Assembly (NCBI GenBank): GCA_949289445.1
Contig: CASEOD010000046.1
Span: 1 to 54,430 of the forward strand
Reading direction: 5' to 3'
DNA from: an uncultured Eubacteriales bacterium
GTDB taxonomy: Bacteria; Bacillota; Clostridia; Peptostreptococcales; Anaerovoracaceae
DNA length: 54,430 nt
Of this stretch, positions 1 to 54,430 are shown piece after piece. Both the position numbers and the translations under genes were made by a program. The notes beneath the pieces were generated by a model that was not told the origin of the DNA, searched no databases, and was given only the letters and a program-made list of their open reading frames with translations. Numbering within the stretch: the stretch's first letter is position 1; every line of letters begins with the position of its first letter.

Positions 1-19
1 ATTGGTTGATAGTAGGCAT
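1..19 (-). CDS. rpsL: Ribosomal protein S12, N-terminal fragment (cut by window edge)
   Basis: Only the first six codons are inside the window. They read M-P-T-I-N-Q, the usual opening of bacterial ribosomal protein S12. A good ribosome binding site (AAAGGAG) lies seven bases upstream of the ATG. S12 is part of the 30S decoding centre and normally heads the rpsL-rpsG-fusA-tuf operon just downstream of rpoC in Firmicutes, so this position fits. Identity rests on six residues plus synteny. Confidence 0.8.
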
Positions 20-45
20 TAGTTTCTCCTTTCTTTTCAAAATTC

Positions 46-91
46 TCTTCACAGCCAAATTGACCCTAAGTCTTCTTCAGGGCCAAATTAA
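46..91 (-). repeat. Tandem 18-bp direct repeat in the rpsL leader
   Basis: Two copies of TCTTCA(CA/GG)GCCAAATT(G/A)A (plus-strand reading), at 46-63 and 74-91 and offset by 28 bases, differ at about three positions. They lie between the predicted rpsL promoter and its start codon, so they would be transcribed in the leader. No function is known to me. They could be a protein-binding site or a relic of duplication. Confidence 0.5.
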
Positions 92-106
92 CTCGAAACT
101 TTCTAT

Positions 107-135
107 AGTTTATCATATATTTTCTTCCAATGCAA
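107..135 (-). promoter_or_regulatory. Sigma-A-type promoter for rpsL
   Basis: On the minus strand TTGCAT (130-135) and TAAACT (107-112) are separated by 17 bases. This gives rpsL its own start about 80 bases upstream, independent of rpoBC. It fits the insertion of other genes between rpoC and rpsL. Confidence 0.6.
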
Positions 136-170
136 GAAAAATTATTCCCTTTTTTCCTTGAAAAATCAAC

Positions 171-710
171 TTACCTGCCATATCTTTCAAAGAATTCCTC
201 TTTCAGCATAGACATCAGATGCACGTCGTAAAAAATGCCGTTCTTGCGGCAGTTCTTCCGCAGTATACCTTCATACTGAAATCCCAGTTTCAGATAGAGA
301 TGTGCTGCCGGATTTCCGGTATAATGATCCAGATACACCCTTTCCAACCCCAAATCTTCAAAACAGAGCCGCAGCATAGCCTCCATGGCCTGTCTGCCGT
401 AACCTTTTCCGCGCAGTTTTGTATCCGCGATATAAATTCGCCAGATTTCCACTTTCCAGTCTTTTTCCAGATCTCCCAGTATGATTCTGCCCACGGGTTC
501 TCCGCTTTTCTTCAGACAGATGGTGTACTGCCGCGCAGCGGGATCTTCATCAAAGTGGACATAAGCCTTTGTCACATCCTCAAGAGTCTGACCATCTGCA
601 ATGCTGAAAAACTCCGTCACCTCAGGCAGTCGTTCCCACGGATCAAAATACTGCAGATCATTCCACACACTGTCTCGAATCAGTAAATCTTCGGTTTCTA
701 TCGGTTTCAT
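171..710 (-). CDS. GNAT-family N-acetyltransferase (RimJ/RimL-like)
   Basis: A 179-residue protein of the Gcn5-related acetyltransferase fold, the usual length for RimJ/RimL-type members. The acetyl-CoA pyrophosphate-binding loop is visible as RGKGYGRQA near residues 100-108. It is followed by the C-terminal motif with NPAAHLYLKLGF and a YEGILRK strand typical of the family. It would transfer an acetyl group from acetyl-CoA to an amine; the acceptor (protein N-terminus, antibiotic or small amine) cannot be told from sequence. It lies 15 bases after the XRE regulator gene and is probably the last gene of the amidohydrolase-XRE-GNAT unit. The nearest ribosome binding site is an AAGG stretch before the ATG. 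Confidence 0.85.
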   Translation of the reverse strand: MKPIETEDLLIRDSVWNDLQYFDPWERLPEVTEFFSIADGQTLEDVTKAYVHFDEDPAARQYTICLKKSGEPVGRIILGDLEKDWKVEIWRIYIADTKLRGKGYGRQAMEAMLRLCFEDLGLERVYLDHYTGNPAAHLYLKLGFQYEGILRKNCRKNGIFYDVHLMSMLKEEFFERYGR

Positions 711-725
711 TCCTTTTCCTTTCTT

Positions 726-1466
726 TCATTTTTCCGGTGTCGTCTCCTCATCCCGGGGAGTATTATTGTATTCGCAGATATAAAAATAGTTTCTTTTTTT
801 CAACGTCCTGATTTCTTCCCGGCTTACCGTCAGCTTTTTTATCAGAAAATCCCGATCTGAAATCAGATCACTGCTTGCAAGAATCTTCACTCCCACATTC
901 TGATAATTGAAAGTGATACCGGTACTCAGACCAATCCGGTACCGGTATTCACTTACTTTGTACATGGTAGGAATGTTCAAAGTAAGTGTGTCATAAGGAG
1001 CAATGGTATTCTGGACAAAAAAACTGATACTGTGGTCGCTGTACACCACCTTCCCCTGATAGAGATACAGGCAGCTCTGTCTGTTCTTCGGATCCTGCAG
1101 ATCAAAATAAAGTTCTGCTTTCATCGTATTATTGTCACACCGGATACAGGACATGTGAATTCTGTCCGTGGTTTTTTTATACCAGTACAGCCACAGCTGA
1201 TCAATATACAGGTGAGTGTACCGATCCTGCCGGGAATCCGTAAGATCGGACGCAGGCGGCAGGACAACCGAAGGATCAATCTGTATGCAGCGGCAATAAT
1301 CCAGCAATACATCCAGACTGATAATGATCTCTCCGTTTTCATATTTCGATACGGTTCCAATGCTGCGCTCCAGATCCTTTGCAATGCTTTTTAAAGGAAT
1401 TCCCCGCATTTTTCTGCAGGCTTTCAGTTTCTGCCCCAGCTCTTTGTAAAACGTGTCTTTCTGCAT
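726..1466 (-). CDS. XRE-family helix-turn-helix regulator with C-terminal sensor-like domain
   Basis: About 246 residues. The N-terminal 65 residues form a Cro/C1-type helix-turn-helix (IPLKSIAKDLERS...VSKYENGE), a DNA-binding domain. The remaining ~170 residues are rich in beta-strand-like sequence and aromatic residues and match no family I recognise; they may sense a ligand. An earlier in-frame ATG exists 45 bases upstream. The start used here has a ribosome binding site (AAGGAAAG) at proper spacing and begins directly before the HTH. The gene sits between the amidohydrolase and GNAT genes on the same strand and probably regulates this small cluster. Confidence 0.75.
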   Translation of the reverse strand: MQKDTFYKELGQKLKACRKMRGIPLKSIAKDLERSIGTVSKYENGEIIISLDVLLDYCRCIQIDPSVVLPPASDLTDSRQDRYTHLYIDQLWLYWYKKTTDRIHMSCIRCDNNTMKAELYFDLQDPKNRQSCLYLYQGKVVYSDHSISFFVQNTIAPYDTLTLNIPTMYKVSEYRYRIGLSTGITFNYQNVGVKILASSDLISDRDFLIKKLTVSREEIRTLKKRNYFYICEYNNTPRDEETTPEK

Positions 1467-1530
1467 AAAACACTTTCCTTCATTCCTGTCATTACTGTCA
1501 TAGAGAATCATTCGCTCTCAGGACTGTTCC

Positions 1531-2712
1531 TTACAGGGTGACAATTCTTCCTTTTTTCAATACCATATGAACCCGATTGAGCACCTCAATATCTTCATCA
1601 GGATTCCCGTCATAAGCCACCAGATTTGCACGTTTACCCTCTGCAATAGTCCCCACGGTATCATCAATCTGCAGAATCTCAGCATTGTACTTTGTAGCCT
1701 GCAGCAGGCACTCCAGCGGAGTAAAGCCCAACTTTTCCGTGCGCAGACGGAATTCATAAATTCCATTACCATGGCTTCCCACATAGACGCCGGCATCTGT
1801 TCCCCAGCCGATCTTAAGGCCTGCTTCTCTCGCTGCAATAAGACCTTCTGTCAGAATGGTCACCACTTTTTTGGATTTCTCCACATAATGAGCCGGCATG
1901 GTATCTGCCATCTCAAGAAATGCAAACGGTGCGGAAAGTGTCGGAATCATAAAGGTCTGATCGCTTTCACCGTACATTCTGATACACTCGTCATCCATAA
2001 TGGAAGAATGCTCCACCGTGCGCACTCCGCTGCGGATACACATTTTGATACCGTCAGTGCCGTGACAGTGAACTGCCACCGGACGATCCACATAAGCCGC
2101 CGCATCACACGCCGCCTTCAATTCGTCTTCAGTGATAATCGGTTTCCCCGGAACTGCTCCCGGATTCATAATGGCGCCGGTGCCCATAATTTTAATCCAG
2201 TCAGCTCCCAGCTGATACTGACGGCGTACTGCCTTTCTGTATTCTTCCGGTGTATCACACTCCTCATACATGGTTCCGAAAAATTCATTTCCCGCTTCCG
2301 TCGGAGAGAGAATCTTGCCGCAGGCCAGTACATCAGGGCCTGTTACCAGATCATCGGCGATGGCCTTGGCCAGTCCCAGTGTAATGTTGTTTCTGTCACC
2401 CAGATCACGTACCGTGGTATAGCCCTGACGCAGATTGTCCTGTGCAAGGCGCAGCGCTCTCATAATTCTGTAAGAATCCGGCTGTACATTTTCTTCAAAG
2501 GTGTTCATTCCGCTGAGATCCAGATGAAGATGGGCCTCAATCAGTCCGGGAATCACAGTCTTTCCGGTCATGTCAATAATTTCTTCACCTTTTGCCGTGT
2601 TTGCAGGCTTTATTTCCTTTATGACTCCCTCGTCAATAACGATATCTCCGTTGCTTGAGTTAAAATCTTCCACCAGCTCAGGAATGAGTCTGGCATTTTT
2701 CAGTATAAGCAT
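1531..2712 (-). CDS. Metal-dependent amidohydrolase (imidazolonepropionase/Xaa-Pro dipeptidase-like)
   Basis: A 393-residue TIM-barrel amidohydrolase. All metal ligands expected for the superfamily are present in order: HxH in HLHLDL (near residue 62), a candidate carboxylated lysine in DWIKIMG, a histidine in AVHCHGTDG, another in VEHSSI, and the final aspartate in WGTDAG. Small N- and C-terminal beta-sandwich segments flank the barrel (an 'LIPE' start and a GKRANLVAYDGNP end), as in imidazolonepropionase-like COG1228 enzymes. It would hydrolyse a cyclic amide or a dipeptide in the cytoplasm; the substrate is not predictable. It lies downstream of an MFS transporter on the same strand, suggesting uptake and hydrolysis of one compound. 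The start has an AAGGAG site. Confidence 0.85.
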   Translation of the reverse strand: MLILKNARLIPELVEDFNSSNGDIVIDEGVIKEIKPANTAKGEEIIDMTGKTVIPGLIEAHLHLDLSGMNTFEENVQPDSYRIMRALRLAQDNLRQGYTTVRDLGDRNNITLGLAKAIADDLVTGPDVLACGKILSPTEAGNEFFGTMYEECDTPEEYRKAVRRQYQLGADWIKIMGTGAIMNPGAVPGKPIITEDELKAACDAAAYVDRPVAVHCHGTDGIKMCIRSGVRTVEHSSIMDDECIRMYGESDQTFMIPTLSAPFAFLEMADTMPAHYVEKSKKVVTILTEGLIAAREAGLKIGWGTDAGVYVGSHGNGIYEFRLRTEKLGFTPLECLLQATKYNAEILQIDDTVGTIAEGKRANLVAYDGNPDEDIEVLNRVHMVLKKGRIVTL

Positions 2713-2787
2713 TTGTTTATCTCCTTGTATATAATATCTCTGGTAAAATAGTACACAAAAAAACCTTTTGGGTCAACTGTCTTTTCC

Positions 2788-4041
2788 CTATGACCGTCCC
2801 TTTTTCAGTTTCCCGGAATAGATGTCCCATGCGATTAAAAAGGCTATGCCCAGTATCATCATTACTCCGAGAAATATAAACAAATAGGTATATCCCCTAT
2901 CCGCAAAATCGTCCAGCAGTTTCCCCGCAAAATAAGGACAGATTACTTCCGGTAAGTATCCGACAGTACAGATTAATCCTGTTGCCGTTCCGCTGACTTT
3001 CATCGGTATTCCACCTTCGTCCATCATGGAGAATACCATGCTGTAGCCGCCATACATACCGACATAAATCAAAGCACAGATTACCGTAAACATGGCCGGA
3101 CTTAGATTTCTTGAAAACAGAATGATGAAGGTACAAACTGCCATCAGGCTAAAAGTTATGTATAAAACTCTGGAACGTCCGATTCTGTCCGCCGCGATCC
3201 CTCCTCCAAAAGCCGCAGCAGGACGGATATACTGCGCCAGCATGGTAACCACAGCGCCCGCTGCTGCAGTCATTCCGAAGCAGGAAGTTGCATAAGGGGT
3301 AAAATAATAGAAAAGAATATTCATGGTATAGGTACAGCATAAAATAAAGGATAATATCCACACTGCAGGCATTTTTACAACTTCAAGAACCCCCTGCAGA
3401 GTCAAACGGCCTGCACTTTCTTCTGTCTTCTCTTCTGTTTTTTCCTCTTTCATAAAGAAGAATACGAGTATTCCCAATGCAATACACAGAGCGGAATAAA
3501 AGACGATCACACCATTCAGTCCTGCCAGATTTCCCGCTGTTTTACTGAGAAAATTAAAAATCACCAGCGTAATAGCCAGATGAACCGCATTTACAACTCC
3601 GCGTCCACCGTCCATAAATCCATATGCCTTACTTTGCTCATTTTCACCGGCAATCTGACGAAGTCCTTTCAGCAGAGACGGCCAGAAAGCAAACAGAGAT
3701 GTAAACCCCCAGAGCAGATAAATGCATACCAGCATGTAAAAGCCGGGACCCGTAATGTGCAGCAGTCCGCCTATTCCGGTAAGAATCAGCGATACGGACA
3801 TCAGTTTTCTCGGCGATATAATATCTGCGACTACGCCGCCAAACAGATATGAAACTGCCCCCATAACGCCGAAAATGGAACCAAAAGCACCCATCTGGGA
3901 ATTGGTCAGATGGTAAACTTCCATATATGCATCATAATAATATGATCTGAAATACGGAAGGCCATAAATGATGGAGCCTGCAATCGACAGTATCACCAGT
4001 CTCCAGATGTTTTGTCTGAGTTTAGAAGTTACTTCATTCAT
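2788..4041 (-). CDS. Major facilitator superfamily transporter
   Basis: A 417-residue integral membrane protein with about 12 hydrophobic segments in two halves. The MFS loop 2-3 motif is visible as GGVVADIISPRKL near residue 70, and a second copy after TM8 as GGIAADRIGRSR. Acidic/lysine-rich residues (EEKTEEKTEE) form the central cytoplasmic loop. I chose the internal ATG (MNEVTSK) instead of an upstream one because GAGGGAGAG precedes it at good spacing and the extra 24 residues look non-coding. The neighbouring amidohydrolase suggests a shared substrate such as a small peptide or amide; direction of transport is unknown. Confidence 0.88.
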   Translation of the reverse strand: MNEVTSKLRQNIWRLVILSIAGSIIYGLPYFRSYYYDAYMEVYHLTNSQMGAFGSIFGVMGAVSYLFGGVVADIISPRKLMSVSLILTGIGGLLHITGPGFYMLVCIYLLWGFTSLFAFWPSLLKGLRQIAGENEQSKAYGFMDGGRGVVNAVHLAITLVIFNFLSKTAGNLAGLNGVIVFYSALCIALGILVFFFMKEEKTEEKTEESAGRLTLQGVLEVVKMPAVWILSFILCCTYTMNILFYYFTPYATSCFGMTAAAGAVVTMLAQYIRPAAAFGGGIAADRIGRSRVLYITFSLMAVCTFIILFSRNLSPAMFTVICALIYVGMYGGYSMVFSMMDEGGIPMKVSGTATGLICTVGYLPEVICPYFAGKLLDDFADRGYTYLFIFLGVMMILGIAFLIAWDIYSGKLKKGRS

Positions 4042-4075
4042 TGTTCTCTCCCTCTTCTGTATAATTTTGAAATAA

Positions 4076-4105
4076 AGTATATATCGACAGAAGAAAAAAG
4101 TCGAA
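4076..4105 (-). promoter_or_regulatory. Candidate promoter for the MFS-amidohydrolase cluster
   Basis: TTCGAC and TATACT on the minus strand are separated by 18 bases, about 35 bases upstream of the chosen MFS start codon. The -10 is good and the -35 moderate. The rest of the 250-base gap to rpoC holds the rpoC terminator and otherwise nothing recognisable. Confidence 0.45.
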
Positions 4106-4240
4106 TGCGTCATATTTTCCTGTAACGAAAACTCTTCTCAGAATATTTTCCCCGGGAGAAAAAAAAACAGTGAATTCTTCGCGATATCATATCAATTCAG
4201 ACCGGTTATTCAAAATTCCAGCTACTTTTTTCCTGCAGCG

Positions 4241-4284
4241 AAAAAAGTACCGCTGCGCATTTGTCAATGCACAACGGTACTTTT
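4241..4284 (-). terminator. Rho-independent terminator after rpoC
   Basis: On the minus strand a stem of GTACCG...CGGTAC, extended with mismatches through a short loop, is followed by TTTTTT. It begins within about 15 bases of the rpoC stop codon and closes the rpoBC transcript. It marks the boundary to the inserted accessory genes. Confidence 0.8.
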
Positions 4285-4294
4285 ACAGCGTTTC

Positions 4295-7200
4295 TTATTC
4301 AAATTCCACAATTTCCGGTTCTTTTCCGTCTGCCTGTGATTCTGCAGTCTCAAAATCCTCTGCGGCAAAAGCAGTCTGCTCCGCCTCTTCCGGAATTTCT
4401 GTAATTTCCTCAGCCTCTACCGGTTCTTCGATAGATTCTTCGTCAAAAGACTCTTCCTCCATGGCCTGGAAACGTTCATACTCACGCATGAATTCTTCGT
4501 TAACACCGTAATCCACGTTGATGTTCTTATACCTCTTCATACCGGTTCCGGCAGGAATCAGCTTACCGATGATAACATTTTCCTTCAGGCCCATCAGCTT
4601 GTCATTCTTTCCTTTAATAGCCGCATCCGTCAGGACTCTTGTAGTTTCCTGGAAAGATGCCGCAGACAGGAATGAATTTGTAGCCAGAGAAGCCTTTGTA
4701 ATACCCAGAAGCATCTGTTTTGCCTTTGCAGGCTCACCGCCGGCTTCGATGGCTGCCTCATTGGCCTCCTTAATCTCAAACTTGCTGTAGAGTCCGCCAG
4801 GCAGGAGATCCGTATCACCTGCATCCTCGATTTTAAACTTGGACAGCATCTGGCTTACAATCACTTCAACGTGCTTATCATTGATATCTACACCCTGATT
4901 CTTATATACACGCTGAACTTCCTTCAGCAGGTACTGATAAACACCTTCCACACCATTGAGCCTCAGAATATCATGTGGATTCAGAGGACCACTGGTAATA
5001 TTGGAGCCGGCCATGACATATTCGTCTTTTTTCACAGCAAGTCTTGCACCGTAAGGCACTACATAGGTTCTGTCTTCACCGTCGTCTCCTCTTACGATAA
5101 CTTCTGTCTTATTGTCATTTCTCGGCTGAATATCGATAACGCGGCCGTTGGCTTCGCAGATTTCTCCCAGACCTTTCGGTTTTCTGGCTTCAAACAGTTC
5201 TTCTACTCTCGGAAGACCCTGTGTAATATCGGAACCCGCTACACCGCCGGTATGGAATGTTCTCATAGTCAGCTGAGTACCCGGTTCCCCGATGGACTGT
5301 GCGGCAGTAATACCGACAGACTCACCGATATTGACTTCTTCACCTGTAGCCAGGTTTCTGCCGTAGCATTTTGCACAGATTCCCGTTCTGCTGTGGCAGG
5401 TCATTACTGATCTGATCGCTACAGATTCGATACCGCAGTTTACTACTTCCATTGCCAGCTCATCGGTGATCTCCTCACCCTGCTCAACAATGATCTCTCC
5501 GGTCTGCGGATTTACAATATCCAGGAGAGCCGTTCTGCCTGCAATGCGCTGATTCAGCGGTTCAATAACTTCCTTTCCGTCAGTGAACGCTCTGACTTCC
5601 ACACCTTCATCGGTGCCGCAGTCAAACTCTCTGACGATGACATTATGAGAAACGTCAACCAGTCTTCTTGTCAGATATCCGGAGTCGGCCGTACGCAGAG
5701 CGGTATCGGTCAGACCCTTTCTGGCACCGTTGGAAGAAATGAAGTATTCCAAAATGGAAAGACCTTCACGGAAGTTGGACTTGATTGGAATTTCTACAGT
5801 TTTACCGGAAGCATTAGCCATCAGACCACGCATTCCTCCAACCTGTCTGATCTGATTCTTACTGCCTCGAGCACCGGAAGTCGCCATGATGTTCAGGTTG
5901 TTCTGCGGTTCCAGAGAACTCATCAGTGCATCGGCAACATCATCAGTAGTCTTGTTCCAGATCTGAATAACTTTATCATATCTTTCAGAATTGGACATGA
6001 GACCCATTCTGAAAGCTTTTTCGTATTTATCTACTTCCTTCTGGGATGCATCAATAATATCCCACTTGTTGTCAGGAATCTTCATGTCATCGATACCGAT
6101 GGTCACAGCGGCTTTTGTGGAATAATGGTAACCCATATCCTTAATGTAGTCTAGCATAATTACAGTGCCGGTATTACCATGCGCCTTATAGCACTTGTCA
6201 ATGATAGCGCCCAGCTTTTTCTTGTCGCAGAGGAAGTCTACCTCCAGAGAATATGGATCAGTATTTCTGTCAACAAAGCCCAGATCCTGCGGAATCTCCT
6301 GGTTATAAATGAATCTTCCTACAGTGGACTCTACCAGATGGCCTCTCTTGTCATTCTCATCCAGATACATTCTCACTTTAACCTTTGCATGGATTCCAAC
6401 AACGCCATCCTGGTATGCCATCAGCATTTCATCAAGATCGGTGAATACCTTTCCGTCTCCTTTTTCCGGAACACGCTCGTATCCGGCGGCTTTCAGAGCC
6501 TCTGACGCTTTTGTATCATTAAACTCATCTTTCTCATAGGAAATTTTCTCTTTTCCGTCAATGACTTCCACTTTTCTGCAGGTTCCCGGATAAGTCAGAT
6601 AATATGCACCCAAAATCATGTCCTGAGTAGGTGTTGTAATCGGGGATCCATCTTTCGGTGCCAGAATGTTGTTGATGGACAACATAAGGAATCTGGCTTC
6701 TGCCTGAGCCTCAACGGAAAGAGGTACATGCACCGCCATCTGGTCTCCGTCAAAGTCAGCATTGAAGGCCGTACATACCAGAGGATGCAGCTTGATCGCC
6801 TTACCTTCTACCAGCACCGGCTCAAATGCCTGAATACCCAGTCTATGCAGGGTCGGCGCACGGTTCAGCATTACCGGATGTTCCTTGATGACGCCTTCTA
6901 AAACGTCCCAGACTTCCGTTCTTACTTTTTCCACCATTCTCTTGGCGTTTTTGATATTGTGCGCATAGCCCTGTTCGACCAGTTCTTTCATGATGAAAGG
7001 CTTAAACAGCTCCAGTGCCATCTTCTTTGGGAGACCGCACTGATAGAATTTCAGCTCAGGACCTACTACGATTACAGAACGTCCTGAATAGTCAACACGC
7101 TTACCCAGCAGGTTCTGTCTGAATCTTCCCTGTTTACCCTTCAGCATATCAGATAATGACTTCAGCGGTCTGGAGCCCGGACCTGTAACAGGTCTGCCCC

Positions 7201-8131
7201 TTCTGCCGTTGTCAATGAGGGAGTCTACCGCTTCCTGAAGCATTCTCTTTTCGTTTCTGACAATAATGTCAGGTGCACCCAGCTCCAGCAGTCTGTTCAA
7301 TCTATTGTTTCTGTTGATAACTCTTCTGTATAAATCGTTTAAATCCGATGTGGCAAATCTGCCGCCGTCCAGCTGAACCATCGGTCTCAGATCAGGCGGA
7401 ATTACCGGAATCACCTCAAGCACCATCCACTCAGGTCTGTTTCCGGAAAGTCTGAGAGCTTCCACAACCTCAAGACGTCTTACGATTCTGACCTTTTTCT
7501 GGCCTGTCGCATCCTTCAGCTTTTCTCTGAGAGATGCAGAAAGTTCATCCAGATCAATCTGAGTCAGCAGTTCTCTCACTGCCTCTGCACCCATAGCAGC
7601 CTTGAAATCACTGCCGTACTTGTCTCTAGCTTCCCTGTACTGCATTTCTGTCAGAATTTCCTTGTAACCGAGTCCGGTATCGCCCGGATCAGTTACGATA
7701 TATGCTGCAAAATAAAGCACCTTTTCCAGATTTCTAGGAGTGATGTCCAGAATCAGACCCATTCTGGACGGAATTCCCTTGAAATACCAGATGTGGGAAA
7801 CTGGAGCCGCCAGCTTGATGTGACCCATTCTCTCTCTTCTCACCTTGGCTTTGGTAACCTCTACGCCGCATCGGTCGCAGACGATACCTTTGTATCTGAT
7901 TCTCTTATATTTTCCACAGTGGCATTCCCAGTCCTTCATCGGTCCGAAAATTCTCTCGCAGAACAAACCGTCTTTCTCAGGCTTCAGGGTTCTGTAGTTG
8001 ATGGTTTCAGGCTTGGTAACCTCGCCGTGGGACCATTCCAAAATCTTCTCTGTAGAAGCCAGCTTGATCTGTAAGGACTCGAAATTGTTCAGTTCAAAAT
8101 TGTTTGCGTTCTTATTTACATTCTCAGTCAA
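4295..8131 (-). CDS. rpoC: RNA polymerase beta' subunit
   Basis: A 1278-residue beta' subunit of DNA-directed RNA polymerase. The N-terminal zinc finger is at C70-x-C72...C85-x2-C88. The catalytic magnesium site NADFDGD is at residues 457-463. The second zinc site (CDCGTDEG ... [13 protein letters not shown]) and the bridge/trigger region ([24 protein letters not shown]) follow. The C-terminal ~60 residues are strongly acidic (Glu/Asp-rich), a lineage-specific tail that makes the protein longer than the ~1200 residues common in Bacilli. It lies 17 bases downstream of rpoB and is co-transcribed with it. Confidence 0.99.
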
Positions 8132-8148
8132 AGATTTCCTCCCCTTTC

Positions 8149-11100
8149 TTATAACTCCTCATCTGCAAAGTTACTTCCTGTAAAATCGTCGTCGGGGGTT
8201 TCTTCTGTAAATCCCTCTGCAAATAATTTGTCTTCGCTTTCTATTTCGGATTCCACATCCATGATGCCGTCAATACCGGAAACATCATCATATTCGGATA
8301 CTTCCTTGATCTGAATTTCCTCATTGTCCTCAGTCAGTACTTTCACATCCAGTGCGAGAGACTGCATTTCTTTGATGAGCACCTTGAAGGATTCAGGAAT
8401 TCCAGGTTCAGGAATGTTTTCACCTTTTACAATCGCTTCATAAGTCTGTACACGTCCTACGATATCGTCAGACTTCACAGTCAAGATTTCCTGCAGAGTA
8501 TATGCAGCACCATAAGCTTCCAGAGCCCAAACTTCCATTTCTCCGAAACGCTGTCCGCCGAACTGTGCTTTACCGCCCAGAGGCTGCTGCGTTACCAGAG
8601 AGTACGGACCTGTACTTCTTGCATGAATCTTATCATCTACCAGATGGTGAAGCTTCAGCATGTACATATAACCTACGGTTACCGGATTGTCAAACCATTC
8701 TCCGGTTCTGCCGTCTCTCAGTCTCAGCTTTCCTGTTTCGGAGAAACCGCAGTCTACCAGCAGTTCACGAATGTCCTTTTCTGTAGCACCGTCAAATACC
8801 GGAGTTGCAATATACCAGCCCTTTGTCTTGGCAGCAAGGCCCAGATGCACTTCCAGTACCTGACCGACATTCATTCGGGAAGGTACACCCAGAGGATTCA
8901 GCATAACCTGCAGCGGTTCGCCATCTTCCTTAAACGGCATATCTTCTTCCGGCAGAATTCTGGAAATTACACCTTTGTTTCCGTGTCTTCCTGCCATCTT
9001 ATCGCCTACATTGATCTTTCTCTTTGTGGCGATATAACATCTTACAAGCTTATTTACACCGGGAGGCAGCTCATCGCCGTTCTCTCTGGTAAATATTTTC
9101 ACATCTACTACGATACCGGTTTCACCATGAGGAACACGCAGGGAAGTATCCCTGACTTCTCTGGCCTTTTCTCCAAAGATGGCGCGCAGCAGTCTTTCCT
9201 CTGCAGAAAGATCATTTTCACCCTTTGGTGTCACTTTTCCCACGAGAATGTCTGTAGAGTCAACCTCTGCACCAATTCTGATGATACCTTCTTCGTCCAG
9301 ATCTTTCAGTGCATCGTCACCTACGTTCGGAATATCTCTGGTGATCTCTTCAGGTCCCAGCTTAGTGTCTCTGGCTTCGGCCTCATATTCTACGATATGC
9401 AGAGATGTCAGCACATCATTCATCAGAAGTCTTTCATTGAGGATAATCGCATCCTCATAGTTATAGCCTTCCCAGGTCATGAAACCGATAAGCAGATTCT
9501 TTCCTAAAGCAATTTCTCCAAGATCTGTAGAAGGTCCATCGGCAATGACTTCGCCTTCCTCGATGTGTTCCCCGTGGGAAACAATCGGTCTCTGATTGAT
9601 ACAGGTTCCCTGATTGGATCTCTTAAACTTCAGGAGCTTATATTCATCCAGCTCGTTATTGTCATCTCTTCTGATGGCAATTCGCTCTGCATCTACAAAT
9701 TCTACTGTACCGGTGTGCTTTGCAAGTATTACAACGCCGGAGTCTCTGGCAGCCTTGTACTCCATACCGGTTCCCACGTAAGGCGCCTCTGTCACCAGAA
9801 GAGGAACAGCCTGACGCTGCATGTTGGAACCCATCAGTGCACGGTTGGCGTCGTCATTTTCCAGGAACGGAATCATGGCTGTAGCGACGGACACTACCTG
9901 CTTTGGCGATACGTCCATCATATCTACCACTTCTCTAGGGAACATGGTGATTTCACCGCCTACGCCTCTTCCCGCAATCTTCGCATTGACAAAGTGTCCC
10001 TCTTCGTCCAGCGGCTCATTGGCCTGGGCGATAATCAGCAGTTCTTCCTCGTCTGCGGTAATATAGCGGATTTCATCGGTAACGATTCCGGTTTCTTTAT
10101 CCACCACTCTGTACGGAGTTTTGATAAAGCCGTATTCATCTATAATTCCATAAGTGGTCAGAGATCCGATCAGACCGATATTCGGACCTTCCGGTGTCTC
10201 GATTGGACACATTCTGCCGTAATGGGACTGATGTACGTCTCGCACTTCCATACCGGCTCTTTCTCTGGAGAGACCTCCCGGACCAAGGGCGGAAAGCTTT
10301 CTCTTATGGGTCAGTTCTGCCAGAGGGTTATTCTGGTCCATGAACTGAGACAACTGAGAGCTTCCGAAGAACTCCTTAATAGCTGCTGTAACAGGTCTGA
10401 TATTCATCAGTGCCTGTGGTGTAGTCATTTCGATATCCTGAATGGTCATTCTTTCCTTAACGACTCTTTCCATTCTGGCAAGACCGATACGGAACTGATT
10501 CTGCAGCAGTTCTCCTACTGTTCTCAGTCTTCTGTTGCCCAGATGGTCGATATCGTCAGTGGTTCCGATGCCATAGTTCAGGTTCAGAATATAGCTGACG
10601 GAAGCGATAATATCTTCCATGATAATATGCTTTGGTGACAGGTCGTTCTTTCTTGCAGCCAGTGCACGTCTGATTTCATCTTCGCCCTGACACTGCTCCA
10701 GAATTTCCATGAGCACAGGATAATAAACCCTGTCTGCAATTTTCAGATCACTGATGTCAAAATCTACATACTTGCTGATTTCAACAAATCTGCTTCCGAT
10801 CACTTTGGTAACTCTGGATTCGTCATCTCTGGCATAGGCCATTACATACTCTACGCCTGCATTTTCAATATCTTTTGCAAGGGCACGGCTGATCCTGCTG
10901 CCGGCTTCTGCCAGAATCTCTCCGGTATTCGGATCGATAACATCCTCAGCAACCACCACGTCAGGCAGTCTTCCCGCCAGCCCCAGTTTTTTGTTATACT
11001 TATATCTTCCTACCTTTGCAAGGTCATATCTCTTTGGATCAAAAAACAACGAATTAAGCAGCGACTTGGCACTGTCCACTGTCGGTGGTTCGCCGGGTCT

Positions 11101-11817
11101 CAGCTTTTTATAAATTTCCTTCAGACCACTTTCGTAGTCATTGGTTGTATCCTTTTCCAGTGTTTTCAGGAGTCTGCTGTCTTCGCCAAAAAGCTCGATA
11201 ATCTCTCTGTCGGAACCGATTCCCAGCGCTCTGAGAAGAGTTGTCAAAGGCTGCTTTCTGGTTCTGTCCACTCTGACAGAGATAATCTCGTTGGAGTCTG
11301 TCTCATACTCTAACCATGCACCTCTGTTTGGAATAATCTGGGTCGAGTAAAGCTTATTGTTGGACTTATCGGTTTCCGCACTGTAGTACGGTCCCGGAGA
11401 ACGAACCAGCTGTGTTACGATTACACGTTCCGCACCATTATAGATAAAGGTTCCCTTTTCAGTCATCAGAGGGAAATCCCCCATGAATACTTCCTGTTCC
11501 TTTACCTCTCCTGTCTCCTTATTGACAAGTCTGACTCTAACTTTTAACGGAGCTGCGTATGTGACATCTCTCTCTTTACATTCCTCCTGTTCATACTTCG
11601 GAGGATCGTTCAGGGAGTAATCAATGAATTCTAAAATCAGATTATCCGCATAATCTCTGATTGGGGAAATGTCTTCAAAAACCTCTCTCAGACCTTCCTT
11701 GATAAACCAGTCGTATGATTTTGTCTGGATCTCAATCAGATTCGGCATCTGGCCGACTTCATTGATTTTCGAGAATGTCATACGGTCTTTTCTACCTACA
11801 TGGATAGGTTTTGGCAT
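8149..11817 (-). CDS. rpoB: RNA polymerase beta subunit
   Basis: A 1222-residue beta subunit. The rifampicin-pocket region is recognisable ([14 protein letters not shown], then [19 protein letters not shown]), as are the [10 protein letters not shown]-like segment ([14 protein letters not shown]) and the C-terminal [24 protein letters not shown] motif. An in-frame GTG nine bases earlier overlaps the Shine-Dalgarno (AGGAGTG) and is rejected; the ATG of MPKPIHVG has the correct eight-base spacing. It has its own promoter and is not directly linked to rplL here, because a separate GNAT gene and a terminator intervene. Confidence 0.99.
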
Positions 11818-11867
11818 ATTTATCACTCCTTATATCTTAACAGTTTACATTTGCGTGGCAGTCTATT

Positions 11868-11896
11868 ATGATACCATAAACTTGTCAAATAGTCAA
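11868..11896 (-). promoter_or_regulatory. Sigma-A promoter for rpoBC
   Basis: TTGACT (11891-11896) and TATCAT (11868-11873) on the minus strand are separated by 17 bases. The start of transcription would fall about 45 bases before the rpoB ATG. An overlapping alternative, TTGACA-17-TAGACT, lies 12 bases further downstream. A dedicated promoter is needed because rplL ends in a strong terminator upstream. Confidence 0.7.
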
Positions 11897-12008
11897 GCTG
11901 ATTCAAAAAATACACAGATTTTTTCTCATAAGGTCAAAAACCGATTCTGCGCCCGATATGATCAATTCTGGACACTTTTGCCGGAAGTCATACCTTTCCC
12001 TGCGGGAT

Positions 12009-12491
12009 CTACAGTTTTTTTACCATATCATACCATACCGCGCCGCCGTGAACCGATCCGGAAACCCCCAGATTCTCATAGCCGAATTTTGCATAATAGT
12101 GAATCAGATGTTCCTTACAGGTCAGAGCCATAGATTTCATTCCCAGTTCACGGGCCCGTGCCGAGGCAGCTTCAAGCATCCTGCCCGCGAAACCCTGCTT
12201 CTGATATTCAGGATCGGTTATGACAGACAGTACCGCACAGACATCCCCCAAAGGGCCTCTTTCCATCTCGAAAACTTCGTCGGTAATAACCTGTGCAGCC
12301 ATAGGAATCATACTGACCGCAGAAACGATCTTTCCGTCAGCCTCCCCCACCAGAAGGTAGTCCGGGTAATTGGCAAGTCTCCACCGGTACTTCTCCAGGC
12401 TTGCCGCCTCCGCCGGAGGAAAGCATACCCTTTCAATATCCCAGACTCTGTCTGTATCTTTTTCATTTGCACTTCTAATCTTCAGTTCCAT
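12009..12491 (-). CDS. GNAT-family N-acetyltransferase
   Basis: A 160-residue single-domain GNAT enzyme. The acetyl-CoA loop appears as QKQGFAGRML (near residues 100-110) after the V/I-rich beta-4 strand (VCAVLSVITDPEY). The C-terminal ALTCKEHLIHYYAKFGYENLG motif is typical of the COG3153-like group. The acceptor substrate is unknown. The gene has its own promoter and sits between the rplL terminator and the rpoB promoter, an unusual place for a non-housekeeping gene. It looks like an insertion into the ribosomal/RNA polymerase block. Confidence 0.85.
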   Translation of the reverse strand: MELKIRSANEKDTDRVWDIERVCFPPAEAASLEKYRWRLANYPDYLLVGEADGKIVSAVSMIPMAAQVITDEVFEMERGPLGDVCAVLSVITDPEYQKQGFAGRMLEAASARARELGMKSMALTCKEHLIHYYAKFGYENLGVSGSVHGGAVWYDMVKKL

Positions 12492-12559
12492 TTCTGCACC
12501 TCACATATATTTTTTCTGCTGATTCCCGCAGTTTGGGAAAATCATCTCAGTTTAATCAT

Positions 12560-12588
12560 AATATATCCTCTGCCTTTCTTCAAGTCAA
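12560..12588 (-). promoter_or_regulatory. Sigma-A promoter for the GNAT gene
   Basis: On the minus strand TTGACT (12583-12588) and TATATT (12560-12565) have a 17-base spacer, with transcription predicted to begin about 60 bases before the GNAT ATG. The gene is therefore an independent transcription unit. Confidence 0.65.
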
Positions 12589-12679
12589 AGAAACAGGCGG
12601 ACACTGCCACAGGACCTGCCTACTCTTTTCTGTCATTTTCCATTCTCAGAGAATACCGCAGAGCACTGTTACTGTCCGT

Positions 12680-12728
12680 AAAAAGGGCTGCACCCTAACG
12701 ATCTTTTTCATTAGAGAGCAGCCCTTTC
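12680..12728 (-). terminator. Rho-independent terminator after rplL
   Basis: The minus strand reads GGGCTGC CTCT-type stem, a loop, then AGGG-GCAGCCC followed by TTTTT. It lies about 30 bases after the rplL stop codon and closes the ribosomal protein operon. A closely related hairpin with compensating stem changes ends the DUF917 operon at 36050-36094. Confidence 0.85.
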
Positions 12729-12757
12729 AATCAGTTCATTTAATTTGCAGAATCAAA

Positions 12758-13123
12758 CTATTTCAGTTCAATCTTAGCGCCAACTTCTTCAAGCTGAGTC
12801 TTGATAGCTTCTGCTTCAGCTTTCTCGATACCTTCTTTAACGTTGGACGGAGCTCCGTCTACCAGTTCCTTAGCTTCCTTCAGACCCAGACCGGTGATTT
12901 CTCTTACAGCCTTGATAACCTTGATCTTTTCGGAACCAACCTCAGCCAGAACTACAGTGAATTCAGTCTGTTCTTCTTCAGCAGCAGCAGCGCCTGCAGC
13001 ACCTGCAACAGCTACCGGAGCAGCAGCGGATACGCCAAATTCTTCTTCACAGGCTTTTACTAATTCGTTTAACTCTAAAACGGACATCGCTTTGATAGCT
13101 TCAATGATCTGTTCTTTATTCAT
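12758..13123 (-). CDS. rplL: Ribosomal protein L7/L12
   Basis: A 121-residue acidic stalk protein of the 50S subunit that recruits translation GTPases. The N-terminal dimerisation helix ([14 protein letters not shown]), an Ala/Gly/Val-rich hinge ([19 protein letters not shown]) and the C-terminal factor-binding domain ([26 protein letters not shown]) are all present at expected positions. It follows rplJ by about 100 bases and precedes a strong terminator. Confidence 0.98.
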
Positions 13124-13223
13124 TTTCTTTTCTCCTTTATTTATATTTTGGTTTCAGTTCTTATTCTCTGCGGCAGGCTATATGGCCGCCGCCAACAGTT
13201 TCCACAGATTCACGAGACAGGAA

Positions 13224-13718
13224 TTAAGCCTCTTTTTCTTCTGCGATAGCTGCCAGAGTTCTGACGAACTTGCTGACAGGGGACTGGATGCTGCCCATAA
13301 ACTTGGCAATGAGCACCTCTCTGGATGGAATATCAGCGATCTGTTCGATGCCGGCCTTATCATAATAAGTGCCCTCTACCACACCTGCTTTGAATTCCAT
13401 TTTCTTGTATTTTTTAATCAGTTCATTGATTGTTCTTGCCGGAGCAGTCGCATCTTCGCTGCTGACAGCCAGCGCTGTCGGTCCGTCCAGAACTTCTGCA
13501 AGAGGAGCATAGTCTGTTCCCTCGATAGCTCTCTTAATTAAAGTATTCTTGTAAACTGTGTAGTCTACGTTAGCTTCACGGAGAGTCTTTCTCATGGCAT
13601 CAGCCTCTGCAACATTGATTCCCATGTAGTCGATAACTACTGCGGACTGTGCATTTTCCAGCTTGCTTCTGATTTCATCAATGATGACCTGTTTCTGCTG
13701 TTTTGCTTCTACTGACAT
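13224..13718 (-). CDS. rplJ: Ribosomal protein L10
   Basis: A 164-residue stalk base protein that carries L7/L12 dimers on the 50S subunit. The N-terminal rRNA-binding region (VIIDEIRSKLENAQSAVVIDYMGI...) and the C-terminal helix that binds L7/L12 are visible. A longer reading starting 60 bases upstream adds an arginine-rich stretch made of the leader hairpin and is rejected. The ATG of MSVEAKQ follows an AAAGGAG site, at a somewhat long spacing of about 13. Expression is expected to be autoregulated through the L10 leader just upstream. Confidence 0.97.
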   Translation of the reverse strand: MSVEAKQQKQVIIDEIRSKLENAQSAVVIDYMGINVAEADAMRKTLREANVDYTVYKNTLIKRAIEGTDYAPLAEVLDGPTALAVSSEDATAPARTINELIKKYKKMEFKAGVVEGTYYDKAGIEQIADIPSREVLIAKFMGSIQSPVSKFVRTLAAIAEEKEA

Positions 13719-13739
13719 ATTATTTTCTGTTCTCCTTTC

Positions 13740-13880
13740 TGTAAGCCGCCTGCGGCGGTTCACGAATCTGGTACTCAATAAAAAGCCCTGTCCTCCGGTG
13801 GCCGTAAGACAGGGTCAATATCTATATATTGTACCTCGGCGGGAAATTAAGCCTTGCGGCACCCGCTGTCTACGGTTAAA
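13740..13880 (-). ncRNA. Ribosomal L10 leader (autoregulatory element of rplJL)
   Basis: The minus-strand transcript begins with AACCGUAGACAG, followed by GGUGCC, GCUUAAU and GCCGAGGUA, the conserved landmarks of the Firmicutes L10 leader. L10, or the L10/L7-L12 complex, binds this RNA and lowers expression of its own operon. An intrinsic terminator lies within the element, so control may be by attenuation. Confidence 0.88.
13779..13815 (-). terminator. Attenuator hairpin in the L10 leader
   Basis: On the minus strand CCCTGTC (stem), a 15-base loop and GACAGGG are followed by CTTTTTATT. This is a classical intrinsic terminator located about 60 bases before rplJ. A second small GC-rich hairpin (CCGCC...GGCGG) follows before the ribosome binding site. 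Confidence 0.8.
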
Positions 13881-13901
13881 TCTCAAATTCTGTGTTTTTG
13901 A

Positions 13902-14597
13902 TTAACCAATCAGAGCCGGATTGATTTTGATTCCAGGGCCCATAGTTGCTGCAACAGTAACGCTTCTCAGATACTGACCTTTTGCAGTAGCCGGTTTTGC
14001 TTTTACAATTGCTTCCAGAAGAGCGTTGAAGTTTTCTTCCAGCTTTTCCGGACCGAATGAGCTCTTTCCGATTGGAGTATGGATGATGTTCTGCTTATCC
14101 AGACGATATTCAACCTTACCGGCTTTAATCTCTGCTAAAGCTTTTTCAAGATCCATGGTTACTGTGCCTGATTTAGGGTTTGGCATCAGACCCTTAGGTC
14201 CCAGAATTTTACCCAGTCTGCCGACAACACCCATCATATCAGGTGTGGCAACAACTACGTCAAAATCAAACCAGTTTTCAGTCTGAATCTTCTGAGCCAT
14301 TTCTTCAGCTCCGACATAGTCAGCACCGGCCTTTTCAGCTTCTTCAGCCTTAGGGCCTTTTGCAAATACCAATACTTTCACGCTTTTGCCGGTTCCGTTA
14401 GGGAGTACGATTGCACCTCTAACCTGCTGGTCAGCGTGTCTTCCGTCAACGCCAAGCTTTACATGAACTTCTACAGTTTCATCAAACTTAGCTCTTGAAG
14501 TCTCGCATGCTAATTTCATAGCTTCGGAAACTTCGTGCAGCTGTGACTTTTCAAATTTGGCAGCTGCCTCTTTGTAGCTTTTGCCTCTCTTTGGCAT
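13902..14597 (-). CDS. rplA: Ribosomal protein L1
   Basis: A 231-residue 50S protein of the mobile L1 stalk. It starts [17 protein letters not shown] and contains the family signature region [10 protein letters not shown]-like sequence ([17 protein letters not shown]) and the [10 protein letters not shown] segment. The C-terminal [11 protein letters not shown] is normal. It lies between rplK and rplJ with short gaps, the standard order. Confidence 0.98.
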
Positions 14598-14654
14598 ATT
14601 TCTTTACCTCCTTGTGGTGTTAACGAACGGTTCGATATCCGTTCTCCCATCTTC

Positions 14655-15080
14655 TTAGTCTTCTACTACGATACCCATGCTTCTTGCAGTACCCTTGATC
14701 ATGTCTGTTGCCGCTTCAAGAGTTGCCGCATTTAAGTCAGGCATCTTTGTCTTTGCGATTTCTTCTACCTGAGCATATGTCAGAGTAGCAACCTTTTTCT
14801 TGTTAGGTTCTCCGGATGCTGCATCCAGTCCGGCCGCTTTCTTCAGTAATACTGCTGCCGGCGGAGTCTTAGTCACAAATGTGAAAGATCTGTCTGCATA
14901 TACAGTAATTACTACCGGAATGATCATACCAGGCTGATCCTGTGTTCTGGCATTGAACTGTTTGCAGAAGTCCATGATGTTCACGCCCTTCTGACCCAGA
15001 GCAGGTCCTACTGGAGGTGCTGGAGTAGCATTTCCGGCTGCAATCTGAAGTTTGATATAACCTTCAACTTTCTTAGCCAT
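14655..15080 (-). CDS. rplK: Ribosomal protein L11
   Basis: A 141-residue component of the GTPase-associated centre. It carries the characteristic N-terminal [20 protein letters not shown] segment and the C-terminal rRNA-binding part ending [12 protein letters not shown]. Length and position directly upstream of rplA are standard. Confidence 0.98.
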
Positions 15081-15109
15081 TCCTCTTCTCCTTTCTCTGC
15101 AGCTGTACG

Positions 15110-15685
15110 CTACAGTTTATCTACCTGTCCGAACTCAAGTTCAACAGGTGTATCTCTACCGAACATGGAAACCTTTACGGTCAGTACCTGTTTTTCTTTG
15201 TTGATTTCCATCACTTCACCCATGAAGCTCTCGAAAGGTCCGCTGATAACACGTACTGTATCTCCGGTTTTCACATCCAGATCGATGTAAACTTTTTCGA
15301 TTCCCATTCTTGCGACTTCTTCGTCCGTAAGTGGAATCGGGTCGGAGCCATGACCTACGAACCCCGTGACACCCTGTGTGTTTCTTACAAGGTACCAGGA
15401 CTCATTGGTAACAATCATCTTTATAATTACATAACCCGGAAACATTTTCCTGGTCTTTATCTTGCGCTGGCCGTCTTTGATTTCGACTCTGTCTTCAGTC
15501 GGCACGATGATGTCCAAAATTAAATCCTGCATTCCACGGTTTTCAACCATCTTTTCGATATTCACTTTTACCTTGTTCTCGTGACCCGAATAAGTATGCA
15601 CCACATACCACTTGGCCTGGCCATCGCCTCTGATGCCTTCTCCCAAAAGCGGGGACGCTACATTGTTGTTTTCAAAATCAGACAT
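15110..15685 (-). CDS. nusG: Transcription termination/antitermination factor NusG
   Basis: A 191-residue NusG. The N-terminal RNA-polymerase-binding domain begins [12 protein letters not shown] after a short ~25-residue extension. The RNP-like part contains [11 protein letters not shown] and [12 protein letters not shown]. The C-terminal KOW domain covers about residues 135-191 ([13 protein letters not shown]). It acts on elongating RNA polymerase and couples it to the ribosome. The secE-nusG-rplK order is standard. Confidence 0.98.
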
Positions 15686-15706
15686 TTTTCGTACCTTCTT
15701 CTTTTA

Positions 15707-15952
15707 TTAGTTAGTCAGTGTGATGCCCAGAACTGCTTTTAAGGCAGCCAGGACGCCTGTGTCAATTAACCAGAAGCCCAGTGCGAAAACGGCGCAGGTA
15801 GCAATTACTACACCTGTAAAGGTTCCCAGCTCTTTCTTGGTCGGCCAGACTACCTTGCTCATTTCCAGCTTGATGCCCTTGAAATATTCCTTGGCGCCGC
15901 CGGATTTCTTAGCTTTTGCCGCAGCCTTTTTTGCTTGGTCCTTGTTTGCCAT
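15707..15952 (-). CDS. secE: Preprotein translocase subunit SecE
   Basis: An 81-residue SecE with a lysine/alanine-rich cytoplasmic start, the conserved amphipathic segment (EMSKVVWPTKKEL), and a single transmembrane helix (residues ~48-66). It is the short Gram-positive form with one membrane span. It clamps SecY in the protein-conducting channel and sits in the usual place between rpmG and nusG. Confidence 0.96.
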   Translation of the reverse strand: MANKDQAKKAAAKAKKSGGAKEYFKGIKLEMSKVVWPTKKELGTFTGVVIATCAVFALGFWLIDTGVLAALKAVLGITLTN

Positions 15953-15964
15953 GTTAATCTCTCC

Positions 15965-16114
15965 TTATTTAGTCTCTTTGTGAAGAGTTTCTTTCTTACA
16001 GAACTTGCAGTACTTTTTCAGTTCGATACGATCAGGATCGTTCTTCTTGTTCTTCATAGTGTTGTAGTTTCTCTGCTTGCACTCTGTGCACGCCAATGTA
16101 ACTTTTACTCTCAT
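15965..16114 (-). CDS. rpmG: Ribosomal protein L33
   Basis: A 49-residue protein read directly from the DNA: it begins [12 protein letters not shown] and contains [16 protein letters not shown]. Two CxxC pairs (C-TE-C and C-KF-C) indicate the zinc-binding form of L33. A GGAGG site lies nine bases before the ATG. It is the first gene of the secE-nusG-rplKAJL operon. Confidence 0.96.
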
Positions 16115-16146
16115 TGCGATTGTCCTCCGTCTTCTAACTCAAAATT

Positions 16147-16169
16147 CAGAGCCAGTCTTACCGGCTCTG
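16147..16169 (-). promoter_or_regulatory. Leader hairpin upstream of rpmG
   Basis: CAGAGCC and GGCTCTG form a 7-bp stem with a nine-base loop, followed on the minus strand by AATTTT. It lies between the promoter and the rpmG ribosome binding site. It could be a weak attenuator or only an mRNA-stabilising hairpin. Confidence 0.45.
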
Positions 16170-16197
16170 TTACGAATAATCATAAAGTTGCCTATTA

Positions 16198-16226
16198 AGT
16201 ATACAAGAGCGGCCTGTCAATGTCAA
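16198..16226 (-). promoter_or_regulatory. Consensus sigma-A promoter for rpmG-secE-nusG-rplKAJL
   Basis: TTGACA (16221-16226) and TATACT (16198-16203) on the minus strand are separated by exactly 17 bases, very close to the sigma-A consensus. Transcription would start about 80 bases upstream of rpmG. Confidence 0.8.
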
Positions 16227-16259
16227 CGTTTTTTTGAATTTTATTGCAAAAAATTTTGA

Positions 16260-16907
16260 CTAAAAATTATGCGAAATTCCTGCTCTTTCAAGTAACGTGA
16301 TCTGCTTTTCCGTAATCTCCATTTCAAAATACCCGTGGGAAGAAAGAGTCCGCATCCAGATCTTCCCCGCCGCGTCTGCAAATCCCAGATTCTCAAAGGT
16401 ATATTTTCCAACCCGAATGGGCTGATGAAAAATGTTTATCATAAACTCGCGATAGTCAAACCGCTCTTTATCGAAACAGCAGATATCGCAGACCTGCAGG
16501 TAATTAAAAGGACTGCCTATGCTGATTTCTCTCTTCTGCAGCCCGTATGCCTGCAAATCCTCTTCCAGTGTATCTTCTTCGCCGCGGTACCGGTCAAAAT
16601 ATCCCTTAACCTCGGAGAATTCTTCGTCCGCCTGCCTCTGCCAGTGACGCTTTAATTCCGCTCTGCTGCTGAAGCCGTAGCTTTTTATCTCGCAAAGAGG
16701 TCCCTTCTCGGCAAACTCCATATTCCGCACCCGGCTCTCTTCTATTTCTTCTGTTTTCTGCCGGACGATCCTTTGCAGCACTTCAAAGGGAATCCCACCT
16801 ACGTGTTCCCGAAACAGCACAAAATACTCGCTCCTTTTCAGACAAAAGTCCATAATGCGGCTCGATTCCGCCGCCGTGGTTCTAATCCCGGAATTGTTTA
16901 CAATCAT
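16260..16907 (-). CDS. Protein of unknown function, last gene of ABC operon
   Basis: A 215-residue protein, soluble in appearance, with no signal peptide or membrane helix. It is rich in charged and aromatic residues, with a central helical stretch (KTEEIEESRVRNMEFAEKG). It has an isolated CDICCF cysteine cluster near residue 140. I do not recognise the family. Its ATG overlaps the stop of the upstream membrane-anchored gene (ATGA), so it is translationally coupled to the ABC operon and probably works with it. Confidence 0.7.
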   Translation of the reverse strand: MIVNNSGIRTTAAESSRIMDFCLKRSEYFVLFREHVGGIPFEVLQRIVRQKTEEIEESRVRNMEFAEKGPLCEIKSYGFSSRAELKRHWQRQADEEFSEVKGYFDRYRGEEDTLEEDLQAYGLQKREISIGSPFNYLQVCDICCFDKERFDYREFMINIFHQPIRVGKYTFENLGFADAAGKIWMRTLSSHGYFEMEITEKQITLLERAGISHNF

Positions 16908-17464
16908 GATTCTTCCCCCGTGTACCAGTCATAAATCTTCTCCGTAAAGCGTTTGCTTTCCTGCTCCATATCCGTTTCAATTTCCTCTGCCCACTGCACG
17001 ATTTCCAGATAGTCGCTTTTTTCTTCCGTCTGTGCCTCGACGTCGAGACAGTAATTGAATACCGCATTGGAAAATTGTGTAAGGTTGTCTCTTTTCAAAG
17101 CCAGCTCCCCCTCTTTCATATCCTTCCGATCCTCAGAAAACAGGCCCAGCCGGCGAATCACGTTGCTGTTATACGCGATATGGATATAAGTTTTCTCCAG
17201 ATGATTCACATCGTTCAGGTTCTCAATGATGGCTTTCAGCATTTCTTCAATTTCCATCCGGCAGTCTGACGGCGGCATCTGTCCGCTCTGAATCACGCCG
17301 AGCATATTTTCCACCCGTTCAGTAGTTTCATGCTCCATATTCATCAGCGCCTCCCCTGAACTCTGATCTCTGGTATAGGGATCGACGCTGACATAGAATC
17401 GAAAGGCCAGCAGCAGGCCGATCAGCACGATGACCGCAGATGATAGCACCACAGCTTTTTTCAT
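16904..17464 (-). CDS. Membrane-anchored protein of unknown function in ABC operon
   Basis: About 186 residues. One N-terminal transmembrane helix (residues ~3-23, AVVLSSAVIVLIGLLLAF) is followed by a helical, charged domain predicted to be outside the membrane. The longer upstream reading adds 35 arginine-rich residues that overlap the ATPase gene. The internal ATG (MKKAVVL) has a GAGGGGTGAGG site and is chosen. It is four bases downstream of the ATPase gene. I recognise no family; it may be an accessory or sensor subunit of the transporter. Confidence 0.7.
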   Translation of the reverse strand: MKKAVVLSSAVIVLIGLLLAFRFYVSVDPYTRDQSSGEALMNMEHETTERVENMLGVIQSGQMPPSDCRMEIEEMLKAIIENLNDVNHLEKTYIHIAYNSNVIRRLGLFSEDRKDMKEGELALKRDNLTQFSNAVFNYCLDVEAQTEEKSDYLEIVQWAEEIETDMEQESKRFTEKIYDWYTGEES

Positions 17465-17468
17465 GTCC

Positions 17469-18101
17469 TCACCCCTCCTCAATGATGCGACCCCTGCTGA
17501 TTCTGAGCACCTGATCGCAGACTTTCTGCAGATCCTCCTTGTGATGGGTCGCGATAACGATGACTGCACCCCTGTCTCTTTCTTCCTCTATAATCCGGTA
17601 AATCAGGCTTACCCCCTCTTCATCCAGCGCGTTGGTCGGCTCGTCCAGCAGAATCGCAGTCTGCTTTTCAAAGATAGCCTGGGCGATATTCAGCCGCTGC
17701 TTCATGCCCAGAGAATACTTTTTCACCTTCTTTTCCAAGTCGGGAGAAAGCCCTACTCTCCGAAGCGCTCTGCAGATATCTTCCTCTGAAGCGTTCCTGC
17801 GTATCTTCGCCAGCAGTCTCAGGTTCTCCTTTGCGGAAAACTTCGGCAGCAGCTCCATATGTTCAATGACGATACCGGCATTTTCCGGAAAGGAGATATC
17901 CCGGTGCAGACATTTCCCGTCGCTGATCACCTCGCCCGCAGTAGGCACGATGAGTCCCGCCATCGCCCGCAGCAGCATGGTTTTCCCCGATCCGTTCTCG
18001 CCGTACAGGCCGTAGACTTTCCCGTTTTCAAAGGTGAAGGACACATCGTCCAGCACGGTGTTTTTCCGTATCACCTTTGTCACATGTTTCAGATCAATCA
18101 T
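17469..18101 (-). CDS. ABC transporter ATP-binding protein
   Basis: A 210-residue nucleotide-binding domain, close to the minimal length for the family. Walker A is GENGSGKT (34-41), the signature is SLGMKQ (130-135) and Walker B with catalytic glutamate is LLDEP (151-155). The switch histidine is in ATHHKED. It energises transport with the three membrane proteins encoded immediately upstream. The arrangement, one short ATPase plus several hydrophobic subunits beside a LytTR two-component system, resembles peptide or bacteriocin export/immunity transporters. That role is inference. Confidence 0.92.
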   Translation of the reverse strand: MIDLKHVTKVIRKNTVLDDVSFTFENGKVYGLYGENGSGKTMLLRAMAGLIVPTAGEVISDGKCLHRDISFPENAGIVIEHMELLPKFSAKENLRLLAKIRRNASEEDICRALRRVGLSPDLEKKVKKYSLGMKQRLNIAQAIFEKQTAILLDEPTNALDEEGVSLIYRIIEEERDRGAVIVIATHHKEDLQKVCDQVLRISRGRIIEEG

Positions 18102-18113
18102 CGATTGTCCTCC

Positions 18114-18824
18114 TTACATAATATCTTTTTTATCTAATATTTTCAAGTCCGCAAAGAGCAGTAAAACGCAGACTGCAAGCAGGCACGCTGCAGACCCGGC
18201 AAAGGTTTCGCCGCCTTCCGCACCCAGAGCGCCGTTTCTCATTGCAAAACCCAGGTTGGGAAAGAACAGTGGCTTCAGCAGGCCTCTTTCCCTGACCCCA
18301 TCGTAAATTAACAGACTGGCCGTATAGTAAAGCACCGCCGCCATATGGGAGACAGTCTGCCCCGCCGCAAACTCCAGCAGCCACTGCAGCATCACTGTGG
18401 CGGCAAGGGCCAGGGCGTACAGACTCATCACCCTGATCTGCTCCGCCGCAGTCAGCATCTCCCAGTCCTCGCGCGCCCCTGCCTGAAACACCGCCCAGGT
18501 AAAAGTCTGAAACAGGATAACCGTCATCAGCATGTTTCTGCTCTCTTTCAGCAGCATCTTTTTCCGGCTGTAGTTTCTGATAATGTAAAGCCTGCCATAG
18601 CCGTTTACAATGTTTTCCATCTTCCCGGAAAATACCCAGAGGAGAAAGGGCAGCACAATGATCGAGTGCAGGATGACCGTCAGATTGCCTCCCGGTGTTT
18701 CCGCCGAAAGCAGCTCCACAGAAAAGGGCAGACGCCACTGCGTAAGATCAGAGGTGTACATGACAGCCCACTGGGTCAGCACAGCGCCCGCAGTCAGTCC
18801 CCGTAGAAATTTTTCATCTTTCAT
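18114..18824 (-). CDS. ABC-2-type membrane protein (permease subunit)
   Basis: A 236-residue hydrophobic protein with roughly six membrane segments. It has no recognised signature beyond its composition. Its start overlaps the end of the previous membrane gene by 11 bases and it precedes the ATPase by 12 bases, so it is almost certainly a transporter subunit. It ends with a membrane helix followed by a short lysine/aspartate-rich tail. Confidence 0.75.
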   Translation of the reverse strand: MKDEKFLRGLTAGAVLTQWAVMYTSDLTQWRLPFSVELLSAETPGGNLTVILHSIIVLPFLLWVFSGKMENIVNGYGRLYIIRNYSRKKMLLKESRNMLMTVILFQTFTWAVFQAGAREDWEMLTAAEQIRVMSLYALALAATVMLQWLLEFAAGQTVSHMAAVLYYTASLLIYDGVRERGLLKPLFFPNLGFAMRNGALGAEGGETFAGSAACLLAVCVLLLFADLKILDKKDIM

Positions 18825-19539
18825 CTTCTATCACGTCCTTGCGCTCAAAATATTTCAGCGATATGATCGCGATAACGGCAGTCAGACCGATTTGCCTGAG
18901 CATGGTCAGCATCAGCTCTGCGCCGCTCGGACTGCCCATATACGCCGCTGCGCTCAGTTCCAAATCCCTGCACGGCATCCACACCTGCAAAAAGACAAAA
19001 TATCCGGTAAAATACTCGAACAGGGCAAGTCCGACGATACCCGCCATGGCGTAAATTTTTTTGTTGAAAACATCACGCATCAGAAGATAGATCACATTGA
19101 CGCGCAGAAAAAACAAAAGCAGAAGAGGCGTGGAAACTGCGTAAAAACGGGCTGTCTGTTCACTTTGCGAAAAGATATCCGCAAACAGCGCCCGTCCCAT
19201 GCCGTATCCCAGCGCAAGGTGAATGAGCACGTAGAGCAGACTCACTGCCGCCACAGTCATCCACCGCTTGTACAAAAAAGCCCGCCTTGAACTGCTGCGC
19301 ACCAGCGCCGGAAGAGTCTCCGTCTTCAGGCAGTATTCCATCGCAATGACGGAAATCACAGACAGCACCAGCAGATAAGTGCCTACGTCAAAATAGTCAC
19401 CCATGATATAATACATTTCATATATTTCCTGCTCGCCGAATAGAATCCAGATCCTGTTTTTAAGCAAATGCCAATTATATGCAGTCCAGTTCATTACTTC
19501 ACACAGCAAGAGCAGAAAAAACAACCTATGATATTTCAT
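18814..19539 (-). CDS. ABC-2-type membrane protein (permease subunit)
   Basis: A 241-residue hydrophobic protein with about six predicted membrane spans, starting with an N-terminal hydrophobic stretch (LFFLLLLCEV). It overlaps its upstream neighbour by 14 bases and its downstream neighbour by 11. The overlaps imply translational coupling and a fixed stoichiometry. The substrate is unknown. Confidence 0.75.
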   Translation of the reverse strand: MKYHRLFFLLLLCEVMNWTAYNWHLLKNRIWILFGEQEIYEMYYIMGDYFDVGTYLLVLSVISVIAMEYCLKTETLPALVRSSSRRAFLYKRWMTVAAVSLLYVLIHLALGYGMGRALFADIFSQSEQTARFYAVSTPLLLLFFLRVNVIYLLMRDVFNKKIYAMAGIVGLALFEYFTGYFVFLQVWMPCRDLELSAAAYMGSPSGAELMLTMLRQIGLTAVIAIISLKYFERKDVIEDER

Positions 19540-20317
19540 CAGATTTTACCTCCGCAATCAGCAGAACCGCTGCGACAGCCAGATATCCGGAGGCCAGCAT
19601 CAGGAACCCGTAGGTAAATCTGTCCATGGTCAGATTGGTAAACGGATGTAAGATGCTCATCAAGCCTCCGTCTGCAATTATAAAAACAAACCAGAGCATA
19701 AAGGTTATCGCATAAACAAGCTTTCGGTCGTGAAGGCACATGGCAAAGCCGCTTCCGATTGCGCCGATGAGACCGCTGAACACGGACGCCATCAGAATGA
19801 CCGCCAGATTCACAGGCACCGGATGCTCATAGCCTATGGTATACATCCTGTTTTCCTCCGGCGGATAAAGACCTTCTACTATCCAGATATCCGTTCCCTG
19901 ATGAAAAATCATCTGCAGCAGTCCGTAATTCAACATCAGAGAGCAGAGTATCAGCAGAAAGCAGAAAGTAAAAGAATTTCTCATCCTTCCCCAGACATAC
20001 TGCTTTTTCCCCATGCGTCCTATAAGAATATGCCGGCAGCCTGTGTCCCAGTCCTCTATACAGTCCTCCCCCGCGATGATGAGAAGATAAATGGGCAGAA
20101 ACCAGAACATCAGCTTATGTAATATATGATTTGTCCCCGTTGTAGACAAAGCAGAGAATGCCAGATATCTCGGATCAGGCTGAATCGTTTTCTCCGCCTG
20201 ATAAAAATCCAGGAGAATCTGTCCGATATCCATCAGCGGAATCACCATCAGAACAATGATAAAGAATACTTTCACTCTGTCATGAAGGATTCTCTGTGAA
20301 CAAGCAAGAAAACTCAT
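19526..20317 (-). CDS. ABC-2-type membrane protein, first gene of operon
   Basis: About 263 residues with some six hydrophobic segments. The extracellular loop after TM3-4 is long and polar (residues ~130-160, including WIVEGLYPPEENR). An earlier ATG would add 13 arginine/glutamine-rich residues; the chosen ATG (MSFLACSQ) has a strong AAAGGAGTGGGG site. It is the promoter-proximal gene and faces the LytTR regulator gene across a 196-base intergenic region. Confidence 0.75.
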   Translation of the reverse strand: MSFLACSQRILHDRVKVFFIIVLMVIPLMDIGQILLDFYQAEKTIQPDPRYLAFSALSTTGTNHILHKLMFWFLPIYLLIIAGEDCIEDWDTGCRHILIGRMGKKQYVWGRMRNSFTFCFLLILCSLMLNYGLLQMIFHQGTDIWIVEGLYPPEENRMYTIGYEHPVPVNLAVILMASVFSGLIGAIGSGFAMCLHDRKLVYAITFMLWFVFIIADGGLMSILHPFTNLTMDRFTYGFLMLASGYLAVAAVLLIAEVKSDEIS

Positions 20318-20368
20318 ACCCCACTCCTTTCCCCTCTGTTGACGAGCTCTTTGCATTTACTTTTCTTC

Positions 20369-20374
20369 ATTATA
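20369..20374 (-). promoter_or_regulatory. -10 element of the ABC operon promoter
   Basis: A perfect TATAAT lies about 50 bases before the first ABC gene. The region 17 bases upstream of it reads GCGGCA, far from TTGACA. A good -10 with a poor -35 is typical of a promoter that needs an activator, here probably the LytTR regulator bound just upstream. Confidence 0.55.
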
Positions 20375-20401
20375 TCGTTTTTTTCCGTTTCTGCCGCTTT
20401 A

Positions 20402-20432
20402 TGCAGCGAAATGACGTTTTCCTGCAGTGAAA
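20402..20432. promoter_or_regulatory. Paired direct repeats, probable LytTR-regulator binding site
   Basis: TGCAGCGAAA (20402-20411) and TGCAGTGAAA (20423-20432) are 10-bp direct repeats with a 21-bp period, two helical turns. LytTR regulators such as AgrA bind paired ~9-bp direct repeats with about 12 bp between them. The repeats lie immediately upstream of the weak -35 of the ABC operon and before the regulator's own gene. Confidence 0.6.
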
Positions 20433-20513
20433 ACCTCCAAAGCCGTATTACAGCGGTGCCAATCTGTGATATACTGTAAAAAAGAAATATTTGGGGAAGG
20501 AGTATTTTCAGAC

Positions 20514-21227
20514 GTGCTTAGAATAGGGATCTGCGATGACGAAAAAAATACATGTCATCTGATCGAAAACTCGATTCACCGGATTGCCGAAGAATCCGGC
20601 TTCTCTGTCGATACAGAAGTGTTTTTCAGCGGAAGAGCCCTGTCCTGCTATCTGGACCGGGGTGAGAATTTTGATGTGATCTTTCTGGATATCGAAATGG
20701 AAAATTTGAATGGAATTGACGTCAGTGAAAAGATTCGAAAAGACATGGGAGATATCAGCACAGAAATCGTCTATGTAAGCTGCACCACCGAATATGACAG
20801 AAGACTCTTTGACTACCACCCGCTGGCCTTTATCACAAAGCCGGCAGATAAGGCTCAGATAGGCAGAGCTCTCAGTCTTGCCCAAAAACGCAAAAACATC
20901 GTAAATCCATGTTTTTCCTTTTCCTGTAACCGTAAAACATATAACATTCCTTATAAAAACATCCTGTATTTTGAAAGCGCAGATCGAAAAATCGACATCA
21001 TCACTGCCGATCAGACCTACTCCTTTTACGGAAATCTTTCCCAAACAGGAAAAAACCTGCCCGGATGTTTCTGTCAGATTCATCGTGCCTATATCGTCAA
21101 CCTCAGGCAGATTGCCCATTACGGCGGCAGAGAAGTTACTATGAATAACGGCCGGAACATCAGCATCGGAAAAAATTACAGAGAAGATTTTTTCAAATGT
21201 CAGCTGGCAGACACAGACGAGGAATAG
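20514..21227 (+). CDS. LytTR-family response regulator
   Basis: A 237-residue response regulator if the GTG start is used. That codon follows GGGGAAGGAG by 11 bases and begins directly at the receiver domain (LRIGICDDE). The upstream ATG reading adds 29 residues with no domain match. The receiver has acidic residues D8/D9, phospho-acceptor D59 (FLDIEM) and K109. The C-terminal ~100 residues are a LytTR DNA-binding domain, with SADRKIDI, FCQIHRAYIVNL and the closing MNNGRNISIGKNY motif. The kinase gene follows four bases later. Confidence 0.93.
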   Translation: MLRIGICDDEKNTCHLIENSIHRIAEESGFSVDTEVFFSGRALSCYLDRGENFDVIFLDIEMENLNGIDVSEKIRKDMGDISTEIVYVSCTTEYDRRLFDYHPLAFITKPADKAQIGRALSLAQKRKNIVNPCFSFSCNRKTYNIPYKNILYFESADRKIDIITADQTYSFYGNLSQTGKNLPGCFCQIHRAYIVNLRQIAHYGGREVTMNNGRNISIGKNYREDFFKCQLADTDEE

Positions 21228-21231
21228 AAAA

Positions 21232-22551
21232 ATGAAATGGATTTACTTTTTGACCTATATCACACAAATCGGTGTTTTTACCTTTTTAACCCGGAAATTC
21301 TACCATATTGCATTTGGAAAAACAAAAGTTCAGAAGGAAACGGAACTGCTCTGCTACTGTTCCTGTTTCACGCTTACTATTGTTCTTCAGCTGTATGTTC
21401 CTGAAGAAGAAATACAGCCGGCAGGCGGCCTTGCACTTCTGGCATTGCTTTCTCTGCTTTACGAGGACTACAAGGCGAAGAAAGTTTTCTCCGTGCTTTC
21501 GCTTTTCTTGTTCAACACCCTGTCCCATTGCGCCCTTCTTTTCCTTTCGGGACACGGCAATCTGCACCTGTTCAGCGAAAGCACTTTCAGCGGTATGTTC
21601 GGCATGGTCCTTGAGTGCCTGATCTTTTATGGGTTTTGCATCGCAGCTTCTTCACTGCAGCAGATGCTCCGGTCAGATTCCTCCGGCAGCGCAGCATTCA
21701 CAGCGCTTATCTGCATTGTTTTTCTGCTGTGGTTCTCTGCGCTTGCCGCTCTATGGTTCGAGGCGTGGTTTGATACTCTGTCTTCCGTCCTGTTACTGCT
21801 TATCGCTGTGGCTCTGCTCGCCCTCCTGTTTCACAGTTTCAGGACTTTCAGGAATCAGCTCAGTCTGACATCTTACCAGAATAAATATTATCAGAATCAG
21901 CTGGAACTGATGGAAACCTCTGATGCCGCTCTGAAAAGCCTGCGCCACGACCTGAAAAATCATCTGCTTACTCTGTCCGACTTTCTGGAGCAAGATAAAA
22001 CATCCGAAGCAAAAAAATATCTGCACGCATTATCCGGCAGCCTGAATTGGGGAAGTGCCTTGTCAAAAACGGGAAACAGCACTATTGACAGTCTGATAAA
22101 CTATAAGCTGCACAGTATACAGCTCCTCGGTCTGCGGCCGGATTATCTTGCCGAAATTCCTTCCCGCCTTAACATCAATCCCTTTGATCTGACTGTGATT
22201 TTGGGAAATCTTCTGGACAATGCCACAGAAGCATTGAAAAAACTGCCTTCCGATGCGGAAAAGCACCTGTCTGTTACGCTGAAATACGACCGCGGCCGTT
22301 TCATCATCAGAATCTCGAACACCTATGACCCCTTTTCCCTGTCCCCCTCAAAAAGACTTTTAAGCACAAAGTCTGAGCCGCACCTTCACGGTATCGGCTT
22401 AAAAAACGTTCAGACTGCAGCGGCAAAATATGATGGAATCCTGAAGATTACCCGCGAATCCCGTACCTTTACAGCCGATGTCATTCTCTGCGAACCGGCG
22501 CAGGAAAATATTTCCGAAAATACTCTTGCAAATTCCGATGCTGAGCTGTAA
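21232..22551 (+). CDS. GHKL-type sensor histidine kinase (AgrC-like)
   Basis: A 439-residue membrane kinase. The N-terminal 205 residues hold about six transmembrane helices, the sensor module typical of peptide-sensing AgrC-type kinases. The phospho-acceptor is H239 in SLRHDLKNHLL. The GHKL ATPase domain shows the N box (LGNLLDNATEA) and the G box (HGIGLKNV). No agrB/agrD-like peptide genes were seen in the window, so the signal is unknown. The last ~15 residues are a short polar tail. With its regulator it probably controls the divergent ABC operon. Confidence 0.92.
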   Translation: MKWIYFLTYITQIGVFTFLTRKFYHIAFGKTKVQKETELLCYCSCFTLTIVLQLYVPEEEIQPAGGLALLALLSLLYEDYKAKKVFSVLSLFLFNTLSHCALLFLSGHGNLHLFSESTFSGMFGMVLECLIFYGFCIAASSLQQMLRSDSSGSAAFTALICIVFLLWFSALAALWFEAWFDTLSSVLLLLIAVALLALLFHSFRTFRNQLSLTSYQNKYYQNQLELMETSDAALKSLRHDLKNHLLTLSDFLEQDKTSEAKKYLHALSGSLNWGSALSKTGNSTIDSLINYKLHSIQLLGLRPDYLAEIPSRLNINPFDLTVILGNLLDNATEALKKLPSDAEKHLSVTLKYDRGRFIIRISNTYDPFSLSPSKRLLSTKSEPHLHGIGLKNVQTAAAKYDGILKITRESRTFTADVILCEPAQENISENTLANSDAEL

Positions 22552-22567
22552 TAAACGGCCAAATACC

Positions 22568-22815
22568 CGGTAAACTTAACCGAAAACCAAAAAACACCGA
22601 TTTATGTATAATCAGATCGTTGGCGAAACTGTCAGTCTTTTAGCCTTCGTCTGAAACTCGGCATAAAATTATACACAAAATGAGCAGTTTCAATTTCTCG
22701 GTTTAATTTTCAGTGATCCGCGAGAGGCGCGGCGAAGTATCCGGGTTGCAGAATTATACACAAAATAGGCATTTACCGATTTTCGATTACGTTCTGCCGG
22801 TTACGTTTATACACA
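22568..22815. other. Intergenic DnaA-box cluster (element A)
   Basis: The 345-base gap between the kinase gene and pgeF holds three exact TTATNCACA boxes on the plus strand, all TTATACACA, at 22669-22677, 22754-22762 and 22807-22815. One single-mismatch box lies on the minus strand (22603-22611). The left part (from CCGG at 22568 to the first box) aligns at roughly 80% with element B at 41557-41604. No coding potential or terminator was seen. Such clusters can titrate DnaA, as the DnaA-box clusters of Bacillus do. The box matches are direct observation; the function is inference. Confidence 0.6.
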
Positions 22816-22896
22816 AATTCGAGCAAAAGCTTTCTTCGGTTAAAAACGGGTGCCAGAATGGTCAATCCCATGCTGCATCTCCCGCATACGGCCGGC

Positions 22897-23724
22897 TCAG
22901 CGCAGCATTATTGCCGCTGCCATAATTCCCCGTTTTCCGTGATGTCCACGATGTGAAAAAAAGATGTCTTTATTGCATTTTGTGCAAAGCTCCATATCGC
23001 TGATATGCTCTGCTTTCACGCCCTTCTGCAGCAGATCGTACCTGATAACCCTCTTCAGATCCAGATAGTATTTGACACCTTTGTTATATGCAAACTGTCT
23101 GTATGCTTCATTCTTTTCAAAAAAACAGTCTGCTACATCCTTGTCGATCTCAAAACAGTCCTGACAAAGGGCCGGTCCCAGACCTGTCACAATATCCCCG
23201 GCTCTGCATCCGTAATCATGCTCCATTTTGTCAATCATAGCACTGCTGATACCTGCAAGGGTTCCCTTCCATCCGGAATGGGCAAGACCGATAACCTGTC
23301 TGACAGGATCATAGAAATAAACCGCATTACAGTCTGCATGACCGGTCACAAGAGCAATCCCCTTAATGTCCGTCACCAGACCATCCACATCATCATAGTC
23401 ACGACTTCTGGTAATCCCTTTGCCTCCATCGTCCTCTGTAACCGCCCGGATATTGGAAGTATGTGTCTGCGCAGTGCGAACCATCCTGTCCGGAGACACT
23501 TCCAGAATCTCCGCCAGGATTTCATAGTTCTTTCGGATATTTTCCGCAGAATCCAGATCCCACGCCCCGAAATTCCAGCTGCTGCAGCAGCCGCTGCTCA
23601 CTCCTGCAAAGCGTGTAGTGAACAGATGTGCAAGATCTTTATATACTTCAAAACTGCGCAGGGTCAGATATCTGCACGCTCCCCTGCGATGCATGGTATA
23701 GTTTTCCGTCTGCTCTCTAATCAT
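22897..23724 (-). CDS. pgeF: Peptidoglycan editing factor / multicopper-like YfiH family protein
   Basis: A 275-residue member of the YfiH/PgeF (DUF152, formerly 'polyphenol oxidase') family. Conserved segments are LFTTRFAGVSSG (~35), VRTAQTH, GHADCNAVYFYDP and the zinc/active-site region IGLAHSGWKGTLAGI. In E. coli PgeF removes wrongly incorporated serine-containing peptidoglycan precursors; other homologues act on purine nucleosides. Two adjacent ATGs occur and the second has better spacing from AGGGAGG. The gene is monocistronic. Confidence 0.9.
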   Translation of the reverse strand: MIREQTENYTMHRRGACRYLTLRSFEVYKDLAHLFTTRFAGVSSGCCSSWNFGAWDLDSAENIRKNYEILAEILEVSPDRMVRTAQTHTSNIRAVTEDDGGKGITRSRDYDDVDGLVTDIKGIALVTGHADCNAVYFYDPVRQVIGLAHSGWKGTLAGISSAMIDKMEHDYGCRAGDIVTGLGPALCQDCFEIDKDVADCFFEKNEAYRQFAYNKGVKYYLDLKRVIRYDLLQKGVKAEHISDMELCTKCNKDIFFSHRGHHGKRGIMAAAIMLR

Positions 23725-23849
23725 CATAATCCTCCCTGATATTTTCTCTCATTGTCTTTTATTTTACCACAATGCCATGCTCAGTACCAGTTGACCCTTT
23801 AAAGTAAATTTTAATACATGAGAGCATCGCCTCTGTAAAATGGCACATA

Positions 23850-23907
23850 CAAAAACCCCCCTTTGACAGAATGTCTTGTCTCGCCACTGTCATCCGGGGA
23901 GTTTTTA
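23850..23907. terminator. Bidirectional terminator after the aminotransferase gene
   Basis: AAAAACCCC...TGACAG, a loop, then CTGTCA...GGGG-GTTTTT form a GC-containing hairpin with A-run and T-run flanks. It lies about 40 bases past the aminotransferase stop codon and upstream of pgeF. Confidence 0.8.
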
Positions 23908-23948
23908 ATGCTGTGTTATGGCATACAGTGAATCAAAACAGTAGTGCC

Positions 23949-25088
23949 CTAAATCCTTCCTTCCGCTTCCAGTTCTTTTACAAAGCCGCTAATCTCAGCA
24001 AGACCTGCCTTAAAATATTCTGTGTCGCCGAATCCATAGCCGATGCGGAAACTTTTATCCTGCTCAAAGCATTCACCGTGACATACCAGAACCCCTTTTT
24101 TGTCGTAAAGCTCCTTCGCAAACTCTACAGGATCCATATTAAAATCATAATAGAGATAGGATGTAGAACTTTTACTGTCACAGGCAGCCCGGAAATGAGG
24201 CTCGTTTTCAAGCCACTCATTCAATACCGCTCTGCCTTCATCAGTGATGGCTTTGTTTCTCCTGTAAAACAGGTCTTTATTTTCCAGCACAATAGCTGCG
24301 ATCAGTTCATTGATTGGCCCCTCACAGATACTCTGATAAGACCGCAGGTTCATCAGATTTTCTTTAATGCGGAGATCTCTGGTTACAATCCAACCCACTC
24401 TCGTACCCGCACTGGAGAACACTTTGCTGGTACTGCTGGTGCAGATACCTTTTTCATAGAGATCACAGATTGAGTACATGTACTCATCGCTAAGACCTCT
24501 GTATATTTCATCACAGACAATATATGCCCCCACGCTGCGGGCAATGTCCACCAGTTCCATCAGTTCTTCTGTTGTCAGAGTATATCCTGTCGGATTGTTC
24601 GGGTTTGCCAGATTAATCATTTTAGTATTTTCATCTACCAGCGCCCGTACTGCATTCATGTCTATGGCGTAATCGGACTTTTCATCACAGGTGAAAATTC
24701 TCACATCAACGCCCAGTGATTCAGGGATAGAATAGTATTGCTGATAGTTTGGCAAAATGCTCACAATATTATCTCCTGTTTCGCACAAAGCATAGCATAC
24801 AATGGAATTGGCCCCTGTTCCGCCATGTACTGACAGTACCATATCCTCTGTGACTGCATCGGTATATAGTCCTGCAATGGCTTTTTTCAGACGGGGCATG
24901 CCTTCAAAATACCCATAATGAAGGCTCATATTTTCCAGTTCCTCAAAAAACTGTTTTTTATCTGTCCCTGTCATCTCCAGAAGTTCTTTTAGAGTTACCG
25001 GTTTGCAGCAGCTTGATCCCAGATTGTATTTGGCTTTATCATCATAGGGATTCAACCAGAATTCGATTTTAAACTTACTGATATTCAT
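23949..25088 (-). CDS. PLP-dependent aminotransferase, class I/II
   Basis: A 379-residue fold-type I PLP enzyme. Visible active-site elements are NPNNPTG (162-168), the PLP-ring aspartate D193 with Y196 (CDEIYRG), the Schiff-base lysine K222 (SSTSKVF) and the R of GTRVGW. The sequence resembles the capreomycidine-synthase/aspartate-aminotransferase branch, but the substrate cannot be assigned. It is downstream of an ornithine-cyclodeaminase-family gene on the same strand, 44 bases apart. Together they probably act on one amino acid or imine, under control of the divergent PucR protein. The start has an AAAGGTGA site. Confidence 0.88.
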   Translation of the reverse strand: MNISKFKIEFWLNPYDDKAKYNLGSSCCKPVTLKELLEMTGTDKKQFFEELENMSLHYGYFEGMPRLKKAIAGLYTDAVTEDMVLSVHGGTGANSIVCYALCETGDNIVSILPNYQQYYSIPESLGVDVRIFTCDEKSDYAIDMNAVRALVDENTKMINLANPNNPTGYTLTTEELMELVDIARSVGAYIVCDEIYRGLSDEYMYSICDLYEKGICTSSTSKVFSSAGTRVGWIVTRDLRIKENLMNLRSYQSICEGPINELIAAIVLENKDLFYRRNKAITDEGRAVLNEWLENEPHFRAACDSKSSTSYLYYDFNMDPVEFAKELYDKKGVLVCHGECFEQDKSFRIGYGFGDTEYFKAGLAEISGFVKELEAEGRI

Positions 25089-25132
25089 ACGTTTTCTTCA
25101 CCTTTCTTCCTATATCTGTACCATCCTGTATC

Positions 25133-26149
25133 TTAAATATCCGCAGTCAGACCTGTGCCTTTTTCGTCTGCCTGTGCAATAGCTCTTTTTCCTGTCACCA
25201 GATCTAAAATAGCAAGACCTGTAGCATCAAAAATAGTTATCTGTTTATCATCTGTCCGGCCGCGAAGGTTTCCTGAAAGAACCTGTCCGATTTCGCCGGC
25301 AATATCCTCTTCGGAAATCACGCCGGTCTTAATGGGAATCTCCATCTCACCAACTTTCATGCATTGTGGAATATCATCGGCAAAAATGCGTGCATTCTCA
25401 AAAATGCAGGGATCAATTTCTTCCTTGCCTTCCATATCTGCACCGATACAGCTGAAATGCGTTCCTTCCCGAACCCATTCCTTCCGGATCACCGGACTTC
25501 TTGCCGGAGTCACAGTAATAATAATATCGCTGTCTGCCACAGCAGATGCAATATCTTTTACGCCTTCAAAGACAACACTGCCACTGTCCAGATGAAAGTC
25601 TTCCCAAAGTTTTTTTCCGCAGGTTTTCGCAAAGTCTGCAGCATTATCAGGACACAGCCGGTCGGCAATATATACCTTTTTTAATCCGGAAAAAGCGGTC
25701 AGCGCTGCCGCAATCTGGAATATAGCCTGCTTGCCTGCTCCCAGTATGAACAGATTCTCTGAGTCCGGCCGTGCCAGAAGCTGCGCCCCAATCGCTCCTG
25801 CTGCACCGGTTCTCATACAGGTAATATACGATGCGTCCATCACTCCCAGCGGAATGCCCGTCTGTGAATTAAAAATCAGCAGCATGCCATTGAAGGACGG
25901 AAGTCCCTTCTGCAGATTCAGTGGAAAATTGTTCAGCATCTTCAGACCATGAAGCTGTTCCTCTCCGAAAATCCCTCCGGATCGGATGTCCATCACGGCA
26001 TTCCTGTCCGTAAAATCATGAGACACCAGTGGCCATACCACAGTCTCCCCCTCCGCTTTCAGTCTGTAAGCGGATTTTACCCCTTCCATAACATCAGACA
26101 TCTCCAACAGTTCCTTCAGATCCGTTCGTCCCAAAACTTTTACATTCAT
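25133..26149 (-). CDS. Ornithine cyclodeaminase / mu-crystallin family enzyme
   Basis: A 338-residue NAD(P)-binding enzyme. K70 (HGLK), the RTGA motif at R113-A116 and the dinucleotide-binding LGAGKQA (136-142) match the family, although the usual GxGxQ reads GAGKQ. Members include ornithine cyclodeaminase, alanine dehydrogenase and ketimine (pyrroline-2-carboxylate) reductases. The sequence alone does not choose among them. Pairing with an aminotransferase favours interconversion of an amino acid and a cyclic imine or 2-oxo acid. A promoter probably lies in the A/T-rich 217-base gap shared with the PucR gene. Confidence 0.88.
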   Translation of the reverse strand: MNVKVLGRTDLKELLEMSDVMEGVKSAYRLKAEGETVVWPLVSHDFTDRNAVMDIRSGGIFGEEQLHGLKMLNNFPLNLQKGLPSFNGMLLIFNSQTGIPLGVMDASYITCMRTGAAGAIGAQLLARPDSENLFILGAGKQAIFQIAAALTAFSGLKKVYIADRLCPDNAADFAKTCGKKLWEDFHLDSGSVVFEGVKDIASAVADSDIIITVTPARSPVIRKEWVREGTHFSCIGADMEGKEEIDPCIFENARIFADDIPQCMKVGEMEIPIKTGVISEEDIAGEIGQVLSGNLRGRTDDKQITIFDATGLAILDLVTGKRAIAQADEKGTGLTADI

Positions 26150-26366
26150 AGCTGTGCCTCCTTTTCAGCCTTAAAGCTTTTCCTGTATTTCTTACAGTAT
26201 AGAGGCTCCTTTTTTTAATTCCAATGCGATGTAATTGTATTTTTTTATAAATAAAACAGTTGAAAATACCACAGAAAAGAGGTAATCTGAAAATATCAAA
26301 AAAAATATTGTAGAATACTACCAATTAAATCCGTTAAATTTAGATTATTCTATAGCAGGAGACGTC

Positions 26367-27566
26367 ATGCAATATACCATCTCTGATTTTTATCACACCT
26401 TTAAGTCCGGGCTTCGGCTCATCGCAGGCGCCGGCGGAATGACAAGAACCGTTTCCAATGTTGCAATCCTCGATTACGAGTTGGATCCGGCCTTGAAAAG
26501 TAAATATTTCCACACTAATCTGCAGGAAAACCAGCTGGCTCTTTCCAGCTTTCTCTATGCCAGAGACAACCCTTATCTCATCGGCACCGCGGTAAAGCAT
26601 CTGATGGAAAAAGGATGCAGCGGACTGGCGATCAAAAATGTCTTTCATCTCCCGATTCACGATACAGTGATTCGTTATGCCGATGCGAGAAATTTTCCTG
26701 TTTTTCTCATTGAAGGAACAGATATTTATTTTGAAGACGTCATCTACCGGGTAAACCGACGGATTGAGGCACTGCGCAGCGATGCCTTTGCCCAGAAACA
26801 GCTGGATATGCTGATGGAAGAAAATACCGACGCCTCCCGGGTACTGGCCTGCTGCCACAGTCTCAATCCGTCTCTGCAGTCCTATCACTTTATGATTTTT
26901 TCTCATGCGGTCTCGGAACTGGCAGAAGACAATCGAGAGAAAATCATCCGGCGTTTCGAAAACAGTCCTCTTAATATACCACAGGCTCTCCTGACTTCAT
27001 TCAGAGGCGGTCTTCTCTTTCTTTTTTCCTGGGACGGTGAAAACTCTCCGACCCTTTCGGAAATCGCCCATCGGTTTCAGACTGATGTTCTGAAACCGGA
27101 TGACAGTCTCATGAGAATAGGGATCAGCAGCGTTCACCACTGTCTGGAAGATGCTCCTCTGGCTTTGCGTGAAAGTTTGCAGGCCTGCTGTTTTGCAGAT
27201 AAAAGCGGCTGTCCGGTTTTCTTTGACAATCTGGGTTCATTCAAACTTCTTCTGGATTTTGCACAGACACCGCAGATGCAGCGGTTCAGCCGCAATATTC
27301 TGGATAAACTGGAAGAATACGATGCGGAAAACAACGGAAAACTGGCAGAAACCCTTGCGGTCTACTGTCGCAGCAACTGCAGCATTCCTGCGGCTGCCGG
27401 GATTCTTATGCAGCATGAAAACACCGTTCGCTACCGGCTGGAGAAAATCTGCAGTGTCACTGGTCTGGACTTTCGCAGTTTCAACGACATGAAACAGCTT
27501 TCTCTGGCATGGCAGATTAAACAGTGTGCTGATATCCGCGCCGGCATTGAATCCTCTTCTCGCTGA
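26367..27566 (+). CDS. PucR-family transcriptional regulator
   Basis: A 399-residue regulator. The N-terminal ~130 residues resemble the PucR sensory domain (VSNVAILDYELDP, SSFLYARDN, GLAIKN). The centre is a GGDEF-like/CdaR region, and the C-terminal ~60 residues form the PucR helix-turn-helix (CSIPAAAGILMQHENTVRYRLEKI). It is transcribed away from the aminotransferase/cyclodeaminase pair, its likely target. PucR-type proteins often control purine or amino-acid catabolism and are usually activators. AGGAGACGTC precedes the ATG. Confidence 0.9.
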   Translation: MQYTISDFYHTFKSGLRLIAGAGGMTRTVSNVAILDYELDPALKSKYFHTNLQENQLALSSFLYARDNPYLIGTAVKHLMEKGCSGLAIKNVFHLPIHDTVIRYADARNFPVFLIEGTDIYFEDVIYRVNRRIEALRSDAFAQKQLDMLMEENTDASRVLACCHSLNPSLQSYHFMIFSHAVSELAEDNREKIIRRFENSPLNIPQALLTSFRGGLLFLFSWDGENSPTLSEIAHRFQTDVLKPDDSLMRIGISSVHHCLEDAPLALRESLQACCFADKSGCPVFFDNLGSFKLLLDFAQTPQMQRFSRNILDKLEEYDAENNGKLAETLAVYCRSNCSIPAAAGILMQHENTVRYRLEKICSVTGLDFRSFNDMKQLSLAWQIKQCADIRAGIESSSR

Positions 27567-27613
27567 AATCCATATCCGTAATAAGCAGGTACATAACAGT
27601 TACCAGGATCATT

Positions 27614-27664
27614 AAAAGGGAGTGCCGTCAGCAGTTCGTTCCTGCCCTTCAGAGGCTCCCTTTT
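27614..27664. terminator. Bidirectional terminator between PucR and activase genes
   Basis: AAAAGGGAG and CTCCCTTTT form a 9-bp stem with a long loop. A/T runs on both sides let it serve both the plus-strand PucR gene and the minus-strand glycyl radical operon. Confidence 0.8.
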
Positions 27665-27703
27665 GTGCCTGTGCAAACAGCCTCGGATATTCCTCTCCGT
27701 CCG

Positions 27704-28639
27704 TTACACCTTTCCCAGAATCTCTACATTCATATTGGCATATTTTTCAAAACAGATTTTAATTTCCTCCAGATATTCATCGTCCGGAGGTCTAAAAGTC
27801 ATCGGCTCACCGCCTGTATTCCGCATCTTGAACACACCCAGATCATGATATGGCAGCAGAGTTAGCCTTTTCAATCCATATTCTCTGTAAAGATCCGCCG
27901 TCCTCTCAATGAGATCCCGGGAATCATTTACACCTGCTATCAGAGGCATTCGCATCTGAATCTTCTCCGCCGTGGTTCTTTCTGATGAGAGCTTTTTCAG
28001 ATTTCCCAGAATCAGCTCATTGCTGCAGCCGGTATAGGTCCTGTGTATCTCATCATCAATGGATTTCATATCATAAAGAATATCGGTTACATTGGGCAGT
28101 AAAGCCATACTTTTCAGCCAGTCTCCATCACCGTATCCTGAAGTGTCCAGACAGACATCAATATTTTTTTCAGCTGCAAGCCGAATCAGCTCTTCTGCAA
28201 AACCTGCATGAGAAAGAACTTCTCCGCCTGAAATTGTCATACCTCCGCCTGTATGATGATAAAAACCGATATCCTGTTCCACCTCGTATAAGACTTCTTC
28301 TGCTGTCATTTCTCTGGCAACCCTGGCAAGTCCTTTTGCGTAGCAGAAATCTGCACACTCTAAACAGTTGTCGCACTTTTTTCTGTCGATTTCGATTTTT
28401 TGGTTCTCATCAATATAAATAGCATTTTTAGGACAGTGAGTAAGACAGTATCCGCATTTTATACAGCTGTTGGGCATTTTGATTATCTGCTGCTCAAACC
28501 CTATCATTTCGGGATTGTGGCACCATTTGCAGTTAAGCGGACATCCCTTCAAAAATACGGTGGTCCGGATACCCGGACCATCCTCAGTAGAAAACTTCTG
28601 AATTGCTCCAACCAGAGCCGTCTTTACTTTTGTTTCCAT
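27704..28639 (-). CDS. Glycyl radical enzyme activase (radical SAM)
   Basis: A 311-residue PflA-like activating enzyme. The radical-SAM cluster motif CxxxCxxC is C33-C37-C40 (KGCPLNCKWCHNPE). Two extra ferredoxin-type 4Fe-4S sites follow at C59/62/65/69 and C89/92/95/99, as in activases of eliminase- and decarboxylase-type glycyl radical enzymes but not in PflA itself. It would use S-adenosylmethionine to form the glycyl radical on the partner encoded 106 bases upstream. The pair is on one transcript with an aldo/keto reductase. Confidence 0.95.
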   Translation of the reverse strand: METKVKTALVGAIQKFSTEDGPGIRTTVFLKGCPLNCKWCHNPEMIGFEQQIIKMPNSCIKCGYCLTHCPKNAIYIDENQKIEIDRKKCDNCLECADFCYAKGLARVAREMTAEEVLYEVEQDIGFYHHTGGGMTISGGEVLSHAGFAEELIRLAAEKNIDVCLDTSGYGDGDWLKSMALLPNVTDILYDMKSIDDEIHRTYTGCSNELILGNLKKLSSERTTAEKIQMRMPLIAGVNDSRDLIERTADLYREYGLKRLTLLPYHDLGVFKMRNTGGEPMTFRPPDDEYLEEIKICFEKYANMNVEILGKV

Positions 28640-28745
28640 TAAGCAGCTCCCCTTTGTTCCGGTTCCATCCCGGCAAAATATTCAAGTTAAAGCCGAATCT
28701 TTTTCCGTCGAGTTGCGTACAGGCCGCATACAAACCGCTGTTTTC

Positions 28746-31118
28746 TCACGATTGCTTGAAGTGGGTGGTTCTGTAAATAATAGTGTCCTGCGCACTTTTA
28801 TCCAACTCTGTAAAGTAGGCCATGTAACCTGCCACACGGACCATCAGACCCTTATAGTGCTCCGGATGTTTCTGTGCCGCTTTTAAGGTTTCGTCATCGA
28901 CCACATTAATCTGGATATGTTCTCCGCCGTGAGCAAAATAGGTCTTGATAACGCCTTCAATGCTGGCAAGACCCTTTTCTCCTTCCACACCTTTAGGATC
29001 GAAACGCAGGTTGAACAACGCACCGTCATGAAAATCAGACTGCCCCATGGAAGCTACTGATTTGACCGTGGCAGTCGGTCCGCTAATGTCTCTGCCCATC
29101 ATCGGAGAAGCATTATCACAGAACGGTTCCCCTGCCATTCTGCCGTCGGGAGTCGCTCCACACACCATACCGTGAGAAACATTGACAGTCTGTGAATGAA
29201 CATTAAAGGAAAACCTTCCGCCTCTGGCATCTGGCCAAGTTTGAACATTATCTGCAATAAAGTGCATCATTTCCCGATAAATACCATCCACATGTTCTTT
29301 GTCGTTTCCGAATTTTTCTGGTTTGTTTAACAGCAGCTGCCGAAGTCTTTCCTCACCTTCAAAGTTTTTGTCCAGAGCCTCAATCAGCTGTTCCATAGTT
29401 ATATCCTTATCCTCAAAAACACATTTCTCTATAGCCGCGATAGAATCAGCCAGATTTGCGGCTCCGGTAATGTACATGCCGGCAGTACAGTATTTAGCCC
29501 CGCCCTGCTGAACGGATTTTCCGCTTTCCACACATCCTTTTGTCAACATGGAAGCAAATATTACCGGGAATCTGGTCATATGAATGCTCTGCATTACTTT
29601 ATATCCCGTAGCAACCAGCTGATAATGATAAAGAATCTGCTTTTTCAGCGCATCCTTAAACTCTTCGATATTCCGGAACTTTCCGGGGTCCCCGGTCTGA
29701 AGACCCATCAGTTTTCCCGTGGACGGATCTGTCCCGTTATGCAAAACGAATTCCAGCATTTTGCCCATATTCACATAGCCTGCATCTGGTGAGCCGTCTG
29801 TAGTTCCTCCCCCGGGACCCGGCTGAATACAACCCACAATTGTCCAGTCTCTGGCTTCTTCTATGGTACATCCTTTTCCCAGAGTCATCTGCATAGCCGC
29901 ATTGTCATTGAAAAATCCGGGGTTGGCCTGCCCTTCCTGAATCATCTTACATCCCTTGCGAATCAGCTCTTCCGGAGTTTTCTCCCATACTCTCACTGCC
30001 ATAACCGGCTGAGTGGTTTTCAACTGATTTGCTGCTTCCAGGCACAGATAAGACAACTCATTAGTGGCATCCCGGCCATCAGGCGTCTGTCCGCCCACCA
30101 CCAGAATCTCCCACATAGGGTAACCTGCAAATGAGGTGGCATACCACTTATCCCTCACCTCATAAACCTCACAGGCTTTTAGATACAGGCATTCCAAAAG
30201 TTCCAGCGCCTCTTCCTGAGTAATATTCTTTTCATCTATGACATCCTTTTTGTAATAAGGCCACATGTACTGATCGAATCTGCCGAACCCGCAGGCAGTA
30301 GTACACACTTCAATATGAAAGTATACGTGCGCAAACCAGATCATCTGAAGCGCCTGCCAGAAATTCTGCGGCGGATTTTCCGGTACTGTACGACAGTTTT
30401 CTGCAATCGTCAAAAGTTCTTTTTTTCTTTTTTCATCGCTGCAGGCGGCTGCCTGATACTCAGCTTCTTCAGCCATTCTGTGTGCATAGGTGATCAATCC
30501 TTCACACTGAATTATGCACGCTTTCCAGTAGTCTATCTTTTCCTGATCCTCCCGGCACTGGCTGACCATTGCATCAATATTGTTTCTGCATTCTTCCATA
30601 TATCCAGCAAGGCCTACAGTCAAAAGTTTTTCATGATCGCAGGTAGTTTCTCCGGAAACTCCGTTTCTGAGGCCAACTGTAATAATATCATCCTGAATAC
30701 ACTCCTCAATATGAGATGGCAATGCTGTCCTGGAAAGATCCTCCATGGATCTTCCCTCCCAGTATTTCAAGGTCTCCAGAATCTGTTCTCTGTCCTCAGG
30801 AGAAATGTCATACGGATCTTTGGTTCTTACGGGGAAATCGTCAATATCACTGATATACCAGGAACTGGACTGAAATTCAGGGTGTAGATTAGCTCCTCTG
30901 TACTTGTTGGTAGCTGTTCCTACAATAAGTTCATCCTCCATGATCAGCGTCGTCATCCGCTCTGCAATATACTTTACTACCTCCGCCCGGAAAACAGGAA
31001 CCGCATCTCCTGCAAACTTCTTATATGCTTCTGTTGCCAGCACAACTCGCTCTGCAGTAATGCATGGTCTGGTATTCCAGAGCTTATTTCTCATACGTGT
31101 AATTCTTTCGTTAAGCAT
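28746..31118 (-). CDS. Glycyl radical enzyme of unassigned substrate, atypical thiyl motif
   Basis: A 790-residue glycyl radical enzyme of the PFL2/dehydratase-like branch, full length. The radical glycine is G764 (RVAGY) near the C-terminus and the thiyl cysteine is C430. Most eliminases and decarboxylases of this branch carry GCxE, where the Glu two residues after Cys is a catalytic base. Here it reads GCIQPG, so Q432 replaces Glu. Other pocket candidates by position are H162 and D282 (GRFDQY), near the positions recalled for the HypD dehydratase (H160, D278). Length and Cys/Gly positions are close to hydroxyproline dehydratase HypD (C434, G765). The reaction is not predictable. The flanking aldo/keto reductase suggests a carbonyl product. 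Confidence 0.93.
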   Translation of the reverse strand: MLNERITRMRNKLWNTRPCITAERVVLATEAYKKFAGDAVPVFRAEVVKYIAERMTTLIMEDELIVGTATNKYRGANLHPEFQSSSWYISDIDDFPVRTKDPYDISPEDREQILETLKYWEGRSMEDLSRTALPSHIEECIQDDIITVGLRNGVSGETTCDHEKLLTVGLAGYMEECRNNIDAMVSQCREDQEKIDYWKACIIQCEGLITYAHRMAEEAEYQAAACSDEKRKKELLTIAENCRTVPENPPQNFWQALQMIWFAHVYFHIEVCTTACGFGRFDQYMWPYYKKDVIDEKNITQEEALELLECLYLKACEVYEVRDKWYATSFAGYPMWEILVVGGQTPDGRDATNELSYLCLEAANQLKTTQPVMAVRVWEKTPEELIRKGCKMIQEGQANPGFFNDNAAMQMTLGKGCTIEEARDWTIVGCIQPGPGGGTTDGSPDAGYVNMGKMLEFVLHNGTDPSTGKLMGLQTGDPGKFRNIEEFKDALKKQILYHYQLVATGYKVMQSIHMTRFPVIFASMLTKGCVESGKSVQQGGAKYCTAGMYITGAANLADSIAAIEKCVFEDKDITMEQLIEALDKNFEGEERLRQLLLNKPEKFGNDKEHVDGIYREMMHFIADNVQTWPDARGGRFSFNVHSQTVNVSHGMVCGATPDGRMAGEPFCDNASPMMGRDISGPTATVKSVASMGQSDFHDGALFNLRFDPKGVEGEKGLASIEGVIKTYFAHGGEHIQINVVDDETLKAAQKHPEHYKGLMVRVAGYMAYFTELDKSAQDTIIYRTTHFKQS

Positions 31119-31147
31119 GGCTTTTCTCTCCTTTTAAAAAGATTCTG

Positions 31148-32050
31148 TCAGCATTTTTCCATCTCAATCTTCTCTGTAGGTGCCGGGAAAGATTCCGACA
31201 GCTGCGCCAGTTCGTCTTCTGTAAGCTTAATTGCAACTGTTTCAGCATTTTCTCTGATATGCTGAAAACCGCTGGCTTTCGGAATCGCCACAATATCCGG
31301 CTGTCTCAAAACAAATGCCAATAAAAGCTGAATTACTGAAATCCCGCGCTTTTCAGCCACTTCCAGAACATTTTTGTCCGTCATCAGTGTTTCCTTTGAA
31401 ATACCGTCATCAGTAACCAGTGCCCCTGCCTGCCCGACCGGACTGTATGCCATAAAAGGAATCCCTCTTTCTCTCTGCCACGGAATCAAATCATATTCAA
31501 TGCCTCTTGCTCCAAGATTATACATAACCTGATTGATACAGCAATTCCTGCCATCCGGCACTTTCATCAGATCCTCCATATCCCTCACATCGAAATTCGA
31601 TACGCCCCAGCGTCTGATTTTCCCCTGTTCTTTCAGATCCTCCATGCAATAGACTACTTCTGACAAATCTGCATTTTCTCTCCAGTGAAGCAAATACATA
31701 TCCAGATACTCTGTCCCCATCAGTTTTAAAGAACGTTCCAGACTGCTGTAAATTCTATGCCGATTAGCATTGTACGGATATACTTTGCTGACCAGATACA
31801 GTTCGCTTCTCTCTATGCCGCTGATAGCATTCCCCACAATATTTTCAGCTTTTCCGTCCGCATACATTTCAGCAGTATCTAAAAGAACCAGTCCCTCGCT
31901 GATTCCAAAACGAAGTGCCTCAATTTCCTGCCGGTATTTTTCATCGTCCTCACCCATATGCCAGGTCCCCTGACCCAGTTTCGGCATCGATGTGCCGTCA
32001 GGCAGCTGAATAAAATTCTTCTTTAAATTTATTGAAATATCCGGTTGCAT
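31148..32050 (-). CDS. Aldo/keto reductase
   Basis: A 300-residue NADP(H)-dependent aldo/keto reductase. The catalytic tetrad is visible: Asp and Tyr in LLDTAEMYADG, Lys in LYLVSKVYP and His in YLLHWRE. The cofactor part IPKASGFQHIRENAE is also present. The internal ATG (MQPDIS) with GGAAAGGG upstream is preferred over one 57 bases earlier. It is the first gene of the reductase-GRE-activase operon, only 29 bases from the radical enzyme. It may reduce an aldehyde or ketone made by that enzyme, regenerating NAD(P). Confidence 0.92.
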   Translation of the reverse strand: MQPDISINLKKNFIQLPDGTSMPKLGQGTWHMGEDDEKYRQEIEALRFGISEGLVLLDTAEMYADGKAENIVGNAISGIERSELYLVSKVYPYNANRHRIYSSLERSLKLMGTEYLDMYLLHWRENADLSEVVYCMEDLKEQGKIRRWGVSNFDVRDMEDLMKVPDGRNCCINQVMYNLGARGIEYDLIPWQRERGIPFMAYSPVGQAGALVTDDGISKETLMTDKNVLEVAEKRGISVIQLLLAFVLRQPDIVAIPKASGFQHIRENAETVAIKLTEDELAQLSESFPAPTEKIEMEKC

Positions 32051-32221
32051 GGTACACCCTTCCTTTCCTCTGTCATTATATATTTTTCCTTCATACTTTT
32101 GATTCAAATTTTAGTTGAAATTTCTGACAATAACAATAATTTATTTGCTATAAATATTGATTTCTTTGCTAAAGTTCGCTATATTAAAATTATCTACATT
32201 ATTTAAGAGAAGAGGTCCTCT
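32051..32221. promoter_or_regulatory. Divergent promoter region of GRE operon and AraC regulator
   Basis: This A/T-rich gap separates the glycyl radical operon from its probable regulator. On the minus strand a perfect TATAAT (32075-32080) lies about 25 bases before the reductase start, with a poor -35 (ATCAAA), consistent with an AraC-dependent promoter. TTTGCTA repeats (near 32146 and 32166) are possible binding sites but not convincing alone. Confidence 0.45.
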
Positions 32222-34111
32222 ATGCTTTACGAAAAAATCTATTATCCCGATGACTTTCCTATCAAAATCACCATTGCAAATATTGAAGAATATCCGGCGC
32301 ATTATCATCAGGATATTGAGTTCGTTTATGTACTCCAGGGCAGAATTCGGCTTAAAAACGGTTACTGTCATTATCTGCTTGAAGAAGGAGACATTTTTAC
32401 GAACAGTGGTCATGAGGTTCACAGCCTGTCTGCAGAAAATGGGGATAATACCGTTGCCCTCATTCAGGTCAGCAACCGTTTTTTTACCAGATATTTTCCC
32501 CAGCTGACCAGAAACTGTTTTCGTACCTATGTCAACCGTGATCCGAGACTTCAGCTGGATCGTCTCCGTCAGATGCTGCTGAATATTCTTCACGATTATC
32601 TCAGCAAAAGCTTCAGCTACAAAAATCAGTGTATCTTTATGATGATCGATGTCATAGAATATCTTAACCGTTATTTTAATCTGTTTTACTTTGAAAACCA
32701 GGTAGTTGTCAACTTTAAAGAAGACAATCCGATCATCACGCAGCGAATAAGCAGAATCATCAGTTATATTTATGAAAATTACGCTTCTAAAATCACCTTA
32801 GAAACCCTGGCAGACAAGGAACATCTGAACACTTTCTACCTGTCCCACCTAATCAGCGATCATATCGGCATCAGTTTTCAGGAACTCCTGTGTTTTGCCA
32901 GAGTTGAAATGTCAGAAGTCCCTCTTCTGCAGACAGAAAAAAAAATCAGTACCATTGCCCGAGAAGTAGGGTTTTCTGCGACCGCCTATTATGAAAAATA
33001 CTTTAAAAAATGGTTTGGCTGCACTCCTTCCGAACACAGAATCAGAATGCAGTCCAAAAGTCTGTGCAGTAACAATCCTGCGCGCATCAGACATATTCCC
33101 AATCTCAACGCAATCCGCCTGATCAGACGCCGCCTTTCTTCCATAAACAGCCAGCAAAGCACCATTCTGACTGTCAGTCGTATGCAAAGCAGCGTAATCA
33201 TTGATTCCGATAAACTGCCGGTCCTCTCCTTAAATCACCGTCTCGAGCCAACCATCACTAAACAGGATTTGGACTGTATGGGTGACAGGCTTTTTTTCAT
33301 ACTGCGGGAACTTCAGCCGGAAAAAATCTGTCTTACAGAGATGCCCATGCAAAATCTCTCTTCTCCACACAGCGATTCCGGTCTTTTTCCGACTGATGCG
33401 CTCAACGTACTGCGTCGACTGGAAAAAGAAGGTTTTTCTGTCTCTACAGTCTCAGAAAGCAGGCTGGATATTCCTCCTTCTTTCGGCTGCGATTCCATCG
33501 CCGCCTTTTTCCACATTTTCAAAAAGCATTTTCTGTCTGATGCACCGATACGCTGTCGGATTCGGGATCAGGGAGATCCCAATGTCACCTTGAAAGGTGC
33601 TCCCTCCTGTTTCACCTCGACGATGATTCCTAAACCTGCCTATTATGCCTATCGTCTTCTTGCCCTTCTCAAAGGCGATCTTCTTTACTGGCATAAGCAT
33701 TATGCAGTCATCAGAATGAACAGCAGCCGGCAGCCATCTTATGCACTGCTTGTCTTCAACTTCAGCAGTGAGATAGAGCAGCTCTGTCTTCGCAGCTGCA
33801 GTGTTCATGAAGTTCATGATGTCTGCAGCAGTTTTATCGATGAATACAGTGTGGATTTCTTTCTTCCTTTAATCCACGGAAACTATTCTGTTATGAAATT
33901 TGCCCTCAATGAGGAAAACAGCATCTTTCACCATATGGCAGAGTTGGGATTTCCCAGAACTCTTCCCCTTCAGGGCGAATGGTTTCATCTGTTGAATACC
34001 GGTCTGCAGATGCAGGGCCATATGGAAACAGCTGTGGATAACGGGCTTAACATCAGTTTTCAGCTACGCGGTCCATCCGTGCAGCTGGCATTGATACAAC
34101 CGTCTGAGTAA
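32222..34111 (+). CDS. AraC-family regulator with cupin sensor and GH39-like C-terminal domain
   Basis: A 629-residue, unusually long AraC regulator. Residues ~1-95 form a cupin-like sensor (YPAHYHQDIEFVYVLQG). The two-helix-turn-helix AraC domain spans about 180-275 (TLETLADKEHLNTFYLSHLISD and REVGFSATAYYEKYFKKWFG). The remaining ~350 residues look like a degraded glycoside-hydrolase family 39 module, with the MIPKPAYYAYRLLALLKG segment usual in such fusions. The GH-like part is probably a ligand sensor, since clear catalytic acids are not evident. It is transcribed away from the glycyl radical operon. Confidence 0.85.
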   Translation: MLYEKIYYPDDFPIKITIANIEEYPAHYHQDIEFVYVLQGRIRLKNGYCHYLLEEGDIFTNSGHEVHSLSAENGDNTVALIQVSNRFFTRYFPQLTRNCFRTYVNRDPRLQLDRLRQMLLNILHDYLSKSFSYKNQCIFMMIDVIEYLNRYFNLFYFENQVVVNFKEDNPIITQRISRIISYIYENYASKITLETLADKEHLNTFYLSHLISDHIGISFQELLCFARVEMSEVPLLQTEKKISTIAREVGFSATAYYEKYFKKWFGCTPSEHRIRMQSKSLCSNNPARIRHIPNLNAIRLIRRRLSSINSQQSTILTVSRMQSSVIIDSDKLPVLSLNHRLEPTITKQDLDCMGDRLFFILRELQPEKICLTEMPMQNLSSPHSDSGLFPTDALNVLRRLEKEGFSVSTVSESRLDIPPSFGCDSIAAFFHIFKKHFLSDAPIRCRIRDQGDPNVTLKGAPSCFTSTMIPKPAYYAYRLLALLKGDLLYWHKHYAVIRMNSSRQPSYALLVFNFSSEIEQLCLRSCSVHEVHDVCSSFIDEYSVDFFLPLIHGNYSVMKFALNEENSIFHHMAELGFPRTLPLQGEWFHLLNTGLQMQGHMETAVDNGLNISFQLRGPSVQLALIQPSE

Positions 34112-34141
34112 CGCCTTGCATCTGTTTCCAGGAGAAAAATA

Positions 34142-34240
34142 AACAGACATCAGCCCTTTGGTATGTTCCGGTTAAGAGAGACAAGGAAATAATAGTCCTT
34201 GTTTCTCTTAACCGAACATGCCGTTAAGCCAATGTCTGTT
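34142..34240. repeat. Long imperfect palindrome (99-nt hairpin)
   Basis: An inner stem of about 27 bp (GGTATGTTCcGGTTAAGAG... with a complementary CTCTTAACCGAACATGCC) closes an eight-base loop. It contains one bulged C and two G-U pairs. A nine-by-nine internal loop separates it from an outer 9-bp stem AACAGACAT/ATGTCTGTT. There is no strong T-run at either end. It sits between convergent genes and may work as a terminator, or be a small palindromic mobile remnant. The rest of this gap shows nothing recognisable. Confidence 0.7.
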
Positions 34241-34371
34241 GTCTTTCATCTCCACAAGCCCCACTTCCGAAAGGCTTCCATCCGCAGCTCTTCAAATAAC
34301 CGTTCAGCCACTCACCGGAATTTCTTTAAAGAAACCCGCAAGGCGATCGGTATCTCTGCCATGAAGATCTT

Positions 34372-35841
34372 TTATTTTCCTTCCATTACGGCAATAATCT
34401 CATCCACCGCAGAAATCACACTTTCCTGATCCTGCAGCACCACCGAAGCATACAGATTGAGACCGTCCATATAGCACACCTCACTGCCTATTCCTCCGGT
34501 AATACTCTGCTTCTCTATGGTCCAGGACGGCATCCCGTCCGACTGCATCTTTATCAGCCGCCGGATATCTTTCTGAGACATGTTTATCTCCACACAATCC
34601 TCCACTGCATTGAGAATAGAAGTGTATTTCGTCAGAATGGTCGTACTGGACATGGCTTTCTTCAGCACACCTTCCAGTACCAGCTGCTGATTCTTATTTC
34701 TCTGAAAATCCCCGTCACTGAAAGACTTTCTCTCTCTGGCAAAAGCCAGCGCTCTGGAACCGTCAAGCTGATTCACACCTTCGTAGAACTCATAATATAC
34801 GTCCATGCCGTGAGTTACAAAGGTATAATCCGAATACACCTCAATTCCCCCTATGGCATCCACCAGTTCTGTCACTGTGGTATAGTTGACCTTGACATAA
34901 TAGTTCATATCGAGTCCCGTCAGTTTCTCAACAGCTGCAACAGTCTCCTGAATTCCGTGATTTCCTGTATGCGTCAGCTTGTCCATGGCGCCTCCCGCAT
35001 CAGGCAGCTCAATGTAATAATCCCTTGGAATGGAAGTCAGCAGAATCTGATGAGTTTTTGGGTTTACCGTCACAATCATATTCACGTCAGATCTTGAAAC
35101 CACATCGATGGTACCCTCTGTATCCAGACCGCTCACATAAATGTTAAAAGAATCTTTCGTCACATCCACATCTTTTACAATGTTTTCTGATTTAATAGGA
35201 ACCTTTACAGTGTAGACAATCTTGGAACCGTCTTTAAAACCTCCGGTTTCAGTGCACATGCTGGTGTAGTGGTTCTCACTGACAAAGAGCAGCTCACTGG
35301 TTCCCTGCAGCAGGCCGTCAGCCATGGTATTCAGATCTTCCTCCATCTCATACTCAACCTGACCCTCTTCCTTCAGCATATTTTTTGCTTCGGAATATTT
35401 GATCTCGTTGGTCAGAAGAGTCTGAACAGTCTTTCCCCTGATGCTGTCAAGACCATCATAGGGACTGTCAGAAACGGCCAATACATAGTATGGTTCCGTC
35501 TGAACTTTTACCGTAGTTATCTTTCCAAAGAAATCAATGGTTCCCGACATGTACACAATACCCGCGCAGTAAACGCAGGTCAGCATGACGGAAACAACCA
35601 GAGAAATAATCCTTCTCGACTGCTTAAACCGCATGAAGAACAGCGGAAAGAAAGTCAGCAGAAGAAGCAGAGCCGCCCCTCCCAATACCATGGCCAGATA
35701 TCTTGGAATGAGAATGTCCATATAGATCAGCACTCCCGCAAAGGCGATGGTAATCAGCAGATATAAAATTGCCCATACTCTGGTAATCTGTTTAAATCCT
35801 ATTTTTCCCTTATTTTTTTTCTGATGTTTGTCGCTTCTCAT
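34372..35841 (-). CDS. LytR-CpsA-Psr (LCP) family wall-polymer transferase
   Basis: About 489 residues. Three N-terminal membrane helices precede an extracellular part. The region ~110-230 resembles the accessory/regulatory domain of larger LCP proteins. The LCP catalytic domain shows MIVTVNPKTHQILLTSIPRDYYIEL and then DKLTHTG, VNYTTVTELVDAIGGIEV and FARERKSFSDGDFQRN, the conserved Arg/Asp motif set. These enzymes attach anionic polymers to peptidoglycan outside the cell. An upstream ATG would add 22 charged residues; the chosen start follows AGAGGACAAG. It stands alone between the AraC gene and the DUF917 operon. Confidence 0.9.
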   Translation of the reverse strand: MRSDKHQKKNKGKIGFKQITRVWAILYLLITIAFAGVLIYMDILIPRYLAMVLGGAALLLLLTFFPLFFMRFKQSRRIISLVVSVMLTCVYCAGIVYMSGTIDFFGKITTVKVQTEPYYVLAVSDSPYDGLDSIRGKTVQTLLTNEIKYSEAKNMLKEEGQVEYEMEEDLNTMADGLLQGTSELLFVSENHYTSMCTETGGFKDGSKIVYTVKVPIKSENIVKDVDVTKDSFNIYVSGLDTEGTIDVVSRSDVNMIVTVNPKTHQILLTSIPRDYYIELPDAGGAMDKLTHTGNHGIQETVAAVEKLTGLDMNYYVKVNYTTVTELVDAIGGIEVYSDYTFVTHGMDVYYEFYEGVNQLDGSRALAFARERKSFSDGDFQRNKNQQLVLEGVLKKAMSSTTILTKYTSILNAVEDCVEINMSQKDIRRLIKMQSDGMPSWTIEKQSITGGIGSEVCYMDGLNLYASVVLQDQESVISAVDEIIAVMEGK

Positions 35842-36049
35842 CTTGTCCTCTGATAAGTTAGTATTTGTCCGACGCTTCTTTCGACACAGTCCTTCCCAAA
35901 ACGACATCGGACTATGACATTTTACTATGTATGCAGAAATTTGTCGATAGTTCTTAAGGAAAATTCAGAAAGTGAAAATTTACCGTTAGACCAAAACTCA
36001 GCTGATCGGCAGAGCCGTCATCCACGATTCTGCCTCGATTACGCACACG

Positions 36050-36094
36050 AAAAAGAGCTGCGCCCTGACGAACACTTTCGTCGAGAGAGCAGCC
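36050..36094 (-). terminator. Terminator after the DUF917 operon
   Basis: The minus strand reads GGGCTGCTCTCT, a GACGA/TCGTC stem and loop, then AGGG-GCAGC and TCTTTTT. It lies 17 bases past the stop codon. Its outer stem and internal asymmetry match the rplL terminator at 12680-12728, with different but still paired inner bases. Confidence 0.8.
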
Positions 36095-36110
36095 CATGCA
36101 CGGGTTTTCG

Positions 36111-37217
36111 TTATTTTCTCTTTCGCTGCCGGAAAGGCACATAATCCACATCAATACCGAAGTGTCTCGGCCCGAATACCTCGAGTCCCTTCTCACATTT
36201 CCAGATTTCCGGAGCAGGCAGTACAATGACATTGATCTCGTCACCCACTTCAAAGTCAGGAGTTGTCATCGGATTGCCGTTCTTATCGATCATACAGATC
36301 AGATCAGGAACAGTCACATCCGGCTCACCGTTCCTGAAGGAAGCGATATTTTCATTTTTGAACGTGATACGATAAGACTCTCCCCGGTATTCCTTTATTC
36401 CGTCCAGATAAATATCCCCAAACTGAAAACCGTCTCTCAGCTCCCATGGCATGGCGCTGACTGTACCACGGAACAGCACTTCTCCGTCGCAGGCGTCTGA
36501 GATTACCGAAGCTGCATCCTGCTTCTCCTCTCCGGCTTTTCTAAGCAGTCTGCCGATTTTCAAAGCATAAGTGATTGCGCCGGAAATAATCGCGTTTTTG
36601 TACTGCCTTATGGTCATCGGATGATCACTGACACTGATATCATCCCCACTGACTGTGGCAACGGCACGAACCAGTGTTTCGATACGAAGATCATCCAGCA
36701 TTTCTCTGAAGATCATCACCTCACCGAATTTTGTAACCACTGCCATCGGTGCGCTTGGAAGATCTTTTATATAAAAAGTGGACTGAGAGAGTTCCGGTAC
36801 CGCTCTTCCCGCAGGGTCTCCGTCGGCCAGCGGAATGTCCAGAAGACATGCGATGTGTAGCGCCTCAGCAGTATTCATCCCTCCCATTTCCGAAGAAGAT
36901 ACAGCGGCAAACTTATGACCGATTTCTTTTTCCAGAGCGTGAAATGCCATCACAGCAGAAGATTCCACTTTCGGAAGCCGATCAAGTTCAGGAGGCAGTG
37001 GTGCGCCGACAGCGGCCGGTGCTCCGCATCCGTAAGGAATGGTAATATAGCCGTCTTCCGGCAGCTCATCCAGATCTGCAACTTTTAAGGTTCTTCCTTT
37101 CTCAAAATCTTCCTTCATAATTTGAAGACCGTGCTCCAGCTTGCCGCCCCCTCCGGTACCCAGCAGTGTGCAGCCCAGCAGCAGATCTTTCATGTCCTGT
37201 TTCTCTAATGTAATCAT
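36111..37217 (-). CDS. DUF917 / S-methyl-thiohydantoin desulfurase-like protein (copy 1)
   Basis: A 368-residue protein of the family formerly called DUF917. Hallmarks are the N-terminal LGTGGGG loop (~18-24), GCGAPAAVG, EMGGMNTAEALH, GDPAGRAVPEL and the C-terminal CMIDKNGNPMTTPDFEVGDEINVIVLPAP. At least one characterised member, to my knowledge, acts on S-methyl thiohydantoin; otherwise the family is poorly known. The second of three possible starts is used, eight bases after GGGGAGG. It follows its paralogue by 17 bases. Confidence 0.85.
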   Translation of the reverse strand: MITLEKQDMKDLLLGCTLLGTGGGGKLEHGLQIMKEDFEKGRTLKVADLDELPEDGYITIPYGCGAPAAVGAPLPPELDRLPKVESSAVMAFHALEKEIGHKFAAVSSSEMGGMNTAEALHIACLLDIPLADGDPAGRAVPELSQSTFYIKDLPSAPMAVVTKFGEVMIFREMLDDLRIETLVRAVATVSGDDISVSDHPMTIRQYKNAIISGAITYALKIGRLLRKAGEEKQDAASVISDACDGEVLFRGTVSAMPWELRDGFQFGDIYLDGIKEYRGESYRITFKNENIASFRNGEPDVTVPDLICMIDKNGNPMTTPDFEVGDEINVIVLPAPEIWKCEKGLEVFGPRHFGIDVDYVPFRQRKRK

Positions 37218-37234
37218 AATCATGTCCTCCCCTA

Positions 37235-38338
37235 TTAACGATTTCTTCTATCAAAAGGAATATACTCCTCATCAATTCCAAAATACTTCGGTCCCAGAAC
37301 AGCAAGGCCCTCTTTTGTCGTCCAGGGCTCCGGCGCCGGTAAAACTATCACGGTCATCTCCAGTCCGGGCTGACAGACCGGATTGGTTACCGGTTTTCCG
37401 TCTCTGTCAATCATACAGATAAGATCCGGCACCGTCGCCGCAGCTTTGCCATTCAGGTAGACCACAAGATTCTCATTCTTATATACAATCCTGCAGTTCT
37501 GCCCCGCATAATCTTCCCGTCCGTCCAGATAAATTTCACCACAGTCAAAGCCTCCTCTGCACTCCCACGGCGCTTCCTTTACAATGCCGCGGAACAGAAC
37601 TGCCCCGTTCTGTGTTTCTGCAACGGCGGCAGCCGCATCTTCCCCTTTTTCCCCGGCTTTCCTCAGAGTTCTTCCGATGTCCAGCGCATTGGAAATTGCG
37701 CCGGTTATAATGCAATCCCGGTATTCCCGTCCTGTCATGGGATGATCACAGACACTGATTTCGTCGCCGCTGACACATGCCATGGCCCGAACCAGCGCCT
37801 CAGCCCGAAAATCATCAGCCACTTCTTTCAGAATCACCACATCTCCGAATTTTGTGGCTGCAGAAAGAGGCGCAATAGGCTTATTCTGCAGATAGTAGGT
37901 GGAGTGAATCAGCTCCGGCACCGATCTTCCGGCAGGATCTCCGTCAGCCAGCGGCAGTCCCAGCAGGCAGGCGACGTGCATAGCCTCTGCTGTGTTGGCT
38001 CCGCCAAGTTCTGTGGAAGCCACCGCGCAGAACTTCACATTCATAAAGGTTTCCAGTCCATGAAAAGCCAGCGCTGCGGGAGAACCCTCCACTGCTGCAT
38101 GATTTTCCCCATTTTCACAGTGACCTTTCTCTGCAGAAGGCGCGCCACAGCCATAGGGAGTCGCCACATAGCTGTCATCCGGAAGTTCCGCCGGCGAAAT
38201 CAGTTTCAGAGTCTCTCCTTTATTAAAGTGCTCCTGCATCATGGCAAGTCCTTCTTCCACGCTGCCGCCTCCTCCGGTGCCGAGCACTCCGCATCCGTAA
38301 AGAAGATCTCTCATATCCTGTACGGTCAGTTCTCTCAT
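37235..38338 (-). CDS. DUF917 / S-methyl-thiohydantoin desulfurase-like protein (copy 2)
   Basis: A 367-residue paralogue of the next gene with the same motifs: LGTGGGGSVEEG, GCGAPS, ELGGANTAEAMH, GDPAGRSVPEL and CMIDRDGKPVTNP. The two copies are clearly related but diverged, so they may form a heteromer or act on successive or different substrates. The start (MRELTVQ) lies one base after the permease stop codon, with GGGAGG inside the permease end, so translation is coupled. The longer upstream reading overlaps the permease gene and is rejected. Confidence 0.85.
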   Translation of the reverse strand: MRELTVQDMRDLLYGCGVLGTGGGGSVEEGLAMMQEHFNKGETLKLISPAELPDDSYVATPYGCGAPSAEKGHCENGENHAAVEGSPAALAFHGLETFMNVKFCAVASTELGGANTAEAMHVACLLGLPLADGDPAGRSVPELIHSTYYLQNKPIAPLSAATKFGDVVILKEVADDFRAEALVRAMACVSGDEISVCDHPMTGREYRDCIITGAISNALDIGRTLRKAGEKGEDAAAAVAETQNGAVLFRGIVKEAPWECRGGFDCGEIYLDGREDYAGQNCRIVYKNENLVVYLNGKAAATVPDLICMIDRDGKPVTNPVCQPGLEMTVIVLPAPEPWTTKEGLAVLGPKYFGIDEEYIPFDRRNR

Positions 38339-38339
38339 A

Positions 38340-39602
38340 TCATTTCGCCTCCCTGGACCGAGACGGCATAAACCGCTCCACAATTATGTAGGCAACCATT
38401 GATATGATGATACCGGTCCAGGCATATGCCAGAAGATAAGCAGCTACTGCGCCTACGGCCCAGCTGATCACACCGACCCAGCAGGTTCCTTCAACAGAAT
38501 GCCAGTTCTGAGGCTTTCCCTTTCCCACAATCCAGTAATCCGCAATCATTACGCCGCCTACCGGACACACCAGATATGCCAGAAAGCTGAGAAATGCCTC
38601 AACGTGATCCAGTACTCCAAAAGCGCCCAACAGTGTTCCGATTACGCCGGCAACGATGGTTACTTCCCGTCTGCGGTGATCGGGCATATTAAAGGCCATG
38701 ACCACATCCAGTCCTCCGCTGTAAATATTGGAGGAATTTGTAGTCCAGGTAGAAAGAATAATCGATAAAATTCCCATAAACGGAAGTCCAACCTGAATCA
38801 GCACCATACTGATGTCATATTCGTTGGAAATCTTTGTCAGAATCGCCCCCAGAGAAAGGGTAATCACAGCGATAGGCAGTACACCCCAGATTGTTGATTT
38901 TGCGGTTTCGGCTCTGTTTCTCTGAAAGCGGGAAACATCGGCAGCCGTAACAACTCCTACAGCATAAAAATCAAATGCAAGGCTGACCCCCGCCATGAAG
39001 CTCATTCCTCTTTCCACCTCAGCGTTGGCGCTTTCAAAACCGTATTCCCGAATGGCAAGAACAGTTCCCACTGCCATCACTATGAGCAGAAACGGAATTG
39101 AAACGGCGTTCAGCTTTTCCATAGCCCGCATACCGTATACTGCGGTAATCAGCATGATCAGGCCCCAGAGAATATTGGAAGCCAGCAGCGGAAAGTGAAT
39201 ATTGAAAGTCTCTGCCATAAAATTAGTAAAAGCATCTCCGCAGATTTCATTGGTGATACCGAACCACCCCACCAGGTTTATGGCAAAAACCACGCTGACC
39301 AGATACCTTGCTCCTGTTTTTCCAAAACAGGACTCAGAAAGTGTGCAGGAGGCCAGCCCCAGATCACTGCCTGCAAATCCTATTATCGTCATAAAAATGA
39401 CAACCAGCAGATTCCCCAGCGCGCCTGACAGAATCGCCTCTCCCAGCGGCATGGCTTCTGCCAGCAGTGCCCCTTCCAGAAATGAAGAAGCGCAGACACA
39501 GATACCCGCCTGTACCAGTGCCAGAGAAATCCAGCTCTGCCGCTCTTCTTTCGGAATCGGCGCCAGCGCATTGGCTTCTACGTGTTTTTGTTTCTCACCC
39601 AT
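38340..39602 (-). CDS. NCS1-family purine/cytosine/hydantoin-type permease
   Basis: A 420-residue membrane protein with about 12 hydrophobic helices and the CodB/NCS1 pattern. This includes GAxLGNLLVV (SGALGNLLVVIFMTIIGFAG), GWFGITNEICG and the WTTNSSNIYSGGLDVVMAF segment. NCS1 carriers import nucleobases, hydantoins or allantoin with Na+ or H+. As first gene of an operon with two DUF917 enzymes it probably imports their cyclic ureide or hydantoin-like substrate. AAAGGAG precedes the ATG and a TATACT -10-like hexamer lies about 40 bases upstream. Confidence 0.9.
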   Translation of the reverse strand: MGEKQKHVEANALAPIPKEERQSWISLALVQAGICVCASSFLEGALLAEAMPLGEAILSGALGNLLVVIFMTIIGFAGSDLGLASCTLSESCFGKTGARYLVSVVFAINLVGWFGITNEICGDAFTNFMAETFNIHFPLLASNILWGLIMLITAVYGMRAMEKLNAVSIPFLLIVMAVGTVLAIREYGFESANAEVERGMSFMAGVSLAFDFYAVGVVTAADVSRFQRNRAETAKSTIWGVLPIAVITLSLGAILTKISNEYDISMVLIQVGLPFMGILSIILSTWTTNSSNIYSGGLDVVMAFNMPDHRRREVTIVAGVIGTLLGAFGVLDHVEAFLSFLAYLVCPVGGVMIADYWIVGKGKPQNWHSVEGTCWVGVISWAVGAVAAYLLAYAWTGIIISMVAYIIVERFMPSRSREAK

Positions 39603-39715
39603 AGTCGTTCTCCTTTCAGAATTTTCTTTTAACAGAGTATATCATTTTCTGATAATTTTGTCTTTAAGCCGCAGAATAAGATTTTATGATTTTTTTGTGC
39701 TCGTGCATAAAAAAA

Positions 39716-39744
39716 TTGCCACGGAGTTAAAATCGTGTTACCAT
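39716..39744 (+). promoter_or_regulatory. Candidate promoter of the second PucR gene
   Basis: TTGCCA and TACCAT are separated by 17 bases, ending about 20 bases before the PucR ATG. Both hexamers are imperfect and the predicted transcript start falls almost at the AGGAGG site, giving a very short leader. Confidence 0.4.
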
Positions 39745-39764
39745 TGATTCAGGAGGAAAAATCT

Positions 39765-41378
39765 ATGAGTATTACTGTCAGAGACTGTCTGAAGCTGCCG
39801 TCCCTGAGCCTGGGACGTGTTATTGCAGGCCATAAGGGTTTGGATAACATTGTATCCACTGTTTCGGTGCTGGAATTTGATGATCCCGATGAGGATGAAG
39901 ATACCCCGGATAACGAACTGATCGCATTGAATGAACTGCTGATCTCTGCCTTTTTCTGCGTTCGTAATGATGTAGATGCACAATGCAGTCTGATCCGCAA
40001 AAGTAAAAAATGGGGCGATATCGGTCTGGTTCTCTTTTATTCTGATATCATTCTGGGTTCTCTGGACAAACGCCTGATAGAAACTGCCGATATGCTCGAT
40101 TTCCCTATTATTCTCCTTCCGGAAAAAAATATGGGTCTGAAATACAGTGACGTGATCAATGATGTTATGGAAGCCATCTTTTATGATCGGCGCATGAAAA
40201 ATCACTTTGTCACCAGCGCCATAGAAAGACTTTCTCAGACGGCGGAGGAAAAGCGGACACCTTCCCTTGCGCTGAGCCTGGCCAGCGATTACGGCAGAGC
40301 CAGTTTTTTTCTATGTGATGAGGCCTGTCACATTATCGCTTCATCTTACTGGCCTATGAACAACTACGAAGATCTGAACATTGTGAAAGAAATAATTTCC
40401 GATCCGGAGAGCCGAGGAACCTCCTCAATTGAGGAAACATATCATATTTCCTTTTTCCGTACTTCTTTCACAGAGAGGAAGCAGAACCGGCTGATTCTCT
40501 GCGCTGTCAGTCACCACGACAGGCTCAATTCTGTAATCATGAGCGAGGTGGCGGAACTGATTCAGCTGTTTACCGCCTTATGGAATTACAATCTCAATGT
40601 AGCCTCCAAAGAAGCAGTTATCCCCGCCCTCTTTGACGGCCGGAAGGAGCTTTCGGATCACATCTGCCGCTCTACAGGTATTGAAAAAGAACTGTATAAC
40701 CGGATTCTGATTTTGGAGCCCCGGACATACACGGTTGAAAAGGCAGAGAATAAAGATCCCCTTTCCGTCCTCCTTCCCAAAATTCGCAGTCTGTTCCTGG
40801 ATGCAGACTGTCCGCTCATCTGTGATATGCTGGGAAGTCATATGGTACTCCTTTACCCTGCCGGCACGCAGCCGCGGTCACAGCTTCTGGAATCGGATCT
40901 TCATGACTTTATCAGCAGTCATGAAGAGTTCAGCGCCTGCACTTCATGGACCGGCACAAATCTCTTTGAATCTGCGCCGGAATTTTATCGGGAATACTCG
41001 GAGGGCAAGCACATTCTCCAAAAGATTTATCCCCGAAAAATATTCTTCACAGCCGAGGATGTTCACTATGCTTCAAAGATACGCAAACTCTGTCAGTCTC
41101 TGGATCAGGAAAAAGAGCACTGTCTGCAGATTCTACGGCCTGTGCTTTCCGATCGGGAGCCGGATCTGATCAAGACTCTGGCATGCTACCTTCTGGATGC
41201 GGATTCCATGCTGAAGAAAACCGCAGAGCTGATGTTTGTGCACAGAAACACTGTCCTGTACAGGCTGAACAGAATCCGGACACTACTGGGATGTGATCTG
41301 GCAAAAATGCCGGCAGCATACGATATTTACATGGCAGTCTCCCTTTACCGTCTGGAGCTATTCACCGAAGATGACTGA
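39765..41378 (+). CDS. PucR-family regulator (full-length type)
   Basis: A 537-residue regulator. Residues ~1-135 are the PucR N-terminal domain (ITVRDCLKLPSLSLGRVIAGHKGLD, typical opening). A middle CdaR/GGDEF-like region follows, and the C-terminal PucR helix-turn-helix includes LKKTAELMFVHRNTVLYRLNRI. The ATG at MSITVR has an excellent AGGAGG site. An in-frame ATG 30 bases earlier lacks one. It is transcribed away from the permease-DUF917 operon and most likely responds to its substrate. Confidence 0.92.
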   Translation: MSITVRDCLKLPSLSLGRVIAGHKGLDNIVSTVSVLEFDDPDEDEDTPDNELIALNELLISAFFCVRNDVDAQCSLIRKSKKWGDIGLVLFYSDIILGSLDKRLIETADMLDFPIILLPEKNMGLKYSDVINDVMEAIFYDRRMKNHFVTSAIERLSQTAEEKRTPSLALSLASDYGRASFFLCDEACHIIASSYWPMNNYEDLNIVKEIISDPESRGTSSIEETYHISFFRTSFTERKQNRLILCAVSHHDRLNSVIMSEVAELIQLFTALWNYNLNVASKEAVIPALFDGRKELSDHICRSTGIEKELYNRILILEPRTYTVEKAENKDPLSVLLPKIRSLFLDADCPLICDMLGSHMVLLYPAGTQPRSQLLESDLHDFISSHEEFSACTSWTGTNLFESAPEFYREYSEGKHILQKIYPRKIFFTAEDVHYASKIRKLCQSLDQEKEHCLQILRPVLSDREPDLIKTLACYLLDADSMLKKTAELMFVHRNTVLYRLNRIRTLLGCDLAKMPAAYDIYMAVSLYRLELFTEDD

Positions 41379-41452
41379 AAAGCATAAGGATGTCGCACAG
41401 ACTGAGCAAACCGGATTGAAGAGGAGAACAGCCTTTTTCACTCATATAAAAG

Positions 41453-41488
41453 AAAAGGTCACTTACCTGTCTGGCAATGACCTTTTTT
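41453..41488 (+). terminator. Terminator after the second PucR gene
   Basis: AAGGTCA and TGACCTT enclose a ~15-base loop and are followed by TTTT on the plus strand, about 75 bases past the PucR stop codon. Confidence 0.8.
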
Positions 41489-41542
41489 CATACTGTCTTA
41501 ATACCGGTTCAGACTTAGTCTGAACGCAGTTTATTTCATTTT

Positions 41543-41756
41543 TATGTATAAACAGAACCGGGGAAAATTAACCCAAAAGCACAAAAACCTGATTTTATGT
41601 ATAAACCGCGGATCAGTCCATTCTCCCGTTTTCCATGAACAGAACGGCAAATGGTTTACCGGAAACCGAAAAATACAAAATACGGTCAACTTTTATTACG
41701 ATGTCTTGACAAAATTCCTCCTGCCAAAGCTGTCCGTCCCGCTTTTCTTATACACA
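41543..41756. other. Intergenic DnaA-box element (element B)
   Basis: The 417-base gap between the PucR gene and the CpXC gene contains one exact TTATACACA (41748-41756, plus strand). Two single-mismatch boxes lie on the minus strand (41543-41551 and 41596-41604). The block from CCGG at 41558 to the second box closely resembles element A at 22568-22611, including a TTAACC core. Beyond the PucR terminator the gap has no other recognised feature. Role in DnaA binding is inferred. Confidence 0.5.
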
Positions 41757-41795
41757 AAACAAGAAAATCCGCTTATTCGGTTAAGTTTCACTTTT

Positions 41796-42437
41796 TTACT
41801 CGACTTGAACCTTTGTCTCCAGCCATCGGTAGTCTACCTCGACATACTTGCCTGCAGGAACCGCCAGAGCCGGCAGATATTCATCTTTCAGCTTGTCATA
41901 GAGTTCCTCATCCAGATTGACGGTCAGCTGCTCTCCCGCTGCATTGGTATAATCCCACACAATAAAATATTCTTCTTCACCGTCAAGGAAAAACAGCAGA
42001 TCCTCTCTCCGGATATGAGGCCATTCGTCTTTAATATTTTCATAAACAAGCGCTTTATACAGTTCAATGACCCTGTCATCTCTGCCACATTCAAAAATCA
42101 GCAGCTTTTCCAGCAGTTCCGCGCCGCCTTCCACTACACGGAATACCGCTTCATCGTCAAGGTCAGACTCCGGAAGTTCCAGGCTGTTAAGCTGTTCCAG
42201 CAAGGAGTCATCATGCCCCGGCGCCATATAAACAGTCAGCTTTTTTGACGGATCCATATACATGATCGGATATTCAGCCAGAGTTTCATCACCGCATTCA
42301 GGACACTTGACTGTAAAAAACTGGCCGTTTATAATCTGTTCTTTATAGTCCGGATCAGTAGTAACGTCTACAAATTCATGCAGATTCATGATTATCTCAT
42401 GTCCGCATCCCGGACACTTAATTTTCTCTTTCTCCAT
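41796..42437 (-). CDS. CpXC-domain protein
   Basis: A 213-residue protein that starts MEKEKIKCPGCGHE and continues KCPECGDE. These two CPxC motifs define the CpXC family and suggest a zinc-binding knuckle in the N-terminal third. The rest is acidic and helical (LLEQLNSLELPESDLDDEAVF). The function of the family is not established. The start lies inside the end of scpB (20-base overlap), so the two are translationally linked. The longer upstream reading is rejected because it merely reads scpB in another frame. Confidence 0.82.
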   Translation of the reverse strand: MEKEKIKCPGCGHEIIMNLHEFVDVTTDPDYKEQIINGQFFTVKCPECGDETLAEYPIMYMDPSKKLTVYMAPGHDDSLLEQLNSLELPESDLDDEAVFRVVEGGAELLEKLLIFECGRDDRVIELYKALVYENIKDEWPHIRREDLLFFLDGEEEYFIVWDYTNAAGEQLTVNLDEELYDKLKDEYLPALAVPAGKYVEVDYRWLETKVQVE

Positions 42438-43017
42438 ATTCCACCTCTTCAATCGATATTTGCTCCATATTTTCCGTTTCCCCCTCAAATCCGACAGCGC
42501 CTTCAATGTCCTCAATTTCAGGCAGCTCCTTCAGCGAGGTGAATCCAAACTGCTTCAGAAAGATATCTGTAGTACCGTAAAGCATCGGTCTTCCGATTCC
42601 CTCAGACCTTCCTTTGACACAGATCAGTTCCTTCTTCATCAGCCCGTCAATCACCCGGTCACACTTGATTCCCCGGATGCTGTCAATCTCACCTTTTGTG
42701 ACCGGCTGTTTATATGCGATGATAGCCAGCACTTCCAGCGCTGACTGGGAAAGCTTTTTCACTTTGACCGGCGTACACAGACGCTCAATGAACTCTGCAT
42801 TTTCGGCACGGGTTACAAACTGGAACGCCTTTCCCACCTGTCTGATCACGATACCTCTTCCTTCCTGCTCATACTCTTCCTGCAGTTCCAGAAAGCAGGT
42901 CATGGCGTCTTCTTTACTGATATTGAATAAGTCCGCGCAAGTCTTCACATCAAGAGGCTGTCCCCAGATAAACATCATGGACTCAAAGGCGGACTTTATG
43001 GTTTTCTTACTGTTCAT
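42418..43017 (-). CDS. scpB: Segregation and condensation protein B
   Basis: A 199-residue kleisin-interacting protein with two winged-helix domains. Family segments include KKLSQSALEVLAIIAYKQPVTKGEIDSIRG and GRPMLYGTTDIFLKQFG. It dimerises on ScpA and forms the SMC condensin complex that organises the nucleoid. It overlaps scpA by 11 bases. The final ~25 residues are an acidic tail. Confidence 0.96.
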   Translation of the reverse strand: MNSKKTIKSAFESMMFIWGQPLDVKTCADLFNISKEDAMTCFLELQEEYEQEGRGIVIRQVGKAFQFVTRAENAEFIERLCTPVKVKKLSQSALEVLAIIAYKQPVTKGEIDSIRGIKCDRVIDGLMKKELICVKGRSEGIGRPMLYGTTDIFLKQFGFTSLKELPEIEDIEGAVGFEGETENMEQISIEEVEYGEREN

Positions 43018-43783
43018 GCTCTACGGTCCCTTCCATTTCTTTTTGTCCCGGAAGGACAAAAATCTCTCCATAAGTATGCGTCTGCTCTGCATCCAGATAT
43101 TTGTCCCTCATCATCTGCAGAACAGAAACAAAAGTCACGACAATATCGTAACGATCTTTTTTATCCGGAATCAGATCCCGAAGGCTGAGCCGCCGAAGTC
43201 CTTTGGACAGTGCAGAACAGAATCTCCGTCTGATGTAGTCCATCCTGCCTTCGATGGTGGCTTTCTGACGCTCTACACGGGTATAGTGAGCTCTCACATC
43301 CTCTTCTCTCTTTTTCTTTCGCAGAAACATCTCAAAGGCTGAGGCAAACTGTCTGATATCCAGCGAAAGATACTCGTCCGGTTCCTCCAGATATGCGGAA
43401 ATATCCTCCTGAGGCTTTTCAAAAATCAGAGACATTTCCTCTTCCCTCTCAGCCAGAATCTGTGCGCCTTTTTTGAAACGTTTGTACTCCAGCAGCCGTT
43501 CCACCAGCTCACTTCTCGGATCTTCTGTGACATTTTCCCCGTTTTCCTGAGAAACACGAGGCAGAATCATTCTGGACTTGATATCAATCAGCGTCGCAGC
43601 AAGAACCATGAATTCTGTGCCCACCGTCACATTCATCTCCTGCATAGTCTTCAGATAATCCAGATACTGACCGGTAATCTCCGAAATCTTTATGTCGTAT
43701 ATGCTCATCTGCGCATTTTCAATGAGGTAAACCAGCAGGTCAAAGGGTCCCTCAAAGGTCTGCAGTCTTACCTTATAACTCAT
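43007..43783 (-). CDS. scpA: Segregation and condensation protein A
   Basis: A 258-residue kleisin of the SMC-ScpAB complex. It opens MSYKVRLQTFEGPFDLLVYLIENAQMSIYDI, the conserved SMC neck-binding region, and ends with the winged helix FVSVLQMMRD. The ATG used overlaps the end of the EamA transporter gene by 11 bases; a longer reading would run 69 bases further into it. The transcription unit also contains scpB and the CpXC gene. Confidence 0.96.
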   Translation of the reverse strand: MSYKVRLQTFEGPFDLLVYLIENAQMSIYDIKISEITGQYLDYLKTMQEMNVTVGTEFMVLAATLIDIKSRMILPRVSQENGENVTEDPRSELVERLLEYKRFKKGAQILAEREEEMSLIFEKPQEDISAYLEEPDEYLSLDIRQFASAFEMFLRKKKREEDVRAHYTRVERQKATIEGRMDYIRRRFCSALSKGLRRLSLRDLIPDKKDRYDIVVTFVSVLQMMRDKYLDAEQTHTYGEIFVLPGQKEMEGTVEHEQ

Positions 43784-44687
43784 TGCCGCTCTTTTCCTCC
43801 TGAGCTGTGTAATAGTTGTAATAAAGAAGTCCGATAACCACAATGGCGCCACCGATAAGCTGCGTCAAATCAGGAATCTGTCCCAGAAAAATCACACCTA
43901 AAATAATGGAAAATACGCACTCTCCCGATTCCCATGCCGAAACATAAAGAGAGCTGACATGTCCCAGACACAGATTGAATACCGCATGAGCTCCAATCTG
44001 ACAAACCAGAGTCAGTCCTATAATATACAGATAGTCTGCAGTGCTGTAGCCGAAAACCGGGGTGCCCGTAGCAGCCATCCCCACTGCAAAACAGATCCAG
44101 CATGACAGGAACATCAGAAAAACATATACGGCTCCGGGCACATTTCTTCTCACTTCATTGCCGACGGTAAAATACAGCCCCATGAACATGGCAGCCGCAA
44201 ATGCCAGCACATTACCGGAAAAACTGCCGCTTGACGGCATTCTGTACTCCAGACCGGCAATGAGGGCTCCTCCGGCAAGAGCCAGTATAATGCCCAAAAT
44301 CGGTCTGATACCTACCTTTCGTCTGAAAACAAAAACAGTAACCAGAACGACAACCAGAGGATGAAGGGCTGCCAGTACAGAAGCACTGGCAATATCAGTC
44401 AGCTTTACGGCATTAAACCAGGTGAAAAAGTGAAGGAACAGAAACATCCCTGCTATAAATGTCCAGAAATAGTCCTTTTTTGATATGGTTTTCAATACAT
44501 CGCGCTGGTTCATCAGAACAGGAACCGCGAAAAACGGCAGTCCCAGACTAAGCCTCCAGAAACCGATAGCCATAGACGGCGCCTCTATCACACTTCCGAA
44601 AATCCCGGAAGAAGCGCCGGCCATCACGGCAAATACCACAATAATTTTTACATACCGGGCAAGAAAGCCCTTTTTCTCGTGTTCCAT
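43773..44687 (-). CDS. EamA/DMT-family transporter (copy 2)
   Basis: A 304-residue protein with about ten membrane helices in two EamA repeats (each ~130 residues). The second repeat begins around SGNVLAFAAAMFMGLYFTVGNE. Members export amino acids, nucleosides or other metabolites. It starts two bases after the preceding EamA gene ends. The two copies are only distantly similar. The substrate is unknown. Confidence 0.88.
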   Translation of the reverse strand: MEHEKKGFLARYVKIIVVFAVMAGASSGIFGSVIEAPSMAIGFWRLSLGLPFFAVPVLMNQRDVLKTISKKDYFWTFIAGMFLFLHFFTWFNAVKLTDIASASVLAALHPLVVVLVTVFVFRRKVGIRPILGIILALAGGALIAGLEYRMPSSGSFSGNVLAFAAAMFMGLYFTVGNEVRRNVPGAVYVFLMFLSCWICFAVGMAATGTPVFGYSTADYLYIIGLTLVCQIGAHAVFNLCLGHVSSLYVSAWESGECVFSIILGVIFLGQIPDLTQLIGGAIVVIGLLYYNYYTAQEEKSGNEL

Positions 44688-44689
44688 TA

Positions 44690-45613
44690 CTATTTATCCT
44701 CACTTCTTTGTTTTGATTGTCCTGTTATCTGACAGAGACAGACTCCCGCAATAATCACTGCGGTTGTCAGAATCTTTATCGGCTGCAGTTCCTCTCCCAG
44801 CATCAGCGAAGCCAGTACGAAGGAAAATACCGGCACCAGATTGACAAAGATCGAACATCTGGCAGGGCCGATAACCCGCAGCGCCCCCTGCTGAATATAA
44901 TAGGCAAATCCCGAACAGAAAACCGCCATAAACAGAAGCGCCACCCATGCCGAAACAGGAATTTCTCCGATAAACTCCCATGGTTTCTCCAGCAGTGAAA
45001 AGGGAATCAGCACCACTGCACACACCAGAAAACTGTAAAAGGTCAGCACTACTGCAGGAATATGACTGCATTTGGCTTTACTGTAGACCCCATATGCCGC
45101 CCAGCATACCACGGCGCAAATCATATACAGATCTCCCCGGTTAAATTCCATTTCCGCAAGATGAGAAAGATCTCCCGCCGTAATCGTCAGAACAACCCCT
45201 GCCAGAGACAGAAGAATCCCCAAAAACTGCTTTAACGGTACACTCCGATGCAGAAAGATAAAGGTAATCAGCACCGTAACCACAGGATCTACTGCTCTGA
45301 TAATGGAAGAATTGATGGCAGTCGTATAGTTGAGAGCCTCAAAAAAGAAAATATGATAGCCCACCATGCCGACAATTCCCGTAAAAAGAAAATGAGGAAT
45401 ATCTCTTCTGTCAAAATGATAGACAGAAGACGGGTCCTTTTCCTGTGTTTTCTTCATGATAATATAAATCAGAATCAGAGCCACTGCAAACCGCATAAAG
45501 GTTACTGTGCAGGACGGAATATAGGGACCGGTATATTTTCCTGCAATAAAAGCGCCGCTCCAGAAAAAAGCGACCATGGTCATCAGCGCATAAATCTTCT
45601 TATCACTTTTCAT
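44690..45613 (-). CDS. EamA/DMT-family transporter (copy 1)
   Basis: A 307-residue ten-helix EamA transporter. The first repeat starts ALMTMVAFFWSGAFIAGKYTG and the second AVVCWAAYGVYSKAK, with FVNLVPVFSFVLASLMLGE as the conserved final pair. It begins immediately after the mtnA stop codon, so coupling to mtnA is likely. A role in exporting a methylthioribose-related by-product is conceivable but unproven. Confidence 0.9.
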   Translation of the reverse strand: MKSDKKIYALMTMVAFFWSGAFIAGKYTGPYIPSCTVTFMRFAVALILIYIIMKKTQEKDPSSVYHFDRRDIPHFLFTGIVGMVGYHIFFFEALNYTTAINSSIIRAVDPVVTVLITFIFLHRSVPLKQFLGILLSLAGVVLTITAGDLSHLAEMEFNRGDLYMICAVVCWAAYGVYSKAKCSHIPAVVLTFYSFLVCAVVLIPFSLLEKPWEFIGEIPVSAWVALLFMAVFCSGFAYYIQQGALRVIGPARCSIFVNLVPVFSFVLASLMLGEELQPIKILTTAVIIAGVCLCQITGQSKQRSEDK

Positions 45614-46666
45614 TTATTTAAACAGTCCGGCCAGATTCTTCCCGTAAGGCGGCCTGACAATTCCTTTCTCCGTAATCACCGCTGTAATATATTCTGCCGA
45701 AGTCACATCGAAGGCAGGATTATAAGTTTTGATTCCCTCAGGAGCCATTGGTTTCTCATACCACATTTTATAGATTTCTTCTCCGTCCCGAAGTTCAATC
45801 TGAATATCATCGCCACAGGCGGTATTCAGATCGATGGTGGAAGTAGGCGCAAACATATAAAACGGAATTCCGTACTCTTTGGCTAATATGGCAACGCCTG
45901 AAGTACCGATTTTATTGGCGCCGTCACCGTTTGCCGCCATGCGGTCGCAGCCTACCACTACCGCATCTATCCAGCCCTGCTTCATCACAGATGAAGCCAT
46001 ATTATCACAAATCAGAGTCACGTCAACGCCCGCTTTGGAAAGTTCCCAGCTGGTCAGCCTGGCTCCCTGCAGAAGCGGTCTGGTTTCATCAGCAAAAACA
46101 CGGAAATTATATCCTCTCTCCTGTCCCAGATGAATCGGCGCAAGACACGTGCCGTATTTTGCTGTGGCGATGGTTCCTGCGTTGCAGTGAGTCAGAATCC
46201 CCATGCCCGGCGAGAGCAGAGAAAGACCGTACTCTCCCATAGCTCTGCAGGCATCTTCATCCTCTCTTCGAATGGTTTCTGCTTCACAGAAGAGCAGATC
46301 CTTTGCAGACTGTGGAGTTTCAGGCTGCGCTTTCTCAAAGCAATCCCACATCCGGTTCAGTGCCCATGCCAGATTTACCGCCGTAGGTCTTGCCGTAATC
46401 AGATAGTCTCCGGCCATCTTCAGCCTGCCGGCAAAATCTGTCATAGAGCCGTTATCCGGAAAATCCCGGACCGCAAGATAGAGGCCATATCCCGCAGCAA
46501 CCCCGATAGCCGGAGCTCCTCTGACTCTCAGCTTCTTCACCGCTTCCCACACGTCTTCCTTAGTCTTCATCTCAAGGTATATCTCCTGTCCCGGCAGTAA
46601 TGTCTGATCCAGAATCAGCAGTTTACCTTCTGTATATTTTACCGGTGCAATATCAAAAATTCCCAT
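45614..46666 (-). CDS. mtnA: S-methyl-5-thioribose-1-phosphate isomerase
   Basis: A 350-residue isomerase of the eIF2B-alpha-like fold. The catalytic pair C161 (THCNAGTIATA) and D241 (VGCDRMAANGD) match the positions known for MtnA of Bacillus (Cys160, Asp240). The N-terminal LRVRGAPAIGVAAGYG and the C-terminal PTSTIDL motifs are also present. It converts methylthioribose-1-phosphate to methylthioribulose-1-phosphate in methionine salvage, or its deoxyadenosine counterpart. No other salvage genes are in the window, so it may serve a shortened anaerobic shunt. Ribose-1,5-bisphosphate isomerase is an alternative. Confidence 0.92.
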   Translation of the reverse strand: MGIFDIAPVKYTEGKLLILDQTLLPGQEIYLEMKTKEDVWEAVKKLRVRGAPAIGVAAGYGLYLAVRDFPDNGSMTDFAGRLKMAGDYLITARPTAVNLAWALNRMWDCFEKAQPETPQSAKDLLFCEAETIRREDEDACRAMGEYGLSLLSPGMGILTHCNAGTIATAKYGTCLAPIHLGQERGYNFRVFADETRPLLQGARLTSWELSKAGVDVTLICDNMASSVMKQGWIDAVVVGCDRMAANGDGANKIGTSGVAILAKEYGIPFYMFAPTSTIDLNTACGDDIQIELRDGEEIYKMWYEKPMAPEGIKTYNPAFDVTSAEYITAVITEKGIVRPPYGKNLAGLFK

Positions 46667-46690
46667 CGTTCATCTCTCCTCTAAACTAAT

Positions 46691-46719
46691 AGCATATCAT
46701 TAAAAAGAATTTCTTGCAA
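46691..46719 (-). promoter_or_regulatory. Sigma-A promoter for mtnA-EamA-EamA-scpAB-CpXC
   Basis: TTGCAA and TATGCT on the minus strand are separated by 17 bases, with the start about 20 bases before the mtnA ATG. It would drive the six closely packed genes downstream. Confidence 0.6.
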
Positions 46720-46752
46720 CTCAAAGTCGCTGAAAAACAACCGAAAAACCAC

Positions 46753-46792
46753 AAAATGACGAAAAACCTCCGGCATGGTTTTCCGTCATTTT
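46753..46792. terminator. A/T-rich palindrome downstream of the corrinoid operon
   Basis: AAAATGACGAAAAACC and GGTTTTCCGTCATTTT pair across an eight-base loop with one mismatch. Flanking A and T runs make it a possible bidirectional terminator, the second in tandem after the symporter gene. Confidence 0.65.
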
Positions 46793-46805
46793 TCTCTTAC
46801 AGAAA

Positions 46806-46859
46806 AGAGGGGCAGCCGCTCTGCGATGATCTTTTCCCCGCATAAGCTGCAGCCCCTCT
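46806..46859 (-). terminator. Terminator after the NSS symporter gene
   Basis: GAGGGGC and GCCCCTC close a large imperfect hairpin; on the minus strand it is followed by TTTTC. It lies about 40 bases past the symporter stop codon and ends the corrinoid-protein/MttB/HyuA/NSS operon. Confidence 0.7.
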
Positions 46860-46900
46860 CCTTATCAATGCATCTATTTAATTGCCTTCAGGATTCTGTT

Positions 46901-48208
46901 TTAAATGAAATTCCCAAGGAAGATCACTGCAATGGCTATAGGGCAGACATATTTCACAGAAATGCCCAGCCAAGCACGCAGTCCTTTATTTTTTACATTG
47001 ATAGCATCCAGGAAGTTATTGACACCCCAGACCCATCCGACAAAAATGGCAATAAGCAGCCCGCTGATAACCAGAAGGTAATTGCTGGTGTAAATATCCA
47101 CTGTATCCAGGAATCCCGGAATCAGAATAGACATACTTCCGATAATCACTGCAACACCCATAACTACAATGACTGCTTTTTTCCGCTCCATCTGAAATCT
47201 GTCCATCACTACTGCAATGACAGCTTCAGCAAGACCAATGGCAGAGGATAGTGCTGCAAAGTAGAAACCGATATAGAAAACAGTACCGATAATTCTTCCT
47301 CCCGCAATATAATTGAATACATTAGGAAGGGTAACCATAGTCAAACCTGCACCGGCGCTTGGTTCCAGACCAAAGGCAAATACCATAGGGAATATCATCA
47401 GTCCGGATGCTATTCCCGCGAATACAATAGAACCACAGATAATGGATGACTGTTTCACAATATTCTCGTTTTTATTCTTGATATAGCTTCCGAATACCAT
47501 GGAAGCCAGCATACCGATACCGATTGCAAAGAAAGCCTGACCTACAGCGGCAGTCACAGCATCCAGCGAGAAGGTGTCTGCATTTGGCTTGAACATATAT
47601 TCAAGCCCCTTGGAAGAACCTTCAACCTGCAGACCGATAACAATACATACGATCATAATAACCGCAAGAGCAGGCAAAAGGAACTTGTTCACCTTTTCGA
47701 CACCGCCCTGTACACCCCGGCTGATGATAAAAGCTACAATGGCCCAGTTGATAATTGCGAAAATAAACATGGTCTTGTAATCCACATTCAGCTCACCAAA
47801 AGATGCGGCAATGTCATCCGGTCCCATTCCCTGGAAAAAGCCAATGGCCGTTCTATAGATATAAATCAGAACCCATGCATAAATAGGAACCGTATAACTG
47901 TTGACCAATACTCCTACAATAATATGTAAATATGCAGAAAAATGCCATTTGCTGTTTGGTTTCAGAGTCTGATAAGCCCCTATCGCCGTTTTCTGGGTCA
48001 CATAGCCCATAGAAATCTCTGCCGTCAGCAGAGGTACTCCGATGACAACGATAACTACAATATAAGTAATGATAAACAGTGCGCCACCGTTCGTTCCGCA
48101 GACATACGGAAATCTCCAGAGACTTCCCACACCTACGGCAAATCCGATAATCGTCATCAGAAATCCAAACATCGAACTGAATCCTTCATTTTGTTTTTTC
48201 TCCGTCAT
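46901..48208 (-). CDS. Neurotransmitter:sodium symporter (NSS) family transporter
   Basis: A 435-residue LeuT-fold transporter with about 11 helices. The unwound TM1 substrate/sodium site is recognisable as GFAVGVGSLWRFPYVCGTNGG (near residue 20), with LTAEISMG in TM2-3. Bacterial members import amino acids with Na+. Its ATG overlaps the stop of the HyuA-like gene (ATGA), so it is coupled to a corrinoid methyltransferase operon. A quaternary or N-methylated amino acid is therefore a reasonable substrate, by inference. It is the last gene of the operon. Confidence 0.93.
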   Translation of the reverse strand: MTEKKQNEGFSSMFGFLMTIIGFAVGVGSLWRFPYVCGTNGGALFIITYIVVIVVIGVPLLTAEISMGYVTQKTAIGAYQTLKPNSKWHFSAYLHIIVGVLVNSYTVPIYAWVLIYIYRTAIGFFQGMGPDDIAASFGELNVDYKTMFIFAIINWAIVAFIISRGVQGGVEKVNKFLLPALAVIMIVCIVIGLQVEGSSKGLEYMFKPNADTFSLDAVTAAVGQAFFAIGIGMLASMVFGSYIKNKNENIVKQSSIICGSIVFAGIASGLMIFPMVFAFGLEPSAGAGLTMVTLPNVFNYIAGGRIIGTVFYIGFYFAALSSAIGLAEAVIAVVMDRFQMERKKAVIVVMGVAVIIGSMSILIPGFLDTVDIYTSNYLLVISGLLIAIFVGWVWGVNNFLDAINVKNKGLRAWLGISVKYVCPIAIAVIFLGNFI

Positions 48209-50226
48209 TTCACTTTCACTCCTTTCTCGCAGTCGAGACTTCCGGTGGCTGCCGCAGACACTTTATATCCCATGAACAGCGGTCCGAAATCAGTCTCAAT
48301 AATACTTTCTTTCTCTTCCAGTCTTACCTGTGTATCCTGTCCGGCACCCCGTTTTACTGCCTCCTGAAACGCTCCGTATCTTGCCCTCTGCCTTGCAAGA
48401 TCTTTTGCTTCTTCCAAATCCTTGCAGATATAACGTTCTCCTTTACCGAAAACAGTATAAGATCCGTCCTGTTGATTGAGAGTAATCTCCATAACAACTT
48501 TTGCACTGATGTTCCCAACGATGGCACCCAGTGCATTGGCTACCTGAGAATAATCCGGTGTAACGACTCTGGCTCCCAGCAGACCGGCTGCCTGAGGCAG
48601 GAATACATGTGTCGGCGCACCTACCCCGATAAAAGCAGCCTTTGAAGAAAAGATCGGCCTGAAAAATCCGTCCTGTAGCTGACCTTTTGCATCCTCGTAC
48701 GCTTTTCTGAGCACAAGATCCAGATCTGCTCCCAAACTCTTCCCCTCAAGTTCAGGCAGCCGATCCATAATTAAAACTCTGGCCAGATTATAATAGAGCT
48801 TCCAGCAAACTGCCTCATAGATTTCCTCACAAATCTGTTCCTCACTTTTGTGGCCAATCGCCGCCATTCTTCTGATGCCCTCTCTTGCGCATATCTGATC
48901 GTAAGCGGTAAAATCACCTTTCAGATGCATGGCATCTGTCGGCGTTACGCCGCACCGGATCACAACACCTTCACGAATCAGTCTGGATAGATTCTTTCTG
49001 AGTATCCGCCTTTTCAGACGACCGTCAAGTTCTGCCAGCGTCACAGGGCATTTCTGCAGAAGTTCTGCGATAAGCTGTTCCTCTTCTGTATAGTTGCTGC
49101 TACCGCTGATGTCTTTTAAAACTGCATAAATTTCTTCTCTCTGAGAAGAGAGAAAAGCTCCTTTTTTTCCGATTTCTCTCAGTTTTTCCCGCAGAGACGG
49201 CCAATGACTTCCCGCCATGCACAAAGGCATCACCTTTTCCTCCTGCAGAGTAATCCGGCCGAAATCATCAAGCACTACGCCGCTGTCTCCTCCCAGACCG
49301 AAAGTATCCACATACAGGCCTTTTACAAAAGTGTTCCAGCCACCGATCCTGACACCCTGTTCCACCCGTTTGGCAACACCGTTTTTCATCAGTGCGATAT
49401 CTGTAGTAGTGCCGCCCATATCTACAACCACACAGTCTGTTTCGTCTGTCAGTTCCACTGCTCCCATCAGACTGGCTACAGGTCCGCAGAGCAGAGTTTC
49501 TACAGGGAACTCCTCCGCAAAGGTTTCATTCATCAAGCTCCCGTCACTTCTGACAATAACAAAGGGGACATTCAGTTCAAGTCGATTCAGTGCTCTCTTC
49601 ACCGAAACAATAAATTCCCGAATTACTGCAATCAGCTTTGCATTGAGCAGCACACAGGCTCCTCTTTTCACAATATTATTTTCTGCAAAGAGCTGATGAC
49701 CGCTGACCACCGGGATATCCGTAAATTCCCGGATAATCTCTTTTGCCTTTTTTTCAAGGACTGCGCCGGATTTCTTTGCGAACATCTCCGCCACTCCCAC
49801 CGCATCGCAGTCCTTCAGTTCTTCCCTGACAATCTCCCGGAACTGCTGCCAGTCAGGTTCTTTCACAATCCGCCCGTCAGGTTTTGTCTTGCTGTCAACA
49901 AATATGAGAGAGCCGGGCTCGGATAAACCGTATTCCTCACCGACCCGAATCACCGTATCCCGATTTGCTCCGAAAAAGACTACTTTGGCCCTTCCCCCTT
50001 TATTTTCTACGCAGGCATTGGTTGCCAAAGTGGTGGAAAGCGCAATAACTTCAGCTTCGCCTCTCAGTCCTTCCGGCAGCTGCTGTAAAGCCTTCTCAAT
50101 TCCCACAGACAGATCTTCCCTGGTTGTGGCAGTTTTTGCCCAGGCAAGAATTTTTCTTTCACCAAAGTGATAGATCACTGCATCCGTGCATGTTCCGCCT
50201 GTATCTATACCAATTCCAATCTTCAT
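48205..50226 (-). CDS. Hydantoinase/oxoprolinase (HyuA)-family ASKHA ATPase with embedded winged-helix-like insert
   Basis: A 673-residue protein. Actin-like phosphate loops are present at IDTGGTCTDA (7-16) and VVDMGGTTTDIA (267-278), and GLGGDSG (310-316) is conserved in HyuA proteins. Residues ~380-430 (LIAELLQKCPVTLAELD...LSRLIREGVVIRCGVTP) look like a winged helix inserted in the fold. The family hydrolyses ATP to open hydantoin or oxoproline rings, but no HyuB partner is present. The gene is inside a methyltransferase operon, between mttB and the symporter. It could instead be a corrinoid-protein activator, which also uses an ASKHA fold. No iron-sulfur cysteine cluster like that of RamA was seen. 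Confidence 0.85.
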   Translation of the reverse strand: MKIGIGIDTGGTCTDAVIYHFGERKILAWAKTATTREDLSVGIEKALQQLPEGLRGEAEVIALSTTLATNACVENKGGRAKVVFFGANRDTVIRVGEEYGLSEPGSLIFVDSKTKPDGRIVKEPDWQQFREIVREELKDCDAVGVAEMFAKKSGAVLEKKAKEIIREFTDIPVVSGHQLFAENNIVKRGACVLLNAKLIAVIREFIVSVKRALNRLELNVPFVIVRSDGSLMNETFAEEFPVETLLCGPVASLMGAVELTDETDCVVVDMGGTTTDIALMKNGVAKRVEQGVRIGGWNTFVKGLYVDTFGLGGDSGVVLDDFGRITLQEEKVMPLCMAGSHWPSLREKLREIGKKGAFLSSQREEIYAVLKDISGSSNYTEEEQLIAELLQKCPVTLAELDGRLKRRILRKNLSRLIREGVVIRCGVTPTDAMHLKGDFTAYDQICAREGIRRMAAIGHKSEEQICEEIYEAVCWKLYYNLARVLIMDRLPELEGKSLGADLDLVLRKAYEDAKGQLQDGFFRPIFSSKAAFIGVGAPTHVFLPQAAGLLGARVVTPDYSQVANALGAIVGNISAKVVMEITLNQQDGSYTVFGKGERYICKDLEEAKDLARQRARYGAFQEAVKRGAGQDTQVRLEEKESIIETDFGPLFMGYKVSAAATGSLDCEKGVKVK

Positions 50227-50288
50227 GTCTTCCCTCTAAAAAAGCAGGGCAAAGAAACTTCCTTAATATGTCCCTTCGCCCCGAAAAT

Positions 50289-51749
50289 TTATCCTTTGAT
50301 CTTGCTTGCCGCATCAGCAGCATCCAGGATCTTCTGAATTTCTTCTTCCTGTGCCTCTGTCAGCGGTTTCGGCACATAATTCTTAATGACGTCTTCTACA
50401 ATAGCATGGGCTCTCTCTTCCATAGAAAGGCTGCCCAGCTGCTGCCATTTAATGTGCTCGTTTCTGTCCTGTACTTTCGGTTCCCACATTTCTTTCATAT
50501 GTTTAACGGTGTGATCCTCAGCCAGGAAATATCCTTTCGGCCCTACAGACTTGATAACATCCATAGCCAGATTTTCTTCCGTCAGATTCACACCACAGAA
50601 TACTCTTCTCAGCTGACTGATAACCTCATCCATCATAACCAGGAATTCGAAAGAAAATGTCAAACCGTAGTTCATAAAGCCAACGTCATGACACAGATTT
50701 ACGCCGGAAAGGCCCGACAGATACGCCTGCTGCGTGCCTTCCGCCACTGCCTGTGCGTCCGGCATTTTGGATCCGCAGGCGCCGCCCATACCCCAGGTAG
50801 GAAGATTATAGAGTTCTCTTCCAATCTGCGGAATCATACTATAGCACATATTAGCTTCAGGCGAGGAATAAGCCGGCTGCGTAATCTTCAAATCCATATT
50901 GGTGATACAACCACCGAATACAAACGGTGCACCCGGCTTCGCAAGCTGATGAATAACAATTCCTGTAAGGCATTCTGCAAGGCACTGTACCAGCGCGCCT
51001 TCCATGGTCATAGGCCCGGTTCCCCCCATCATGATAGCCGGAGCATAATTCGTCGGCAGCATGTTCTCTGCGCAGTAAATCAGCTTATCCACCGCCTCAA
51101 AGGTATGATTCAGCGGTGAAGTCGGCTCATCATACAAAATAATCAGTGGTTTGTTGATGGCTTCTTCCATACCGCCGCGAACAACTGCCATCATTTCGGC
51201 AATATTCTTGATACTCTCACGGTCTGCGGCTGTAACTACCATAGGCTTGGTGGTGTTTCTCAGCATTGCCGCAAACTGATGCTCATAGCTGGTCCCCGGA
51301 TACATATACATGAGACCCAGGCACATGAGAAAATCTATGTTTTCCAGGCTGTCAGCCAGTTTTGCTCCGTTGATCATGTCCTGTTCTGTGAAAGTATGAT
51401 GGGATCTGTTCTCCCAGTCGTAAAGATTACAGCAGTCAGATCCTGTTCCGAAATATGAGTTTCTGCCGCTCAGATCCATAGCAAATTCACCGTCTCTGTC
51501 ATAAAGCAAAATCCTGGACGGAGCCTGCTTCAATGCCCACTCTACCAGTGAAGGCGGAAAGTGAACTCTCTTTCTCTTCACATAACAGCCCGCATTTTTG
51601 AGCATCTCGATAGCACCCTTATGCTGAATCTCCGCTCCTGTATCCTGCAATAATTCCAAAGCACAGCTGTGAATTTTTTCCATTTCTTCTCTGGACAGGA
51701 ATCCCAGAGGAGAAGCTGCATTTACTTTTAACGGATATTGTTTTCTCAT
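50289..51749 (-). CDS. Trimethylamine methyltransferase (MttB) family protein, non-pyrrolysine
   Basis: A 486-residue MttB-superfamily (COG5598) methyltransferase. Recognisable segments are GTGSDCCNLYDWE (~101-113), PTSPLNHTFEA, MMGGTGPMTMEGALVQ and GGACGSKMPDAQA (~322-334). No in-frame amber codon interrupts it. The region where pyrrolysine sits in methanogen MttB encodes ordinary residues. Non-pyrrolysine relatives demethylate glycine betaine, proline betaine, carnitine or gamma-butyrobetaine and pass the methyl to a cognate corrinoid protein, here encoded upstream. The exact betaine is unknown. AGGAGG precedes the start. Confidence 0.93.
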   Translation of the reverse strand: MRKQYPLKVNAASPLGFLSREEMEKIHSCALELLQDTGAEIQHKGAIEMLKNAGCYVKRKRVHFPPSLVEWALKQAPSRILLYDRDGEFAMDLSGRNSYFGTGSDCCNLYDWENRSHHTFTEQDMINGAKLADSLENIDFLMCLGLMYMYPGTSYEHQFAAMLRNTTKPMVVTAADRESIKNIAEMMAVVRGGMEEAINKPLIILYDEPTSPLNHTFEAVDKLIYCAENMLPTNYAPAIMMGGTGPMTMEGALVQCLAECLTGIVIHQLAKPGAPFVFGGCITNMDLKITQPAYSSPEANMCYSMIPQIGRELYNLPTWGMGGACGSKMPDAQAVAEGTQQAYLSGLSGVNLCHDVGFMNYGLTFSFEFLVMMDEVISQLRRVFCGVNLTEENLAMDVIKSVGPKGYFLAEDHTVKHMKEMWEPKVQDRNEHIKWQQLGSLSMEERAHAIVEDVIKNYVPKPLTEAQEEEIQKILDAADAASKIKG

Positions 51750-51782
51750 GATATCTTTCCTCCTAGTTTTTTAGCCGATAAA

Positions 51783-52418
51783 TTATGCCAGCAGTTGTTT
51801 CGCCAGTTCTACCGCCATCGGCGCATTAGGGCTGTATCCGTCAGCTCCGATTTCATCTGCAAAGGACTGATTCAGCGGCGCACCGCCTACCATAACTTTT
51901 ACTTTATCTCTGAGACCGGCTTCTTCCAGTGCTTCAATGGTTTCCTTCATAGCATACATGGTAGTGGTCAGCATAGCGCTCATGCCCAGGATCTGAATAG
52001 AAGGATCTTCCTCGATAGCTTCCACGATTTCATCCGGCGGTACATCCATGCCGAGATCCACTACCTCAAAACCTGCGCTTTCGCAGAGCAGTGTTACCAG
52101 ATTCTTTCCGATATCATGCATATCTCCCTCTACCGTACAGAACAGACACTTTCCCAGTACTTTAATATCACCGGTTACCAGAAGCGGTCTGATTACCTCT
52201 ACTCCCAGTTTCATACCTTTAGCAGCGATAAGAAGCTCAGGAACGTAAATCTCTCCCAGACGGAACTGTTCTCCCAGCACATTGATCGGTTCCACAAGGC
52301 CCTCATTAAGTACATCCAGCGGGGCATTTCCCTCATCCAGAGCAGCCTGCACAGCATCCGCTACCTCCGCATATCTTCCCTCTTCCACAAGCTTTGCAAC
52401 TTCTGCAATTTTCGACAT
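51783..52418 (-). CDS. Corrinoid (cobalamin-binding) protein of methyltransferase system
   Basis: A 211-residue MtgC/MttC-like protein. The N-terminal ~85-residue helical cap (LNEGLVEPINVLGEQF) is followed by a Rossmann-type B12 domain with DxHxxG as D99-M-H101-D-I-G104. GMSAMLTTTM and VGGAPLNQSFADEIGADGYS complete the cobalamin site. His101 is the expected lower cobalt ligand. It carries the methyl group from the MttB homologue to a second methyltransferase, which is not in this window. The ATG six codons into the longest reading is chosen because GGAGGTG lies correctly before it. Confidence 0.95.
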   Translation of the reverse strand: MSKIAEVAKLVEEGRYAEVADAVQAALDEGNAPLDVLNEGLVEPINVLGEQFRLGEIYVPELLIAAKGMKLGVEVIRPLLVTGDIKVLGKCLFCTVEGDMHDIGKNLVTLLCESAGFEVVDLGMDVPPDEIVEAIEEDPSIQILGMSAMLTTTMYAMKETIEALEEAGLRDKVKVMVGGAPLNQSFADEIGADGYSPNAPMAVELAKQLLA

Positions 52419-52441
52419 TCCGCACACCTCCATACAACTGT

Positions 52442-52508
52442 TTCGTCACTTTTCATTCTTTTGCTTTACCAATCCTTTAGGTGAGTTTGTCACCATCTCT
52501 TCGTCACT
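52442..52508 (-). promoter_or_regulatory. Structured 5' leader of the corrinoid operon
   Basis: In the minus-strand transcript two copies of AGUGACGAA flank a small hairpin GGUGA-CAAAC-UCACC. The leader is about 150 bases long from the predicted transcript start to the first codon. I recognise no known riboswitch class. It may be a regulatory RNA or protein-binding site. Confidence 0.35.
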
Positions 52509-52528
52509 TATAAACCGCGGTCAAATTA

Positions 52529-52537
52529 TTATCCACA
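52529..52537 (+). other. Single exact DnaA box
   Basis: TTATCCACA, the strongest form of the DnaA recognition sequence, lies within the leader of the corrinoid operon. The nearby TATAAACCGCGG is shared with element B around 41600. A lone box may be chance. Confidence 0.35.
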
Positions 52538-52543
52538 AAACAC

Positions 52544-52559
52544 CGTGCATCGTGCATTG
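52544..52559 (-). promoter_or_regulatory. Operator-like 7-bp repeats at the corrinoid operon start
   Basis: The minus strand reads CAATGCACGATGCACG, two tandem ATGCACG units. They begin about 15 bases downstream of the -10 of the corrinoid promoter, a position where a bound repressor would block transcription. Equivalent units occur at 52680-52699. Confidence 0.6.
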
Positions 52560-52573
52560 TTTTTTGTTTCCTC

Positions 52574-52602
52574 ATTATAACTCTGTATGCCTGACTTGTC
52601 AA
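52574..52602 (-). promoter_or_regulatory. Consensus promoter of the corrinoid-MttB-HyuA-NSS operon
   Basis: Perfect TTGACA (52597-52602) and TATAAT (52574-52579) with a 17-base spacer on the minus strand. Such a strong promoter for a catabolic operon implies control by repression. Confidence 0.8.
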
Positions 52603-52637
52603 TAAGTTTTTAATTTTCAGAAATATAAATTTATATC

Positions 52638-52666
52638 TTGACTTTTGCTGCGGATAGTAGTATGAT
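52638..52666 (+). promoter_or_regulatory. Promoter of the amino-acid dehydrogenase gene
   Basis: TTGACT and TATGAT with a 17-base spacer on the plus strand. It is back to back with the corrinoid operon promoter, their -35 hexamers 35 bases apart. Confidence 0.75.
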
Positions 52667-52679
52667 AGGCAAAAATAAA

Positions 52680-52699
52680 ATGCATGATGCATGATGCAC
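52680..52699 (+). promoter_or_regulatory. Operator-like 7-bp repeats at the dehydrogenase start
   Basis: Two tandem ATGCATG units and a partial third (ATGCAC) begin 14 bases after the -10. The layout mirrors the opposite promoter, so one regulator, possibly the GntR protein encoded nearby, may bind both. Confidence 0.6.
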
Positions 52700-52746
52700 T
52701 TTATAATTTAAAATTTATTTCACTTATAAAAAGGAGGGACTTGATC

Positions 52747-54075
52747 ATGAAAAGCTTGTGCACACCGATGAAGGCAGAAGGCCTGACCACGCTGAAAATC
52801 CGCTATGACTGGAAAAAAGACAATTTTAAAATGGAAATGATGAAACAGTGGGAACCGGATCTTGACTTCAGCAAATATAACAAAGAGTTTTATGTGGAGA
52901 GTATTCTCACCGATGATGTTATCTATTTGAACACGAAGCAGGTTCGAGCTCTTTATCAGAAATATGGTTTAGAAGATTACCTGGATGAAATTCTGGATCT
53001 GATTAGACAAGGCCGCCACTTTGGTATCGAATGCTATTACAATGACAAATACAATATCCGTTTTATGTGTCATCAGCACAGCAGAAAACTGGGTATTAAC
53101 AACAGACTTCATGCAACTCTTGCCGGCGGCATCAGACGTCATGATGTTGCTGAAGAAGAAAAAGAGGTTATCATTGATGGACTCAATCTGGGCAGAGGTA
53201 TGAGTTTTAAAAATGTCGCAGGTAATTTGGCCTTCGGTGGATGTAAAACCACAGTGCAAATGGATGATCTGGATCTGAATAATATGGAAATCATGGGATT
53301 CCTTGGATTTGCTATTGACAGTTGCAGAACAATGACTGGTCCTGACATGAACTTTCCTACAAAAATGGCTGATGTAGAAAATGCCAATTTCTCCATGAAC
53401 TACACCAGCGGTCCTAATTCGCCACTTGGAGAAACCGGAAAACCGACAGCCTACGGTGTTTATGTGACGCTGAAAGAGGCCGTGCGTTTCCGCGAAGGTA
53501 CCCGCAGTCTGGACGGAAAATCCGTAGTTCTGATCGGCCTGGGAGCCGTGGGCTGGTATATGGGTGAGTATCTTCTGCAGGAAGATGTCACACTTTATAT
53601 CGCCGACTTAAATCCTGACACAGCACAGCGCTTTAAGGATTCAAATCCGGGGAAAAAGATAGAAATTGTTCCTCTTTCCGACGCACTGTACATGGATGTG
53701 GATATTTTATGTCCTTGTGCGATCGGCGGAATCTTCTGTGATGACAATATTCCAAAACTCAGGTGCAGTTATATCTGGGGCTCTGCCAATAATCAGCTGA
53801 AAGCCTCCAGTCAGGAAGAAGAGATTAGAATTTCAAAGCTGCTGGCAGAAAGAAATATTCTGTTCCAGACAGAATGGTGGCATAACACAGCCGGTGTTAT
53901 CTGCGGTGCACAAGAGTATCTGGAAGGAAAAAATGCCAGCTACGATAAGCTGATCAAAGTCATCGACGACACTATGCCGAAACAGACCTTTGACAATCTG
54001 ACAAAAGCTGCAGAACTGGGCATTACACCATGCGAAAATGTCTACAGAACATGTCAGGCCATCATATACGGATAA
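52747..54075 (+). CDS. Glu/Leu/Phe/Val-type amino-acid dehydrogenase with N-terminal extension
   Basis: A 442-residue oxidative deaminase. Catalytic motifs match leucine dehydrogenase: K155 in GRGMSFKN and K167 in FGGCK, 12 residues apart as in LeuDH Lys68/Lys80. They are followed by D200, the NAD-binding GLGAVG (264-269) and the C-terminal CPCAIGGIF and GSANNQL motifs. About 80-100 residues at the N-terminus exceed LeuDH length. It would convert an amino acid plus NAD+ to a 2-oxo acid and ammonium. Divergence from a corrinoid methyltransferase operon suggests it acts on the demethylated product. AAGGAGGG precedes the chosen ATG; an earlier ATG lies in the operator repeats. Confidence 0.88.
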   Translation: MKSLCTPMKAEGLTTLKIRYDWKKDNFKMEMMKQWEPDLDFSKYNKEFYVESILTDDVIYLNTKQVRALYQKYGLEDYLDEILDLIRQGRHFGIECYYNDKYNIRFMCHQHSRKLGINNRLHATLAGGIRRHDVAEEEKEVIIDGLNLGRGMSFKNVAGNLAFGGCKTTVQMDDLDLNNMEIMGFLGFAIDSCRTMTGPDMNFPTKMADVENANFSMNYTSGPNSPLGETGKPTAYGVYVTLKEAVRFREGTRSLDGKSVVLIGLGAVGWYMGEYLLQEDVTLYIADLNPDTAQRFKDSNPGKKIEIVPLSDALYMDVDILCPCAIGGIFCDDNIPKLRCSYIWGSANNQLKASSQEEEIRISKLLAERNILFQTEWWHNTAGVICGAQEYLEGKNASYDKLIKVIDDTMPKQTFDNLTKAAELGITPCENVYRTCQAIIYG

Positions 54076-54095
54076 TAAAAAGTTCATTGTACGGT

Positions 54096-54124
54096 TTGCA
54101 GGACTTCTGAAAATAGTGTATAAT
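54096..54124 (+). promoter_or_regulatory. Promoter of the GntR gene
   Basis: TTGCAG and TATAAT are separated by 17 bases, about 85 bases before the regulator ATG. No clear copy of the ATGCAYG repeat is present here. Confidence 0.65.
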
Positions 54125-54210
54125 ATTACCGGTAAGTTCCATGCAGACCGTTTTTCTATTTTTGTCTGCTGAAAATCCGGAACCTGCCAATTTTCTGAGG
54201 AGGACTTTCT

Positions 54211-54430
54211 ATGACATTGATTGCAAAGAAAAGCGTGAGAGATCAGGTATACGACGTAATTAAACAAAAAATTTTCAACCAGGAATATCAGTTGGGCGAT
54301 ACCATCAATATTACCTCTCTGTGCAAAGAACTGGGTGTCAGCAATACACCTATCAGAGAAGCTCTTGCCAGACTGGAGGCAGAAGGTCTGGTTACAACAA
54401 CAATGAGTTCCAAAGTCAATGTCATCAATA
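54211..54430 (+). CDS. GntR-family transcriptional regulator, N-terminal part (cut by window edge)
   Basis: The first 73 residues are inside the window. They form a GntR winged helix-turn-helix: SVRDQVYDVIKQKIF, then INITSLCKELGVSNTPIREALARLEAEGLV. The NTPIREALARLEAEGLV recognition part is typical of the FadR/FCD subgroup, whose missing C-terminal domain would bind a small acid. AGGAGG lies correctly before the ATG. It is the best candidate regulator of the methyltransferase/dehydrogenase locus. Confidence 0.9.
   Translation, partial: MTLIAKKSVRDQVYDVIKQKIFNQEYQLGDTINITSLCKELGVSNTPIREALARLEAEGLVTTTMSSKVNVIN

Follow-up and report, generated by a model that had tools for sequence, protein, structure and literature searches.

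We tentatively read the divergent gene cluster described here as a GntR-controlled regulon that would import, demethylate and then oxidise an N-methylated bulky (aromatic or branched) alpha-amino acid, and we hold this reading at a little short of an even chance. The cluster lies on a stretch of 54,430 nucleotides (the window), which is an entire contig from an uncultured Eubacteriales bacterium of the Anaerovoracaceae, and it joins a corrinoid methyltransferase (mtt) module to an ELFV amino-acid dehydrogenase (DH). Amino acids are tied to the mtt genes by a transporter clade common to DH and mtt modules and, in close relatives, by an operator-like site that both modules carry. Gut bacteria examined for their methylamine metabolism are relatives of the host family. 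Many MttB-superfamily proteins are without a known substrate, according to the portions of PMC8604678 and PMC10653893 consulted. Below, the loci and genomes compared carry L- and G-numbers, respectively.

Organisation of the locus

Domain profiles and the sequence confirm all genes named in the initial annotation, at about the positions where it had placed them (Table 1). The order mttC-mttB-hyuA-SNF symporter runs on the minus strand, the symporter gene and hyuA overlapping by 4 bases, and the DH gene diverges from it on the plus strand and is followed by the GntR gene. The likely start of mttC is 52418, which has the better ribosome site; the product counts 211-216 aa. MttC scores 194.5 bits against TIGR02370 (cut-off 215.3) and carries DMHDIG, the intact DxHxxG cobalamin motif that had been reported for it. 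Terminator-like sites are not enriched over shuffled sequences, and this applies to the stem at the left edge.

Table 1. Coordinates of genes and putative control elements in the window
Feature	Position	Strand	Basis or remark
Terminator-like stem-loop with T-rich tail, past the transporter gene	46753..46792	-	position as sole support
SNF/NSS sodium symporter (MhsT-like)	46901..48208	-	PF00209 2.2e-47; 4us3 E 1.8e-70
hyuA, HyuA-like ASKHA ATPase, 673 aa	48205..50226	-	PF05378, PF01968
mttB, non-pyrrolysine MttB-superfamily methyltransferase, 486 aa	50289..51749	-	PF06253 1.4e-91
mttC, MttC-type corrinoid protein	51783..52433	-	PF02310, PF02607
Operator-like site TGCATCGTGCA	52546..52556		17 nt after mttC -10 box
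mttC promoter-like pair TTGACA-17-TATAAT	52574..52602	-	12/12
DH promoter-like pair TTGACT-17-TATGAT	52638..52666	+	10/12
Two overlapping operator-like sites TGCATGATGCATGATGCA	52681..52698		14 and 21 nt after DH -10 box
DH, ELFV-type, 442 aa from likely start	52747..54075	+	PF02812, PF00208
GntR regulator, first 73 codons, truncated by contig end	54211..54430	+	sequence

The methyltransferase and its accessory ATPase

MttB matches PF06253 with 307 bits over profile positions 20-491 of 500, nearly the full length, and scores 394.5 bits against TIGR02369 (cut-off 525). Its frame is open, without an internal stop or in-frame TAG, as expected from its earlier description as a full-length MttB lacking an amber codon, and Ala occupies the position that aligns with the pyrrolysine of M. 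barkeri MttB. Adjacency suggests that MttC is its cognate partner. The predicted structure has a fold matching 9yce and 7xcl (mean pLDDT 72); the model is poor at residues 286-296, 323-329, 347-364 and 385-440, and thus its substrate pocket is not reliable.

Phylogenetic placement, which had been proposed as a check, puts the window MttB in a 12-row clade of its own (support 100/100), outside those characterised substrate clades that were placed on the tree, including that of the glycine-betaine enzyme MtgB. MtgB (9yce), 30% identical to the window protein, forms with its 68-69% Acetobacterium relatives a separate clade (100/99). G900, which we liken to E. limosum by its 42 MttB homologues as a set rather than enzyme by enzyme, has 40 of these on the tree, and all fall outside the window clade, the best at 37%.

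The HyuA model (mean pLDDT 73.6) resembles the folds of N-methylhydantoinase, acetone carboxylase and caprolactamase, and its domains are Hydantoinase_A, not the ferredoxin and RACo domains of the RamA/RACo reductive activase. Since separate RACo/RamA-type genes accompany HyuA in the L030, L088 and L089 clusters, we rejected the simple reading of HyuA as that activase. No HyuB gene, the expected partner in a 5-oxoprolinase/hydantoinase enzyme, was seen beside hyuA at the locus, where its neighbours are mttB and the transporter gene. A role dedicated to mtt is doubtful because an MttB-like neighbour occurs in just one (L066) of 28 short HyuA loci (L050-L077); in L050 (G336, 52%) no MttB-like gene adjoins. 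HyuA probably uses ATP in an accessory role.

The amino-acid dehydrogenase

The DH probably starts at 52747 and not at 52684, from which it would count 463 aa: the ribosome site AAAGGAGGG precedes MKSLCTP, related proteins begin near this motif, and the 52684 start sits within an operator-like repeat. The initial annotation had noted LeuDH-like catalytic lysines. Counted from 52684, Lys176, Lys188 and Asp221 match the LeuDH lysines and aspartate in the alignment, with the roles and numbers of the latter assumed here; the Lys/Lys/Asp set is kept in 12 of 12 DH family rows. In the alignment, pocket columns 40, 113 and 294, set by what we take to be the LeuDH numbering, hold smaller residues than LeuDH does; a literature search on LeuDH/PheDH/TrpDH specificity found nothing. 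The DH falls far below the curated NCBIfam cut-offs for glutamate and tryptophan dehydrogenase equivalogs, its best curated relative being the Trp dehydrogenase ScyB with 135.5 bits against a cut-off of 600, ahead of GdhB (36.1, cut-off 620) and GdhA (27.2, cut-off 750). Genes for ptb and/or buk lie near two DH modules (L025, L019), and iorAB-buk is found at another site in the window's genome (L026).

A symporter clade common to both modules

The best solved relative of the window symporter is 4us3, which we take to be MhsT. Among 345 family genomes, 12 have members of its clade, with 17 copies in all. Of these, 11 adjoin DH alone and 3 adjoin mttB alone, the window copy adjoins both, and 2 lie at contig ends. 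By comparison, none of the 24 other SNF loci examined from 10 of these genomes has a DH or MttB match. The mtt-linked transporters do not form one clade (rejected, AU p 2.5e-57), and the G008 transporter (69%, same clade) is accompanied by a different MttB (34%). The window, the mtt-linked L029 and L154 and the DH-linked L046 and L045-down transporters share the TM6 stretch GQAFFAIGIGMLASM exactly; their TM1 is nearly identical too, L154 excepted. At the column of the TM3 Tyr of 4us3, 16 of 17 clade rows have Thr, and L154 has Ile. An SNF gene is absent beside DH in three of 13 other DH loci, namely L020 and L022 (short contigs) and L023, where an amino acid permease is present. Transporter kinship is an indirect guide to substrate, because betaine, glycine and GABA are NSS substrates too, as the named PDB relatives illustrate.

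Operator-like sites and regulators

Both window promoters are followed, 14-21 nt past the -10 box, by the pattern TGCAYNRTGCA, which matches four times in the window against 0.35 expected, a count reached in 0 of 100 shuffles. It recurs near mtt or DH module promoters in four other genomes, with the first site 14-20 nt after the -10 box at L028 mttC, L045 DH, L046 DH and L030 SNF-mtt. Just two (L045, L046) of the 13 other DH loci have an exact copy. Of the branch's three other mtt loci, L028 and L030 have one and L029 has a degenerate copy; the pattern was found in none of the Acetobacterium, G682 and G008 loci, and L017, L018 and L155 carry GTGTGCACAC in its place. Over the first 73 codons, the window GntR is 70-71% identical to the mttC-adjoining GntR of L028 and L029, the latter a GntR-FCD protein, and 64-68% identical to the DH-adjoining GntR of L046 and L045.

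Linkage of the two modules in other genomes

The initial annotation had staked its reading in advance on conserved DH-mttB linkage. We sought this among DH relatives (from 10 of 148 family genomes and 3 of 13 genus genomes, the window's own included in each) and among MttB relatives; adjacency is seen in the window only, and no examined relative has the two side by side. G339 (genome ~83% complete) has mttB and no DH match, G341 has DH and no close mttB among matches listed to E 1e-90, and G109 and G334 have the two genes on different contigs. The same SLT-transglycosylase gene adjoins the mtt module in L028 and the DH module in L045 and L046 (sister genomes), and mtnA is close to the window operon as well as to the DH module of L045.

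Proposed function and alternatives

In the route that we favour, the MhsT-like symporter would import the N-methylated amino acid with Na+, and MttB would transfer the N-methyl group to the Co(I) of MttC, from which it may pass to tetrahydrofolate or methionine synthesis. The DH would convert the freed amino acid by oxidative deamination to the 2-oxo acid for fermentation, which could proceed through a 2-oxoacid:ferredoxin oxidoreductase and then a butyrate-kinase-type kinase. We infer the substrate, the direction of flux, the binding of the operator-like sites by GntR and the methyl acceptor. G000 has two PF00809 proteins, one of them in an 801-aa frame and MetH-like by eye. An acetogenic fate of the methyl group was rejected, as acetyl-CoA synthase has no match in G000, G334, G339, G109 or G008 and one marginal match in G341. 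Hypaphorine was dropped as a named substrate, a literature search having found nothing on its corrinoid demethylation.

The main rival is that mttCB-hyuA demethylates dimethylglycine or sarcosine, of the glycine betaine series, imported by the symporter, with the DH as a separate amino-acid enzyme at the same locus and perhaps under the same regulator. It holds this place because the mttC-mttB-hyuA layout is published for glycine-betaine fermenters, among them strain DCMF, whose HydA668 cluster is more abundant on glycine betaine (PMC9768040, in the sections consulted). Where more of the context is available, the nearest MttB relatives also favour the glycine betaine series: the closest beyond the family, Acetobacterium HyuA-type genes (57-59%), stand after a block that includes a BCCT transporter as well as a second MttB type and a third MttB, with gcvT, gcvH and gcvP following in A. 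wieringae, and the G682 member (49%) has in its neighbourhood an MtgB-like gene, 39% identical to 9yce, and an OpuAC sensor. However, in the DNA examined, the operons of the window, L028, L029 and L030 have neither a BCCT-like gene nor a glycine-cleavage gene among the neighbours seen, which were assigned mostly by similarity or by eye; in addition, the transporter belongs to the clade found with DH modules, and the DH promoter bears the same operator-like sites. We regard this alternative as unlikely. It is quite unlikely, in our estimate, that the locus is instead a hot spot of module swapping, where mtt and DH occupy one site and have related transporters and GntR genes while their substrates are unrelated. 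Swapping would fit the flanking genes common to DH-only loci (L045, L046), an mtt-only locus (L028) and the window, where the modules are joined; it would also fit the occurrence of the G334 modules on separate contigs, each accompanied by SNF and GntR genes of its own, and the confinement of the operator-like site to close relatives and G109. Yet the transporters remain matched even with the modules apart, the operator-like sites are also matched in G339, G341, G334 (DH) and G109, and the transporter clade pairs with a quite different MttB in G008.

The N-methyl amino-acid reading first suggested for this locus keeps the support of the MttB position outside the characterised clades on the tree, of the shared transporter clade and of the operator-like site in close relatives, but loses its premise of conserved linkage. 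A quaternary betaine is one candidate substrate, secondary and tertiary N-methyl amino acids being equally possible. The shared clade and the operator-like sites narrow the substrate class and suggest a small panel of candidates. Quite unlikely, too, is a further proposal, a regulon for the full anaerobic breakdown of N-methylated bulky amino acids in a non-acetogen: MttB, free of pyrrolysine, would demethylate their secondary or tertiary N-methyl forms with ATP-dependent help from HyuA, and a new ELFV subfamily would oxidise the product for fermentation. If the substrates were of this secondary or tertiary kind, pyrrolysine-free demethylation would need a new chemical explanation, for which the HyuA ATPase would be a candidate.

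Comparison with known systems

The earlier statement that no characterised system has this set of genes needs qualifying, as the corrinoid protein-MttB-HydA part of the layout is published: HydA-type glycine-betaine methyltransferase clusters are described for 'Ca. Formimonas warabiya' DCMF, Sporomusa ovata and 'Ca. Frackibacter' in the part of PMC9768040 consulted. The DCMF cluster, MtgC-MtgB485-MtgC-MtgB488-HydA668-MtgA, resembles the window in its order corrinoid protein-MTI-HydA and, by gene lengths, the other basis of this comparison, in products of 210/488/668 aa against 211-216/486/673 aa. In contrast, it has BCCT transporters and an MtgA-type MTII (PMC9768040, same part), and the window genes include an MhsT-like symporter, GntR and DH; no MTII or BCCT gene was found beside the window operon up to the contig end within GntR. 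The Acetobacterium cluster (L031/L032, L087/L088, L089) shares the three-gene core mttC-mttB-hyuA and the MttB clade, but differs in its BCCT gene (Pfam-checked in L031), further MttB genes and a URO-D/MtaA-CmuA-type gene, with a RACo/RamA-type activase in addition in L088 and L089. No SNF, GntR or DH gene was seen in that cluster, and a literature search found no published assay of it.

MtgB of Desulfitobacterium hafniense (2qne, 9yce) is like the window MttB in fold and in belonging to the non-pyrrolysine MttB superfamily, and unlike it in sequence and in supported clade. The E. limosum MtpB, MtcB, MtyB and MthB systems likewise pair a non-pyrrolysine MttB with a corrinoid protein and demethylate a quaternary amine or its phosphate (PMC8604678, PMC12155760, in the portions consulted), whereas the window MttB stands apart from the placed G900 paralogues. 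Finally, the window DH has an N-terminal part ~85 residues longer than those of the Leu/Phe/Trp dehydrogenases (3vpx, 1c1d, 5b37) and the smaller pocket-column residues relative to LeuDH, but shares with these enzymes the ELFV family and the catalytic Lys/Lys/Asp.

Results

The draft genome measures 2.14 Mb at about 85% completeness, the window of 54,430 bases being one entire contig of it, and its named relatives are one Emergencia MAG and Eubacterium-type MAGs. The gene set that the initial annotation placed at the right end of the window is indeed there. On the minus strand lie mttC (corrinoid protein), mttB, hyuA and the gene of a sodium symporter of the SNF family, separated by gaps of 33, 62 and -4 bases and apparently forming a single operon. 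On the plus strand, the gene of an amino-acid dehydrogenase (DH) of ELFV type precedes a GntR gene that is truncated by the contig end. Feature coordinates are collected in the table.

Coordinates of features in the window and in compared loci
Feature	Location	Strand	Remarks
Ribosomal protein L10 leader	window 13770-13893	-	Rfam RF00557, 70.1 bits
Cyclodeaminase/alanine-dehydrogenase-like gene and aminotransferase	window 23949-26149		near the glycyl radical enzyme
Activase of the glycyl radical enzyme	window 27704-28639	-
Glycyl radical enzyme	window 28746-31118	-	790 aa; PFL2-3, 674.6 bits (cut-off 678.2); hydroxyproline dehydratase, 605.5 (cut-off 1100)
Gene pair with similar N-termini	window 36111-39602	-	adjoins a cytosine-permease-like transporter, possibly forming a heterocycle catabolism unit with it; the one tested is related to S-methyl thiohydantoin desulfurase, 92.7 bits (cut-off 450)
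TGCAYNRTGCA outside the mttC-DH intergenic DNA	window 39977
mttC, most likely start	window 52418	-	from ribosome site
DH, most likely start	window 52747	+	from ribosome site
Two more MttB genes of the window's genome	G000:C69:23942-26741 (L001, L026)		first has in-frame TAG (pyrrolysine-type pattern); contig also has iorAB and buk
Transporter copies on either side of DH	L045 6586-11589		74% and 77% identical to the window's; apparent local duplication; second GntR match upstream of first copy
Independent mttB-mttC-SNF gene run	L154 (G008:C20) 6511-10156

On a tree of 72 rows, the window MttB falls in a 12-row clade (support 100/100). Its other members are L028 (91% identity), L029 (90%), L030 (69%), two Acetobacterium types, of which the HyuA-type copies share 57-59% and the second type 51-52%, and G682 (49%). 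The glycine betaine enzyme MtgB, at 30% identity, belongs to a different clade, made up of 9yce and two Acetobacterium copies. Eubacterium limosum ATCC 8486 has been reported to encode 42 MttB homologues (PMC8604678). Genome G900 has the same number of matches, and none of the 40 placed on the tree enters the 12-row clade, the best reaching 37% identity to the window. The characterised E. limosum enzymes MtpB, MtcB, MtyB and MthB, presumably among these G900 rows, thus appear distant from the window MttB. The comparison with known substrate clades that had been proposed therefore sets the protein outside the MtgB clade and apart from the 40 placed G900 paralogues.

The case for an amino-acid-betaine demethylation system had been argued from the pairing of mttB with DH, which does not hold as plain gene linkage and was seen in no relative read, an outcome that the initial annotation had named as refuting its reading. 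Close MttB relatives comprised L028 (G339), L029/L038 (G334), L030/L040 (G109), A. wieringae L031/L032, Acetobacterium G620, G710, G918 and G919, and G682, the wider context being read for G620, G710 and G682. None of those read in context has DH beside mttB, some contigs being short (L028 6.4 kb, L030 9.3 kb). Conversely, DH relatives occur in 10 of 148 family genomes (two of them distant, at about 30% identity) and in 3 of 13 genus genomes, the window's own included in both counts, and mttB adjoins DH in none of the 13 further DH loci that were read. An SNF gene adjoins DH in ten of these 13, the others being L020 and L022, both on short contigs, and L023, with an amino acid permease close by. 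In G334 the two modules sit on different contigs and have separate transporters and separate GntR genes, and in G109 they likewise lie on separate contigs.

What the modules share is a transporter clade. The window transporter, searched against 345 genomes of the family (E up to 1e-90), returned 17 copies in 12 of them. Eleven adjoin DH (G334:C42, G033, two in G341, G108, G159, G131:C4, G134, G334:C64, G000:C26 and G131:C3), three adjoin mttB (G334:C74, G109:C68 and G008:C20), the window copy adjoins both, and two sit at contig ends where neighbours are not visible (G030, G054); the members are mutually related, so these counts are not independent. As a control, 30 SNF loci were drawn from ten of the same genomes, being part of all SNF matches. 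Six were clade members; the remaining 24, representing 23 genes with no more than 36% identity to the window transporter, had no DH or MttB match within about 1.5 kb to either side of the matched region, or within the shorter stretch available near contig ends. The four mtt-linked transporters are not monophyletic (AU p 2.5e-57). The G008 transporter shares 69% identity with the window copy, and the MttB paired with it only 34% with the window MttB; that locus has its own MttC and no HyuA match. The TM6 stretch GQAFFAIGIGMLASM is identical in the window copy, the mtt-linked L029 and L154 copies and the DH-linked L046 and L045-down, with a single Val/Ile difference just past it among the five. 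TM1 is near-identical across these except in L154, which differs. The TM3 column that holds Tyr in the solved relative 4us3 is occupied by Thr in 16 of the 17 clade rows, which have a Tyr one position before, and by Ile in L154. Judged from sequence, this clade is one link between the DH and mtt modules.

A second shared feature lies in the mttC-DH intergenic DNA, where two divergent promoter-like pairs match at 12/12 (mttC) and 10/12 (DH) positions, such matches across the region being overall not above shuffles. The pattern TGCAYNRTGCA follows the -10 box of mttC by 17 nt and that of DH by 14 and 21 nt; it has four matches in the window, against a mean of 0.35 in shuffled windows, with 0 of 100 shuffles reaching four. 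The pattern was defined from the window and searched elsewhere afterwards. Its first site lies 14-20 nt past a promoter-like pair at L028 mttC, L045 DH and L046 DH, and upstream of the L030 operon it stands 13-15 nt past a weaker pair. The only other places, among 197 loci (1.25 Mb, about 0.88 Mb distinct), are L092 and L121. Of the DH loci outside the window, only 2 of 13 contain exact sites; the copy in L029 is degenerate, and L017, L018 and L155 carry GTGTGCACAC instead. Since the pattern is absent from L019-L025, L047, the Acetobacterium loci L031, L032 and L087-L089, and also L090, L154, L156 and L157, the shared operator-like site is, by its sequence distribution, characteristic of the genus and of G109. 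GntR presumably binds these sites, and the window mtt operon and DH look to be under one regulator.

DH retains both lysines, the aspartate and GSANNQL. Among columns Leu40, Ala113 and Val294 of LeuDH, which we take to be substrate pocket positions, it has Gly at the latter two (TrpDH likewise has Gly at the first of these) and Ala (HMMER alignment) or Gly (MAFFT alignment) at the Leu40 column, smaller residues that suggest a more spacious pocket than that of LeuDH. Within the window's genome, a paralogous DH module (L025) has ptb and buk nearby, the L019 module has buk nearby, and the window's genome also carries iorAB-buk (L026), a setting that fits aromatic or branched-chain amino acid fermentation. 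Acetyl-CoA synthase was not found in the incomplete drafts G000, G334, G339, G109 and G008, with one marginal match in G341, so these organisms are probably non-acetogens. Two G000 proteins match PF00809, one within an 801-aa frame of MetH-like appearance, and we infer tetrahydrofolate or methionine synthesis as the methyl acceptor.

The window HyuA has what we take to be intact conserved ATPase-like motifs, and its model (mean pLDDT 73.6) matches structures of N-methylhydantoinase, acetone carboxylase, acetophenone carboxylase and caprolactamase. No HyuB gene adjoins it. Reductive activation is not a likely job for it, because in the L030, L088 and L089 clusters RACo-type activases have genes of their own. 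A relative (52%) in G336 has no MttB alongside, and a paralogue in the genus (40-41%; L052-L054, L070, L071) recurs away from MttB in a context of two genes named by eye, one hydrolase-like and one coding for about 220 aa. HyuA might perform an ATP step on the substrate or the corrinoid; in E. limosum, a kinase activates choline prior to demethylation (PMC12155760).

Discussion

Position is a third link. Related SLT-transglycosylase genes border the mtt module of L028 and the DH modules of L045 and L046 in sister genomes. The window operon is adjoined by mtnA and then two EamA genes, a run that also lies about 3 kb away from the DH module of L045. These common flanks place the two modules, singly or jointly, in one region. 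A hot spot without functional meaning also fits, as both kinds of module are found at the same flanking genes. The transporter clade and the operator-like sites keep the reading of an N-methyl amino acid substrate in spirit; the DH-mttB linkage no longer serves it.

In the main competing reading, the wider MttB clade may be a glycine-series clade in which the Emergencia/G109 branch may have shifted substrate, on the strength of three contexts. Acetobacterium relatives of the window MttB adjoin a BCCT gene, followed in A. wieringae by gcvT, gcvH and gcvP; an OpuAC sensor is encoded near the G682 member; and the study of strain DCMF (PMC9768040) describes the order corrinoid protein, MttB-type MTI (488 aa) and HydA (668 aa), with clusters in Sporomusa ovata and 'Ca. 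Frackibacter' that are syntenic to this half of the DCMF cluster. Those DCMF proteins were more abundant on glycine betaine, and the authors left the MTI for dimethylglycine undecided (PMC9768040). The Emergencia/G109 branch is the only one of the wider clade found with the window-type transporter.

The window resembles DCMF in its corrinoid protein-MTI-HydA order, a likeness of gene order and lengths. Among the open-licence titles and abstract openings listed, none presents an MttB-based system that includes an SNF transporter or an amino-acid dehydrogenase. What is new here is that a branch of non-pyrrolysine MttB proteins is accompanied by a symporter of amino-acid type and, in the window, also by DH.
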